Of a DNA stretch of 45,491 nucleotides, positions 1 through 45,491 are shown piece after piece; position 1 is the stretch's first letter; every line of letters starts with the position of its first letter. Source of the stretch: a virus. The stretch covers positions 1-45,491 of the IMG/VR virus record IMGVR_UViG_3300030019_000057; one strand, 5' to 3'. Position numbers and translations under genes: made by a program. The notes beneath the pieces are model-generated. The model had not been told where the DNA came from, searched no databases, and worked only from the letters and a program-made list of their open reading frames with translations.

Positions 1-420
1 ATTACAAGTTTAGAAAATGCTATTATACTTCTTGATGTTTTTCAGTCGGAAATTATTAAATCACAAAAATTAAAACTAAATACATTAAAATTTAGTAATG
101 ATGTGATTAATCAAATGGTTTTCTTACAAGAATTTGTATTAAGTAATAATGATGTAACTGATGTTTATAGATTAGCTAAATTGAAAGAACGTTTTCATAT
201 TGATAATTTATTATTAGTTGACTTCACAAATCATATTAATAACATTTATGGTGCTCAGACATTAAAAACAGAATTTACTACATCATTTATGAAATATTGT
301 GATGATGGATTTATTGCTAATGGTGATGAACTTATCCGTGACGGGTTTAAAGGAATTAATATTCAAATCGAAAAAGAAAGATTAGAAAATAAAAGATTTC
401 TAACTGATTATAACTATTAA
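1..420 (+). CDS. Hypothetical protein, 5'-truncated by window start
   Basis: The reading frame is open from base 1 to the TAA at 418-420, so this is the last 139 codons of a gene that begins outside the window. An in-frame GTG at 103 is unlikely to be the true start because the frame is open upstream of it with similar composition. The fragment is helical and charged, ends in an Asn/Tyr-rich tail, and shows no motif I recognise. It lies on the same strand as the nuclease and thymidine kinase genes that follow, separated from them by the inverted repeat at 424-493. Confidence 0.75.
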   Translation: MTSLENAIILLDVFQSEIIKSQKLKLNTLKFSNDVINQMVFLQEFVLSNNDVTDVYRLAKLKERFHIDNLLLVDFTNHINNIYGAQTLKTEFTTSFMKYCDDGFIANGDELIRDGFKGINIQIEKERLENKRFLTDYNY

Positions 421-423
421 TCT

Positions 424-493
424 TCACCCATAATTAAACTTTTATCTATTTTTATACTATAATAGATTAAATAAAAGTTATAACTATGGGTGA
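424..493 (+). promoter_or_regulatory. Long imperfect inverted repeat enclosing the start codon of the nuclease gene
   Basis: Left arm 424-445 and right arm 471-493 are reverse complements except for one mismatch and one extra base, with a loop of about 25 bases (446-470). The start codon of the downstream gene (486-488) sits inside the right arm. A transcript crossing the region would fold the initiation site into a stem of about 21 bp. It could also end the upstream transcript, but no T-run follows the right arm, so translational control or RNase III processing is a better guess than a simple terminator. Confidence 0.6.
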
Positions 494-1658
494 TTTAGTA
501 TGCACAAAATACAATTTTAAAATTTTAGAAAATAAAATTTCATATAAAAGACAGTGGTTGAACGATTTGAAAGGTTTAAATATGCCACCACTTATAGATA
601 CCCTTTTAAATAAATATAAATCAAACTTAACCAAAGAAGAAATAGATAAATTTTTCAGTGGGTTGGATATATTAAAACTTACTGATTATCCAAATATAGA
701 TAATATATACAAACACAGTAGAATTTTAAATGGTGATATCAAAAAGTATGGTAAAATAATAAGAGGTGAAGATGGTAGTTACGACTTTTTAAATAAATTA
801 GATTCTAATTATAGTCAATTATCTAAATTTATCTCATATCTTATACAGAGAATGTTAAAAGATGAAAATGAAGATATACGATTAAGGGGTGAAAATGCTT
901 ATAACCATATTGAAACTGATTTAGAAAATGGATTATTAGAATTTAGAAATCAAATATTTGAAATTGCAAATATTTATTTAAAAGAAATTGCAGATTATCG
1001 TGAAATATTTACAGATAGCTTAGTTCATTTTTCGGGTGTTGGTGATTATTCAGAATCATTAGTTTTAAATTATTTAGCAAATAATGATTTTAAAATATTA
1101 TATCAAGGTGGTAATGGTGATTTTATTGATAAAGTTTATGGTATTGATTTTATTGTTCATCATGCACTTTATGGGTATTTAACTATTCAAGTTAAACATA
1201 ACAATTTCGATTTAATAAAAACTTTTGGTAAATATAAAAGTAAAGGTATTAACTTAGGGATTGTTGCAAATAAGACTGCATTTGAAGTATATAATTTACA
1301 AAACGAATATACAGAATTTAATATATTCAATACTGAACACGTAATAAGGTTTATTAATTTCAAAAAGAATTATATTAATTATGATGGTATTTTAATGACA
1401 ATTAATGACCAAAGTAAAACTATAAAACCATTATTAGTAAAAAAATGTAATAGTATTGATATTGATAACGATATTTATAGCATAGATTTTGTTTTATGCG
1501 AAAACGAAATAATAACAAAGGATTATATTGGGTTTTTAGATGAAGATGATAATGTAGTAATATTTAATAATAAAAATGTTACGATTGAAAAAGAATCAAC
1601 AGGTAAAACATTGTTAAAAATATCAAAAAAGTATCTATTATTTGAAGAAAACTTATAA
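486..1658 (+). CDS. Putative PD-(D/E)XK-fold nuclease (Mrr / Holliday-junction-resolvase-like core)
   Basis: 390 aa. The N-terminal ~175 residues are helical and unrecognised. The following segment carries the layout of a restriction-endonuclease-like core: E190 in a predicted helix (GDYSESL), D221 in a strand (GIDFI), and Q235-V-K237 in the next strand (IQVK), followed by a hydrophobic strand near 255 (LGIVANKT). The E...D...QxK arrangement is typical of Mrr-like and resolvase-like members. The last ~130 residues are unassigned. It may be a DNA repair or recombination nuclease, or a nuclease acting on host DNA; the sequence does not decide. No methyltransferase is adjacent, so a classical restriction-modification pair is unlikely. 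Its start codon lies in the hairpin at 424-493. The family call rests on four residues in the right order and is moderate. Confidence 0.6.
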   Translation: MGDLVCTKYNFKILENKISYKRQWLNDLKGLNMPPLIDTLLNKYKSNLTKEEIDKFFSGLDILKLTDYPNIDNIYKHSRILNGDIKKYGKIIRGEDGSYDFLNKLDSNYSQLSKFISYLIQRMLKDENEDIRLRGENAYNHIETDLENGLLEFRNQIFEIANIYLKEIADYREIFTDSLVHFSGVGDYSESLVLNYLANNDFKILYQGGNGDFIDKVYGIDFIVHHALYGYLTIQVKHNNFDLIKTFGKYKSKGINLGIVANKTAFEVYNLQNEYTEFNIFNTEHVIRFINFKKNYINYDGILMTINDQSKTIKPLLVKKCNSIDIDNDIYSIDFVLCENEIITKDYIGFLDEDDNVVIFNNKNVTIEKESTGKTLLKISKKYLLFEENL

Positions 1659-1696
1659 CTTTTTTCATTTTATGTGATATAATAAATAAAAACAAT

Positions 1697-2284
1697 ATGG
1701 CGAAATTATTTTTTAGATATGGAACAATGGGTTCAGGTAAATCACTTGACTTATTAAAAGTTGCATATAACTATGAAGAAAATGGATTAAGTTCAATTAT
1801 ATTAACTTCAAAAATTGATGATAGATATGGACATAGTATAGTTAAATCAAGGGTTGGTGTAAGTAAAGAAGCAATTTCTGTTGATAAAGAAACAAATATT
1901 TTTGAACTTGTTTCAAATAAATTAAAAGAAGGTGACTCAAATATAGGTTGTGTTTTAATTGATGAAGTTCAATTTTTTGAAAAGAAACATATAGAAGAAT
2001 TACTTGATATAGTTGATGAATTGGATATACCTGTTATATGTTATGGGTTAAGAAGTGATTTTAGATTAGAACCTTTTGGTTCAACTAAATTTTTAATGTC
2101 AGTAGCAGATGAAATTGAAGAAATTAAAACTATTTGTTCTGAATGTAATAAAAAGAAAGCGATTGTAAATGCAAGATTTAATACACAAGGTAAAGTAATT
2201 ACATCGGGTAGCATTATTGAAATAGGTGGAAATGACAGATATCGTCCACTATGTAGAAAATGTTTTAATAAATTAAAAAAATAA
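1697..2284 (+). CDS. tdk: Thymidine kinase (type II, TK1-like)
   Basis: 195 aa, the usual length for bacterial and viral type II thymidine kinases, which phosphorylate thymidine to dTMP with ATP. Visible features: P-loop GTMGSGKS at 9-16; the Walker B/catalytic segment DEVQFF at 89-94 (general base probably E90); the lasso-type sequence CYGLRSDF at 115-122 followed by EPFGS; and a structural zinc site formed by C147/C150 and C186/C189. Nothing is truncated. It lies 38 bases after the nuclease gene and 17 bases before the next small gene, so the three are probably cotranscribed. Together with dUTPase (31610-32125) it supplies dTTP for AT-rich phage DNA. Confidence 0.96.
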   Translation: MAKLFFRYGTMGSGKSLDLLKVAYNYEENGLSSIILTSKIDDRYGHSIVKSRVGVSKEAISVDKETNIFELVSNKLKEGDSNIGCVLIDEVQFFEKKHIEELLDIVDELDIPVICYGLRSDFRLEPFGSTKFLMSVADEIEEIKTICSECNKKKAIVNARFNTQGKVITSGSIIEIGGNDRYRPLCRKCFNKLKK

Positions 2285-2301
2285 AAAAAAGAAGAAAGAT
2301 T

Positions 2302-2643
2302 ATGAGTAAATTTACAGATTTTTTAAGAAGGATATTTGCATCTGCAAATACAACAGAAATTGTTACTGCTGATGCAGACGAAGTTATTGAAATAGTTGAT
2401 GATGAAATAGTAGTTCCACTACAAGTAGTTCTACCTGAAACTGATATCACTAAACCTAAGAGGGTTATTGAACTTAAAACACCAAAAGCTGAAAAGACAA
2501 CTGAACAAATTGTTACTGAATTAAAAGAAGTTAAAGAAAAAAAGGTAACTAAAGTACCAACTAAAAGAGTACCAGTTAAAAAAGAAGGTTCTGCACCAAC
2601 CACCACTGCAAAAACTAAAACAGAAGTAAGAAAAAAGAAATAA
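2302..2643 (+). CDS. Hypothetical lysine-rich protein
   Basis: 113 aa, not recognised. The N-terminal ~20 residues (MSKFTDFLRRIF) could form an amphipathic helix. Residues ~25-50 are acidic and hydrophobic, and the C-terminal half is low-complexity, rich in Lys, Thr, Glu, Val and Pro, and probably disordered (KKVTKVPTKRVPVKK). The basic tail suggests nucleic-acid or acidic-partner binding, but this is inference. It is the last gene of its transcription unit: the stop codon is followed within 10 bases by the hairpin terminator at 2654-2677. An antisense reading frame of equal length exists and is taken as a shadow. Confidence 0.85.
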   Translation: MSKFTDFLRRIFASANTTEIVTADADEVIEIVDDEIVVPLQVVLPETDITKPKRVIELKTPKAEKTTEQIVTELKEVKEKKVTKVPTKRVPVKKEGSAPTTTAKTKTEVRKKK

Positions 2644-2653
2644 ATTGAAAAAA

Positions 2654-2677
2654 AAACACCAAAATATTTTGGTGTTT
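2654..2677 (+). terminator. Perfect palindromic terminator
   Basis: A 24-base perfect palindrome (12-bp arms built on CACCAAAA/TTTTGGTG) preceded by a run of A. It ends the nuclease-tdk-113 aa unit. Its right half also supplies the TTTG of the next promoter's -33 box (2668-2671), so terminator and promoter overlap. Confidence 0.8.
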
Positions 2678-2698
2678 CAATTTATTGTTATATCTTTG
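2668..2698 (+). promoter_or_regulatory. Bacteroidota-type promoter for the 500 aa paralog gene
   Basis: TTTG at 2668-2671, 19 bases, then TATCTTTG at 2691-2698, matching TTTG-N19-TAnnTTTG. The flanks of the -33 box (AAATATTTTGGTGT) match the extended form seen at other promoters in the window. The transcript would start about 36 bases before the ATG at 2742. Confidence 0.85.
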
Positions 2699-2741
2699 TA
2701 CTCAATAATAAAACAAGTATTAATTATAAAATTATAAAAAC

Positions 2742-4244
2742 ATGAAAGACTTTCCATTATTTATTTCACCAAGATTAAAATCTAAATTAGCACTAATGAA
2801 TCATCGTATTGCTAAGGATTTATTATCTATAAGTAACGAACTTGATGAAAAATTTAATCAAACATTTATTGACATTGATGATGATTTTAATTATGTGTCA
2901 TTTATTCAGTCTAACAAAGCTATTCAACTATTAAATGCTGATGAAAATAGTTTTGATTCATATTCATTCCGTGACCATTGTTATTACGCAAAAGAAAACG
3001 ATGAAATATATACTAAATATAGAAGTCGTGTTAAATGGGGAAGATTTTTAAATACAAATTTCCCCGATAAATACAAAAATAGTATATCGGGTGGACAAAA
3101 TGAAGAAGATATTGAATCATTTATCAATAAGTTTAAAGCATTATGTGACAGGGAAGCTAAATTCGGTTTAATGGATATTGTTTCAGGTGCAAAAATTGGA
3201 TATTGGTATAATGCACGTAGATATTTTAACAATGACTATGGTACATTGTCGAATTCATGTATGAAAAATGTTAGTGTAGCTTATTTTAATATCTATATTA
3301 AGAATCCAGATAAATGTAAAATGCTTATCATGTATTCTGATGATACAAAAAGGTTTATTAAAGCACGTGCATTAGTTTGGATGTTAGATGAACCAGTTAA
3401 TAGAGTGTTCATGGATAGAGTTTATACAAATGATTATTCTGATGAACAAATATTCATTGATTACGCTAAAGCTAATAATTGGATTTATAAAGTATCACAA
3501 TCAATGGGATATGATATAAAACTTATTGACCCAAGTGAAAATGAATTAGAAAGTGTTAATATTGATATGTTTGTTAATATTAATAAAATTAGATTCTACA
3601 AATATCCATATTGTGATACTTTTTCACTTTTAAATAAAAGTAAAGCAAAACTTGGTAATAATTATAAACATACACCTAATATGATTTTGACATATACTGG
3701 TGGTGATTATGGAACATTGGATGTTGTTTATAGCAATTTTCATGGTAGTAGTATCAACAGAGAAGATGCTATTTGGTGTGAATTAGGTCAAGATTGGGTT
3801 CGTCAAGGTACTGAAATAAGAGTATTTAATACTGAAAGACAATTTGCAACACCAGACTATAAAGGTATAGTTGAAATGACATTTGAATATAATGGTAAAA
3901 TTGTTAAAAAACATTTTTTGAAAAATAAATGTGTTTGGTCTAAATATTTAAATACTTGGATTTTCAATGAAAGTGTAGTATCAGTTAATCTTGATTTGAA
4001 GAAAGAAAAAACTGGTCTTGACCATTCAAGACGTGTTGGTTATGGTTTTTTTGAAGTTGATGGTGAAAATTGGGCAACAAATTTATTTTATCAAAAAGAA
4101 AATAGACTTTTTACACAAGAAGAGCTTGATTCAAATGATGTGTCAAAACCACGTGGATGGCACCGTAGACGTTCTTATGTTGATGATATGGGTAACGTTT
4201 ATAGATTTGGTGATTTACTAAATAAAACCGTTGAAAACGATTAA
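2742..4244 (+). CDS. Paralog A of a three-member phage protein family of unknown function
   Basis: 500 aa. It is clearly homologous to the proteins at 4630-6084 and 21620-23329. Shared segments in order: an N-terminal FPLFISPRL helix followed by HRIAKDLLSI (1-30); GGQNEEDIESF near 118-128; SCM at 172-174; YxNxYIKNPDKCKMLIMYSDDTK (181-203); RALVW at 209-213; FMDRVYT at 223-229; WxYKxSQSMG near 247; a PYCDT motif near 290; then Trp-Cys/Trp-Ser repeats (IWCELGQDWV near 345, CVWSKYLNTW near 395). The family has no function I can assign. This copy begins directly at the shared N-terminal helix, whereas the other two have 15-20 extra residues. It has its own strong promoter (2668-2698). Bases 3407-3454 are identical to 5355-5402 in paralog B. 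Confidence 0.9.
   Translation: MKDFPLFISPRLKSKLALMNHRIAKDLLSISNELDEKFNQTFIDIDDDFNYVSFIQSNKAIQLLNADENSFDSYSFRDHCYYAKENDEIYTKYRSRVKWGRFLNTNFPDKYKNSISGGQNEEDIESFINKFKALCDREAKFGLMDIVSGAKIGYWYNARRYFNNDYGTLSNSCMKNVSVAYFNIYIKNPDKCKMLIMYSDDTKRFIKARALVWMLDEPVNRVFMDRVYTNDYSDEQIFIDYAKANNWIYKVSQSMGYDIKLIDPSENELESVNIDMFVNINKIRFYKYPYCDTFSLLNKSKAKLGNNYKHTPNMILTYTGGDYGTLDVVYSNFHGSSINREDAIWCELGQDWVRQGTEIRVFNTERQFATPDYKGIVEMTFEYNGKIVKKHFLKNKCVWSKYLNTWIFNESVVSVNLDLKKEKTGLDHSRRVGYGFFEVDGENWATNLFYQKENRLFTQEELDSNDVSKPRGWHRRRSYVDDMGNVYRFGDLLNKTVEND
3407..3454 (+). repeat. 48-bp direct repeat, copy 1 (within paralog A)
   Basis: Identical base for base to 5355-5402, including synonymous positions. It encodes the FMDRVYTNDYSDEQI segment. 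The flanking coding sequence has drifted, so an uninterrupted 48-bp match suggests recent gene conversion, a recombination point or selection on the DNA itself. Confidence 0.85.
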
Positions 4245-4285
4245 AATATTAAACTTTATAATAAAAAAGTAATATATAACAAAAT

Positions 4286-4304
4286 ACATGTGATAATCGC
4301 ATGT
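4286..4304 (+). terminator. Short hairpin after paralog A, possible weak terminator
   Basis: ACATGTGA / TCGCATGT arms (one G-U pair) around a TAA loop, followed by TTTAAATT. The stem is only 8 bp and the T-run is poor, so it may instead be a 5'-leader hairpin of the lipoprotein gene 25 bases downstream. Confidence 0.35.
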
Positions 4305-4328
4305 TTAAATTAAAAATAATAAAAGAAA

Positions 4329-4493
4329 ATGAAAAAAGTAATTATGTTCGCAATTGTTGTAATTGCATTGTCTCTAAGTTCATGTGGAAAATCTGTACAA
4401 AATGCAGGTGTAGCAACTGATAGTACAACAACTGTTGTAGATTCGCTTTCAAGTGATTCAATTCCTAATATTGACACAGTAACTGTTAAGTAA
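4329..4493 (+). CDS. Small lipoprotein
   Basis: 54 aa: a Lys-Lys start, a hydrophobic stretch (VIMFAIVVIALSLS), then the lipobox LSSC with C19 as the predicted lipidated residue, followed by a short Ser/Thr/Asp-rich mature part of 36 residues. This is a typical Bacteroidota lipoprotein signal, handled by Lgt and signal peptidase II. The mature part has no recognisable domain and no acidic run immediately after the cysteine. It sits between two paralogs and is closed by tandem terminators. Small phage lipoproteins can act in superinfection exclusion; that role is only a suggestion here. Confidence 0.8.
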   Translation: MKKVIMFAIVVIALSLSSCGKSVQNAGVATDSTTTVVDSLSSDSIPNIDTVTVK

Positions 4494-4511
4494 TACAACA
4501 CTTGTTTAAAT

Positions 4512-4573
4512 AAAAATGAAGATTAATATTCTTCATTTTTATTAAAAATGAAATTCTTTTGGATTTCATTTTT
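4512..4573 (+). terminator. Tandem hairpin terminators
   Basis: Two consecutive hairpins: arms 4512-4521 / 4531-4540 (AAAAATGAAG / CTTCATTTTT, 9-base loop) and arms 4544-4554 / 4563-4573 (AAAAATGAAAT / ATTTCATTTTT, 8-base loop), the second followed by more T. The near-identical stems suggest duplication. They separate the lipoprotein gene from paralog B. Confidence 0.8.
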
Positions 4574-4629
4574 TTTCGTATAATTTAAATTCTAAGTTTT
4601 ATATATATACCTAAAAGAAATATTTTAAT

Positions 4630-6084
4630 ATGATAGTTAAGTATGACAAATATATGGATGTAATTAAAATTACAGAAGCATTAAGAACATTTCCATTGTT
4701 CTTATCAGATAGATTAAAAAAAGTATTAGCTAATATTGACCATGATATAGCATCTGAATTATTGGCATTACATTCAGACTTAGATTCAAGAGTTCCAAAA
4801 ACTTTTATTGATATACATGAAGAAAAATCAAATTTTTTTACATTCTCACAACCAAATAAAGCAATCATTACATTAGGATTAAATCTTACTACTGATGATG
4901 AAATAGAAGCTAATAAAGATGAAATTTTAGCTAAATATAATAGTATGGGTGATGAAGTATATAAAAAATTTAGAAGTGAAGTAAGAATAGGAAGTTTAAT
5001 AAGAGATATATTCCGTGATAAATTTCCTGAAAGTATACCAGGTGGACAAAATAAAAAAGATATAGAATCATTTGTTAATTTATACAAAGCAGAATACAGT
5101 GAAGATGAAAAATTTAAATTATTCGATATTGTTAAAGGTGAACAAATAAGTTATTATTATAACCGTGCTAAATATTGTGAAGGTGGTGGTTCTTTAGGTG
5201 GATCTTGTATGCAAAGTGTACCAGCTTATTATTTTGATATTTATACTAAAAATCCTGAAAAGGTTAGTATGTTAATAATGTATTCAGATGATACAAAAAA
5301 TAAAATCAAAGGTAGAGCAATAGTATGGAAATTAGATTCACCAAGAGGTAGAACGTTCATGGATAGAGTTTATACAAATGATTATTCTGATGAACAAATA
5401 TTTATAAACTATGCAATAAAAAATAATTGGATATACAAAGAATCACAATCTATGGGTTCTGATGTTGAATTGATTGATGTAACCATTAACGATGAACCAA
5501 GAGAAATTGATATGGTTATAGATTTAGCATCCAGACGTTATGATTCATTCCCATATTGTGATACAATGACCTTTATGAATACATATAATAATACATTATC
5601 AAATTCAGATGAACATGATCCAAGTCGTATATTAATAGATACGGATGGTGGTTATGAAAATTATGATGAAAGTGAATATCAAAGTGACGATGTTTACAGT
5701 GATTATAATGGTGAAAATATTGACAGAGATGATGCAAAATGGTGTGAATTAGGTCAAGATTGGGTTAGAAGTAATCAAGCAGTAAGAATATTCAATACAG
5801 GTCCTGTTACTTATGCTATACCTGATTACCCTGGTGTAGTTAAACAGACTGTTACAGTTAATGGTGAAATAAAAATAAAACATTTTATGGAAAAGGATTG
5901 TGTTTGGTCTGATTTTTTAAACACCTTTTTATATAAATCAAGTGCAATTAATGTTTGGAAGGATAAGGAAAAAACAAATTGGATTTTAGAATACAAAAAA
6001 AGAAAAGATGAAACTTTCTATGAAATAGATGGTGAAAATTACGCAAAAGAATTAGTTGATACAGAAACAATGACATTAAAATAA
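4630..6084 (+). CDS. Paralog B of the three-member family
   Basis: 484 aa, homologous along its whole length to paralog A: FPLFLSDRL helix (21-29), PGGQNKKDIESF (137-148), SLGGSCM (188-194), YFDIYTKNPEKVSMLIMYSDDTK (201-223), GRAIVW (228-233), FMDRVYT (243-249), then PYCDT, AKWCELGQDWV and CVWSDFLNTF units toward the C-terminus. Compared with paralog A it has a 20-residue N-terminal extension (MIVKYDKYMDVIKITEA) that resembles a phage capsid-targeting peptide with an ITE|A cleavage-like site. A later start at residue 9 is possible. The ankyrin gene follows after 8 bases, so the two are cotranscribed. Function unknown. Confidence 0.9.
   Translation: MIVKYDKYMDVIKITEALRTFPLFLSDRLKKVLANIDHDIASELLALHSDLDSRVPKTFIDIHEEKSNFFTFSQPNKAIITLGLNLTTDDEIEANKDEILAKYNSMGDEVYKKFRSEVRIGSLIRDIFRDKFPESIPGGQNKKDIESFVNLYKAEYSEDEKFKLFDIVKGEQISYYYNRAKYCEGGGSLGGSCMQSVPAYYFDIYTKNPEKVSMLIMYSDDTKNKIKGRAIVWKLDSPRGRTFMDRVYTNDYSDEQIFINYAIKNNWIYKESQSMGSDVELIDVTINDEPREIDMVIDLASRRYDSFPYCDTMTFMNTYNNTLSNSDEHDPSRILIDTDGGYENYDESEYQSDDVYSDYNGENIDRDDAKWCELGQDWVRSNQAVRIFNTGPVTYAIPDYPGVVKQTVTVNGEIKIKHFMEKDCVWSDFLNTFLYKSSAINVWKDKEKTNWILEYKKRKDETFYEIDGENYAKELVDTETMTLK
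5355..5402 (+). repeat. 48-bp direct repeat, copy 2 (within paralog B)
   Basis: Same sequence as 3407-3454 in paralog A, 1,948 bases away and in the same reading frame of the homologous gene. Confidence 0.85.
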
Positions 6085-6092
6085 AAAATATT

Positions 6093-6701
6093 ATGAAAAA
6101 CATTACGCATTATAACGAATTTGGGTGTGAATCAAAGAAAGATAAGGTAGTAGATGAAGAATCAAGTACCAAGTTGGATTTAATCAAAAAAGAGCCAAAT
6201 AAGCAATTAATAAGGGCAGCGATAGACGGTAGTCTAATTGATATTAAAAGCTCCTTAAAATACGGTGCAGACATCAATTATAACCATAGTGAAGCACTAA
6301 CAGCAGCAGCAGAATTTAATAATATTAAAATCGTTAGATATTTAGTAGAAAATGGTGCTATTATAACAGCAAATGATAATGCTGCATTATGGGCTGCTTG
6401 TGTAGAGGGAAATATTAATATTGTTAAATATTTAGTAGAAAATGGTGCTAAAATAGAAGATAAATGTTTAATCTATGCTATTAGAGAAGAAAACATAGAA
6501 GTAGTTAACTATTTATTAGAAAATGGTGCAAATGTAAATGCTAAAGAAAATTCACCTATAACTGCTGCGGTTAAAAAAGATAATATTAAATTAGTGAAGA
6601 TGTTATTAGATAATGGTGCAAAAGTAACTGATATGTTATTAAAAACTGCTGATAGATATTCATCAGATAATCTAATAGATTTATTAGCAGATAATATATA
6701 A
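6093..6701 (+). CDS. Ankyrin-repeat protein
   Basis: 202 aa. From about residue 36 to the end the protein consists of ~33-residue ankyrin units with recognisable A-x-x-G/x-N-x-x-I/V-V-x-Y/M-L-V/L-E/D-N-G-A signatures (RYLVENGA, KYLVENGA, NYLLENGA, KMLLDNGA): about five to six repeats, the first and last degenerate. Ankyrin arrays bind proteins. The leader MKNITHYNEFGCES resembles the N-termini of probable virion proteins later in the window and T4 capsid-targeting peptides. It is placed 8 bases after paralog B and shares a bidirectional terminator with the convergent AAA+ gene. Confidence 0.92.
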   Translation: MKNITHYNEFGCESKKDKVVDEESSTKLDLIKKEPNKQLIRAAIDGSLIDIKSSLKYGADINYNHSEALTAAAEFNNIKIVRYLVENGAIITANDNAALWAACVEGNINIVKYLVENGAKIEDKCLIYAIREENIEVVNYLLENGANVNAKENSPITAAVKKDNIKLVKMLLDNGAKVTDMLLKTADRYSSDNLIDLLADNI

Positions 6702-6710
6702 AAATAAAAC

Positions 6711-6743
6711 AAAAAAAGGGGTTGAAATTCAACCCCTTTTTTT
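6711..6743. terminator. Bidirectional terminator between convergent genes
   Basis: Perfect 16-bp arms (6711-6726 and 6728-6743; A7 GGGG TTGAA and its complement) around a single central base, giving a T-run on either strand. It serves the ankyrin gene (+) and the AAA+ gene (-), whose stop codon starts at the adjacent base. Confidence 0.92.
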
Positions 6744-7934
6744 TTATGCTTCCATATTCGGAACATGCTTCAAAATTGCATCATAGAATTTTTCAAATCT
6801 ATCATCTGATAAGAATTCTTCAAGCATATCATTTTCATCATCATTACTTTTCATATACTTGTAATCACTATCCAAGATTTTCAAAATAAATGATACTGCT
6901 TCGTCTTCCGATAAGATAAGAACGAATTTCTTAACATTTTCCTTTTGCTTTTTTGTCCAAAGTCTGAAATCCATACCTTTTAAGGTATTAAGTAATTCAG
7001 ATTTTTTATCACGTGAAATATCTTTTAACATATCCTGTATTTCATCATAACGGTCAAGCAAATCACGAACACCAAATCGTAAACTTTCATCCAAGAAACG
7101 AATAAATCTTGTTGCTGCACCATTACCTACATAAGATGCTGCTAATTCACGAATATCATTCGACCAATCACGAATACTTGAATTCATTCCGTAATTCTTA
7201 ACGATATAATCAGAAAGGAATGTCCAAGACCGAGGGGTTGCATAAGCAGCAGAATCTTTAGAACGTCTTTCATCAAAACTATGAAGAAAATGTTCTTCGT
7301 TTGACTTCAAAAAACTTACAACTACGGGATGAACGTTTTCAGTTGCAAAGTCAGAAACCCATTCAGGAAGTGTAAGCGTATGCGACATGTGAATAAGACG
7401 ATTATTAAGCGCTCTATCAAATTCTTCTACATCAGTACCATCAGCATCACCTAAGTTACCAGATGAAACCATGAAAACCCCATCATTGAACTGAAAATCA
7501 GAACCAATTGCACGTTCAAGTAATATTTGTAAAGCTGCATTTCGAACAGCTAATGGAGCACGGTTTAATTCTTCAAAGTGAATAAGGGTTGGTTGCTGAT
7601 TTGCTTCATATGCCCATTTAGGAATAGCATAAGCCATCAGACTTATTATCTTTTTTACGCTTTCTTTACCACCATCTTCTAAATCAATAGTAGCATCAAC
7701 TTCACAATCTTCACGATATGGGAATAAACCTACGTCAATTTCGTCAACCATTGACAAACGAACATCTTTATACACAAAACCAAGTTTTTTAGCAATTGTT
7801 TTCATGATTGCAGACTTAGCTACACCTGGTTCCGCTGTTATAAACAATACACCAGATTGTGCATACATAATACGGAAATACTTCTTTTGACGTTCCGTTA
7901 ATAATTGAAATTTTTCTTCTTCTACTTTAAACAT
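6744..7934 (-). CDS. MoxR-like AAA+ ATPase
   Basis: 396 aa. Walker A is AEPGVAKS at 34-41, Walker B with the MoxR-type extension HFEELNRA at 119-126, sensor-1-like SSGN near 158, and the arginine-finger-like region FDRALNNR near 175. This architecture belongs to the MoxR/AAA_5 group, whose members usually remodel a protein partner together with a VWA-domain (MIDAS) protein. No VWA protein lies next to it here; the gene stands alone, convergent to the ankyrin gene and driven by two tandem promoters (7973-8004 and 8065-8095). The C-terminal ~150 residues are helical and unassigned. All core ATPase motifs look intact. Confidence 0.9.
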   Translation of the reverse strand: MFKVEEEKFQLLTERQKKYFRIMYAQSGVLFITAEPGVAKSAIMKTIAKKLGFVYKDVRLSMVDEIDVGLFPYREDCEVDATIDLEDGGKESVKKIISLMAYAIPKWAYEANQQPTLIHFEELNRAPLAVRNAALQILLERAIGSDFQFNDGVFMVSSGNLGDADGTDVEEFDRALNNRLIHMSHTLTLPEWVSDFATENVHPVVVSFLKSNEEHFLHSFDERRSKDSAAYATPRSWTFLSDYIVKNYGMNSSIRDWSNDIRELAASYVGNGAATRFIRFLDESLRFGVRDLLDRYDEIQDMLKDISRDKKSELLNTLKGMDFRLWTKKQKENVKKFVLILSEDEAVSFILKILDSDYKYMKSNDDENDMLEEFLSDDRFEKFYDAILKHVPNMEA

Positions 7935-7972
7935 ATTTATTGTTTTAAAAATTATACTTTCTTTTTATGGTA

Positions 7973-8004
7973 CAAAGATACTACTTTTATTTGTATTATC
8001 CAAA
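7973..8004 (-). promoter_or_regulatory. Bacteroidota-type promoter, proximal promoter of the AAA+ gene
   Basis: Read on the minus strand: TTTG (8004-8001), 20 bases, TATCTTTG (7980-7973), 38 bases before the start codon. Confidence 0.85.
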
Positions 8005-8064
8005 TTTTTATACTACTATTTTTTTATTATTTATTATTGATATTATACCTTTAATTATTTTATA

Positions 8065-8095
8065 CAAAGATAGTGTAAATATTCCGAATATCAAA
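8065..8095 (-). promoter_or_regulatory. Bacteroidota-type promoter, distal promoter of the AAA+ gene
   Basis: On the minus strand: TTTG (8095-8092), 19 bases, TATCTTTG (8072-8065). The -33 box carries the extended context AAATATTTTGATA. It is overlapped by the inverted repeat 8073-8105. Confidence 0.82.
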
Positions 8096-8105
8096 ATATT
8101 TACAC
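8073..8105. repeat. Perfect 11-bp inverted repeat over a promoter
   Basis: GTGTAAATATT (8073-8083) and AATATTTACAC (8095-8105) separated by 11 bases. It occupies the spacer and -33 region of the distal AAA+ promoter and follows the stop of the 82 aa gene. It has no T-run on the minus strand, so an operator for a dimeric regulator is as plausible as a terminator. Confidence 0.6.
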
Positions 8106-8125
8106 CATTACTTTATAATAAATAA

Positions 8126-8374
8126 TTAATCTTCGGTGTCATAATCATCCAATAACCCATCAATTACTTCTTTAACACGGTCATTATTGAATAAAATTTC
8201 AATGTTACTATTCATTTTATTTTCACTAACCGAAGAATATTCAATAGTGTCAATAACAGTAACTACCAATTCTTTGAATTCATCACCTACATATGTTAAT
8301 AGTTCGGTTAGCAATTCATTTGCACCTTCTGATGTTAATTCATCAAAATTTGTTTGTTCAATCTTTTCTTTCAT
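8126..8374 (-). CDS. Hypothetical acidic protein
   Basis: 82 aa, helical, strongly acidic at the C-terminus (DDYDTED). Not recognised. It is the last gene of a block that begins at 10444 and is followed by the inverted repeat 8073-8105. Confidence 0.82.
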   Translation of the reverse strand: MKEKIEQTNFDELTSEGANELLTELLTYVGDEFKELVVTVIDTIEYSSVSENKMNSNIEILFNNDRVKEVIDGLLDDYDTED

Positions 8375-8458
8375 AAATTTTTATTTTAAATTGTTTTTAC
8401 TTTAAGTTTTACTTTACTTATATTTCTTTTTGTTTAAATAGTTTTATTTATTTTGTAA

Positions 8459-9106
8459 TTAATGATGACTAATTCTAATTAATTGCATTTTATCTAAAAT
8501 ACCACCATGTTCCATAAACGTACCAAATGATGTATCATCAGCATATTCTACTTCAAGAAATTTATAACCTTGATATTTAGATTTAAATATTTCTTCAATA
8601 TAATTATAAATCTTATCTGAAATGTCTTGAAGTTTTTCCCTTCTCAATTCATTTAAGTTTGTATATTTACTACGAAATATATCTTGGTCAATTTCTTTAG
8701 CTCTTTGCTGTCTGTATAATTCAGATGATTTTTTATCTGAATCATTTTCAATAGCATAAACTTTATCTTTCAAATCTTTATATTCTTTGTTATATTCAGA
8801 ATCCTTAAATATCCCTTCTAAATCATCAATTGTATATTTTGATATACATGAAAATTCTTCTTCGAAAAGATTTTTTAAACTATCTACATCATATACAATT
8901 GAATTTTGAATTTCATGTAATAAGTCTTTTGCAATCATACCCAATGGATAAACTTCATCATCATAATTACTAACAAAATCACATTCTAATTGAAATTCAC
9001 TGAACATAATTTTTTTCAATTCATCCAATGTAGTTGGTATATCTTTAAACATTAAGATAAAACTACTTGAACTACTGTTACTTACAAACCCATTTCTTAT
9101 TTTCAT
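8459..9106 (-). CDS. Hypothetical protein with GFVSNSSSSSF N-terminal motif
   Basis: 215 aa. The N-terminus KIRNGFVSNSSSSSFIL is a leader I recognise from many otherwise unrelated hypothetical proteins of large phages and bacteria; its purpose is unknown to me. The rest is charged and helical (Lys/Glu/Asp-rich, residues ~90-180) with a short C-terminal strand region ending in HH. No catalytic motif is visible. Its ATG overlaps the stop of the upstream gene by one base, indicating translational coupling. Confidence 0.88.
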   Translation of the reverse strand: MKIRNGFVSNSSSSSFILMFKDIPTTLDELKKIMFSEFQLECDFVSNYDDEVYPLGMIAKDLLHEIQNSIVYDVDSLKNLFEEEFSCISKYTIDDLEGIFKDSEYNKEYKDLKDKVYAIENDSDKKSSELYRQQRAKEIDQDIFRSKYTNLNELRREKLQDISDKIYNYIEEIFKSKYQGYKFLEVEYADDTSFGTFMEHGGILDKMQLIRISHH

Positions 9107-9495
9107 TATTTATAATTTGTTATTAAATGTTCACGAAAGGAATTTAAAAAAAATTCACATATTACATCACTTTCTACTTTTTTATTATTTTCTAATTTAC
9201 TTAAATTATATGACATTTCAACATCATTTTTATTGAAGAATCCATTTATTGATATGTAATTTATAAAATTATCAATCGTTTCATCTTTTATAAAGTCCTC
9301 TAATATATTATCATTAGGTTCTATTTTTAATTCATTATCATTTTTACCCAAATCATATGCTATTTTAATATCATTAATATTATAATAACTATTTTCTTTA
9401 ATAAGATTTCCTATGCTTTCAAATGTATTCTTTAATGAAACATTTTCATTTTTATGTTTAAGTAAAAAAAATTTTACATCAATATATTCTTCCAT
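9106..9495 (-). CDS. Hypothetical acidic protein with an internal duplication
   Basis: 129 aa. Two similar halves can be aligned: residues ~37-70 (YYNINDIKIAYDLGKNDNE) and ~85-118 (FFNKNDVEMSYNLSKLENN), each a short N-D-(I/V)-x-(I/M)-x-Y-(D/N)-L helix followed by an acidic stretch. No known family. It overlaps the downstream gene by one base and lies one base after the 77 aa gene. Confidence 0.85.
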   Translation of the reverse strand: MEEYIDVKFFLLKHKNENVSLKNTFESIGNLIKENSYYNINDIKIAYDLGKNDNELKIEPNDNILEDFIKDETIDNFINYISINGFFNKNDVEMSYNLSKLENNKKVESDVICEFFLNSFREHLITNYK

Positions 9496-9496
9496 A

Positions 9497-9730
9497 TTAT
9501 TTTTTCTTTTTTATATATCCACATATGGTACATTTATAAAAGTCATCAACCAAATTAGTACTATGATATTCATATGAATTTGAATCATCTTCATTTTTAT
9601 GGTCACAATTATTTTGCAATGTAATCAATTCCCTTGTAATATTACTTAATCTTTTTTCTAAATTAATCCTTTCACTTTCAAGATTTTCAATTTCTTCTTT
9701 TAATATTTCTATTCTAAATGCTGTTGACAT
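9497..9730 (-). CDS. Small coiled-coil protein with C-terminal zinc-ribbon-like motif
   Basis: 77 aa. Residues ~7-40 form a heptad-like charged helix (LKEEIENLESERINLEKRL). CDH near 42-44 and CTICGY near 68-73 supply C/H and C-x-x-C ligands for a possible single zinc site. Function unknown. Confidence 0.82.
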   Translation of the reverse strand: MSTAFRIEILKEEIENLESERINLEKRLSNITRELITLQNNCDHKNEDDSNSYEYHSTNLVDDFYKCTICGYIKKKK

Positions 9731-9747
9731 AATACATTATCATTTTT

Positions 9748-10077
9748 TTATTCGTTATCAATTTTTTCTTCATCACTTTCATAATTGATATTACAAATTT
9801 TACACCTATCATCAAAAATAGAATCATCAGTTATAATACCGTAGTATTTACACCCATTCCATTTTTTATTTATAACCTTATAGTATTTGCATGATTTTGT
9901 ATAATATATAAATTTACCATCTTTACCATAATTTTTATTCTTTTCATCATCTGGTTTGTAACAATATTGTCCATATGGTATTACATCTTCATCATATTTA
10001 TGACCAAAATAAAGTAAAACCTTTGACCAAAAAAGTCCTATTAAATTACCAAATCCTTTAATATAAAATATTAACAT
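9748..10077 (-). CDS. Hypothetical Cys/Tyr-rich protein
   Basis: 109 aa. The N-terminus is hydrophobic (FYIKGFGNLIGLFWSKVLLYFG) and could associate with a membrane. The remainder has five to six cysteines (CYK, SCKYY, GCKYYG, CKICN), suggesting a metal site. It begins 15 bases downstream of the hairpin at 10092-10131, so its expression may depend on read-through. Confidence 0.82.
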   Translation of the reverse strand: MLIFYIKGFGNLIGLFWSKVLLYFGHKYDEDVIPYGQYCYKPDDEKNKNYGKDGKFIYYTKSCKYYKVINKKWNGCKYYGIITDDSIFDDRCKICNINYESDEEKIDNE

Positions 10078-10091
10078 AACTTTATTGTATG

Positions 10092-10131
10092 ATAGAAAAC
10101 ACCTAAAAGTAAACTTCTAAGTGTTTTCTAT
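10092..10131 (-). terminator. 18-bp hairpin, wobble-paired on the minus transcript
   Basis: Arms 10092-10109 and 10114-10131 around a four-base loop. The two positions that mismatch in plus-strand RNA become G-U pairs in minus-strand RNA, so the stem is continuous only in the transcribed (minus) direction. It probably attenuates transcription between the 102 aa gene and the 109 aa gene. Confidence 0.75.
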
Positions 10132-10135
10132 TTAA

Positions 10136-10444
10136 TTAAAAATCTTCGTCATCTACATTATACTTCCTATTCCCATTGTAATCTTCATCACCGTCTTCAT
10201 CAAAATCATCATTAGAATATAAATCTAATGGTGCTTCATCAAAATATTCGTCTTCATTTGGATACACATTCCAGGAATCTTCATCATAAAAATATCCAAC
10301 TGAACTTAATTCTTCTAAAAGTTCAATTACATCTTCTTCCAATTTCCATTTAACGTTTTTATCGTTTTTTTCCCTGATTTCGTTCAAATCTTCCCTTAAT
10401 TGAACCGCTAATCTTTCATTTGTTTTTGAATAACCCATACACAT
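10136..10444 (-). CDS. Hypothetical highly acidic protein
   Basis: 102 aa. A charged helical N-terminal half (NERLAVQLREDLNEIREK, then WKLEEDVIELLEEL) is followed by a Tyr/Asp/Glu-rich low-complexity tail. Starts at residue 1 (10444) or residue 3 (10438) are both possible. It is the first gene behind the promoter at 10474-10505. Such acidic tails occur in DNA-mimic phage proteins, but nothing else supports that role. Confidence 0.82.
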   Translation of the reverse strand: MCMGYSKTNERLAVQLREDLNEIREKNDKNVKWKLEEDVIELLEELSSVGYFYDEDSWNVYPNEDEYFDEAPLDLYSNDDFDEDGDEDYNGNRKYNVDDEDF

Positions 10445-10473
10445 TCTTAATTTAAATTATTATTTATATTTTA

Positions 10474-10505
10474 CAAAGATATTATTTTTATTTGAATAAA
10501 CCAAA
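10474..10505 (-). promoter_or_regulatory. Bacteroidota-type promoter
   Basis: Minus strand: TTTG (10505-10502), 20 bases, TATCTTTG (10481-10474), 30 bases before the start at 10444. Probably drives the 10444-to-8126 block. Confidence 0.85.
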
Positions 10506-10518
10506 TAATTTAATATAA

Positions 10519-10869
10519 TTATTTCTTTTTTGTTTTGTTTTCTAATAAATACGTGTTATCAGGTGTTGTTATTGATATTCTACATTGATTCAATTCTGTC
10601 ATGAGAATATTACCTAATTCCAACGCTTTCTTTATAATACCTTTCTTAGTATTAGGAAATCTTGGATAATTTATTAAACCAATGATTGCACCATCTTCAA
10701 ACCCATTTACATAAAAATATTTGGTTGGTGTTACCGTAACACAATATTTAGCATCATTCACATATTTATTACAAATATTATAAATTTCATCAATTATATG
10801 TGTTAGTCCATCATAACCTTCTTTTAAACCAACCCATATTTGGGTATTATATGATTTTATTTTTTCCAT
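10519..10869 (-). CDS. Hypothetical protein
   Basis: 116 aa from the ATG at 10869; an in-frame GTG nine bases further upstream is less likely. Compact alpha/beta-looking sequence with YCVTVTPTKYFYVNGFEDGAIIGLINYPRFP, a segment I have the impression of having seen in other phage proteins, without a function. It overlaps the upstream coiled-coil gene by about 23 bases and is the last gene of the long block starting at 15038. Confidence 0.85.
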   Translation of the reverse strand: MEKIKSYNTQIWVGLKEGYDGLTHIIDEIYNICNKYVNDAKYCVTVTPTKYFYVNGFEDGAIIGLINYPRFPNTKKGIIKKALELGNILMTELNQCRISITTPDNTYLLENKTKKK

Positions 10870-11140
10870 TTTTATCACATCTTATTTTTTTAATTGCATT
10901 TATTCTATTATAGATAATAGATAATCTTTCACTTTCATCACGAAATTCTTTTTGTTTATCTTTTATATCGTTTTGTAACTTATTATATTCAATCACGTCT
11001 TCAACTGTTTCAAGTACAAATTCCGTATATGATATATCACTATCTTCTGATAGAACTGAATGTTTATTCATAAAATCATTAAGCTCATCATTAGATTTAC
11101 GGATTTCTTTATTTATTTTTTTTCGTTCATCTATTATCAT
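10847..11140 (-). CDS. Hypothetical coiled-coil protein
   Basis: 97 aa, almost entirely charged helix (RKKINKEIRKSNDELNDF; KLQNDIKDKQKEFRDESERL), ending in a basic tail. Its ATG overlaps the TGA of the YopX-like gene by four bases (ATGA), so it is translationally coupled. Function unknown. Confidence 0.83.
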   Translation of the reverse strand: MIIDERKKINKEIRKSNDELNDFMNKHSVLSEDSDISYTEFVLETVEDVIEYNKLQNDIKDKQKEFRDESERLSIIYNRINAIKKIRCDKNGKNKII

Positions 11141-11577
11141 ATTCTTGTTAAAATATCTTTGTTTTCAAAATAATTACCAACTACTTCAAAATCTTTCAAC
11201 CATGTACTTAAATATGTCTTTTCGGGGTAGTCAGTGGTTGGATTATAAATCATATCATAACAACAAAGCTGCATAGAAGTCATGTCATATATTAATACTA
11301 CACAATATGCTGCATCATCATATATAATTGTTGACATATCACCATACAAGAAAAAATCATTATCTTCTGCATTAAATGATTTTAAAATATCATCACTGAA
11401 TATTTCAATACCATTCCTATCATGTAAACCAATAAATAAACTTACTGATTTTGGTTCAACTGAATATCGTGTTTCTTCACCACTATCACTATTCACTATT
11501 ACAGGGTATTTACCACTGATTAATGAACCATACACCCAATCATTTCCATGTTTTCCCCTGAACTTATAAGTTTCCAT
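11137..11577 (-). CDS. YopX-family protein, copy 2
   Basis: 146 aa. Matches the YopX family pattern: an opening FRGKxxxDWVYGSL, the central VEPKSVSLFIGLHDRNGIEIFSDDIL (strands around a 'GLxDxNGxEIFxxDI' core), and the closing FEVVGNYFEN. YopX proteins are small phage/prophage proteins of unknown function. A second, divergent member lies immediately upstream (11564-11965), overlapping by 14 bases, so this is a tandem duplication with strong divergence. Confidence 0.88.
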   Translation of the reverse strand: METYKFRGKHGNDWVYGSLISGKYPVIVNSDSGEETRYSVEPKSVSLFIGLHDRNGIEIFSDDILKSFNAEDNDFFLYGDMSTIIYDDAAYCVVLIYDMTSMQLCCYDMIYNPTTDYPEKTYLSTWLKDFEVVGNYFENKDILTRI

Positions 11578-11965
11578 CTTCCTTAATATTTATTGTTTCA
11601 TCAAATGTAGTTCCAATAACTTCTAATTGTTCCCAATTAGTTGCTAAACAGCGGTCCATGCTTGCTATATAAAATCCAATATCTAATTCATCACTACCAT
11701 ATAACACAACACCTTCTGTGTCAGTATTATTTACAGTAAATTCACCAGGTATAAGTATCTTACTATTTTCAAATATTTCTACACCATTTTTATCATATAC
11801 ACCAGTAAATTGACTAATAGTGTCTTTTTCTACTTGTTTTCTAAAATTAAAAAGATTCAATCTATATTCTATTAAATATAAATCTTCTTCTGGATAACTT
11901 AGTAAATTACCTGTTATCCATTCACCTGTTTCTTTTACTCTACCTCTAAATATTATTGTTCTCAT
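11564..11965 (-). CDS. YopX-family protein, copy 1
   Basis: 133 aa. Same architecture as its neighbour: FRGRxxxTGEWITGNLL at the start, VEKDTISQFTGVYDKNGVEIFENSKI in the centre and LEVIGTTFDE at the end, with a beta-rich middle. Role unknown; the family occurs in phages of Firmicutes and Bacteroidota. Confidence 0.87.
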   Translation of the reverse strand: MRTIIFRGRVKETGEWITGNLLSYPEEDLYLIEYRLNLFNFRKQVEKDTISQFTGVYDKNGVEIFENSKILIPGEFTVNNTDTEGVVLYGSDELDIGFYIASMDRCLATNWEQLEVIGTTFDETINIKEDGNL

Positions 11966-11967
11966 AA

Positions 11968-12171
11968 TTAATGTGTTCCATCTGTTAATGATATACCATG
12001 TTTGATTCCTGAAATAAAATCTTCTAATTCATAACCAAGTTTATCTTTTTCAATATATTTACCTAAAATAATTCCTATTTCATTACCAATATCACTTAAA
12101 TCACCATTATTATATGTTATACCTAATAATTGATTGACGATATCAATATTAATTTCTTTAAATTCATTCAT
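11968..12171 (-). CDS. Hypothetical small protein
   Basis: 67 aa, helical and acidic (IDIVNQLLGITYNNGDLSDIGNEIG), no recognisable motif. Start context TTTAATATTATG fits the local initiation pattern. Two bases separate it from the YopX copy 1 gene. Confidence 0.8.
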   Translation of the reverse strand: MNEFKEINIDIVNQLLGITYNNGDLSDIGNEIGIILGKYIEKDKLGYELEDFISGIKHGISLTDGTH

Positions 12172-12175
12172 AATA

Positions 12176-12373
12176 TTAAACTATTTGCTTATATGTAATT
12201 TTTGCGTTATCTGAATCAGCATTCAACCCAACATATTTTAATTTTCTAATTAAAGATGGTTTATCATATAGTTTTAAAACTATTTCACCTTCTTCAAGTT
12301 TAGTCATTTTACTTGTGTATCTTTTACCAGTATAGGTATCTTCGAATACAAAATCTTTTATTTCATCTTTCAT
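12176..12373 (-). CDS. Hypothetical small protein, start codon in a hairpin
   Basis: 65 aa, beta-rich (FEDTYTGKRYTSKMTKLEEGEIVLKLY), no assigned family. The start codon is the 3' end of the perfect 14-bp hairpin 12372-12415, so translation is probably damped unless the stem is opened by upstream ribosomes or cleaved. Confidence 0.8.
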   Translation of the reverse strand: MKDEIKDFVFEDTYTGKRYTSKMTKLEEGEIVLKLYDKPSLIRKLKYVGLNADSDNAKITYKQIV

Positions 12374-12415
12374 TATAGAATCTTTTTCTTTATTATAGTA
12401 GAAAGATTCTATAAT
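12372..12415 (-). promoter_or_regulatory. Perfect 14-bp hairpin ending in a start codon
   Basis: Arms 12372-12385 and 12402-12415 (ATTATAGAATCTTT and its complement) with a 16-base loop, between the stop of the 142 aa gene and the start of the 65 aa gene. On the minus transcript the 3' arm ends in the AU of the AUG. No T-run follows on that strand, so an RNA switch or processing site is more likely than a terminator. Confidence 0.6.
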
Positions 12416-12422
12416 GTTTTAA

Positions 12423-12851
12423 TTACAATGTAAAAAGTTTACTATATTCAACACATTTAACCCATAAGTTTTCAAGTGTCAAAGGTGTACCATCTCTAAA
12501 TGAATTATCTTTTCTGTATATACCATCGAGTAAATACTTAATTGTGTATTCTAAACCTCTTTCATCTTCACCTTTATGTAAGTCTATTTGTATTTTTTCA
12601 ATAACACACATAATCCAATCCCATGAACTATGAAATTTAAGTAAAGTAAAATCGGGATTAATTAAACCCCTTAAATAACCATCAGCGATAGGATAATTAT
12701 TATAAAGCATATTTGTTTCAACTGAATGTGGAAAATCCCATCTTTCACCAACACATTTAAGACTTGTATATCCTTCACGTTTTACATACTTACAATCTTT
12801 ATAAAATTCGGCAATAAGTTTATTACCATCATTAATTTCTTGTTCTGTCAT
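12423..12851 (-). CDS. Hypothetical protein
   Basis: 142 aa. Contains LLKFHSSWDWIMCVIEKI, a segment recurring in small hypothetical proteins of Bacteroidota and their phages as far as I can recall, with no known function. Mixed alpha/beta, no metal ligands or nucleotide motifs evident. It follows the 185 aa gene after 10 bases. Confidence 0.85.
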   Translation of the reverse strand: MTEQEINDGNKLIAEFYKDCKYVKREGYTSLKCVGERWDFPHSVETNMLYNNYPIADGYLRGLINPDFTLLKFHSSWDWIMCVIEKIQIDLHKGEDERGLEYTIKYLLDGIYRKDNSFRDGTPLTLENLWVKCVEYSKLFTL

Positions 12852-12861
12852 ATTTATATTA

Positions 12862-13419
12862 TTAAACTACTTTTGTATCAAAAAAAACTTCGAAATGATC
12901 TTTGGAACAACAACCAGCCATTTTTGATACAGAATTTATATCTTTCTTATCACAATATTTAAGTGATTCCGCTCTAAGTTTAATATTTTCTTTTTTTAAA
13001 GCTATTCTATATTCAAACATAGTTGTTTTAATCCATGAACCATGTGTATCAATTATTTCATTATGCGGTGATTTTAAGTGGTGCCAAACATAAACATTAT
13101 CATTAACATTAAATTTATGTGTAAGTTCAAACATTTTTTTTGACATATATGCTTCCCTTTTTACCCAAAGTTCATTTCTTTCTTCGTTATCTTCAATTTT
13201 AAGGATTTCATCAGTTTGTAATTTTTTTGGAATATTAACTTGTTTAGATTGTGTTTTATAAACACTACCAACTAAAAATATTTCTTGAAAACGATAAGGC
13301 ATTGCATAGAAACCAATAGGTGAAGGTGGGGAATGAAATGAATCCCCACCAAAACCTTTTTGTTTGGTAAGATGTAACCTACCAATCCGTACAAATATGT
13401 TATCTATTTTCTTTTTCAT
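12862..13419 (-). CDS. Hypothetical protein
   Basis: 185 aa. The N-terminal part is conserved-looking (GFGGDSFHSPPSPIGFYAMP, then YRFQEIFLVG), followed by a basic helical centre, VYVWHHLKSPHNEIIDTHGSWIKT near 110-133 and a Cys-containing C-terminus (AGCCSKDHFEVFFDT). The His/Ser/Trp-rich motifs could be an active site, but I do not recognise the family. It directly abuts the Thg1-like gene (stop and start separated by no bases), so the two are cotranscribed. Confidence 0.85.
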   Translation of the reverse strand: MKKKIDNIFVRIGRLHLTKQKGFGGDSFHSPPSPIGFYAMPYRFQEIFLVGSVYKTQSKQVNIPKKLQTDEILKIEDNEERNELWVKREAYMSKKMFELTHKFNVNDNVYVWHHLKSPHNEIIDTHGSWIKTTMFEYRIALKKENIKLRAESLKYCDKKDINSVSKMAGCCSKDHFEVFFDTKVV

Positions 13420-14226
13420 TTACAGTACTATTGGTTCAGCATCACAAAAAACAACTTCTTCTTTGTTAATTATTTTATTAAAAATTGGATATTCTATTTC
13501 GCTAATTAAAGAACGTTTAATAATTAAATTAGGATTTTTACGTGCTAAATGTTTAAGTGGTAATAATTCTAATTCAACTTCTGTGAATGCTCTTGATGTT
13601 ACAACACGTTTAATATAAGTACCACGTTTGAATTTTACTTCTAAATTATTCCAATTAACACCCTTTTCGAGCATCATTTTATCTTGAACTTGATTACCAT
13701 TCAAATTTTGTAATTCTGTGTGTGAAAACAAACTTTGTCCTAACATTGAAATACTATTTTTTGTTGCATCATTTTCCCTCCACAATAACTGAACACAAGC
13801 ATCCTGTAAAGTAGGTGTTTGGTAAACACGACAGTCAAATATTGCTGTTTTATTGTGATTTGGTAATAATTCCATTCTTTTATCATTAAAAAATGAAACA
13901 CATTTTGCTGTTAATTTTGATAATATTTTCTGTTTCTTACCATCATTATAAATTGATGATTTTCTATCAGAAGAATATAAAATAAGTGTAATTTCGTCAC
14001 TTTGAGTATATCCAATTACAGCATTCGTTTCTTTAACTAAAAATTTAGTTGTTTCTACCATTAATTCTGTTAATCTTGAATCAAATGGTTTTTCTAAACC
14101 TTTAGTCCACTTACTAAAGTTATTACCATCTAATCGGATAATAACAGGTAAGGTTGGAATCATAATATCAGGTGAAAAGTTTTTTTCCAACCATTTACAC
14201 CAATCACCTAATTTTTCGTAATCCAT
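13420..14226 (-). CDS. thg1: tRNA-His guanylyltransferase (Thg1)-like 3'-5' nucleotide polymerase
   Basis: 268 aa, the length of the family. Thg1 adds a nucleotide to RNA 5' ends in the 3'-to-5' direction; bacterial and viral Thg1-like proteins mainly repair truncated tRNA 5' ends. Visible motifs: RLDGNNFSKWTKG (31-43) with metal-binding D33; YTQSDEITLIL (73-83) with D77 and E78, equivalent to the SDE motif; IFDCRVYQTP near 128-137; and the WRENDATKNSISMLGQ segment near 149-164 that matches the W-R-x-x-D-A-x-x-N signature. All carboxylates expected for catalysis are present. Neighbours are small hypotheticals; a Pnkp-like enzyme lies 6 kb away on the same strand. Confidence 0.93.
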   Translation of the reverse strand: MDYEKLGDWCKWLEKNFSPDIMIPTLPVIIRLDGNNFSKWTKGLEKPFDSRLTELMVETTKFLVKETNAVIGYTQSDEITLILYSSDRKSSIYNDGKKQKILSKLTAKCVSFFNDKRMELLPNHNKTAIFDCRVYQTPTLQDACVQLLWRENDATKNSISMLGQSLFSHTELQNLNGNQVQDKMMLEKGVNWNNLEVKFKRGTYIKRVVTSRAFTEVELELLPLKHLARKNPNLIIKRSLISEIEYPIFNKIINKEEVVFCDAEPIVL

Positions 14227-14236
14227 AATTTTATTT

Positions 14237-14614
14237 TTAAATATTTTTATTTCCTTCTTCTAATAATTCACTTCTATGTACACTTAAATAGGTAGAAATC
14301 CCTAATTTTATAGAATCTAAGTAAGTTTCTTCTATTGATTCTAAATCATAATACCCACCATCCCACACACGTGTTATTTTACATAAATAACTATTATGTT
14401 TTACAATTTTTATATCTGTAAAATATAATTCAGAATCTTTATAGCCATATCTTAATTTACTTGGATACCATCTAACATTATAAAATTCATCGGTATCGGA
14501 AAACATTCTATCTTCAACTATCCCAATACATTCATTAAATTCTTTAAAATGTTCTTCACTTTCAAGATTATCGTTGATATATAATTTAAGTTTAACAACA
14601 TTTCCTGTTTCCAT
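14237..14614 (-). CDS. Hypothetical protein
   Basis: 125 aa, beta-rich (VVKLKLYINDNLE; YNVRWYPSKLRYGYKDSELYFTDI), then a mixed C-terminus. No family recognised. It sits 10 bases before the Thg1-like gene, with start context AATAATATGG. Confidence 0.83.
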   Translation of the reverse strand: METGNVVKLKLYINDNLESEEHFKEFNECIGIVEDRMFSDTDEFYNVRWYPSKLRYGYKDSELYFTDIKIVKHNSYLCKITRVWDGGYYDLESIEETYLDSIKLGISTYLSVHRSELLEEGNKNI

Positions 14615-14615
14615 A

Positions 14616-15038
14616 TTATTTTTTGTTAAGTTTATAATAATCTTTTAATTCTTGAAATGTTTTCATGTCTTTTTTAATAACACACATTTTTTTACCTTGA
14701 ATTTGTCTTAATGACATACCATCTAATTCATCGTTTGAATAAAATTCATAATGGTCATTGTCAACTAATTTAAGATACTTTTCAGTATATAATTTTGAAT
14801 CCATAAACCAATGGTCAACCGAAGAAGAATGTCCAATTGAACCAATTCCTTCGTCACCTGCTTCACCATCATAAATAAATTTACAATAGTCATACCAATC
14901 AATCAGTGGATTACCAGTAGCAAACAGTTTTACCCTTGAACCATATGAAATTTCAAGACATTTGTATGTAGATGCATCACCATCATCATAATTAACTGTC
15001 ATAAACGCAATGTGGTTTTTAATTCTTACTTCTTCCAT
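14616..15038 (-). CDS. Hypothetical protein, first gene of the Thg1 block
   Basis: 140 aa from the ATG at 15038. An in-frame ATG at 15071 is rejected because the promoter at 15058-15088 overlaps it, while 15038 has the usual AATAATATGG context. Beta-rich sequence with SIGHSSSVDHWFMDS near the centre and a basic C-terminus. Unknown function. It leads an operon of about eleven genes down to 10519. Confidence 0.83.
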   Translation of the reverse strand: MEEVRIKNHIAFMTVNYDDGDASTYKCLEISYGSRVKLFATGNPLIDWYDYCKFIYDGEAGDEGIGSIGHSSSVDHWFMDSKLYTEKYLKLVDNDHYEFYSNDELDGMSLRQIQGKKMCVIKKDMKTFQELKDYYKLNKK

Positions 15039-15057
15039 ATTATTTTTATTTATACTG

Positions 15058-15088
15058 CAAATATACAACATTTTTTTGGATTATCAAA
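15058..15088 (-). promoter_or_regulatory. Bacteroidota-type promoter of the Thg1 block
   Basis: Minus strand: TTTG (15088-15085) in the extended context AAATATTTTGATAAT, 19 bases, TATATTTG (15065-15058). The terminator of the preceding unit lies just upstream at 15104-15139. Confidence 0.85.
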
Positions 15089-15103
15089 ATATTTTATAAT
15101 AAA

Positions 15104-15139
15104 AAACCGTTTACATGATAAAAATCACTTAAACGGTTA
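15104..15139 (-). terminator. Rho-independent terminator
   Basis: AACCGTTTA / TAAACGGTT arms with an inner GUGAU/AUCAU stem, followed on the minus strand by a T-run. It ends the 15162-15782 gene and separates it from the Thg1 block promoter. Confidence 0.85.
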
Positions 15140-15161
15140 AAAACGAAAGGAGATGTTTTTA

Positions 15162-15782
15162 TTAATCTAATCTTAGTGCATACCCACCATCAACATAATA
15201 GTCACATAAGTCCTTGTACGGTGCTTCTGTTTTATAGTTATAAAAAGTACCTTTACCCATTTCAATAGTGCAAGATACCTCACCTGAACGATGCATACGA
15301 CTACTTGTTCCCATATCATGTATTTGATATCCTAATATACCATTATATCTATCATAATCAACACAAAAACATACCCAACCACTATTATCATCTTTCCAAA
15401 CATCAAAACCCATTTTGAATGTTCCATCAGGGGGATTATTAGATTCTAAATCCATTGCTGAACATTCATAAGAAACAAAACATTCTTGTGAATCATACCC
15501 TAAATGTTTTAATTGTTTACTAAATATAGGTTCATATTTATCATATAACAGCTTGAATAAATCTTCACCGTCATATAACATACCTTCACCCCAATGCTTA
15601 CTAATCCATGAAGGAACTAATGTTCTATGAAAATAATCATATTCATTTGATTGTAATCCCCTACATTCTTCCACTTGTGTACCAATTTTATCAACTTCCC
15701 ACAAATCAACTGTATTATCTAACATAACCTTAAAATTCTTCAAGGTTTCAGATGCAGTACTAAAATCTACCATTTTTCCCAT
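15162..15782 (-). CDS. Hypothetical protein
   Basis: 206 aa, rich in Tyr, Asp, Trp and Cys (FVSYECSAMDLESN; VCFCVDYDRYNG). Mostly beta-like in its second half, with the partly Gly/Met/His-rich segment ILGYQIHDMGTSSRMHRSG. No catalytic pattern recognised. It is the last gene before the terminator at 15104-15139 and is cotranscribed with the 94 aa gene. Confidence 0.85.
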   Translation of the reverse strand: MGKMVDFSTASETLKNFKVMLDNTVDLWEVDKIGTQVEECRGLQSNEYDYFHRTLVPSWISKHWGEGMLYDGEDLFKLLYDKYEPIFSKQLKHLGYDSQECFVSYECSAMDLESNNPPDGTFKMGFDVWKDDNSGWVCFCVDYDRYNGILGYQIHDMGTSSRMHRSGEVSCTIEMGKGTFYNYKTEAPYKDLCDYYVDGGYALRLD

Positions 15783-15795
15783 ATTATTATATTAA

Positions 15796-16080
15796 TTAAA
15801 GGTTATAGAATATTTGTTTCAATTCTTCAACTGAAACATCTTTTTTAAATTGTATAAGGGTACCTTGAATTAATCCAAGTAAAAACATATATCTCGTTGG
15901 TTCAGACCAATGTATGATTTGAAGTTTATCTAAAAGAATTTTCAAATCAGAACCTGATTTTGCATCAATTACACCATCAATGATTTCTTTATATACTTCT
16001 TTTTCTTTTTCATGTGTAAGATAAATCCTACCATCTGTGGTTTTTAACCATTTTACAAATTCTTTAAATGGGTTTTTCAT
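15796..16080 (-). CDS. Hypothetical small helical protein
   Basis: 94 aa, basic N-terminus and all-helical pattern (EKEVYKEIIDGVIDA; VEELKQIFYNL). Not recognised. First gene behind the promoter 16104-16134. Confidence 0.82.
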   Translation of the reverse strand: MKNPFKEFVKWLKTTDGRIYLTHEKEKEVYKEIIDGVIDAKSGSDLKILLDKLQIIHWSEPTRYMFLLGLIQGTLIQFKKDVSVEELKQIFYNL

Positions 16081-16103
16081 ATATTTATGTTTTATTTATT
16101 GTG

Positions 16104-16134
16104 CAAATATAATACAAAAAAATGACATACCAAA
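16104..16134 (-). promoter_or_regulatory. Bacteroidota-type promoter
   Basis: Minus strand: TTTG (16134-16131, context AAATATTTTGGTAT), 19 bases, TATATTTG (16111-16104), 24 bases before the start at 16080. Confidence 0.85.
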
Positions 16135-16141
16135 ATATTTT

Positions 16142-16339
16142 TTATATTTTTATGAAATTTTCTTCTTTTATTTCTATTACTTCGTTTACATATTCATAAA
16201 CTTCATCATCATCTTTGTCATTAGCATTTTCTAAAAGAAATTTATCTAACTGTTCTTCGGATGGTATTTCTTCTGATTCAACAAAATAAGTATATTGGTC
16301 AGAACTTTCACTGCTTGTTATTATTACAAATTTTTTCAT
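16142..16339 (-). CDS. Hypothetical acidic small protein
   Basis: 65 aa. A short N-terminal strand (KKFVIITSS) is followed by a strongly acidic helical region (EEIPSEEQLDKFLLENANDKDDDEVYEYV). No family recognised. Last gene of the 19525-to-16142 run. Confidence 0.8.
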   Translation of the reverse strand: MKKFVIITSSESSDQYTYFVESEEIPSEEQLDKFLLENANDKDDDEVYEYVNEVIEIKEENFIKI

Positions 16340-16342
16340 ATG

Positions 16343-16567
16343 TTATAGTTTAAATGTTATATGCGGTGTTGTAGTAAAAATATCTATCCAATTCCAATCA
16401 GGATAAATAACAAAGACAATAATATAAATTATTGTAAAAAGAAAACAAAGAAACCATCCAACTAAAGCACCAATTTCTTCGGTAAATTCACCATTAGACC
16501 CCCATTTAAGTAAGTACCAAAAGATAACCAAACAAGGGAAATACATAAAAAAGTCAAGTACATGCAT
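16343..16567 (-). CDS. Small membrane protein, two predicted transmembrane helices
   Basis: 74 aa. Hydrophobic stretches at ~4-20 (LDFFMYFPCLVIFWYLL) and ~34-56 (ALVGWFLCFLFTIIYIIVFVI) separated by a short polar loop with acidic residues. Likely sits in the host inner membrane; the role is unknown. Start context AATAATATGC. Confidence 0.83.
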   Translation of the reverse strand: MHVLDFFMYFPCLVIFWYLLKWGSNGEFTEEIGALVGWFLCFLFTIIYIIVFVIYPDWNWIDIFTTTPHITFKL

Positions 16568-16573
16568 ATTATT

Positions 16574-16888
16574 TTATTTAAATTGTTTTTCAATATAGTA
16601 ATCGTCTATTATTTTATGGATGATATTTACACCTCGTTCCGCTAAAGCATCTTCTCTTTCACCCAAAAAATATAATTCTTTATTCAACATTATATTTACA
16701 TAACATGTATTTACATAAGATAAAAACTGTCTTGCTTTAGCTCTTTCATCTAACTTAGAAAAATCTATACTATCCATAAATTTTTTTACATTTTCATTTA
16801 CATATAAGTCAAATAAGTCATCATCTAATCTCAATGATTCTTCCATTATACTCTTACCAATCACATATTCTTCATATGTTAATTCCAT
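16574..16888 (-). CDS. Hypothetical protein
   Basis: 104 aa, all-helical and acidic (EEYVIGKSIMEESLRLDDDLFDLY), no recognised motif. It ends six bases before the membrane-protein gene and starts one base after the 172 aa gene. Confidence 0.82.
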   Translation of the reverse strand: MELTYEEYVIGKSIMEESLRLDDDLFDLYVNENVKKFMDSIDFSKLDERAKARQFLSYVNTCYVNIMLNKELYFLGEREDALAERGVNIIHKIIDDYYIEKQFK

Positions 16889-16889
16889 A

Positions 16890-17408
16890 TTATTCTTCTT
16901 TATTTTTTGCTTTCATCCGTTCAAGGATTTCGGTTATTTTATCTTTTCTTTGTTTTACTATTGAAACTTCTGATTCTAACCATGTTATATCAGCAGTATT
17001 TTTAATTGAACAAAATTGTTCTTTTGTTAAGGTTTTAACCCAGTTATATTGTCCATGATCAAATCCCGATAAAATTTCTACTTTATCTAATTTAATTTTA
17101 GATTGTCCGTTTGTATACCTATCAATTTCAGTCACATATATACATGTATTATATATTGTACCAGGTTTATCACGAGCTTCTTCTGATACTAATGTTTTTT
17201 TACCCGAATAATAACCAACACGTTTATCACTTAAAATTTCATCTTTTAAAATATTAAATGAATTTTTTAAAATTTCGTTTTCATTTTCTAATTTAGTAAA
17301 ATTATATTCTTTTTCTTCTTTTAAATATTTATTTCTTGAATACAATGATAAAAAAATTACACTAAGTGTTAAGAATATACAAGTCGTAATGCTTAAAAAA
17401 ATTATCAT
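16890..17408 (-). CDS. Membrane-anchored coiled-coil protein
   Basis: 172 aa. One N-terminal transmembrane segment (IIFLSITTCIFLTLSVIFLSLY, ~2-23), then a charged coiled coil (~28-60), a globular beta-type region (~65-140) and a second short coiled coil at the C-terminus (VSIVKQRKDKITEILERM). The layout suits a membrane-tethered accessory protein. No known family. Confidence 0.83.
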   Translation of the reverse strand: MIIFLSITTCIFLTLSVIFLSLYSRNKYLKEEKEYNFTKLENENEILKNSFNILKDEILSDKRVGYYSGKKTLVSEEARDKPGTIYNTCIYVTEIDRYTNGQSKIKLDKVEILSGFDHGQYNWVKTLTKEQFCSIKNTADITWLESEVSIVKQRKDKITEILERMKAKNKEE

Positions 17409-17422
17409 ATTTATTATTTTTA

Positions 17423-17689
17423 TTAATTAATATTTTTTTTATTAAAAATATTTGAAATTGATTCTTTTAATCTTTCTGTTGTTTTTTCAGAACCATCTTC
17501 ATATCCATATTCATAACCTTCTTTTATACTAAATGCACATTGATAGTTTACCCAAGCAAATATTTTACATTTATCTTCATCATCTGTTATACCAAGTTGC
17601 CTAAACAAATCCCTATCAGTTGAAATAGCATAACTATCTACTAAGTTATCTTTTAAAAGTTTTATTTCTTTATTTAATTTATCTTTCAT
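17423..17689 (-). CDS. Hypothetical protein
   Basis: 88 aa from the ATG at 17689, which has the local AATATTATG context; an in-frame GTG at 17701 overlapping the previous stop is less likely. Helical, with one Cys/Tyr/Phe-rich central part (KIFAWVNYQCAFSIKEGYEYG). Unknown function. Confidence 0.8.
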   Translation of the reverse strand: MKDKLNKEIKLLKDNLVDSYAISTDRDLFRQLGITDDEDKCKIFAWVNYQCAFSIKEGYEYGYEDGSEKTTERLKESISNIFNKKNIN

Positions 17690-17694
17690 AATAT

Positions 17695-18000
17695 TTAACA
17701 CATGTTTTCAATTTCATCTTGCAATAAGAATATATGTTCTTTTAACCATAAAATATCATTAAAATGTTCTGACCAATTATCAGTGTAAGATTGAATCATT
17801 TTATTTATTCTATTTTTCTGTCCATCACCCGATTTTTTCCAAATATCTTTATGTAAAAAATTCATATACCAATATGAATAACCCACTTCTTTAAAAAAAA
17901 TATCTCGTAATTTCTGTGCATCATCGGGTAAATATTTAAATGTTTCAGGATTATCTAAATCACATTCACCACCAAAAGGACTACATATATGTATTCGCAT
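17695..18000 (-). CDS. Hypothetical protein
   Basis: 101 aa. The N-terminus RIHICSPFGGECDLDNPETF contains two Cys; the remainder is helical and Trp-rich (YWYMNFLHKDIWKKSG; DILWLKEHIFLLQDEIE). Not recognised. Confidence 0.82.
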   Translation of the reverse strand: MRIHICSPFGGECDLDNPETFKYLPDDAQKLRDIFFKEVGYSYWYMNFLHKDIWKKSGDGQKNRINKMIQSYTDNWSEHFNDILWLKEHIFLLQDEIENMC

Positions 18001-18002
18001 AT

Positions 18003-18407
18003 TTATTTTTTTATTTTATAATTTACTTCTATTTTATTTTCTACATCTTTTATATAAAACATAGTATCTTTATTTACTTTATATAATTCAAATGAAAATA
18101 ACATATCTTTAGTTTTATAATATGTTATTTTTACATTTTCACAATAATCATAATATTCTTTTTTATTAAATTTATAAGTTATTGTATCTTTTAGTATAAA
18201 AATTATTTCCTTTTTTTTACCGTTAATTAAAATATAACCATCAACTTTTTGATATGGTTGCCAACCATTAATTTGAGTATGAGAAGCCATTTCTGGGTTA
18301 GTAATCTTAACACTAACACTATCAAGTGTATACCTATCAGTTGAAAATAAATTTAAAACAAATCCAAATGATATAATCAAAATAAATGCAATTTTTTTAA
18401 TAGTCAT
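18003..18407 (-). CDS. Probable exported or membrane-anchored protein
   Basis: 134 aa. Basic N-terminus and a hydrophobic segment (KKIAFILIISFGFVLNLFS, ~4-22) that could be a signal peptide or an uncleaved anchor. It is followed by a beta-rich domain (VSVKITNP; VDGYILINGKKKEIIFIL; VKITYYKT) resembling small periplasmic proteins. No cysteine lipobox. Function unknown. Confidence 0.83.
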   Translation of the reverse strand: MTIKKIAFILIISFGFVLNLFSTDRYTLDSVSVKITNPEMASHTQINGWQPYQKVDGYILINGKKKEIIFILKDTITYKFNKKEYYDYCENVKITYYKTKDMLFSFELYKVNKDTMFYIKDVENKIEVNYKIKK

Positions 18408-18419
18408 AATTTTATTATT

Positions 18420-18791
18420 TTATTTTTTTATAATATTAAATTCTATATTATTTCTTAATGGACACCATGTAGGTGTTTTATCAGCAACTTCAATTGCATC
18501 CCTTAATTCTTCACACTTACATTGTGATTGGTCAAGTACAGCTTCTGTGCCATCGTCATTATAATATTCAAAATTAGAACAATAATCACATTCAACCTCA
18601 TTATCATATGAACAATATGCATCAATACTTGAATCTTTATATAATTCTTTATTAATATCAGTACCCTTATAGTTATAGTTTAAAAATCTTGATATAACAC
18701 AGTGTACATAAGTATCAAAACCAATTGATTCTGAATCATATTCTGTTTCACAAAAAGGACAATCACCACACCCTGTTACTTTTATTTCCAT
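18420..18791 (-). CDS. Cys-rich protein, probable zinc-cluster phage protein
   Basis: 123 aa with about twelve cysteines: GCGDCPFC at the N-terminus, HC, YC, CDYC, CKC and a closing TPTWCPLR. The C-x-x-C-P start and P-x-WCPLR end are, in my experience, a recurring pattern of small phage and bacterial proteins of unknown function. A multi-zinc fold is likely. Confidence 0.85.
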   Translation of the reverse strand: MEIKVTGCGDCPFCETEYDSESIGFDTYVHCVISRFLNYNYKGTDINKELYKDSSIDAYCSYDNEVECDYCSNFEYYNDDGTEAVLDQSQCKCEELRDAIEVADKTPTWCPLRNNIEFNIIKK

Positions 18792-18792
18792 A

Positions 18793-19002
18793 TTATTTGT
18801 TTGTTACTAAGTCAATTGTTTTGACATATTTATTTTTATCTTTAATTTTAAAATATTCTAAATTACACATATCAAGCGCATCATCATAATTATAAAAAGA
18901 TTTTTTATAATATTCATCTTTAGATTCTTTAAAAATAATTTTTGCTTCATATTTTAATGATTTGTTAATTTCATTAATTTTTCTACCCACCTTTAATATC
19001 AT
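18793..19002 (-). CDS. Hypothetical small protein
   Basis: 69 aa, basic, with a central Tyr-rich region (KDEYYKKSFYNYDDALDMC). Looks like a small alpha/beta domain; no family recognised. One base separates it from the Cys-rich gene. Confidence 0.8.
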   Translation of the reverse strand: MILKVGRKINEINKSLKYEAKIIFKESKDEYYKKSFYNYDDALDMCNLEYFKIKDKNKYVKTIDLVTNK

Positions 19003-19012
19003 ATGCTATAAA

Positions 19013-19525
19013 TTATTTTTCCGTGTCATGTTTTGTTAAGTCTTCTTTTACCCTTGCGTAAATTGTATTCAATGAATACTTTACATTAGAAAAAATTCGT
19101 TTTTTCAATTCTTGTCTACGCTTTTCAACATGACCATCAAAAATATTTAAAATTATACTATGTGTTTTTTCACACATTGCAATATTATAATGATACGTAT
19201 GGTTTACAATATCAATAGACCTATCATTTATGATAATATCCATTTCCAACTTTTCATTAATAACATACCGTTCCCATGTTTTAGGACAAAGTAATAATTC
19301 TGACCGCTTATTGCGGATTAGACACTTACAAATTGAAATTGCTTCTTTTTCGTCTTGACTTCGTGGAATGTAATCATTCTTAGTCATGTTCTTTTTTGAA
19401 GAAATAATTTGTTTCTGTAAGTATCGTCTTACGTTATGCTTAATCTTTTCAAGATTCGATAACTTAATAACTTCAATAATGGATTTTTTATCACCCACTA
19501 CTAATTCTACTTTTTCCCTTTTCAT
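19013..19525 (-). CDS. Hypothetical basic protein
   Basis: 170 aa, Lys/Arg-rich, helical N-terminus (LEKIKHNVRRYLQKQIISSKK), an internal cysteine pair (ICKCLIR, LLLCPKTWERY) and a basic helical C-terminus. A nucleic-acid-binding role is possible from the charge alone. About 90 bases of non-coding DNA separate it from the Nudix gene; I see no consensus promoter there. Confidence 0.83.
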   Translation of the reverse strand: MKREKVELVVGDKKSIIEVIKLSNLEKIKHNVRRYLQKQIISSKKNMTKNDYIPRSQDEKEAISICKCLIRNKRSELLLCPKTWERYVINEKLEMDIIINDRSIDIVNHTYHYNIAMCEKTHSIILNIFDGHVEKRRQELKKRIFSNVKYSLNTIYARVKEDLTKHDTEK

Positions 19526-19618
19526 TTTAAATTGTTTTAAAAGTTATAATTATATTATATTTTCATTATAGATAAAAGTTTGATATATTATCTTACTAAA
19601 CTCTTATTAAGTGTTAAA

Positions 19619-20029
19619 CTATTTTAAATACGAAAGCATTTCTTCAAACCTCCAAAAAATTCGCATCATACCTTCTGATTTATCAATAAATCCTACCCAA
19701 TCAATTTCATGCTTATCAAAATTCTTTTTATTTATTCTTATTTTTTCTGTTGGATATACTAAAAAATAAGTTACTGTTTTATACAATGTTCCATCTTCGT
19801 CTGTATAATTTATTACATGCGGGGTTTTGTCGATGATATTTATATCTATGTCAATACCAGTTTCTTCTTTGGTTTCCCTAATTGCTGCTTCTAAATATGT
19901 TTCATCCTTCATTAACTTACCCTTTGGGATTGTGTAAGTACCGTATTTTAAACGTTTTTTAACAGGGTGTGCTAAAAGCATTTTATTATTTTGAATAATA
20001 AGTAATCCTGCTGATTCTACTATTTTCAT
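19619..20029 (-). CDS. Nudix hydrolase
   Basis: 136 aa, typical single-domain Nudix length. A perfect Nudix box G-x5-E-x7-REUxEExGU runs from G37 to I59 (E43, R51, E52, E55, E56), so pyrophosphohydrolase activity on a nucleoside diphosphate derivative is expected. Substrate cannot be told from sequence. The start SAGLLIIQNNKMLLAHPVKK and TIPKGKLMKDE are reminiscent of bis(5'-nucleosyl)-tetraphosphatase/MutT-like members. Stop is TAG. It follows the Pnkp-like gene by 50 bases. Confidence 0.93.
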   Translation of the reverse strand: MKIVESAGLLIIQNNKMLLAHPVKKRLKYGTYTIPKGKLMKDETYLEAAIRETKEETGIDIDINIIDKTPHVINYTDEDGTLYKTVTYFLVYPTEKIRINKKNFDKHEIDWVGFIDKSEGMMRIFWRFEEMLSYLK

Positions 20030-20079
20030 TTTTATTCTTATATATTAAGAAAATTAGGGTTTGTTTAAGAATTTATTTA

Positions 20080-21018
20080 TTAGAAAAATTCAGAAGCATC
20101 AACATAATTAAAACCACATCTTTTAGCAAATGTTTTATCACTTGTTAAGTCACCAACCATTGTACATTGTGATGGGTTAAGTTTATATTTTTCAATGAAC
20201 TCAACACCAAATCCAACACCTGGTTTTCTACAATAACAAGTTATAGGTGGAACTGAATGACCACAATACTTATAATCAATATTAATACCTAACATTTCAT
20301 TTGTTTTTTCAAAACAAGCTATTGCAGTCGCATGTGTTAATAATCCTTTTGCAACACCACTTTGATTTGAAACACCAAGTAAAATATATCCTTGATTTTG
20401 TAATTCTAAAAGTTTTTCTATTCGACCAGGTATTATTTCTATATCACTTATATCAGTTGGGTAATGACCACCACTTTTAGTTATTCTTAATGTACCATCA
20501 TAATCAAATAAAATAGCTTTATTTGTATATTCTGATGGATTACGTTTAAAAGGTATTTTTTCTATATTATCAATCCCTTCTGAAAGTTCGGGTGCTTCAA
20601 ACCCTTTATTCATTTTATAAAGTGCAGCAATTGGAAACATATGAGGGTCTTTAACGTTAGAATAATCACTCAATTCCGTAAATAATTTACCATATTTTTT
20701 TACCATTCGTGTAACAGCATTAAACATACAATCTTCAATCTTTGTTGTAAAATAAAGACATGTTACATCGTAATTATATTTTTTTGCTAATAGAATAACT
20801 TCTTCACGTGATATCTTTGTGGAATAGGTACCATCTAAAACAATATCTGCACCGTCTATCATTAATTGTTCAAGTTTTTTATTAAGTGAACTTAACGTTC
20901 CACCTTCTATATCTCTTGAAAGTAATACATAATTATAATCAACATATGATTCAACAATACTGGATTTACCTGCTGCGGGTAACCCACAAGTCATAACTAA
21001 TCTTTTTTCGTCTTCCAT
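20080..21018 (-). CDS. Bifunctional polynucleotide kinase / HAD phosphatase (Pnkp-like)
   Basis: 312 aa from the ATG at 21018 (TATAAAAAAATGG); an ATG at 21033 inside the upstream gene is an alternative. N-terminal P-loop kinase: GLPAAGKS at 12-19, RD at 35-36, LDGTY at 61-65. C-terminal HAD phosphatase: FDYDGT at 171-176 with nucleophile D172 and acid D174, VSNQSG at 216-221, a zinc-loop-like C252-x-H254...C261-x-C263 followed by RKP, and VGDLTSDK near 288-295. The kinase-then-phosphatase order is that of T4 Pnkp, which heals broken RNA/DNA ends (5'-OH phosphorylation, 3'-phosphate removal). The zinc loop is typical of the HisB/GmhB-type HAD branch, so the phosphatase substrate is less certain. 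No RNA ligase is in this window. Confidence 0.88.
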   Translation of the reverse strand: MEDEKRLVMTCGLPAAGKSSIVESYVDYNYVLLSRDIEGGTLSSLNKKLEQLMIDGADIVLDGTYSTKISREEVILLAKKYNYDVTCLYFTTKIEDCMFNAVTRMVKKYGKLFTELSDYSNVKDPHMFPIAALYKMNKGFEAPELSEGIDNIEKIPFKRNPSEYTNKAILFDYDGTLRITKSGGHYPTDISDIEIIPGRIEKLLELQNQGYILLGVSNQSGVAKGLLTHATAIACFEKTNEMLGINIDYKYCGHSVPPITCYCRKPGVGFGVEFIEKYKLNPSQCTMVGDLTSDKTFAKRCGFNYVDASEFF

Positions 21019-21022
21019 TTTT

Positions 21023-21541
21023 TTATAAAACATTAATTTTGTTAAGTAATATATTTTCTTTTATCTTCAATAATTTAAATAATCGTTTGTTCGCATCTTG
21101 GTAATATACTATTTCATTACGTAAAACAGGATGCAACGTATATGATAAAATATTATCATTCAATGAATTATAGTTACTAAAAAAATCATTATATTTAGTT
21201 AGTATATCCACCACGATGTCAGTTTTGGTAGGTGTTGTGAAATCATCAGTCCAATTCTTTTTTGAAAAATAACACAAATAAAAAGTAAAGTAATAAATAT
21301 CAAAATTTTTATCAGTAGTTATTATCCCCCAGCGTTTAATTGATGCATTAAAATTTGTAGCAAAAGATAAATCATTATTACAAGTTTGAATACAGTGTTC
21401 TATACAATCACATTTATTCGGACTTTCATTAAAGTATAAGTTATATTTTTCTTCAATATAACTTATATGTGATTGATAATTATTATCAGATCTCATGATA
21501 AGATAATAACTCAATAAATTTATTACTTGTGTAGTCTTCAT
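21023..21541 (-). CDS. Hypothetical protein
   Basis: 172 aa from the ATG at 21541. A longer frame to 21586 is rejected because the promoter at 21556-21587 would overlap its coding region. Tyr/Asn-rich, with Cys-containing CDCIEHCIQTC near the centre (possible metal site). No family recognised. It precedes the Pnkp-like gene by four bases and is the first gene of that unit. Confidence 0.82.
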   Translation of the reverse strand: MKTTQVINLLSYYLIMRSDNNYQSHISYIEEKYNLYFNESPNKCDCIEHCIQTCNNDLSFATNFNASIKRWGIITTDKNFDIYYFTFYLCYFSKKNWTDDFTTPTKTDIVVDILTKYNDFFSNYNSLNDNILSYTLHPVLRNEIVYYQDANKRLFKLLKIKENILLNKINVL

Positions 21542-21555
21542 ATTTATATTTTGTA

Positions 21556-21587
21556 CAAAGATACAACAAATAAAACAAAAAAACAAG
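21556..21587 (-). promoter_or_regulatory. Bacteroidota-type promoter (weaker -33)
   Basis: Minus strand: TATCTTTG (21563-21556) with CTTG instead of TTTG 20 bases upstream (21587-21584). The -33 box falls in the arm of the terminator 21577-21616. Drives the Pnkp/Nudix unit. Confidence 0.7.
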
Positions 21588-21616
21588 TAAATGCTGATTT
21601 ATTTACTTGTTTTTTT
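21577..21616 (-). terminator. 16-bp perfect hairpin terminator of paralog C
   Basis: Arms 21577-21592 and 21601-21616 (A7 CAAGTAAAT and its complement), 8-base loop, T-run on the minus strand. Ends three bases from the stop codon of the 569 aa gene. Confidence 0.9.
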
Positions 21617-21619
21617 GTT

Positions 21620-23329
21620 TTATATATTTTTGTATTTTCTATGATTTTTACTATCAAACATACGTAATTGACCTGTTTTTTTATCGAGTGCTCTTTTATC
21701 ATCAAAGAAATAAACATTATTACCATCTTTAAAAATAGAATCTTTATCCCAAACTATATGTTTTATTATATTATAATTAGTATCATTTAATTTCGCAGTA
21801 ACAAAATAATTACTACATTCTTCTTCACCAAAATAATAAGTATTAATACCTACTACATATTCAAAGGTGTCACTGTTTTCTTGTCCTCTTGATTCTGTTG
21901 GTGCTTTTTCTTTACATTCTTCAAAAGTATCGAAATCAGCATCTAAGAATACATCTACTATATCAGAATCTAAAATATAATCTTCATTATAATCCACATA
22001 TGAAGATTTATAAATTTCAACATAAGCATCATGGTATTCACTCCAATGCATATTATCATCAATATAATCTTGTGTTGCATATATATCAGAACCTTCAAAT
22101 GTTTCAATTGCATCATCGTCTGTTCTATATTCACCACCTAATTCACACCATTGTAAATTATCATTATCAATCCAGTCATCATAAAAATCAACATAAGTTT
22201 CCCCATAATGGTCATCGTCATCATCGTAACCATTATATTTTTCATAATCATCACCTTGTGTTCCATCTAATCTAAAATATTCATCATCAGTTTTTGAATC
22301 TATATAATCTTTCTGATTAGATACGGTTTCTATTTCAGGTGAATAATATTTCATTGTATCGCAATATGGGTATTCGTCATTTTCTGTAACTGTTTCACGT
22401 GTTACAAGAAGTATTTTACCTAAATTTTCATCTGTTTTCCCATCCATGATGAATTCATCTTCATCCATGTTCTGTTTAAACTTGTATAACCATTCATTTT
22501 TAGAAGCATAATTTTTAAATAATTCAACTGCATTTTCATTAGTAGTATAAATTCTATCCATAAATGTTCTATCAGGTGTTGCTAATTTCCATACAATTGC
22601 TCTACCTGTTATTTTAGTTCTATCAGAACCATGTAATATAAGTAAACTAACATCTTCGTTTTTAGCATAAAATTCTAAATAACTTTGACACCTATCATAA
22701 CGCATACAAGAACCACCTAAACTACCAACTTCTTCTTCGTAATGTGTTCCAAGATACCAATATTTAATATCTTCACCACTAACTAATTCAAAATCATTAC
22801 TTTCACCCTTAGCTCTATAACCATAAACCATGTTAACAAATGAAGTAACATCATTACCTTCATCACCAGCATTTACAAATTTTTTATCAAAAATTTTTGT
22901 AATAAATGCACCTACTTTAATAGGTGTTCTTGATTTTTTCCAATAATCTAAGTTCATATCACCATCAGAAGGTGTTTTTTCCTTTAAAGTATTTTTAACT
23001 GTTTCATAATCTAATGAGTTTAATCTTTTACCATCATAATATTTAAGTATATTATCATATACTTTATTTGAATTAACAAATGTAAATCTTTTAAAAATAA
23101 CATCATCTTCATCATTAGGTGAAAATTCTTTAGTATCAAAATCAATAAACGTCATTTTACTATCACTTCTTTCAGTATCTAATTTTAATAGTTCTGTTGC
23201 AATTGGATGATTTATTTCATTTAATAATTTTCTGAGTCTTTCACTTAATATAAATGGTAATTCACTTACCTTAACATTTTCTAATAACAGTTGAAATAAA
23301 TGTTCACTATATCCTTCTAATAAATTCAT
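21620..23329 (-). CDS. Paralog C of the three-member family, longest copy
   Basis: 569 aa. Shares with the plus-strand copies the ELPFILSERLRKLLNEINHPIATELL helix pair (~18-43), an SLGGSCMR motif near 205, LEFYAKNEDVSLLILHGSDRTKITGRAIVW near 218-247, FMDRIYTTN near 255, WLYKFKQNMDED, YPYCDTM, and C-terminal W-C/W-S units (LQWCELGGEYRTDDDA, MHWSEYHDAYVE). It differs by a 17-residue leader, a very acidic Asp/Tyr-rich insertion before the Trp-Cys units (YNGYDDDDDHYGETY), and an extra C-terminal ~80 residues. It lies 15 kb away on the opposite strand with its own terminator. Unknown function. An apparent His-rich frame on the plus strand is its antisense shadow. Confidence 0.9.
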   Translation of the reverse strand: MNLLEGYSEHLFQLLLENVKVSELPFILSERLRKLLNEINHPIATELLKLDTERSDSKMTFIDFDTKEFSPNDEDDVIFKRFTFVNSNKVYDNILKYYDGKRLNSLDYETVKNTLKEKTPSDGDMNLDYWKKSRTPIKVGAFITKIFDKKFVNAGDEGNDVTSFVNMVYGYRAKGESNDFELVSGEDIKYWYLGTHYEEEVGSLGGSCMRYDRCQSYLEFYAKNEDVSLLILHGSDRTKITGRAIVWKLATPDRTFMDRIYTTNENAVELFKNYASKNEWLYKFKQNMDEDEFIMDGKTDENLGKILLVTRETVTENDEYPYCDTMKYYSPEIETVSNQKDYIDSKTDDEYFRLDGTQGDDYEKYNGYDDDDDHYGETYVDFYDDWIDNDNLQWCELGGEYRTDDDAIETFEGSDIYATQDYIDDNMHWSEYHDAYVEIYKSSYVDYNEDYILDSDIVDVFLDADFDTFEECKEKAPTESRGQENSDTFEYVVGINTYYFGEEECSNYFVTAKLNDTNYNIIKHIVWDKDSIFKDGNNVYFFDDKRALDKKTGQLRMFDSKNHRKYKNI

Positions 23330-23379
23330 TTTATAATTTTTATTTTTTCAATATAGTATATATTAAATTATATAAACAA

Positions 23380-23405
23380 AAAAGGGTTGAATAATCAACC
23401 CTTTT
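23380..23405 (-). terminator. Hairpin terminator fused to a stop codon
   Basis: AAAAGGGTTGA / TCAACCCTTTT (23380-23390, 23395-23405) with loop ATAA. It ends the 149 aa gene whose stop is two bases away. On the minus strand the T-run continues into TTTTTTG, which with TATATTGA 21 bases later could be a poor promoter for paralog C. Confidence 0.88.
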
Positions 23406-23406
23406 G

Positions 23407-23856
23407 TTATATTGGACAACCATAAAATTCTTCTTCTGATTTTTTACAAACTATTGTCCATCCATCATCTGAAACTTCTATTTTATTATCACTATCATTC
23501 CCAAAACCCCACCAGCAAGTACACCAATCATATAATGTATTATATAAATCTTTTAGATAATCATGTCTTTCTTTATCGGTATCAAAAAATTTTGATAACC
23601 CATATCCAAGTTTATCATTATGTGGTAATATAAGTCCACCGTCAAATAAACCACCAAGTTTTTTATTTTTTATACATTTTATATATAATTTATCACCTTT
23701 AAATCTAATATATTCACCTAATAATTCACATGGTTCATACCGTTCATCCTTAACTAATACAGTAATCTTAACCATATAAGATAATAGTTTAACATCCATC
23801 ATAGTTGGAATATCATCAGTAAATAAATCAATCTTTAATTTTAATTTTGTATGCAT
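23407..23856 (-). CDS. Hypothetical protein
   Basis: 149 aa, beta-rich N-terminal half (LKLKIDLFTDDIP; YMVKITVLVKD; EYIRFKGDKLYIKCI), then a Trp/Cys-rich segment (YDWCTCWWGFGNDSDN) and a final strand. No known family. A single-gene unit with promoter 23873-23903 and terminator 23380-23405. Confidence 0.83.
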   Translation of the reverse strand: MHTKLKLKIDLFTDDIPTMMDVKLLSYMVKITVLVKDERYEPCELLGEYIRFKGDKLYIKCIKNKKLGGLFDGGLILPHNDKLGYGLSKFFDTDKERHDYLKDLYNTLYDWCTCWWGFGNDSDNKIEVSDDGWTIVCKKSEEEFYGCPI

Positions 23857-23872
23857 ATTATTTTATTTTTCA

Positions 23873-23903
23873 CAAAGATAATATAAAAAAACGAATTATC
23901 ATA
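23873..23903 (-). promoter_or_regulatory. Bacteroidota-type promoter, variant -33
   Basis: Minus strand: TATCTTTG (23880-23873) preceded at 19 bases by TATG (23903-23900) in place of TTTG; the surrounding AAATATTATGATAAT still matches the extended -33 context. Confidence 0.7.
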
Positions 23904-23909
23904 ATATTT

Positions 23910-24284
23910 TTATTGAAGTTTAACTTTTTTAATGTAAAGTTCGCTTGGAAATTCACCCAATACAAATAATGTAACATCACATAACCAAATACTTAAATTT
24001 ATTTCTAAATCATTATATGTTTTTATAAAATAATATGCACCTTCTGATGGACCACCTTGACACTGTAAATCTTCTTCTGCACAAATGCATCTACGTTCTA
24101 ACATATTAGAACCTTCAAATGGTTTAGTTGAAAACGAACATGATACACTATCAGTATATTTAGAAACAATATCTAATAATTCATTAGCACCCCAAACCAT
24201 TTCTAAGTCTGCTTTATCACCTTCCCATTCAGGTAGGGTGATATACCATTTTGTATCTTCTTTATAGAAATTTAAATTATTCAT
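23910..24284 (-). CDS. Conserved hypothetical protein of the FYKEDxxWYxxLPEW type
   Basis: 124 aa. NFYKEDTKWYITLPEWEG at the start, KADLEMVWGANELLDIV in the centre and LSIWLCDVTLFVLGEFPSELYI at the end. I recognise this as an uncharacterised family found in phages and bacteria (possibly the one labelled DUF6717; not verified). Its start overlaps the upstream zinc-finger-like gene by 8 bases. Confidence 0.86.
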   Translation of the reverse strand: MNNLNFYKEDTKWYITLPEWEGDKADLEMVWGANELLDIVSKYTDSVSCSFSTKPFEGSNMLERRCICAEEDLQCQGGPSEGAYYFIKTYNDLEINLSIWLCDVTLFVLGEFPSELYIKKVKLQ

Positions 24285-24654
24285 AACTATTCATTTTTTT
24301 TTCATTATATTCTTTTTCAACACATTCCAACAAATTTTTCAATGTTGTATTTTTAAAAGTTTGTCTAATATATATACTTGTATAGTATTCTTTTAATTCA
24401 TCTAATGTTGAATGATACCAACAATAATCACATGTTGCAAATATACCATTATATTCATCATAATGCACGGTTTTTTCTTTACACTGATTCCAAGGTAATC
24501 CACATTTTTTACATGTACCATAACCAGGATTCATAAATCTTAATAAACCAGAAACAAATTTTGTTCTTTTAAAATTATCCATAAATTTTTCTTGTTTACA
24601 CAAAATATCATATCTAACAGAATAATATTTTCTTTCTATGTTTCTATTTTTCAT
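24277..24654 (-). CDS. Zinc-finger-like hypothetical protein
   Basis: 125 aa. A basic N-terminus is followed by GTCKKCGLPWNQCKEKTVHY and FATCDYCWYHST, i.e. two C-x-x-C knuckles ~30 residues apart, a likely zinc ribbon, then a helical C-terminus. A similar CGxPW/CxxCW pattern occurs in bacterial hypothetical proteins. Function unknown; DNA/RNA or protein binding is possible. Confidence 0.85.
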   Translation of the reverse strand: MKNRNIERKYYSVRYDILCKQEKFMDNFKRTKFVSGLLRFMNPGYGTCKKCGLPWNQCKEKTVHYDEYNGIFATCDYCWYHSTLDELKEYYTSIYIRQTFKNTTLKNLLECVEKEYNEKKMNSYE

Positions 24655-24678
24655 ATATTAAATTATTTTATTAATGTA

Positions 24679-24710
24679 CAAAGATATGTCAAATAAATTA
24701 AACTACCAAA
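24679..24710 (-). promoter_or_regulatory. Bacteroidota-type promoter
   Basis: Minus strand: TTTG (24710-24707), 20 bases, TATCTTTG (24686-24679), 24 bases before the start at 24654. It starts immediately behind the stop of methyltransferase 1. Confidence 0.85.
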
Positions 24711-24713
24711 TAT

Positions 24714-25643
24714 TTATTTTATAAATGAAAAAATATGTGCAATTGAATCTACTGTCCACCCCATTCCTAACATTCTTGTTCTTTGGTTATCACTAACACA
24801 TGATGTATAACCAAGTGGAACAGTTTGTAATTTTTCACATTCTGTTGGTGTTAACCAACGATATTCAACTTGGTCTAATGACCTACGTGGTCCTTTATTT
24901 TTAACAACTACATTATCCTTTCTAACAGTTGTCAAACAATTAGATTTATTATCACTCCTACATTCAATATATTGCTTAATAGGTATTTCCCTGTTATAAT
25001 CACTTCTTGAATTTTTATCGGGATCAATTCGTCTACCACGCATTGCACCACAAAACCAACCTTCACCAACAACATCAGTTATAGTTATATTTCTATCTTC
25101 TGGTACCGTCACATCGGGTATATTAGTCCAATAGAACCGTTTTCTTTCTTGTGCTGACACTAATCTACTATTAATATAAATCGGTTCAACACCTAACGTT
25201 TCTGTTATTATATTCTTCCACTTATCAACCATCCGTACATTTTCTAAAAGAAAATAAGTTGGTTTAACTTCCTTCAATAATCTTACGTATTCCCAAAACA
25301 AAAAAGATTCACCTTCAAATTCAAACCCATCTTCTTTTAATTGTAGATAAGTTTCTAAATCAGTTATTTCTATTTTATCTTTTGTTACCATTCCTATTCT
25401 TTTACCAGCGAAAGAAAAATCTGTACATGGACTACCACCAATTAGTAAATCAATCTTAGGTAAGTTAGTTGAATCCAACTTAGTTACATCACCTAATTGT
25501 ATTGTATTTGGGTAGTTTGTTTGTGTAACTTTCATAGCAAACTTATCAATTTCTGCTGCAAAATAGTTATCGTATTTAATACCCACCCTATTTAGTGCAA
25601 TTTGACCATTTGACATTCCATCAAATAAACTTAATATATTCAT
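24714..25643 (-). CDS. C5-cytosine DNA methyltransferase 1
   Basis: 309 aa. Motif I LSLFDGMSNGQIAL (4-17), motif IV GGSPCTDFS with nucleophile C73, motif VI LLENV, motif VIII AQERKRFYW, motif IX LTPTECEKLQTVP, and motif X MLGMGWTVDSIAHI. It transfers a methyl group from SAM to cytosine C5 in double-stranded DNA. After PCT it carries an insertion with TDLETYLQLKEDGFEF, also present in copies 3 and 4 but absent from copy 2. The target-recognition region (between VIII and IX) includes GWFCGAMRGRRID and SNCLTT and is unlike the others. The start overlaps the stop of copy 2 by one base. No restriction enzyme is adjacent, so it is probably an orphan, protective enzyme. Confidence 0.95.
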   Translation of the reverse strand: MNILSLFDGMSNGQIALNRVGIKYDNYFAAEIDKFAMKVTQTNYPNTIQLGDVTKLDSTNLPKIDLLIGGSPCTDFSFAGKRIGMVTKDKIEITDLETYLQLKEDGFEFEGESFLFWEYVRLLKEVKPTYFLLENVRMVDKWKNIITETLGVEPIYINSRLVSAQERKRFYWTNIPDVTVPEDRNITITDVVGEGWFCGAMRGRRIDPDKNSRSDYNREIPIKQYIECRSDNKSNCLTTVRKDNVVVKNKGPRRSLDQVEYRWLTPTECEKLQTVPLGYTSCVSDNQRTRMLGMGWTVDSIAHIFSFIK

Positions 25644-26524
25644 TATAATTCTATGTTTTTAAAAATATGTGCAATAACATCAACAGTCCAACCATTTCCT
25701 AATGCGTTCATGCTATGTCCGTAACTTACACATTGCGTATAACCTTCTGGTACTGTCTGTAATTTTTCTAATTCTGAAACAGTTAATATTCTAAAATCAT
25801 ATTTCCCATTTGGTACTTTAGTATTAAACCTAAAAACTTCATTTGGATTTTTACCTTTTGCAAAGGACATATTAATTTTACCTTCTTTAACTTCATATTT
25901 ACCATTTTCATTTGGTATATAAACGACATTAGATTGACTTTTTTTAAAGTAATCCCTTAATGTACCAGCATGTAATGTTAAACAGTATGCTTTATCTTTG
26001 TCTGTTATACCATCATTCAAAATACTTTGTAATGTAATACCTTTATCTTCGGGTACTGTTACATTAGGTATATTAGTCCAATATAACCGTTTTCTGTTTT
26101 GTGCTGATACTACATTTGAATTTATTAATATTGGTTCAACACCTAAATATTGTGTTATTATATTTTCATATTCTTTATTCATAACAACATTTTCCAAAAG
26201 AAAATATTTAGGTTTTAATTCATCTTTAAGTCTAATGAATTCAAAAAATAATTTACTACGTGGATCTTCAAAATTTAACTGTTTACCCGCAAAAGAAAAT
26301 CCCTGACATGGCGAGCCCCCAATTAATAGATCAATTGTAGGTAAATTACATCCTTCGATTTTAGTTACATCACCCAATTGTACGGTATTTGGATAATTAG
26401 TTTGTGTGATAAACATTGCATCTTGATTTATTTCTGCTGCAAAATACTTATCATATTTAATACCTACTCTATTCAATGCGATTTGACCGCATGATTGACC
26501 ATCAAATAAACTTAATACATTCAT
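25643..26524 (-). CDS. C5-cytosine DNA methyltransferase 2
   Basis: 293 aa, the shortest copy. Motif I LSLFDGQSCGQIAL, motif IV GGSPCQGFS (C73, canonical PCQ), LLENV, AQNRKRLYW, LTVSELEKLQTVP and ALGNGWTVDVIAHI are all present. It lacks the TDLETY insertion of the other copies and runs straight from FAGKQLNFEDPRSKLFFEF. The target-recognition part (CLTLHAGTLRDYFKKSQSNV, then GKINMSFAKGKNPNEVFRFN) differs from all neighbours, so a different recognition site is expected. Cotranscribed with copies 1 and 3. Confidence 0.95.
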   Translation of the reverse strand: MNVLSLFDGQSCGQIALNRVGIKYDKYFAAEINQDAMFITQTNYPNTVQLGDVTKIEGCNLPTIDLLIGGSPCQGFSFAGKQLNFEDPRSKLFFEFIRLKDELKPKYFLLENVVMNKEYENIITQYLGVEPILINSNVVSAQNRKRLYWTNIPNVTVPEDKGITLQSILNDGITDKDKAYCLTLHAGTLRDYFKKSQSNVVYIPNENGKYEVKEGKINMSFAKGKNPNEVFRFNTKVPNGKYDFRILTVSELEKLQTVPEGYTQCVSYGHSMNALGNGWTVDVIAHIFKNIEL

Positions 26525-26530
26525 GTTTAA

Positions 26531-27499
26531 TTATATTTTTATATGTGAAAAAATATGTGCTATAACATCGACAGTCCAACCATTACCAAGCATTTTATAT
26601 CTACCTGTTGTTGATACAGCTTTAGTATAGTTATCAGGAACAGTTTGAAGACGTTCACATTCAATTACACTTAATCTACGTAACCTTAAAGGACCTGCTT
26701 TAGTATCTTCTATAATATTACAACTACCACCTGCATTATTACCACCACTTGCACTTAATGAACTTCCTTTACAATAAGGTGAAAAAACCCTATCACCTTG
26801 ATGTACTGATAATTTTCCAATGACACAACTTTTTGTTTTATCCATCACAAAACTTCGGTTAATCATATAACGTTCATATAATTTTTCAGCTAAAAATAAT
26901 TTTTCGTCTGGTTCATCTTCAAGAATATCTTCAAGATGAATATTTTTATTTTCGGGAAGTTGAACATTTGGTATATTAGTCCAATACAAACGTTTTCTAT
27001 CTTGTGCTGATACCGATGCACTGTTAATGAAAATAGGTTTAACACCCAATGTTTCAGAAATAATATTTTCCCATTTCTTAACCATCACAACATTTTCCAA
27101 AAGAAAATATTTTGGTTTAACTTCTTTTAGTAATCGTACATATTCCCAAAATAGAAATGATTGACCTTTAAAAGTAAATCCTTCACCTTTTAATTTTAGA
27201 TATGTTTCTAAATCTGTTACTTCAACATCCGATTCTTCTGTAACCATACCATATCTTTTTCCCGCAAAAGAAAAATTAGTACACGGACTACCACCGAACA
27301 TTAAATCAATTTTAGGTAAAGTATACCCATCAACTTTCATAACATCACCAATTTGCTTGGTCTTAGGGTAATTATCTTGGGTAACTAATATCGCATTTGT
27401 ATCTATTTCAGATGCAAAATACGTATCATATTTAATACCTAATCTGTTCAATGCGATTTGACCGCATGACTGACCATCAAATAAACTTAATACATTCAT
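26531..27499 (-). CDS. C5-cytosine DNA methyltransferase 3
   Basis: 322 aa, the longest copy. Motifs LSLFDGQSCGQIAL, GGSPCTNFS (C73), LLENV, AQDRKRLYW, LSVIECERLQTVP and MLGNGWTVDVIAHI are intact. The insertion after motif IV (TDLETYLKLKGEGFTFKG) is present. The recognition region is long and Gly/Ser-rich (SLSASGGNNAGGSCNIIEDT). The first 50 or so bases of the gene are almost identical to copy 2, pointing to recent duplication or exchange with replacement of the recognition region. Confidence 0.95.
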   Translation of the reverse strand: MNVLSLFDGQSCGQIALNRLGIKYDTYFASEIDTNAILVTQDNYPKTKQIGDVMKVDGYTLPKIDLMFGGSPCTNFSFAGKRYGMVTEESDVEVTDLETYLKLKGEGFTFKGQSFLFWEYVRLLKEVKPKYFLLENVVMVKKWENIISETLGVKPIFINSASVSAQDRKRLYWTNIPNVQLPENKNIHLEDILEDEPDEKLFLAEKLYERYMINRSFVMDKTKSCVIGKLSVHQGDRVFSPYCKGSSLSASGGNNAGGSCNIIEDTKAGPLRLRRLSVIECERLQTVPDNYTKAVSTTGRYKMLGNGWTVDVIAHIFSHIKI

Positions 27500-27517
27500 T
27501 ATTTATATTTTAATTTG

Positions 27518-27721
27518 TTATTCTACTATTGATTCTTGAATTTCTATGACTTTCGGAATATCCAAACTAATTTCAGCACAAGATGTAACCTTTTCATATG
27601 ATTTAACCTTTACTTTTATTAATTCATTTGCGTGTTTTAAATCAGTTGCTATTACTAAATAACTACCACCACACATTTCCCATCTATCACCAGTCGTTGT
27701 TGTATATAAAAATATTTTCAT
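27518..27721 (-). CDS. Hypothetical small protein
   Basis: 67 aa, alpha/beta (KIFLYTTTTGDRWEMCGGSYLVIATD, then KHANELIKVKVKSYE). It resembles the size and layout of small phage accessory domains, but I do not recognise it. One base after the 59 aa gene, 18 bases before methyltransferase 3. Confidence 0.8.
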   Translation of the reverse strand: MKIFLYTTTTGDRWEMCGGSYLVIATDLKHANELIKVKVKSYEKVTSCAEISLDIPKVIEIQESIVE

Positions 27722-27722
27722 T

Positions 27723-27902
27723 TTATTTATATTTTAATTTGCTACTTAATAGTTGTATATCAGTATATGCAACACACATACTATCTATAACTTTCAATTC
27801 GTTTTCATCTGTAACTTTTTCTTCTAAAAAAGTTTTTAGATATTCTAATCTATCAATTAATGTTGATACATCTTCGACCATTTTATCTTTATATAAACCC
27901 AT
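27723..27902 (-). CDS. Hypothetical small helical protein
   Basis: 59 aa (MGLYKDKMVEDVSTLIDRLE at the start, LLSSKLKYK at the end), fully helical. It is the first gene of the unit that continues with the 67 aa gene and methyltransferases 3, 2 and 1; the promoter at 27920-27950 lies 18 bases upstream. The TAA is followed after one base by the next ATG, which supports it being a real gene despite its size. Confidence 0.78.
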   Translation of the reverse strand: MGLYKDKMVEDVSTLIDRLEYLKTFLEEKVTDENELKVIDSMCVAYTDIQLLSSKLKYK

Positions 27903-27919
27903 AATTTTATTATTTTTTA

Positions 27920-27950
27920 CAAAGATAGTATAAAATTTTTAATTATCAAA
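27920..27950 (-). promoter_or_regulatory. Bacteroidota-type promoter of the methyltransferase array
   Basis: Minus strand: TTTG (27950-27947), 19 bases, TATCTTTG (27927-27920); the context ACATTTTGATAAT is the extended form. The -33 box overlaps the TTT-TGA end of methyltransferase 4, so copy 4 is outside this unit or reads into it. Confidence 0.88.
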
Positions 27951-28869
27951 ATGTTTTTGGTAAAAAACTAAAGATATGTGCAACTGATTCAGCAGTCCAT
28001 CCATTTCCTAACATTTTTCTACGTTGTGTTTTACTTACACATTTAGTATAATTATCAGGTAAAGTTTGTAATCTTTCGAATTCTACACAGCTCATAAACC
28101 TTAAACCATCTTCATCTTGATACACATGGTCTTTCATATTTTTATAGCATGTTGCTACAATACATTCCGCTTTTTCTGTTTCAGGTGTATTAAACATTTT
28201 AGAAACAAATCCTTTTTTCATTCTACCTGCAATATAATTTACACGTGCTTCTGTTGGTATTTCTAAATCTAATAGTGAATCAGTCCTTGGAATTAATATA
28301 TCCTTCAATAATATACCCCTATCTTCTGGTACTGTTACATTAGGTATGTTAGTCCAATATAATCTTGTTCTTTTTTGTGCGGAAACTAAACGTGAATCAA
28401 TTTTAATTGGTTCTACACCCAATGTATCTGAAATTACTTTTTTCCATTTTGCAGACATTCTTACATTTTCAAGTAAAAAATAAGTGGGTTTAACTTCTTT
28501 CATTATTCTAATATATTCCCAAAACAAATAACTTTGTCCAGTGAATTCAAACCCATCTGCTTTTAAACGAAGATAAGTATCCAAATCAGTAATTTCTATC
28601 TTATCAGTAGTTATCATACCCCTTGCACGTCCAGCAAAAGAAAAATCAGTACATGGACTACCACCTATCATTAAATCAATCTTAGGTAAAGTATAACCAT
28701 TTACTTCTTTAACATCACCTATTTCAATCGTATTAGGGTGATTATCTTTAGTAACCATAATAGCATATTTATCTATTTCAGATGCACGATAACTATCATA
28801 ATTTATACCTGCTTTTTTTAAAGCTACTTGTCCAACCGACATCCCATCAAATAAACTTAGTACATTCAT
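27946..28869 (-). CDS. C5-cytosine DNA methyltransferase 4
   Basis: 307 aa, the most divergent in motif I (LSLFDGMSVGQVALKKA) but complete: GGSPCTDFS (C73), LLENV, AQKRTRLYW, MSCVEFERLQTLP and MLGNGWTAESVAHI. It carries the TDLDTYLRLKADGFEFTG insertion as in copies 1 and 3. The recognition region (ARVNYIAGRMKKGFVSKMFN, then ECIVATCYKNMKDHVYQ) is unrelated to the other three. Stop is TGA. It is separated from copies 1-3 by two small genes and a promoter, and no consensus promoter is evident in the 104 bases upstream. Confidence 0.95.
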   Translation of the reverse strand: MNVLSLFDGMSVGQVALKKAGINYDSYRASEIDKYAIMVTKDNHPNTIEIGDVKEVNGYTLPKIDLMIGGSPCTDFSFAGRARGMITTDKIEITDLDTYLRLKADGFEFTGQSYLFWEYIRIMKEVKPTYFLLENVRMSAKWKKVISDTLGVEPIKIDSRLVSAQKRTRLYWTNIPNVTVPEDRGILLKDILIPRTDSLLDLEIPTEARVNYIAGRMKKGFVSKMFNTPETEKAECIVATCYKNMKDHVYQDEDGLRFMSCVEFERLQTLPDNYTKCVSKTQRRKMLGNGWTAESVAHIFSFLPKTF

Positions 28870-28935
28870 TTTTATTATTATTTTAATTGTTTACATCATA
28901 TAGTTTTTTAAATGATAAAAGTTTGATGTTTGTAA

Positions 28936-28975
28936 AAAAAAATATCCATATCGTTGTTGATATGGATATTTTTTT
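28936..28975 (-). terminator. 17-bp hairpin terminator
   Basis: Arms 28936-28952 and 28959-28975 (ATATCCATATC / GATATGGATAT core with A/T runs), loop GTTGTT. It overlaps the stop codon of the 187 aa gene and ends the unit starting with the IMPDH/GMPR-like gene. Confidence 0.92.
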
Positions 28976-29537
28976 ATAATTTTATTTTAATAAAACTTTT
29001 TTCGGGGAAATAACCTGATTCAATAAAATCATATTTACTATCACAATAAACTAATAATAGACCTGGTTGATCCACTGAATTTCGTCTATATAAGTATATA
29101 TCTTCAACACTATCATCAAACATAACATTATATCTAAATGATTCACAAACTGTTTTTAAATCATATTTTTTATAATTTTCTTTTGACACTAACATATTGG
29201 TACATGGACCTATTCTACTATCAACAGCAATTAAAGCATTACATGCAGCTACCTTTGAATATAGTTTTCTACTATCAACATCATTAACAGTTAAACGTGT
29301 TTTTACTGATTCATCTAAACTATCATAATGTATTGATGATAATTTAATTATTCTTCCAACCAACAACTTTTTTACCTTTCTTTTATTTGTCTGTGTTAAT
29401 ACACATACTTTTGTGAAAACATAAGGTGGTGAAATGCTATTAATTTCTGTTCCATCATATTTAAAATCAACATAAATTAATTCACATCTTTCAGAATCAC
29501 TTTCTTTAACACATACATACTTACTAAATTTTTCCAT
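28974..29537 (-). CDS. Hypothetical protein
   Basis: 187 aa, beta-rich, with conserved-looking SRIGPCTNMLVSKENYKKYD near 107-126 and FRYNVMFDDSVEDIYLYRRN, then DQPGLLLVY toward the end. This looks like one compact domain of a recurrent phage protein, but I cannot name it. Eight bases after the IMPDH/GMPR-like gene and closed by a strong terminator. Confidence 0.84.
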   Translation of the reverse strand: MEKFSKYVCVKESDSERCELIYVDFKYDGTEINSISPPYVFTKVCVLTQTNKRKVKKLLVGRIIKLSSIHYDSLDESVKTRLTVNDVDSRKLYSKVAACNALIAVDSRIGPCTNMLVSKENYKKYDLKTVCESFRYNVMFDDSVEDIYLYRRNSVDQPGLLLVYCDSKYDFIESGYFPEKSFIKIKL

Positions 29538-29545
29538 ATATTTAT

Positions 29546-30622
29546 TTATTTATTATATCTTAAAAATGAATTATAAGTAATCATAATACATTCAACTTTT
29601 CCTATAAAATCTTTTATTTCACTTCTACCACAATAACTCATATTACTTTTTAAGTAATCATTAAAGTTTTTTATCCATCCAGGTAATGTATTTTCTACTT
29701 TGTTATATTTAACAATACCTTCTGATGTTTTAAGAATATCATTACCAAGTAATCGTTGTACTTCCTTAGTACTCATACCTTTATATTGTTTATAAACATC
29801 TATACCATTTTTATATTTATCTACTGCTTCTTCTTTTGATATTTTAATATATGATACTTGTGTTTGTGTATCATCAAGAAAATAACATTCACCAGCACTT
29901 TCTATTGTTTTATTTAAAAGTCCACCGAGCATAACATAATCTGCACCAAGTGCAAGTGCTTTAATAGCATCAGAATATTTTTTAATACCACCATCAGCAA
30001 TAATCTTTGCGGGTTTTCTTACTGTTAATGATTCTTTGTATGTATCTGCAATCAAAGATGCCATTGGATAACCAATTGCACTTTGTTCGGTTGTTAAACA
30101 AGCAGAACCATTCCCAATTCCAAGACGAATATAATCAGCACCAGCATCAGAAAGAACTGTATATGTACGTGGATTTGCAATATTACCACACATTATTATT
30201 AAATTTTCACCGTATTTAAGTTTACCTTTTTTAACTGCTTTTACCAATTTAATCATATGAGCATTAGCAATATCAATAAGAATATATGCTTTATTATTTT
30301 CTGTTATATTTAATTCATCACCTTCTATTAAAATATTAATAAATTCATCTAATCCTAATGCAATAAACTTTTTAGGATTATTAGTTACTAAGTCGTTTAA
30401 ATTATATTCACTTTTACGAGGTATAATAGAATAAACACCATTTTCATTAAAAAGTTCACTATTTTCTTCATTAACTACATCAATCATAGGTGCAGTGAAT
30501 ATTGGTAGCATACCATTTTCATCTAAAATATTAATCACTTTACGATGTTCAATATATGATACCACAGCAGGTGCTATTAAAATATCATTAAAATCAAACT
30601 TCACTTCCATCTTTACTTCCAT
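29546..30622 (-). CDS. GMP reductase / IMP dehydrogenase family enzyme
   Basis: 358 aa TIM-barrel, without CBS domains, a length typical of GMP reductase (GMP to IMP) or CBS-less IMPDH (IMP to XMP). Visible: DFNDILIAPA at the start, IDIANAHM (117-123), MCGNIANPRTY (144-154), RLGIGNGSACLTTEQSAIGYP (166-186) with catalytic C175, IIADGGIKKYSDAIKALALGADYVMLGG (207-234) and the mobile-flap-type YKGMSTKEVQ. The Y-P after the Cys loop and the K-x-G-M-S flap lean toward GMP reductase. It would shift purine pools during infection. The 5' end contains the doubled sequence MEVKMEVK, so residue 5 is an alternative start. Confidence 0.92.
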   Translation of the reverse strand: MEVKMEVKFDFNDILIAPAVVSYIEHRKVINILDENGMLPIFTAPMIDVVNEENSELFNENGVYSIIPRKSEYNLNDLVTNNPKKFIALGLDEFINILIEGDELNITENNKAYILIDIANAHMIKLVKAVKKGKLKYGENLIIMCGNIANPRTYTVLSDAGADYIRLGIGNGSACLTTEQSAIGYPMASLIADTYKESLTVRKPAKIIADGGIKKYSDAIKALALGADYVMLGGLLNKTIESAGECYFLDDTQTQVSYIKISKEEAVDKYKNGIDVYKQYKGMSTKEVQRLLGNDILKTSEGIVKYNKVENTLPGWIKNFNDYLKSNMSYCGRSEIKDFIGKVECIMITYNSFLRYNK

Positions 30623-30702
30623 ATTTCTTATTATTTATTATTTATATACTTATTATATCGTAGATTTAAGTATTTGTTTAAAATTCTTTCACTATTATTT
30701 AT

Positions 30703-31068
30703 TTAACCCCAAAATTCATCATCAATACTTACAACTTCAATATTCACTTTAAGAATAGCATCAGTAAATTTTACAATATTTTTCGGTTCATATTTTATAT
30801 CTACTTCTTCCATGTTATTCATATTATATTCAATAATTCTTCTTTCTGTCAACGGTTGAACAAAAACCTTTTTTTTATTATATTGTTCATTACTTCCTAT
30901 GTGTTTTAATAAACTGTGATATGCACTCTTTTTTGTTTTATATTTTTTAGCAAATTGATAATTTTCTGTAAAATTCCATTTAGGTGTGTTTTGCTTTTCT
31001 GCATAATACCCACAATCTTCTATATATATGATATAGCTATCCACTACATCAACAATCCGTTCTTCCAT
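30703..31068 (-). CDS. Hypothetical protein
   Basis: 121 aa. A short strand region (VVDSYIIYIEDCGYYAEKQ) is followed by a basic helical middle (QFAKKYKTKKSAYHSLLKHIG) and an acidic beta-type C-terminus ending in DDEFWG. Not recognised. Overlaps the upstream 63 aa gene by 20 bases; last gene of the dUTPase unit. Confidence 0.82.
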   Translation of the reverse strand: MEERIVDVVDSYIIYIEDCGYYAEKQNTPKWNFTENYQFAKKYKTKKSAYHSLLKHIGSNEQYNKKKVFVQPLTERRIIEYNMNNMEEVDIKYEPKNIVKFTDAILKVNIEVVSIDDEFWG

Positions 31069-31240
31069 TAATATTCCCCATTATTTTTTTTATTTTAATA
31101 TCTCTATCTAACATTACTTTAACTTCTTCAATTGCATTACCTAATAGTTCTAATGAAGCAATTTCATATTTTAAATCATCATTAAAATCTTCTTTTCTTA
31201 AAGTGTTTTTCAATATTAGTTCAATATTAGTTCTTTCCAT
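31049..31240 (-). CDS. Hypothetical small helical protein
   Basis: 63 aa, helical and charged (LKYEIASLELLGNAIEEVKVML), ending in a basic segment. It overlaps both neighbours (14 and 20 bases), a tight coupling that supports it as a real gene. Function unknown. Confidence 0.78.
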   Translation of the reverse strand: MERTNIELILKNTLRKEDFNDDLKYEIASLELLGNAIEEVKVMLDRDIKIKKIMGNINGRTDC

Positions 31241-31607
31241 ATTTTTTTATTATTCTTTTTAATTTTAAACTTCTTAACTTTAGTATATAAGTTGGGTCAA
31301 GTTGTGACATAGCTTTTTGATACATTAGTGTATGAAATTTAATATCAAAATCTTCTATATTTTTAATATAATCATTTATGAACATAATCATAAATTGTTC
31401 ATTAAAAATACATAGTTCTTCTTCAAACCATTTTCTTAAAGCTGAATTTTTATTGGTTAAATCTAACATAGTTATTCCAAGTGATAAAATACCTTCTTCT
31501 GATGACATACCAACATTGTCATTTAGATACCACCAAACTTTAGGTAATTTAAAAAACGCTGCTGTTTCGAACAGCGTTTTTGGAAATTCATATTGATTTA
31601 TTTTCAT
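31227..31607 (-). CDS. Hypothetical protein
   Basis: 126 aa, all-helical, Phe/Trp-rich (FETAAFFKLPKVWWYLNDN; LRKWFEEELCIF), basic C-terminus (KLRSLKLKRIIKKYGKN). No family recognised. Two bases after dUTPase. Confidence 0.82.
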   Translation of the reverse strand: MKINQYEFPKTLFETAAFFKLPKVWWYLNDNVGMSSEEGILSLGITMLDLTNKNSALRKWFEEELCIFNEQFMIMFINDYIKNIEDFDIKFHTLMYQKAMSQLDPTYILKLRSLKLKRIIKKYGKN

Positions 31608-31609
31608 AA

Positions 31610-32125
31610 TTATTTTTTTCCTGTGTGTCCAAATCCACCACTACCACGAAGTGTTTCACCTAATTCTTCAACTGATGTTACTTCAATCCAATTTGCTTGT
31701 CTTACTTCATTTAAAACACCTTGTGCAAGTCTTTCACCATCCTTAATTAAGAATTCTTTATTACTTGTGTTAATAAGAATTAAGCAAACTTCACCTCTAT
31801 AATCTGAATCAATTGTACCTGGTGAATTTAATACCGTAATTCCATGATTTAATGCTAAACCGCTACGTGGTCTAATTTGTAGTTCATAACCATCAGGTAC
31901 TGCTACAAATAATCCAGTTGGTATTAATATTCTACCACCATTACCTTGTAATGTAACAATATTTGTTTCACTATCAAATACAAAAGTTGTTTTATCCCCA
32001 CCAAAATTACCATCTACTACATGTGAAAAATCAGCTCTAATATCTGCACCCGCAGAAAATTCTGTCTGATAATTTGGAATTTCATTATTACTCTTATTAA
32101 AAATCTTTACTTTTTTCTTATACAT
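31610..32125 (-). CDS. dut: dUTPase (trimeric type)
   Basis: 171 aa. All five motifs of trimeric dUTPases are visible: I AGADIRA (25-31), II PRSGLAL (~101-107), [14 protein letters not shown] (~116-126), [11 protein letters not shown] (~143-151) and V the C-terminal arm [10 protein letters not shown]. It hydrolyses dUTP to dUMP and pyrophosphate, limiting uracil in DNA and feeding dTMP synthesis. Slightly longer than the usual ~145-150 residues because of an insertion of about 20 residues between motifs I and II ([17 protein letters not shown]). Complete and probably active. Confidence 0.97.
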
Positions 32126-32141
32126 TTTTTTATTTTTATTT

Positions 32142-32309
32142 TTATTTTATATTTTCAATGTCTTCTTTTGTTAAATTTACATATTTTCCTATTTCTTTAA
32201 GTGCTTCTATTTCTGTTATTTCTTTATTTATAAAATTAACCATAGTTTTTCTTATAAAACCTAAAGTTTCTACTTTATCTATTGATAAATTTATTGGTTT
32301 TTCTAACAT
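32142..32309 (-). CDS. Hypothetical small helical protein
   Basis: 55 aa, starting [12 protein letters not shown] and ending [11 protein letters not shown], helical and charged. It fills the space between dUTPase (16 bases downstream) and the 67 aa gene (18 bases upstream), has an A-rich start context and no competing frame. Not recognised. Confidence 0.75.
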
Positions 32310-32327
32310 ATTTTTATTTTTGTTTAT

Positions 32328-32531
32328 TTACCAACAATCATAGTCAGTTGCATCAAGTTTATCACCAAGTAAATTATCAATGACAGTTACACCCATTCCC
32401 ACACTATTAGGTGAAAAACAATACGTAAACCTACCACCAATTGTAGTTACTTTTTCTTTCTTTTTCTTTTGTTCTTCAATCCATATATTAATAGATTGTT
32501 CTTCTTTTTCCGTTAAATCAAATTTAATCAT
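32328..32531 (-). CDS. Hypothetical small protein
   Basis: 67 aa. FDLTEKEEQSINIWIEEQKK at the start, then GGRFTYCFSPNSVGMGVTV and a final TDYDCW. This looks like a small phage domain type seen elsewhere, without a known role. Overlaps the upstream membrane-protein gene by 8 bases. Confidence 0.82.
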   Translation of the reverse strand: MIKFDLTEKEEQSINIWIEEQKKKKEKVTTIGGRFTYCFSPNSVGMGVTVIDNLLGDKLDATDYDCW

Positions 32532-32733
32532 TTTTCTTTGTTTTTATAGTTTCTAAAATATTTATTATAAATAATGATGTTACTAACCCAAAAGGTATAA
32601 CCCATATTATTATATCCAAAAATATTAAAAAGTTATTAGTTTTATTATATTTTTTGAAATATAAATATTGAACAGGTAATAACTGTCCAAATTCAATTCT
32701 TCTTTTAAACTTAAATCTTTTTATTATTTTCAT
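32524..32733 (-). CDS. Small membrane protein
   Basis: 69 aa. Basic N-terminus (KIIKRFKFKRR), one long hydrophobic segment at ~35-61 (FLIFLDIIIWVIPFGLVTSLFIINIL), short basic tail: a single- or hairpin-spanning inner-membrane protein. First gene of the dUTPase unit, divergent from the plus-strand block at 32820. Confidence 0.8.
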   Translation of the reverse strand: MKIIKRFKFKRRIEFGQLLPVQYLYFKKYNKTNNFLIFLDIIIWVIPFGLVTSLFIINILETIKTKKND

Positions 32734-32768
32734 ATTTCATTGTAGTACATAAAATAAATAATGTTTTA

Positions 32769-32800
32769 CTTGTGTATGTAATTTTTTTTACTTATCTTTG
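32769..32800 (+). promoter_or_regulatory. Bacteroidota-type promoter of the Sir2 block
   Basis: CTTG (32769-32772), 20 bases, TATCTTTG (32793-32800), about 20 bases before the ATG at 32820. Confidence 0.78.
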
Positions 32801-32819
32801 CTGAAATTTAAAATTAATA

Positions 32820-33233
32820 ATGATAAAATATAAAATCTTACAAAAGAAAAAATCATGTGGTATGTATGGTATGTATAAACTTAATTCTAATATTGAATTA
32901 TTTAATGGATACACATATGAAAAGTACGGTGAACATCTATTGTTTACTGCTTTTTTAGTTTATATATCTAATAGATTTCATAGAAGATTTAGTTTCAAAA
33001 AGATAGAGGTTGCAATACATCAAAGAGGTAATATTAATGTTGATTTACCATATTACAAACGTGATGGTCTACCATATTATGAAGAAGATGGTTTACCAAC
33101 TGATGTATTTAGGTATGATATAAATCTTTTAATTCTTGATGATGAAAAAAAAATATTATACATATTAGATGATATTGAAGAAAAAAATATAATAGAAAGA
33201 CAAATTAAAATTAATAAAATATTAAAAAGATGA
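32820..33233 (+). CDS. Hypothetical protein with a short internal repeat
   Basis: 137 aa, basic N-terminus, beta/alpha mix, and a short tandem repeat LPYYKRDG-LPYYEEDG-LPTD near residues 77-95, seen in DNA as a repeated CTACCATATTA-type unit. No family recognised. Its TGA overlaps the ATG of the Sir2-like gene by four bases (ATGA), so the two are translationally coupled. Confidence 0.83.
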   Translation: MIKYKILQKKKSCGMYGMYKLNSNIELFNGYTYEKYGEHLLFTAFLVYISNRFHRRFSFKKIEVAIHQRGNINVDLPYYKRDGLPYYEEDGLPTDVFRYDINLLILDDEKKILYILDDIEEKNIIERQIKINKILKR

Positions 33234-33928
33234 AAAAAATAGTAGTATTTACAGGTGCAGGATTGGATGCTGAAAGTGGAATTAAAACTTTCAGGGATTC
33301 ATCGGGTATGTGGGAAGAATACAATGTTAAAGACGTTGCAACTCTTACTGGTTGGAGGATGAATAAACAATTAGTATTAGACTTCTATAATGAACGTCAT
33401 AAACAAATGTATGCAGCACAACCAAATGAAGCACATTATTTTCTCGCTGAATTAGAAAAAGAATATGATGTATATCATGTAACACAAAATGTTTCAGATT
33501 TACTTGAAAGAGGTGGATGTACAAAGGTATTACATCTTCATGGTGAACTTACAAAGAAACGTTCATATACGACAGGTAAGGTTTTTGATTGGTTGGAAGA
33601 TGAAGTTTTAACACTTCAAACAACATGTCCTGATGGATGGTTGTTGAGACCACATATAGTTTGGTTTGAAGAACAAGTTCCTAATATGGGAATAGCTGAA
33701 AAACTTGCACAAGAAGCTGATATATTGGTTGTCATAGGAACTTCTTTGAAAGTTTACCCAGCAGCAAATTTAGTATTTTGTGCTAATACTGATATACCTG
33801 TTTTTTATATTGATCCAAAATATTTAGAAGTAGGTGTTGATTTTCCACAATTTGATAATTTCACACAAATAAAAGAAACAGCAACTAATGGTGTAAAAAT
33901 TTTAAAAGATTATTTAGATAATATGTAA
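33230..33928 (+). CDS. Sir2-family (sirtuin-like) NAD-dependent deacylase, atypical
   Basis: 232 aa, close to bacterial CobB length. NAD-binding GAGLDAESGIKTFR at 9-22, TQNVSD at 85-90, LHLHGEL with catalytic-type H104, IVWFEEQVP near 148-156, and VVIGTSLKVYPAA near 168-180. Expected role: NAD-dependent removal of lysine acyl groups, or NAD consumption. Two features are unusual: the conserved TQN-[IV]-D aspartate is replaced by Ser88, and the two C-x-x-C pairs of the structural zinc site are missing, leaving one Cys in the zinc-module region (TTCPDG). It may therefore be metal-free or altered in activity. Cotranscribed with the 137 aa gene. Confidence 0.9.
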   Translation: MKKIVVFTGAGLDAESGIKTFRDSSGMWEEYNVKDVATLTGWRMNKQLVLDFYNERHKQMYAAQPNEAHYFLAELEKEYDVYHVTQNVSDLLERGGCTKVLHLHGELTKKRSYTTGKVFDWLEDEVLTLQTTCPDGWLLRPHIVWFEEQVPNMGIAEKLAQEADILVVIGTSLKVYPAANLVFCANTDIPVFYIDPKYLEVGVDFPQFDNFTQIKETATNGVKILKDYLDNM

Positions 33929-33939
33929 AATAATTTATT

Positions 33940-34332
33940 ATGAAAACAATTAAATTAATGAAGTCAGAAATTATTGAAAAAATAATTAAAAACGATTTAT
34001 CGAAAAAACATTTATTGTTATTATCTGAATATGTCGATAATATGCTTCGTGATAATATAGTGGAAACTATAACATCATTTGATGATTATTTAAACGAATT
34101 AGATTATGGTGATATTATGAAACCTACTATTGTTTTTGATGGTAAGTATAATATAGCATTCGAAATATGGGATACGCACCGTGATACAAAAGAGATATTG
34201 GTTAAAGCATATGTTATTGAACGTTTTAACTTAACTAACCAAGAATTTTTAATAACATTACAGAAAGTTATTACAGAAAAAGGTTCACCAAGAAATATAT
34301 TAAATTATAAGGTAATAGTTTTAGAAGATTAA
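33940..34332 (+). CDS. Hypothetical protein
   Basis: 130 aa. A helical charged N-terminal half is followed by an alpha/beta C-terminal part (PTIVFDGKYNIAFEIWDTHRDT; ILVKAYVIERFNL). No motif recognised. 11 bases after the Sir2-like gene. Confidence 0.82.
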   Translation: MKTIKLMKSEIIEKIIKNDLSKKHLLLLSEYVDNMLRDNIVETITSFDDYLNELDYGDIMKPTIVFDGKYNIAFEIWDTHRDTKEILVKAYVIERFNLTNQEFLITLQKVITEKGSPRNILNYKVIVLED

Positions 34333-34354
34333 ACTGTTAAAAGTATATAAAAAG

Positions 34355-34385
34355 TTTGATAATTCAAATCTTTATACTATCTTTG
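34355..34385 (+). promoter_or_regulatory. Bacteroidota-type promoter of the SprT-like gene
   Basis: TTTG (34355-34358, context AAAAGTTTGATAAT), 19 bases, TATCTTTG (34378-34385), 23 bases before the ATG at 34409. Confidence 0.88.
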
Positions 34386-34408
34386 TAGTCTAATCAAAAC
34401 AAAATAAT

Positions 34409-34891
34409 ATGACTATCAACGAAGCAGCAGTTCTATCAACAGAGTTATTACATGTACATGATGTATTAAGTTTATGGAAAGTATCTTTCAATAAAAGAAA
34501 AGGTTCATTCGGTCTTTGTAGTTATAAAAAGAAAGAAATTCAACTTTCTTCTATAATGGTTCCAGTGATGACAGATGAAGCAATACGAATGACTATTTTA
34601 CATGAAATTGCACATGCTTTGACATTAGGACACGGACACGATTATGTATGGAGTCGTAAATGCATTGAACTCGGTGGTGATGGTAAAAGAGTTGGTGAAT
34701 CAGATAAATATGAAGGTGGTAAAGAAGGTAGAACTATGCACCAACAAGCTATTTCTAAATACACTTTATCTTGTCCGTGTTGTGGTGAAAAATATTACAA
34801 AAATAGATTACCAAAAAGAGCTTCTTCATGTGGAAAACATAGAGGTAGTTATAACCCAATGTATAAACTTATCGTAACCCAAAATTATTAA
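34409..34891 (+). CDS. SprT-like zinc metalloprotease-domain protein
   Basis: 160 aa. HEIAH at 65-69 preceded by the helix DEAIRMTIL, and a third ligand candidate H75 or H77 in LGHGHDYVW, as in SprT/Spartan-type domains where G-H-x-x-x-[FW] follows. The C-terminus has a zinc-ribbon-like CPCCG (121-125) with C140/H143 as likely partner ligands. Eukaryotic Spartan cleaves DNA-protein crosslinks; phage members are uncharacterised. A DNA-associated protease role is inferred from the fold. Complete, with its own promoter. Confidence 0.9.
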   Translation: MTINEAAVLSTELLHVHDVLSLWKVSFNKRKGSFGLCSYKKKEIQLSSIMVPVMTDEAIRMTILHEIAHALTLGHGHDYVWSRKCIELGGDGKRVGESDKYEGGKEGRTMHQQAISKYTLSCPCCGEKYYKNRLPKRASSCGKHRGSYNPMYKLIVTQNY

Positions 34892-34892
34892 G

Positions 34893-35066
34893 ATGATACT
34901 ATTAATAAATGCTTTTATAGCTATGATTACTTTTATTTTATGCATTATTGGATTAATAGTTTTTCCTATTTTCACAATAGGTTGTATATTAATTCATTAT
35001 GATTGGACGTTTTTAGGATGGTGTTTCATCATTTACAGTATTTATCACTACACAAAAACAAATTAA
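34893..35066 (+). CDS. Small membrane protein
   Basis: 57 aa beginning MILLINAFIAMITFILCIIG, almost entirely hydrophobic up to residue ~53 with one short polar break (HYDWTF), i.e. two transmembrane helices. It begins one base after the SprT-like stop and ends five bases before the next ATG, filling the gap exactly. Function unknown; size and topology are holin-like, but it is not next to the lysozyme gene. Confidence 0.75.
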   Translation: MILLINAFIAMITFILCIIGLIVFPIFTIGCILIHYDWTFLGWCFIIYSIYHYTKTN

Positions 35067-35071
35067 ATAAT

Positions 35072-35638
35072 ATGGATTCAGAAAAATTAAAAAATGATAT
35101 TTCACTTGTGTTATCTTTATATTCTAAAGGTATAATATTACAAGAAAAAATAGATAATATAAAGGTTAAACACCAATCAGAATTAGCTGAATTATATAGT
35201 ATTGGAAATATTATAGAGGGTAACATTTATAAAACAGATGTTATTAATAATATAATGGAATATATTAAATCATGTGAAATTTCTGCTTATATTTCTACTA
35301 CAACAGGGTGTTCCAAAAAAAATCCAAGATTTCCTGAACTGATAAAAGAGCATCAGTTAAAAATGGAAAATTGGGAAGGAAGTGAACTAAATACAATCTT
35401 TGATTTTGGTAAACATGTTTATCATTATTATTACTTAGATGATATACCCGATTTTGATACGATTGATGCAGAATTTAATTTGGAAATAATTGATTTGAAA
35501 GATGAATATATAACAGTTAAATTATTTGCTAAACTTGGTGCATATAGTGATAATTTAGAATTTGATTATATTCTTGAAACTGAACGTGTTGTGGAATTTT
35601 TCAATAAAAAAGTTAAAAAAGTTAAAAAAGTTTTGTAA
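35072..35638 (+). CDS. Hypothetical protein
   Basis: 188 aa from the ATG at 35072 (AATAATATGG context). A longer reading from a TTG at 35003 would overlap the small membrane-protein gene and is rejected. Helical N-terminus with coiled-coil character, a central Ser/Thr/Cys segment (ISAYISTTTGCSKKNPRFPE) and a C-terminus ending in repeated KKVKKVKKV. No family recognised. Confidence 0.83.
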   Translation: MDSEKLKNDISLVLSLYSKGIILQEKIDNIKVKHQSELAELYSIGNIIEGNIYKTDVINNIMEYIKSCEISAYISTTTGCSKKNPRFPELIKEHQLKMENWEGSELNTIFDFGKHVYHYYYLDDIPDFDTIDAEFNLEIIDLKDEYITVKLFAKLGAYSDNLEFDYILETERVVEFFNKKVKKVKKVL

Positions 35639-35661
35639 TTCAATATTTTATATTATCTTTG
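35632..35661 (+). promoter_or_regulatory. Bacteroidota-type promoter
   Basis: TTTG (35632-35635, overlapping the last codons of the 188 aa gene), 18 bases, TATCTTTG (35654-35661), 22 bases before the ATG at 35684. Confidence 0.8.
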
Positions 35662-35683
35662 TATAGAATTAAAACTAATAATT

Positions 35684-35929
35684 ATGACAAAAGAAGATAT
35701 TAAATCAAAAGGTATTCCGTGTGATACACTTAGTAAATACAAAGGTGCTTACACATTACGTAAATCATTTTTTTGGAAAGATAGTTCATCAATTGAAATA
35801 TCAGAAAAATTAAAAGATAATTTTCCAAATGTTGATATTCTTGATACTTGGGATAAATATGTTCCTTTTCGGGGTGGTGATACGATTAAAGAAGGTAGTC
35901 ATTATGGTGTTAAATTTATAGTAAAATAA
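35684..35929 (+). CDS. Hypothetical small protein
   Basis: 81 aa, mixed alpha/beta (CDTLSKYKGAYTLRKSFFWK; VPFRGGDTIKEGSHYGVKFI). No motif recognised. First gene of the unit leading to the nucleotidyltransferase-like gene. Confidence 0.82.
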   Translation: MTKEDIKSKGIPCDTLSKYKGAYTLRKSFFWKDSSSIEISEKLKDNFPNVDILDTWDKYVPFRGGDTIKEGSHYGVKFIVK

Positions 35930-35932
35930 AAT

Positions 35933-36037
35933 ATGAGAAAAGTTCCCTTTAACTTTAAAAAGGGTGGTGGACGTTGTATAGGTTTACGTTTTCAAATAAC
36001 CTATCAAAAACAAATAATTAACGTCTATGGGTGGTAA
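35933..36037 (+). CDS. Possible very small basic protein
   Basis: 34 aa (MRKVPFNFKKGGGRCIGLRF at the start), basic and Gly-rich. It starts three bases after the previous stop with an AAAATATG context and ends 11 bases inside the next gene, which would give translational coupling. Too short for composition to prove it; the alternative is a 97-base leader of the NTase-like gene. Confidence 0.42.
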   Translation: MRKVPFNFKKGGGRCIGLRFQITYQKQIINVYGW

Positions 36038-37025
36038 TGCATTAAATTTCGTAACAGAAAGAAAAACTACTGAACAATTCAATGAAATTTTCAGTAAAAT
36101 TGAACCAATTCTTATTGGTTTAGGTATTGATTACTTTTTAACTAAAAGTTTCCGTAATAAACCGACACATGGTGATATGGATATTTTGATTAAAAATGAT
36201 AATCTACCAAAGGAAAAATTGCTTGGTATTATAATCGAACAATTCAATCCTACATCTCTTAGTCCAAATGATAGAACTATTTCATTTGATTATGACCAAT
36301 TCCAAATTGACTTCATCTTAATTGATAATGATAGTTGGGATATCGCAAAAGTTTGGTATTCTTATGACCCATTTTCTAATGTAGTTGGTAAGACTTGTCA
36401 CAAATTTAGATTGAAGTATGGTCCTAATGGTTTAATTTTTCCTTTTAGAGGGATTAATGACACATTAAATGATAATATTATTATTTCTAAGGATGCTAAA
36501 AAAATCTTTGAATTTTTGAATTATGATTACGAAAGGTTCACACAAGGGTTTGATGACATCGAAGAAATTTTTGATTTTATCTTCACATCTAAATACTTTA
36601 ACAGTGAAGTTTTTCAATTTGATAATTTAAATAGGATTGATAGAAAAAGAAACAGACGTAGAAAGTCTTATAATGAATTTTTAGTATATATTGCTGACAA
36701 TAATATTGATAAGAATTATCAATTCTTAGAAGATAGGGATCAATATATTCAAATAATCAATGACTTCTTCCCTGAATCTAATTTAATCGGTAGAATCGAA
36801 GAATTAAAAGAAAATGATAGGATTAATACTGCTATCAAGGAAAAATTCAACGGTAAATTGATTATGAATATTCATCCTGAATTAAAAGGTAAGGAATTGG
36901 GATTTTATATTGAAGAATTTAAAAAATGTGTTGAAAACTTTGAAAGATATATTTTATCTTGGAATGAAGAAGATATTATGAATGATTTCAGTAAATTCTA
37001 TGAAAACAAAAAGGGAAGTATTTAA
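36027..37025 (+). CDS. Nucleotidyltransferase-superfamily protein
   Basis: 332 aa. The pattern SFRNKPTHGDMDILI (~41-55) gives the G-x-D-x-D metal-binding motif of the polymerase-beta NTase fold, followed by FQIDFILI (~93-100) with the third carboxylate. The remaining ~230 residues are helical. Such proteins transfer NMP groups to RNA, protein or small molecules; I recall homologues in large phages without a proven role. tRNA 3'-end addition or an antibiotic-type NTase cannot be separated on sequence. Ends at the bidirectional terminator. Confidence 0.82.
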   Translation: MGGNALNFVTERKTTEQFNEIFSKIEPILIGLGIDYFLTKSFRNKPTHGDMDILIKNDNLPKEKLLGIIIEQFNPTSLSPNDRTISFDYDQFQIDFILIDNDSWDIAKVWYSYDPFSNVVGKTCHKFRLKYGPNGLIFPFRGINDTLNDNIIISKDAKKIFEFLNYDYERFTQGFDDIEEIFDFIFTSKYFNSEVFQFDNLNRIDRKRNRRRKSYNEFLVYIADNNIDKNYQFLEDRDQYIQIINDFFPESNLIGRIEELKENDRINTAIKEKFNGKLIMNIHPELKGKELGFYIEEFKKCVENFERYILSWNEEDIMNDFSKFYENKKGSI

Positions 37026-37036
37026 CTTCCCTTTTT
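37008..37036. terminator. Bidirectional terminator between convergent genes
   Basis: AAAAAGGGAAGT (37008-37019) and ACTTCCCTTTTT (37025-37036), five-base loop, T-run on each side. The left arm overlaps the 3' end of the NTase-like gene and the right arm touches the stop of the HExxH protease. Confidence 0.92.
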
Positions 37037-37789
37037 TTATTTATCATTCTTTTCATCATAGTATTTATACAGTGCTTTAGTTAGTCTATTCTTCTCCATT
37101 TCAGACAATAAGTTATACTTACGGAACTTACTCTTGAATTGATTTAATACGTCCTTAAAATCAGCATTAAAATCCAAATCTTCTATTGTCTCAGTAAATC
37201 TTGCCCATTGTTCATGTGGAAGTTTAAAATATAATTCCTGTGCTATTTTGTTTGTTTCTAATCCCCTTTCATCTACTTCTTTTCTATATTCATCAGTCTT
37301 TTTATTTCTTGAATACTTTCCCTTCGACCTAAAATAATCATAAGCATGTTGTAATTCATGTGCTAACACCTTTCTATATGTCATTGATAATGCATTTTTA
37401 AGAATATCATTAGGTGTTTTATATTTAACACGACATATTTGTAGATTTTTATTAAATTGTTCAAGTTTTATATTTACTACTATTGAACCCTTATCTTCAT
37501 ATTCATCTTCACCTTCTTCCATAAATACTGCAACATTTCTTTCACTGTCAATTTTACTAAATTCAATTACTAATTCAAATTCTGTGATAAATGGAATAAG
37601 TATTTTATAATCACTTGGATTATATATCATATCAATTAAATTCTTACTTATATAATCATCTTCTTTTAGTTCTTTATAAAAAACAGAACTTCTTTCACCA
37701 AAATAAGTAATAACTTGGTCAGCTAATAAATATATTTCATCTATTTCGTTATGTCCTTCATTAATGAACATATTAAAATCAGTTATCAT
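37037..37789 (-). CDS. Putative HExxH zinc metalloprotease, probable virion-associated
   Basis: 250 aa. HELQHAYDYFRS at 144-155 supplies HExxH; the following helices (Lys/Asp/Glu-rich, with DEYRKEVDERGLETNKIA near 164-181) may provide the third ligand, E168 or E173 being candidates. Residues 1-11, MITDFNMFINEG, resemble a T4-type capsid-targeting leader with an x-x-E|G cleavage-like site, so it may be packaged and injected. The domain before the HExxH is acidic and beta-type. Not assigned to a named peptidase family. Stop codon adjoins the shared terminator. Confidence 0.78.
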   Translation of the reverse strand: MITDFNMFINEGHNEIDEIYLLADQVITYFGERSSVFYKELKEDDYISKNLIDMIYNPSDYKILIPFITEFELVIEFSKIDSERNVAVFMEEGEDEYEDKGSIVVNIKLEQFNKNLQICRVKYKTPNDILKNALSMTYRKVLAHELQHAYDYFRSKGKYSRNKKTDEYRKEVDERGLETNKIAQELYFKLPHEQWARFTETIEDLDFNADFKDVLNQFKSKFRKYNLLSEMEKNRLTKALYKYYDEKNDK

Positions 37790-37815
37790 AGGAATATTTT
37801 TTCTTTTATATATAA

Positions 37816-37845
37816 AAAAAAGACTATTGTTTAATAGTCTTTTTT
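37816..37845 (-). terminator. Hairpin terminator fused to the CDF stop codon
   Basis: AAAAAAGACTATT (37816-37828) and AATAGTCTTTTTT (37833-37845) with loop GTTT; the stop codon of the transporter lies in the loop/right arm. It ends the transporter gene ahead of the protease gene. Confidence 0.9.
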
Positions 37846-38727
37846 GTTTTCTGATTTAATATGTTCTTCTGTATGTGGTTCCACATGTATATATATTTCA
37901 CTCCTTGGAATTATATCATGTAAATCTTGTTCTATCTTATCACATATCTTATGACCGTTGGATACTGATATACGTGGGTTTAAATGCAAGTCAAATTTAA
38001 TAAAGGTATCTGCACCTGCTGAACGTAATTTAAGGTCGTGATAACACATAATATCAATATTATTATCCAAATAGTTTTTAACTATATTTCTACTATCTTT
38101 TGGTGCTTTATCTAATAAAACATCAATTGCTCTTTTACCTAAGTTATAAGATACACCTAAAACAACTAACGCAACCCCTAATGCTGCTATTGAATCTGCT
38201 AAGTACCAATTAAAGTTAGATAGAATTAATCCTGTTAAAACTACAAATGAACTTAATATATCAGTTGAAAAATGCAATGCATCAGCTTCTAATGCTTGAC
38301 TATTCGTTTCCTTTGCTATCTTATGTAATTTCTTTGCACGATTATAATCTACTAAAATAGATGTTACAATAACAATATAACTCCATATACTTATTTCAAT
38401 ATGGGTATTCCCCGACATAATTCGAGATATAGCTTCATTTATAATCCATACACAAGTTATAAGTAATAAAACGGTTTCAATTAAAGCTGATAGATTTTCT
38501 ATTTTACCATGTCCATAGTTATGTTCAGTATCTGCTGGTTTATCTGACACACGAACTGCAATATATGTTACAATAGCTGCAACCATATCTAAGGTAGAAT
38601 GTAATGCTTCTGACAATATACCCAAACTACCAGTAACTAACCCAATAATCAATTTAAAAATAGTTAAAAATGCTGATGCAAAAACCGACATTAATGCAAT
38701 ACTTCTTTTTTCTTTGCTCTTATTCAT
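37831..38727 (-). CDS. Cation diffusion facilitator (CDF) zinc transporter
   Basis: 298 aa, normal for the family. Signature GSLGILSEALHSTLDM (33-48), HNYGHGKIENLSALIE (69-84), six predicted membrane helices, then the C-terminal ferredoxin-like cytoplasmic domain (~210-285). The transport site is H43-x3-D47 in TM2 and H152-x3-D156 in TM5; the HxxxD/HxxxD arrangement is the one associated with zinc-selective members, whereas FieF has D in TM2. It exports divalent metal in exchange for protons across the inner membrane. A complete metal-efflux pump is rare in phages. It has its own promoter and terminator, so it is a self-contained cassette. Confidence 0.96.
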   Translation of the reverse strand: MNKSKEKRSIALMSVFASAFLTIFKLIIGLVTGSLGILSEALHSTLDMVAAIVTYIAVRVSDKPADTEHNYGHGKIENLSALIETVLLLITCVWIINEAISRIMSGNTHIEISIWSYIVIVTSILVDYNRAKKLHKIAKETNSQALEADALHFSTDILSSFVVLTGLILSNFNWYLADSIAALGVALVVLGVSYNLGKRAIDVLLDKAPKDSRNIVKNYLDNNIDIMCYHDLKLRSAGADTFIKFDLHLNPRISVSNGHKICDKIEQDLHDIIPRSEIYIHVEPHTEEHIKSENKKDY

Positions 38728-38750
38728 ATTTTGGTTTTAAATTTAGAATA

Positions 38751-38781
38751 CAAAGATAATAATAAAAAATGAAACTACAAA
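38751..38781 (-). promoter_or_regulatory. Bacteroidota-type promoter of the CDF transporter
   Basis: Minus strand: TTTG (38781-38778), 19 bases, TATCTTTG (38758-38751), 24 bases before the start at 38727. Confidence 0.88.
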
Positions 38782-38826
38782 ATAAAGAAGAAATATATTA
38801 TAAATAAATAGTATATAAGTTATATA

Positions 38827-39753
38827 TCATGATCTTGCATCTTTTTTGTCAGTTTCTATTTGTGCTAAGAACATTTCTTGTTCAGATTTTCTTCTATTAT
38901 TCAATCCACCAAACTTTCCACTGTTTCTGGTAGATGGTATAAGTTGTGCAGCAGCGATAAAATCACCTGTTTTTAAAACATCTGTAAATTCACTATTTCT
39001 GAAACCACTAACACCCATATTATATACCATAGAAACCATAGAATCATACATAGATTGTGTTATTTCCATGTCAGTTCCTTCTTGTTTCCATTGGTCAAAC
39101 ATTCTTTTAACACCATCTTCTGCTACTTTCAAGTCAGCTCTAAGTAATTCATCAGCTTTTTCTTCGGTAATATGTTGACCTATTTTAAATTTTGATTTTT
39201 TTATTGGTTCAGCATGTCCATATCCTATTGTTACTTTACCATCACCTATACTATATCCTACTAATTTTAATTTTTCGTGTTGTTTAATAGAATCAATTCC
39301 ATTTTCAGAAATAGTAAGGTGTTGTGGGTCTTTTTCTTTATATACAATTGGTGCTTTTACATTAGGTTCTTTATGATGACTAAAAAAATCAAAGAATTTA
39401 AATATTGATTTTAATGTTATATGTTCATCTTGTGCAACTTTTTCTATTTCCTTATCATTTATTACATTAGTTGCATTAATTTTTTCTATTGAAGTGAATC
39501 CCATTGTAGATGTTACATAAATTATAAATAATAATTTAATAATATTTTTCCTTCTTCCTAAGTCTTTTACAGATGTTAGTAAATTAAAAGTTTTATTGAA
39601 TATGTTTTTTAATTGTTCTTTATTAAAGTTTTTTAAATTACTTATATTAAATTCTTCATTTAAACTAATATCAGTATTAAAGTCAATACTATTTAAATTA
39701 AATTCTTCAAATAAAAATCTTTCTACTATATAATCTTCAAAATTCTTAACCAT
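38827..39753 (-). CDS. GH24 (T4-type) lysozyme with N-terminal membrane segment and leader
   Basis: 308 aa. Residues 1-11 (MVKNFEDYIVE) look like a capsid-targeting leader; ~35-65 are helical; ~71-88 form a hydrophobic segment (IIKLLFIIYVTSTMGFTS); ~150-300 form the muramidase domain: IKQHEKLKLVGY with catalytic-type E160, then GDGKVTIGYGHAEP (170-183) with T175. The usual second acid (E-x8-D) falls on I169; D171 two residues later may replace it. QSMYDSMVSMVYNMGVSGFRNS and the closing GGLNNRRKSEQEMF are typical of GH24. It cleaves the NAM-NAG bond of peptidoglycan. The leader and position beside probable virion genes suggest a structural/entry lysozyme rather than a simple endolysin. Confidence 0.9.
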   Translation of the reverse strand: MVKNFEDYIVERFLFEEFNLNSIDFNTDISLNEEFNISNLKNFNKEQLKNIFNKTFNLLTSVKDLGRRKNIIKLLFIIYVTSTMGFTSIEKINATNVINDKEIEKVAQDEHITLKSIFKFFDFFSHHKEPNVKAPIVYKEKDPQHLTISENGIDSIKQHEKLKLVGYSIGDGKVTIGYGHAEPIKKSKFKIGQHITEEKADELLRADLKVAEDGVKRMFDQWKQEGTDMEITQSMYDSMVSMVYNMGVSGFRNSEFTDVLKTGDFIAAAQLIPSTRNSGKFGGLNNRRKSEQEMFLAQIETDKKDARS

Positions 39754-39758
39754 TTTAA

Positions 39759-40523
39759 TTAATCTCTTTTTTTACATCTATATTTAAAATAGAAGAAGTC
39801 GTTATCAACTATTTTGAAAACATTTTCATTACTGTGTATTATTAAAAATGGTTGATTGTCTACATCTAAATTAAATCCTTTAATAGTTATTATTTTTCCC
39901 TTTTTAAATATAGTATTATTACCCAATGCATCTTTTACTTTTAATTCATCTGCTAAAACAACATAATCACCATTATCAGGAACAAACCAATTAAATAAAA
40001 TTTTATATAAATAATTACTTAATTTTAATTTATATTCTACATCTATATAACCGAATCTTGGATCTGTAAATAGATCAGTTGATAATTTTGTTTTATTTAA
40101 ACCATTATAATTACGATAAACCCCAAAAAATTCTTCTTCCATAAATTCAAATGATATAAATACATCAACATTCAATGTATTATTAATGAAAATTCTTAAT
40201 ATTTTTAAATTTTGGTATTCTTCTAAGTCTTCTAAGAAGTAATCTAATTTATGACCAATTATTGATGTACTACCTTGTGCGTATAGGTCTTTCATAACCC
40301 TATTTAAATCTTGCACAACTTGACTCATTCTTGCATAACTATCAAGATAAGGACTACTACCATCTGAATAAATAGACATTTGTGGATCTTGTGCAAATCC
40401 AAATCCAGCACCAAGGGGCATTTGACCCATTTGCATATCCGCAAATTCAGTACTTTCTTTTAATATTTCTTCGGGTAAGTTATCCACTATAAAGCTATAC
40501 TTATTATATTTCAATATATTCAT
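39759..40523 (-). CDS. Probable virion protein of unknown function
   Basis: 254 aa. Starts MNILKYNKYSFIVDNL, followed by EEILKESTEFADMQMGQM, then a Met/Gly/Pro-rich flexible stretch (~30-60) and a beta-rich globular body. The leader style matches the other putative packaged proteins here. I recognise no domain. It shares an AT-rich divergent intergenic region (40524-40615) with the plus-strand block; no TTTG/TAnnTTTG promoter is present there, so late genes may use another signal. Confidence 0.78.
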   Translation of the reverse strand: MNILKYNKYSFIVDNLPEEILKESTEFADMQMGQMPLGAGFGFAQDPQMSIYSDGSSPYLDSYARMSQVVQDLNRVMKDLYAQGSTSIIGHKLDYFLEDLEEYQNLKILRIFINNTLNVDVFISFEFMEEEFFGVYRNYNGLNKTKLSTDLFTDPRFGYIDVEYKLKLSNYLYKILFNWFVPDNGDYVVLADELKVKDALGNNTIFKKGKIITIKGFNLDVDNQPFLIIHSNENVFKIVDNDFFYFKYRCKKRD

Positions 40524-40615
40524 AGTTTGTACTATAATTTTATTTTATATATAAAATTTGCATCATTATATTTTTATATATAATCTATTATTTAAATATA
40601 AAAAATAATAATATT

Positions 40616-40930
40616 ATGGAAAAAAATAACAACACAGTTAATAAAAAAACTATTAAAAAATCAACTATTGAACCACAAGAAATCATTGTTGAAAAAGAAC
40701 CAATATTAGAAACACCTATAAGTGAAATAGTTAAAGAATTACCTAAACTTAAAATATACGAATTATATAAACAAATTATAATTGATGGTAATTCATTTAA
40801 AGTTTATTTAAGGGATGTAATAATTTATGATACTAAAAATAAGGAAAAATACCCTATTTTTGAAGAAGAATATTTTATTGTAGGTGGAAAAAAATATATA
40901 TACAAAGGTACAAGAATAGAAATATATTAA
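40616..40930 (+). CDS. Hypothetical protein
   Basis: 104 aa. A Lys/Asn/Thr-rich disordered N-terminus (MEKNNNTVNKKTIKKST), a Pro/Glu linker, then a beta-rich C-terminal half (FKVYLRDVIIYDTKNKEK; FIVGGKKYIYKGTRIEIY). Short basic phage structural or accessory protein; not recognised. First gene of the final plus-strand block, start context AATAATATTATGG. Confidence 0.82.
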   Translation: MEKNNNTVNKKTIKKSTIEPQEIIVEKEPILETPISEIVKELPKLKIYELYKQIIIDGNSFKVYLRDVIIYDTKNKEKYPIFEEEYFIVGGKKYIYKGTRIEIY

Positions 40931-40948
40931 AAAATATTATAATAAAAT

Positions 40949-43228
40949 ATGAATAACTTAAATAATTTAAATAAATACTCAGAATTTATAAAATATAAAA
41001 GAATTAATGAAGCTGATGGTTTTAAAACAAGTGCGGGTTCTTATGCTGGTCCAAGTAGTGGTGGTATAGTTGATTCAAATACAATGTTTGCTAACGTACA
41101 TGGTAATTTAGCAGGTGCTGAATATACATTAGTTGGTTCTGCTGTTATTAAACTTTTCGGATTTATCAAAAGAAAAGGTATGGAAGTATATATGAAAACT
41201 ATTTTAAAACCAAGATTAGGTAAAATATTAATGAATGGTGTTTTAAGATATACTATTAAAGCTAATCTTAGAGGACCAGGTGTAAAAGAATGGTTTGTTA
41301 TTAGAAAAGAAGAAGCGGAAGAAGAAGTCGCATTTGATAATATGGTTTCATTTAGTAATGGAACTGAAAAAGGTTTAAGTCAACTTATAGTTGGTGCAAC
41401 TGTCACCACTCAAAAAACAACACCCGAATTAGTTGATGGTAAATATATTTGCCCTGCAAATAATGCAACTTTTGAAGTTGTGAATAAAATAATCACAACT
41501 GTAAGCGGTGGTGGTGTGTTACCACAACCTAATGTTCAACCACAAGATGAAACACAAGATGAAACAGAAGGTGAAACAGAAGATGTTCAAATAGAAGATG
41601 TAAGCGATGAAGAAATTAAAAAGAAAAGAGATGAATTTGAACAACAAATAATAGATGGTACTATTGATTTAGAACCAGATCCATCAATTAAAGGTGATAT
41701 TGAATATCTTAATACAGTACTTGAAAAAATCAAAAAAGAATGTGATACAAGTGGTTTAAGTAAAGAAAACGAAAAAATATTAATAGATTGGCAACGAAAT
41801 TTAAAACGTGATATGAAAACACTTAAAATTGAAGGTGTAGATGTAATTGAAGAATTATTAAGAAATAAACAAGTTGAAGATAAATTAAAATTACAGATTG
41901 ATAAACAACAATACATGGTTGATATTAAAAGTTTACTTGAAATGAATGATAAAATAGATTTATTTTTAACAACGTATAAACCAGTAACTACAACAGGAAA
42001 AACTGTTGGTGTAGTAGCAGATAGTATTCATAGTTCATATGATGAATTTTTACTTGAATTAAAAGCTGCTGTTGTAGTAGGTGATAAAAAATTAACTACC
42101 CATAAACCAGTTGTTAGTAGATTAGGTGATGAATTAGTTGAATTAGCTAAAAAAGGTGAAGCAATTGATTTAAATGATCCCGAATTTTACAAACAATTTG
42201 AAAGTGATGAAGTTAGAAACGCAGTTACTAAAGAAGTATTAACAGATAAACCAAGTTTAGTAAAATTACAACTCACTGCGGAAAATATTATTGCAGGTGG
42301 TGTTGCTACACCAGGTACAAGTGGTGGTGCAAATACAATGTCAGATAAAAATAGATGGAAATTAGATAATTATTGGAAACGAACTGTTGAAGATGTTATG
42401 GCATTATATGGTAAATTTATGGTAACTGACCCCGTAAATCCATATAAACTTAAAGGTGAAGAATCACCCGCAAAAATAGAAGAATTTAAAAAACAAAATA
42501 ATGCTATGGGTGGTCAAGGTAAAGCATTAGCTAATACATTACTAATGAAAACAGCAAGTGATAATAAACTATTTAACGATAGTGCAACTGTTGTAAGTGA
42601 TTTAAATAAAATAGATAAAAATGAATATTGTATCTTAAATATGTCTTTTCAACAAGATAAAAATGATACGGGAAATGATTATTATGTATTAAGAAGAGTC
42701 ACAGCAGCAAGAGATACGTTAAAAATATTTAGAATTCTTGGTAAAATTGATTTATCTAAAATAAACGCTGAATTCAAAGAAACAGATTTTTCATCTTTAA
42801 TAAAGAAGGAATATAGTAAATTTTTATTACCTAAAATGGAAGGTAGTTTAGATGCAAATAAAAATGGACTTAGAGGTATTTATATTATCCAAGATAAACA
42901 AGGTAACTTTAGTACAGGTGAAGCATCAAACAAAGTATCGTTAATGTATTTATTTTCAAAATTTGAAAAAATAGATTGGACTGATAAAAGTAGTTACTAT
43001 TTTAAAATAAAAGTATTCAAAGGTGATGGATATGAAAGAATATTAGGTGATAAATTTCAAGAACATTTCGAAGAAGAAAAACAATATTATAAAGTAAACC
43101 TTTCTATTGATAGTACACTTAAATATAAAATAACTTCTATTGATTCATTTGGTAAATTTAATAACTATGATATTTTACAAGTAAAAGATATGTTTGAAAC
43201 ATTCAAACAATATTTAGGACAAAAATAA
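40949..43228 (+). CDS. Large putative virion protein with capsid-targeting-like leader
   Basis: 759 aa. The leader NLNKYSEFIKYKRINEADG fits the capsid-targeting pattern (Y-x-x-F-I ... I-N-E|A). The following ~150 residues are Gly-rich with a beta-type domain. An acidic repeat QDETQDETEGETED lies near residue 200 and acts as a linker to a helical middle (~215-330, coiled-coil-like), and the last ~250 residues are alpha/beta. No enzyme motif seen. It is followed by three genes with the same orientation and spacing of 12-40 bases. Structural function is inferred from context and leader only. Confidence 0.8.
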   Translation: MNNLNNLNKYSEFIKYKRINEADGFKTSAGSYAGPSSGGIVDSNTMFANVHGNLAGAEYTLVGSAVIKLFGFIKRKGMEVYMKTILKPRLGKILMNGVLRYTIKANLRGPGVKEWFVIRKEEAEEEVAFDNMVSFSNGTEKGLSQLIVGATVTTQKTTPELVDGKYICPANNATFEVVNKIITTVSGGGVLPQPNVQPQDETQDETEGETEDVQIEDVSDEEIKKKRDEFEQQIIDGTIDLEPDPSIKGDIEYLNTVLEKIKKECDTSGLSKENEKILIDWQRNLKRDMKTLKIEGVDVIEELLRNKQVEDKLKLQIDKQQYMVDIKSLLEMNDKIDLFLTTYKPVTTTGKTVGVVADSIHSSYDEFLLELKAAVVVGDKKLTTHKPVVSRLGDELVELAKKGEAIDLNDPEFYKQFESDEVRNAVTKEVLTDKPSLVKLQLTAENIIAGGVATPGTSGGANTMSDKNRWKLDNYWKRTVEDVMALYGKFMVTDPVNPYKLKGEESPAKIEEFKKQNNAMGGQGKALANTLLMKTASDNKLFNDSATVVSDLNKIDKNEYCILNMSFQQDKNDTGNDYYVLRRVTAARDTLKIFRILGKIDLSKINAEFKETDFSSLIKKEYSKFLLPKMEGSLDANKNGLRGIYIIQDKQGNFSTGEASNKVSLMYLFSKFEKIDWTDKSSYYFKIKVFKGDGYERILGDKFQEHFEEEKQYYKVNLSIDSTLKYKITSIDSFGKFNNYDILQVKDMFETFKQYLGQK

Positions 43229-43239
43229 ACAATAAAAAT

Positions 43240-44370
43240 ATGTTAAAAGAATATAATAGCTTTTTAAATAATGATTTATTAAATGAAGGTGTTACAACAT
43301 CAGCAGAAATAAAAAAATCTATGAGTAATATTGTAAATAATGCTACAAAATCATTAAAAAATATTAAATATAAATATTATAATGAATATACTAATGATAA
43401 ACAAGAAATTGAAGACAAGGGTATTTATTATGCTGTTGTTAGATTTGAACCAAGTGTATTAAGTGAAGAAACAAAAGCAATAGAAAATTTCATTTTTTGG
43501 GTTAAAGTTCAAATTTTATCAAAGTCAACAAAAGAAATTGTTGATATTAATAAAATTCCAATAACTATTTGTCAATATAAAATAGTAGGATATGATGATG
43601 CAATGAGTCAATATTTTGATTTATTAAATAAAAATATATCTGATATTAAATTATTTAAAAATAAAAAAGATTTTTTTGCAAGTAAAATAAATGAAATTCT
43701 TGGTGATAGAGATATAAATGGTTTTTATTTATTTAAATCAAAACAAAATATCACTACTACTATAAGCGATAAATTAAGAATTGATAAATCTGGTTATAAA
43801 GGTGAAATTATTTCTGAAAAAGGTAGTGAAAAACTTACTGGTGTTAGGTCAAAAAAACAACAATTAGGATTATATAAAAATTCACTCGGTAATGTCATTC
43901 TTGTGTTAAATTATAAAGATGATGATGTGAATTATTTAAATTTATCTGATAATAAGTTAGGTGTTATTCAACATGATGAAATGACACAAAAATTTAGAGC
44001 AATAAAGGATAAAGAAAATAAAATATTATCATTATCACCATACATAGAAAGTAAATTATCTGAAAATGATAGTCAACCAGATTTAACAAAGAAAATAAAC
44101 ACGTTGAAATTTTATATAGAAACAGTTAGAATAGCAAACGATAATATTCAAGATGAATTACTCAAAAAAAGTTTAAAAGTATTATTACAAAATATTTTTA
44201 TTAAATATGATGATTTAATAAAAAATATAGTATTAAATAAAACAAGTGATATTAAAAGTAACAAAATACTAAAACAAGCAACTGCTGATATTATTAATTA
44301 TATTAGAATTTTCAATTCAGATAAAATAATTGTAAATATGCTAACTGAATTAAATAAAGTCTTATCTTAA
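43240..44370 (+). CDS. Putative virion protein with capsid-targeting-like leader
   Basis: 376 aa. MLKEYNSFLNNDLLNEGVTT fits the same leader pattern (Y-x-x-F ... L-N-E|G). The body is Lys/Asn/Ile-rich and mostly helical in its last third (~290-376), with a beta-type centre (GVRSKKQQLGLYKNSLGNVILV). No family recognised. 11 bases after the 759 aa gene. Confidence 0.8.
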   Translation: MLKEYNSFLNNDLLNEGVTTSAEIKKSMSNIVNNATKSLKNIKYKYYNEYTNDKQEIEDKGIYYAVVRFEPSVLSEETKAIENFIFWVKVQILSKSTKEIVDINKIPITICQYKIVGYDDAMSQYFDLLNKNISDIKLFKNKKDFFASKINEILGDRDINGFYLFKSKQNITTTISDKLRIDKSGYKGEIISEKGSEKLTGVRSKKQQLGLYKNSLGNVILVLNYKDDDVNYLNLSDNKLGVIQHDEMTQKFRAIKDKENKILSLSPYIESKLSENDSQPDLTKKINTLKFYIETVRIANDNIQDELLKKSLKVLLQNIFIKYDDLIKNIVLNKTSDIKSNKILKQATADIINYIRIFNSDKIIVNMLTELNKVLS

Positions 44371-44407
44371 TAATGAAAATTATTATTAAAAATTAAATAT
44401 ATAAATA

Positions 44408-44758
44408 ATGAAACATATAAAACAATATTATCTATTTTGTGAAGGTAATGAGGAACAAGGTGTTATGGATAATATGGCACTTGATATTGATTTTAAGCAG
44501 ATTGAAGATACTAATACACAGATTGAAAACACAAAAGAAAATATAGAAAATAAGAAAAAAGAATTAGAAGCTAACTTAGAAATGCTTCAAAACCTTCAAG
44601 TACAAGGATTCACCGAAGATAATAAAAAAATATTAGAGGCAAAGAAAAAATCTATAAAAACTTCAATGGATAATATTACAGCAGAAATAAAAACACTTGA
44701 AGATACTATTAAAATATTCAAAGATAGAATATTACTCTTGAAAAAACAAAAACAATAA
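44408..44758 (+). CDS. Coiled-coil protein with capsid-targeting-like leader
   Basis: 116 aa. MKHIKQYYLFCEGNEEQG at the N-terminus, then from ~30 to the end a continuous coiled coil (IENTKENIENKKKELEANLE; ITAEIKTLEDTIKIFKDRIL). Resembles a scaffold/core or tail-chaperone-like helical protein; the exact role is unknown. Placed directly before the tape-measure-like gene. Confidence 0.82.
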   Translation: MKHIKQYYLFCEGNEEQGVMDNMALDIDFKQIEDTNTQIENTKENIENKKKELEANLEMLQNLQVQGFTEDNKKILEAKKKSIKTSMDNITAEIKTLEDTIKIFKDRILLLKKQKQ

Positions 44759-44764
44759 TAACAC

Positions 44765-45491
44765 ATGCCTTCTAAAATAGAAAAAGATTTTATTGATAAT
44801 TTACAAAATTTTACTGATTCATTGGAAAATTTAGTTGAATTACTAAAGAAACAACATGAAAAAGGTGGTGATGCAGTGAATAAAATGTCTGCTTCTATGG
44901 ATGGTGAAAGATTAAAAACCATTTCAGAAGAAATAAAAGTGTTATCCGAAACAACTGGTAGAATTGATAGTAGAACAAAAGAAATTTTATCAGAAGTAAA
45001 GCAAGCACGTAAAGCAAAAGAAGGTGGTGTTTTTCAACAAACATCTGATAAAGGGAACACTAAAAAAGTAGTTGATGGTGTTAAACTTATTCTTCTAATC
45101 GCAGTTGGTGTTTTAGCTATTGGCATGGCATTTAAAATAATTGGTAAGGTTGATCCATTATCAGTTTTAGCACTTAGTATAGCAATTTATACTATTGCAA
45201 TTGCATTTGAAAAGTTAAGTAATATAAAAGGTATGACAACTAAAAAAGCAGTAGCAGTTAGTGGTCTTATGGTTATAATGGCAATGGCTATAATGCTTTC
45301 AAGTCAAATTTTAAGATGGACTGCACCAATTAGTTTGATTACAGCATTTAGTATTTTAGCTGTTGCTGCAACATTAGGTGTCGCTGTATTCCTATTATTT
45401 AAAGCAGTTGAACATCTTGATTTATCAAAACCAAAAGTATTAAAGAATATGCTATTGCTACCTATAATACTACCTATAATAGCATCAGCTA
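44765..45491 (+). CDS. Tape-measure-like protein, 3'-truncated by window end
   Basis: The frame opens with ATG at 44765 (MPSKIEKDFIDNLQNF) and stays open for 242 codons to the window end. Residues ~1-90 are a charged coiled coil (LVELLKKQHEKGG; RIDSRTKEILSEVKQARKAK). From ~105 a series of hydrophobic helices follows (LILLIAVGVLAIGMAFKIIG; SVLALSIAIYTIAIAFEKL; GLMVIMAMAIMLSS), alternating with short polar loops. This coiled-coil-then-hydrophobic layout is characteristic of phage tail tape-measure proteins, which set tail length and line the tail tube; a membrane protein is the alternative. The missing C-terminal part prevents a firm call. Confidence 0.65.
   Translation, partial: MPSKIEKDFIDNLQNFTDSLENLVELLKKQHEKGGDAVNKMSASMDGERLKTISEEIKVLSETTGRIDSRTKEILSEVKQARKAKEGGVFQQTSDKGNTKKVVDGVKLILLIAVGVLAIGMAFKIIGKVDPLSVLALSIAIYTIAIAFEKLSNIKGMTTKKAVAVSGLMVIMAMAIMLSSQILRWTAPISLITAFSILAVAATLGVAVFLLFKAVEHLDLSKPKVLKNMLLLPIILPIIASA

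Follow-up and report, generated by a model that had tools for sequence, protein, structure and literature searches.

Three related genes lie in the stretch of viral DNA analysed here (all 45,491 nucleotides of IMG/VR record IMGVR_UViG_3300030019_000057, hereafter the window), and the question that they raise is what kind of protein they encode and what it may do for the phage. The initial annotation had taken them for an uncharacterised three-member family. The relationship is real: the reading frames are exact at 2742-4244 (paralog A, P0001, 500 aa, plus strand), 4630-6084 (paralog B, P0002, 484 aa, plus strand; the protein chosen for structure modelling) and 21620-23329 (paralog C, P0003, 569 aa; minus strand, a point that the annotation had left unsaid although its coordinates were right), and BLASTP aligns A with B at 47% identity (E 8e-142), B with C at 35% (E 1e-57) and A with C at 27% (E 5e-36), a sequence likeness far above chance. 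SCM, RAxVW, FMDR[VI]YT, PYCDT and WCELG are all present in the three-way alignment, among them every shared motif that had been listed. The description as uncharacterised also stands, given that Pfam, NCBIfam, PADLOC and the PDB sequences lack the family, and the window copies have no significant match in PHROGs. A related-locus search queried with one protein alone returned nothing, and literature searches yielded no earlier account of these proteins from huge phages. As reported, two of the copies flank a small lipoprotein, a 54-aa frame with the lipobox LSSC at 4329-4493 (plus strand).

Three further features lay beyond what could be seen in the single sequence, namely the expansion of the family across phages, a peptidase partner and an N-terminus of capsid-targeting type. 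Relatives number 190 in viral contigs and 1 in bacterial genomes, by which measure the family is phage-specific. Phages of 635-735 kb carry 7 to about 15 copies each, and Cellulophaga crAss-like phages and Thermus phage TSP4 carry one or two. Of 129 family proteins gathered by profile search, 118 have SCM in literal form and 127 keep PxxD; the corresponding counts for R-A-x-x-W and DRxY are biased, because the same stretches seeded the search. For huge phages, in which most genes have no known function, one of the most expanded families now has a predicted fold and a partner gene, together with a probable route of delivery and relatives that lend themselves to experiment.

The conserved Cys, Arg, Asp and Tyr residues had been read as the mark of an enzyme, to be examined by profile-profile search and structure prediction. 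The models (pLDDT 93) predict a GNAT-like core, at 4963-5667 in paralog B (plus strand, residues 112-346, with SCM, RAIVW, FMDRVYT and PYCDT inside); the corresponding cores lie at 3012-3722 in paralog A (plus strand, by alignment A5) and at 22220-22939 in paralog C (minus strand). Its predicted elements follow the GNAT order (b1-a1-a2-b2-b3-b4-a3-b5...), and the leading PDB fold matches are nearly all GNATs, yet weak: the best reaches a Foldseek E of 6e-3 with probability 0.92, none passes 1e-3, and the VIA Z score of the core peaks at 6.1, below 8 throughout. GNATs bind the pyrophosphate of acetyl-CoA through motif A, [QR]xxGx[GA], in the loop between b4 and a3. In contrast, none of 66 family sequences has this motif, and therefore the core may be inactive or may use another donor. 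Profiles gave no match: a Pfam scan of the 66 members up to E 10 had no GNAT among 25 listed of 28 matched families, and hhalign in local mode scored the family at E 0.035 (probability 1.5%) against Acetyltransf_1 sequences. What the family has instead is an invariant set of its own (SCM, R/W, DR/Y, P/D), multiple copies and exchangeable tails. An enzymatic core is thus plausible on the predicted fold, although the missing acetyl-CoA motif speaks against a conventional GNAT and catalysis may be proposed only with caution. The GNAT superfamily includes phage Rac and the GNATs of polyvalent injected proteins (PMC7824862, PMC5512222), and phage GNATs that modify host proteins already have precedent. 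A tail-fibre or receptor-binding reading was set aside, as nothing pointed towards either.

Some of the best fold matches, FemX, AtaT and KacT, use aminoacyl-tRNA, and the crAss-like copies have RtcB and tRNA genes in their neighbourhood. Both observations would suit a transferase whose substrate is RNA or DNA (aminoacyl-tRNA, for instance) and not a host protein. However, likeness to FemX is confined to the fold; local hhalign comparison with FemAB-like proteins (E 0.66) and Leu/Phe-tRNA-protein transferases (E 0.19) lent no profile support to membership in either group, and a peptidase partner together with protein-binding modules would fit a protein target better. We regard a nucleic-acid substrate as improbable.

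Behind the core, each window copy ends in a region of W-C/W-S units (paralog A, 3723-4241, plus strand; paralog B, 5668-6081, plus strand; paralog C, 21623-22219, minus strand and acidic; A and C by alignment). The unit of paralog B resembles the tails of peptidases in LR756501 and L047 (E 1e-4 and 7e-4), and about a dozen members, like one partner peptidase, have CxxCxG repeats in their tails. Judged by these tail similarities, the same C-terminal modules decorate family proteins and partner peptidases. The repeated C-terminal binding region of the initial annotation can accordingly be described as an exchangeable Cys/Trp module that the family shares with a partner peptidase, with binding as a plausible role.

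The CxxCxG repeats recall the cysteine-rich domain of DnaJ and BSD2, although the window copies carry W-C/W-S units and no CxxCxGxG region. With the absence of motif A, they open a different reading, in which these are non-catalytic GNAT-fold adaptors or co-chaperones: a degenerate binding domain forms the core, and the Cys/Trp tails bring proteins to DnaK or ClpP, of phage or host, or to an AAA+ ATPase. Gene neighbourhoods lend this some substance. In 26 loci (15 clusters at 90% identity, in both orientations), a DnaK gene lies close to a family gene; ClpP is encoded at most three genes away in 10 loci, and DnaJ nearby in 7. In the window itself, an AAA+ ATPase of phrog_1297 (6744-7934, minus strand) adjoins the pair of paralogs A and B, and a 76% identical ATPase adjoins paired family genes in contig L042. 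Adjacency to DnaK may nevertheless be the inherited synteny of one phage lineage, and the near-invariant polar set of C, R, D, R, Y and D resembles an active site. A J-domain co-chaperone proper was rejected, as HPD occurs in 1 of 108 members. On balance, an adaptor role appears unlikely.

Another recurrent neighbour is a zinc peptidase of M20/M28 type (phrog_4191). A same-strand family gene follows 9 of 43 peptidase genes, against 0.73 expected and with 0 of 5000 shuffles doing as well, and the two genes adjoin in phi38:1, Calle, TSP4, L042 and three huge phages. The family gene is thus linked to the peptidase gene. The metal ligands HxD, D, EE and D are kept in 34-35 of 35 peptidase sequences. 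BLAST/phmmer identified cluster c18 as peptidases and not as homing endonucleases. A methylation survey of phi38:1 proteins does not include gp037, an example of a minimal family protein, among the proteins mentioned. One specific elaboration of the linkage would be a two-gene protein-modification system, with a non-canonical GNAT-fold writer, an M20/M28-type peptidase as eraser or processor, interchangeable targeting tails common to both, and a transferase arm that, in the largest known phages, has been multiplied and equipped with head-targeting peptides. We hold this version to be doubtful; if it were true, each virion would inject modifiers aimed at different host proteins.

How such proteins might reach a host is suggested by their N-termini. 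In phage T4, an N-terminal tag loads proteins into the head for injection into the host. Residues 4, 7, 8 and 10 of IPIII matter (PMC9026906), and with reference N-termini taken from the T4 record, 41 of 94 huge-phage members have a motif of IPIII spacing against 0.32 expected, and 64 of 94 a strict or relaxed motif against 3.8, counts that are inflated by shared ancestry among the members. The same motif stands on 33 of 530 unrelated ORFs (0.84 expected) and so flags further candidate virion cargo from sequence alone. In the window, paralog B starts with a relaxed, IPI-like version (MIVKYDKYMDVIKITE, then A; 4630-4677, plus strand; compare T4 IPI), and a relaxed capsid-targeting-like start also stands on an ankyrin-repeat protein that begins 8 bases after paralog B (6093-6701, plus strand; Pfam Ank_2, 6.8e-25). 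Paralog A begins straight at the conserved N-terminal domain and has no such peptide, and paralog C has a doubtful start that does not match the motif.

The likeness to T4 IPI, IPII, IPIII and Alt extends beyond the spacing of the four key residues, as a cognate gp21-type protease is also encoded: a T4-type head maturation protease (phrog_207) was found in all four huge phages and in six contigs, including the window's sister. There was no match in the 45 kb window, which is a fragment, or in contigs G002, G009 and G011, and none in the crAss-like and TSP4 genomes; complete phages that lack the capsid-targeting-like peptide also lack the protease. In contrast to the T4 proteins, the cargo domain is unrelated and some members, paralog A included, have no peptide. 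By analogy with T4, the huge-phage members that carry the peptide would probably be head-packaged, injected effectors. The same N-termini would suit non-enzymatic proteins of the inner body or core, comparable to T4 IPIII or to the inner-head paralogs of SPN3US, and large, variable paralog families of this kind are known in giant phages (PMC5694885). However, the near-invariant set of polar residues speaks against this, as do the peptide-less single copies that small phages have paired with an intact zinc peptidase. We consider a purely structural role very improbable.

The reading that we prefer, at a probability of roughly 0.45, is that a GNAT-fold protein and a peptidase form a phage pair, and that huge phages have amplified its GNAT-like member to serve as probable head-packaged, injected effectors. 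The GNAT-fold-like protein would work together with the adjoining peptidase, in its simplest settings in Crassvirales, in Thermus phage TSP4 and probably in KP34-like Autographiviridae. The GNAT-like member has multiplied in huge phages, up to about 15 copies; a T4-type capsid-targeting-like peptide is present on most of these, and an interchangeable C-terminal Cys/Trp module on many. Such copies would most likely be packaged into the head, cut back by the gp21-like protease and then expelled together with the DNA. Inside the host, the core would act on proteins picked by the C-terminal module, and the peptidase, itself unpackaged, would serve the same pathway. If this is correct, infection by the largest phages delivers a panel of paralogous protein modifiers into the host.

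Since the pair of peptidase and family gene occurs in cultured phages (phi38:1, TSP4 and KP34-like phages), its function is testable now. The KP34-like relative, the early protein phrog_6980, is recorded in 336 phage records; in Klebsiella phage KpV48, its gene (kpv48_08) overlaps that of the phrog_4191 peptidase. It matches the window model at a Foldseek E of 1.4e-9 and keeps SCM, RAI, PYLD and a W-S-type tail, but lacks W233, the DRxY motif and a capsid-targeting-like start. At profile level, hmmsearch gave no match with the family and hhalign an E of 0.19 for the core, so that the ties of phrog_6980 to the family consist of fold, motifs and genomic setting alone. E. coli ATCC 25922 is the recorded host of a further phage, EC22.5-2, that encodes a KP34-type relative of the family protein.

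The initial annotation had proposed that the window encodes one family in three copies, and all three open reading frames are present, at 2742-4244 (+), 4630-6084 (+) and 21620-23329 (paralogs A, B and C); the third lies on the minus strand, a detail that the annotation had not given. Their kinship is beyond doubt (pairwise BLASTP E values of 8e-142, 1e-57 and 5e-36), and the two neighbours described beside them, a small lipoprotein at 4329-4493 and an ankyrin protein at 6093-6701, are real. In L042, the sister locus of the window, a tandem pair of family genes is followed by the window's ATPase (76% identical) and its small gene.

Using tblastn, we found this unnamed family in 13 phage records, including the Cellulophaga crAss-like phages (phi38:1 gp037, phi40:1 and Calle_1/2/3), Thermus phage TSP4, and five records of uncultured huge phages of 635-735 kb, which have been discussed jointly with Mar_Mega_1 (PMC9723777). 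The family is strongly amplified in the huge phages, with profile searches matching 8 times in LR745206, 7 in LR756502, 16 in LR756501 and 15 in LR756504, the last two counts each including one short-fragment match; twelve IMG/VR contigs hold 1 to 7 matches each. Since a scan recovered 190 relatives in IMG/VR but only one, on a 6.6 kb contig, among 84,980 bacterial and archaeal genomes, the family is phage-specific within the collections searched.

We show here that the family has a real link, both genetic and modular, to an M20/M28/M42-type zinc peptidase (phrog_4191), whose metal ligands HxD, D, EE and D are kept in 34-35 of 35 sequences. The peptidase was encoded in 8/8 phages first tested (1 to 8 copies), in 8/11 further contigs, and in only 4/14 records of a set made up mostly of short fragments. 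It directly adjoins a family gene in phi38:1, Calle, TSP4, LR745206, LR756502, LR756501 and L042. Across 15 genomes, which are partly related and so not 15 independent trials, 9 of 43 peptidases are followed by a same-strand family gene, compared with 0.73 expected, and none of 5000 shuffles reached 9. TSP4 has the order family-peptidase-family, and the protein immediately upstream of its peptidase (QAY18143, L007:3752-4366, 205 aa) is a second family-like protein.

The modular link lies in the region after the core, which is exchangeable between members: the window copies carry W-C/W-S units, others roughly 8-12 CxxCxG repeats of the DnaJ/BSD2-like kind, and some next to nothing. Both modules recur on peptidase tails: the better matches of the W-C/W-S unit, among them those to paralog B, have E values between 1e-5 and 7e-4, and the CxxCxG repeats match at 6.5e-10. 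The zinc peptidase would presumably act in the same pathway as the family protein. Long peptidases (loci L059, L063, L066, L084, L087 and L101) also have an N-terminal extension weakly resembling the stretch immediately preceding the family core (hhalign E 1.1e-4, probability 56%).

Searching structural models of viral proteins tied the family to a hypothetical protein of 659 aa from Klebsiella phage KpV48 (E 1.4e-9), found in 336 phage records, whose gene overlaps the start of a phrog_4191 gene (9.5e-159). The protein retains SCM, RAI and PYLD, and its C-terminal tail is of the W-S type; profile sequence comparison alone gave no link. Papers on the KP34-like and phiM1-like genera list among conserved genes a hypothetical protein directly before a putative peptidase (KP34p10/p11, PhiM1_09/_10), which, judging from gene order, would be the same pair.

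Most huge-phage copies bear an N-terminus resembling the capsid-targeting peptides of T4 internal proteins (MKTYQEFIAEA in IPII and IPIII, MKTFKEFTSTTTPVSTITEA in IPI), in which IPIII residues 4 and 7 serve targeting and 8 and 10 processing (PMC9026906). The IPIII spacing occurs in 41/94 non-redundant members, where shuffling predicts 0.32; with IPI-like forms counted alongside strict ones, the number is 64/94, compared with 3.8 expected. The strict motif is found in 0/30 peptidases and, within the crAss-like and TSP4 loci, in 0/52 ORFs; it marks 33/530 unrelated ORFs on the same contigs (0.84 expected), including several entire clusters. Paralog B has an IPI-like start, MIVKYDKYMDVIKITE followed by A, paralog C a doubtful form and paralog A none. 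Peptidase-adjacent members lack the peptide in LR745206, LR756502, phi38:1 and TSP4, and some family genes beside a peptidase carry it in LR756501, L042 and another locus, L047. In the window, 37037-44370 is a candidate virion-cargo cluster in which several ORFs have such starts: a HELQHAYD metalloprotease-like protein (37040-37789), an endolysin (38830-39753, phrog_7, E 4.3e-36), and the ORFs at 39762-40523 and 43240-44367.

The enzyme that would cut this peptide is a T4-type head maturation protease, which most of the phages with peptide-bearing copies encode: we found it in 4/4 huge phages tested and six further contigs, the window's sister included, and in none of the crAss-like and TSP4 genomes. 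Contigs G002, G009 and G011, which may be incomplete, gave no match although their members bear the peptide. Peptide-bearing huge-phage copies would presumably be packaged in the head and then injected, a general idea for which phages already offer known precedents: T4 Alt together with the IPs, Rac, and the polyvalent GNATs (PMC9026906, PMC7824862, PMC5512222).

The initial annotation had also suggested an enzyme, and the core may be catalytic. In paralog B numbering, Y177, S192-C193-M194, N208, R229, W233, D245, R246, Y248, P308, D311 and G340 are invariant in a 66-row alignment, with the caveats that the ORF filter demanded SCM, RAxxW and DRxY and that GRAxxW and MDRxY stretches seeded the scan; without the filter, literal SCM is kept in 118/129 and PxxD in 127/129. 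AlphaFold2 models are confident (pLDDT 93.2 for the whole protein; 92.8 for the core, pTM 0.87). Foldseek found nothing in the PDB at E <= 1e-3, the best core match having E 6e-3 and probability 0.92. Because the top PDB rows for both models are almost all GNAT-superfamily proteins (RimI-like, FemX, Eis2, KacT, AtaT), with VIA-align agreeing at Z <= 6.1, a range that tool labels ambiguous, and because the predicted secondary-structure order is GNAT-like, a GNAT-like fold is likely, the signal being consistent but weak. Canonical acetyl-CoA chemistry is unsupported, since GNAT motif A occurs in 0/66 sequences and profile-profile comparisons with GNAT, FemAB-like and Leu/Phe-transferase alignments were negative.

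IMG/VR phage contigs repeatedly show phage-encoded DnaK, DnaJ and ClpP in the neighbourhood of family genes (loci L048-L112 near DnaK; L083:4833-5552). In 26 loci a family gene has DnaK nearby, representing 15 distinct DnaK clusters in both orientations; ClpP is at most three genes away in 10 loci, and DnaJ is close by in 7. This proximity may reflect either a functional tie or synteny that was inherited; most DnaKs of moraphages reportedly originate from Flavobacteriaceae hosts (PMC12619734). The window also holds a second expanded family, four near-tandem ORFs at 24714-28869 (-) of 309, 293, 322 and 307 aa, each starting MN[VI]LSLFDGxSxGQ and resembling C5-cytosine DNA methyltransferases.
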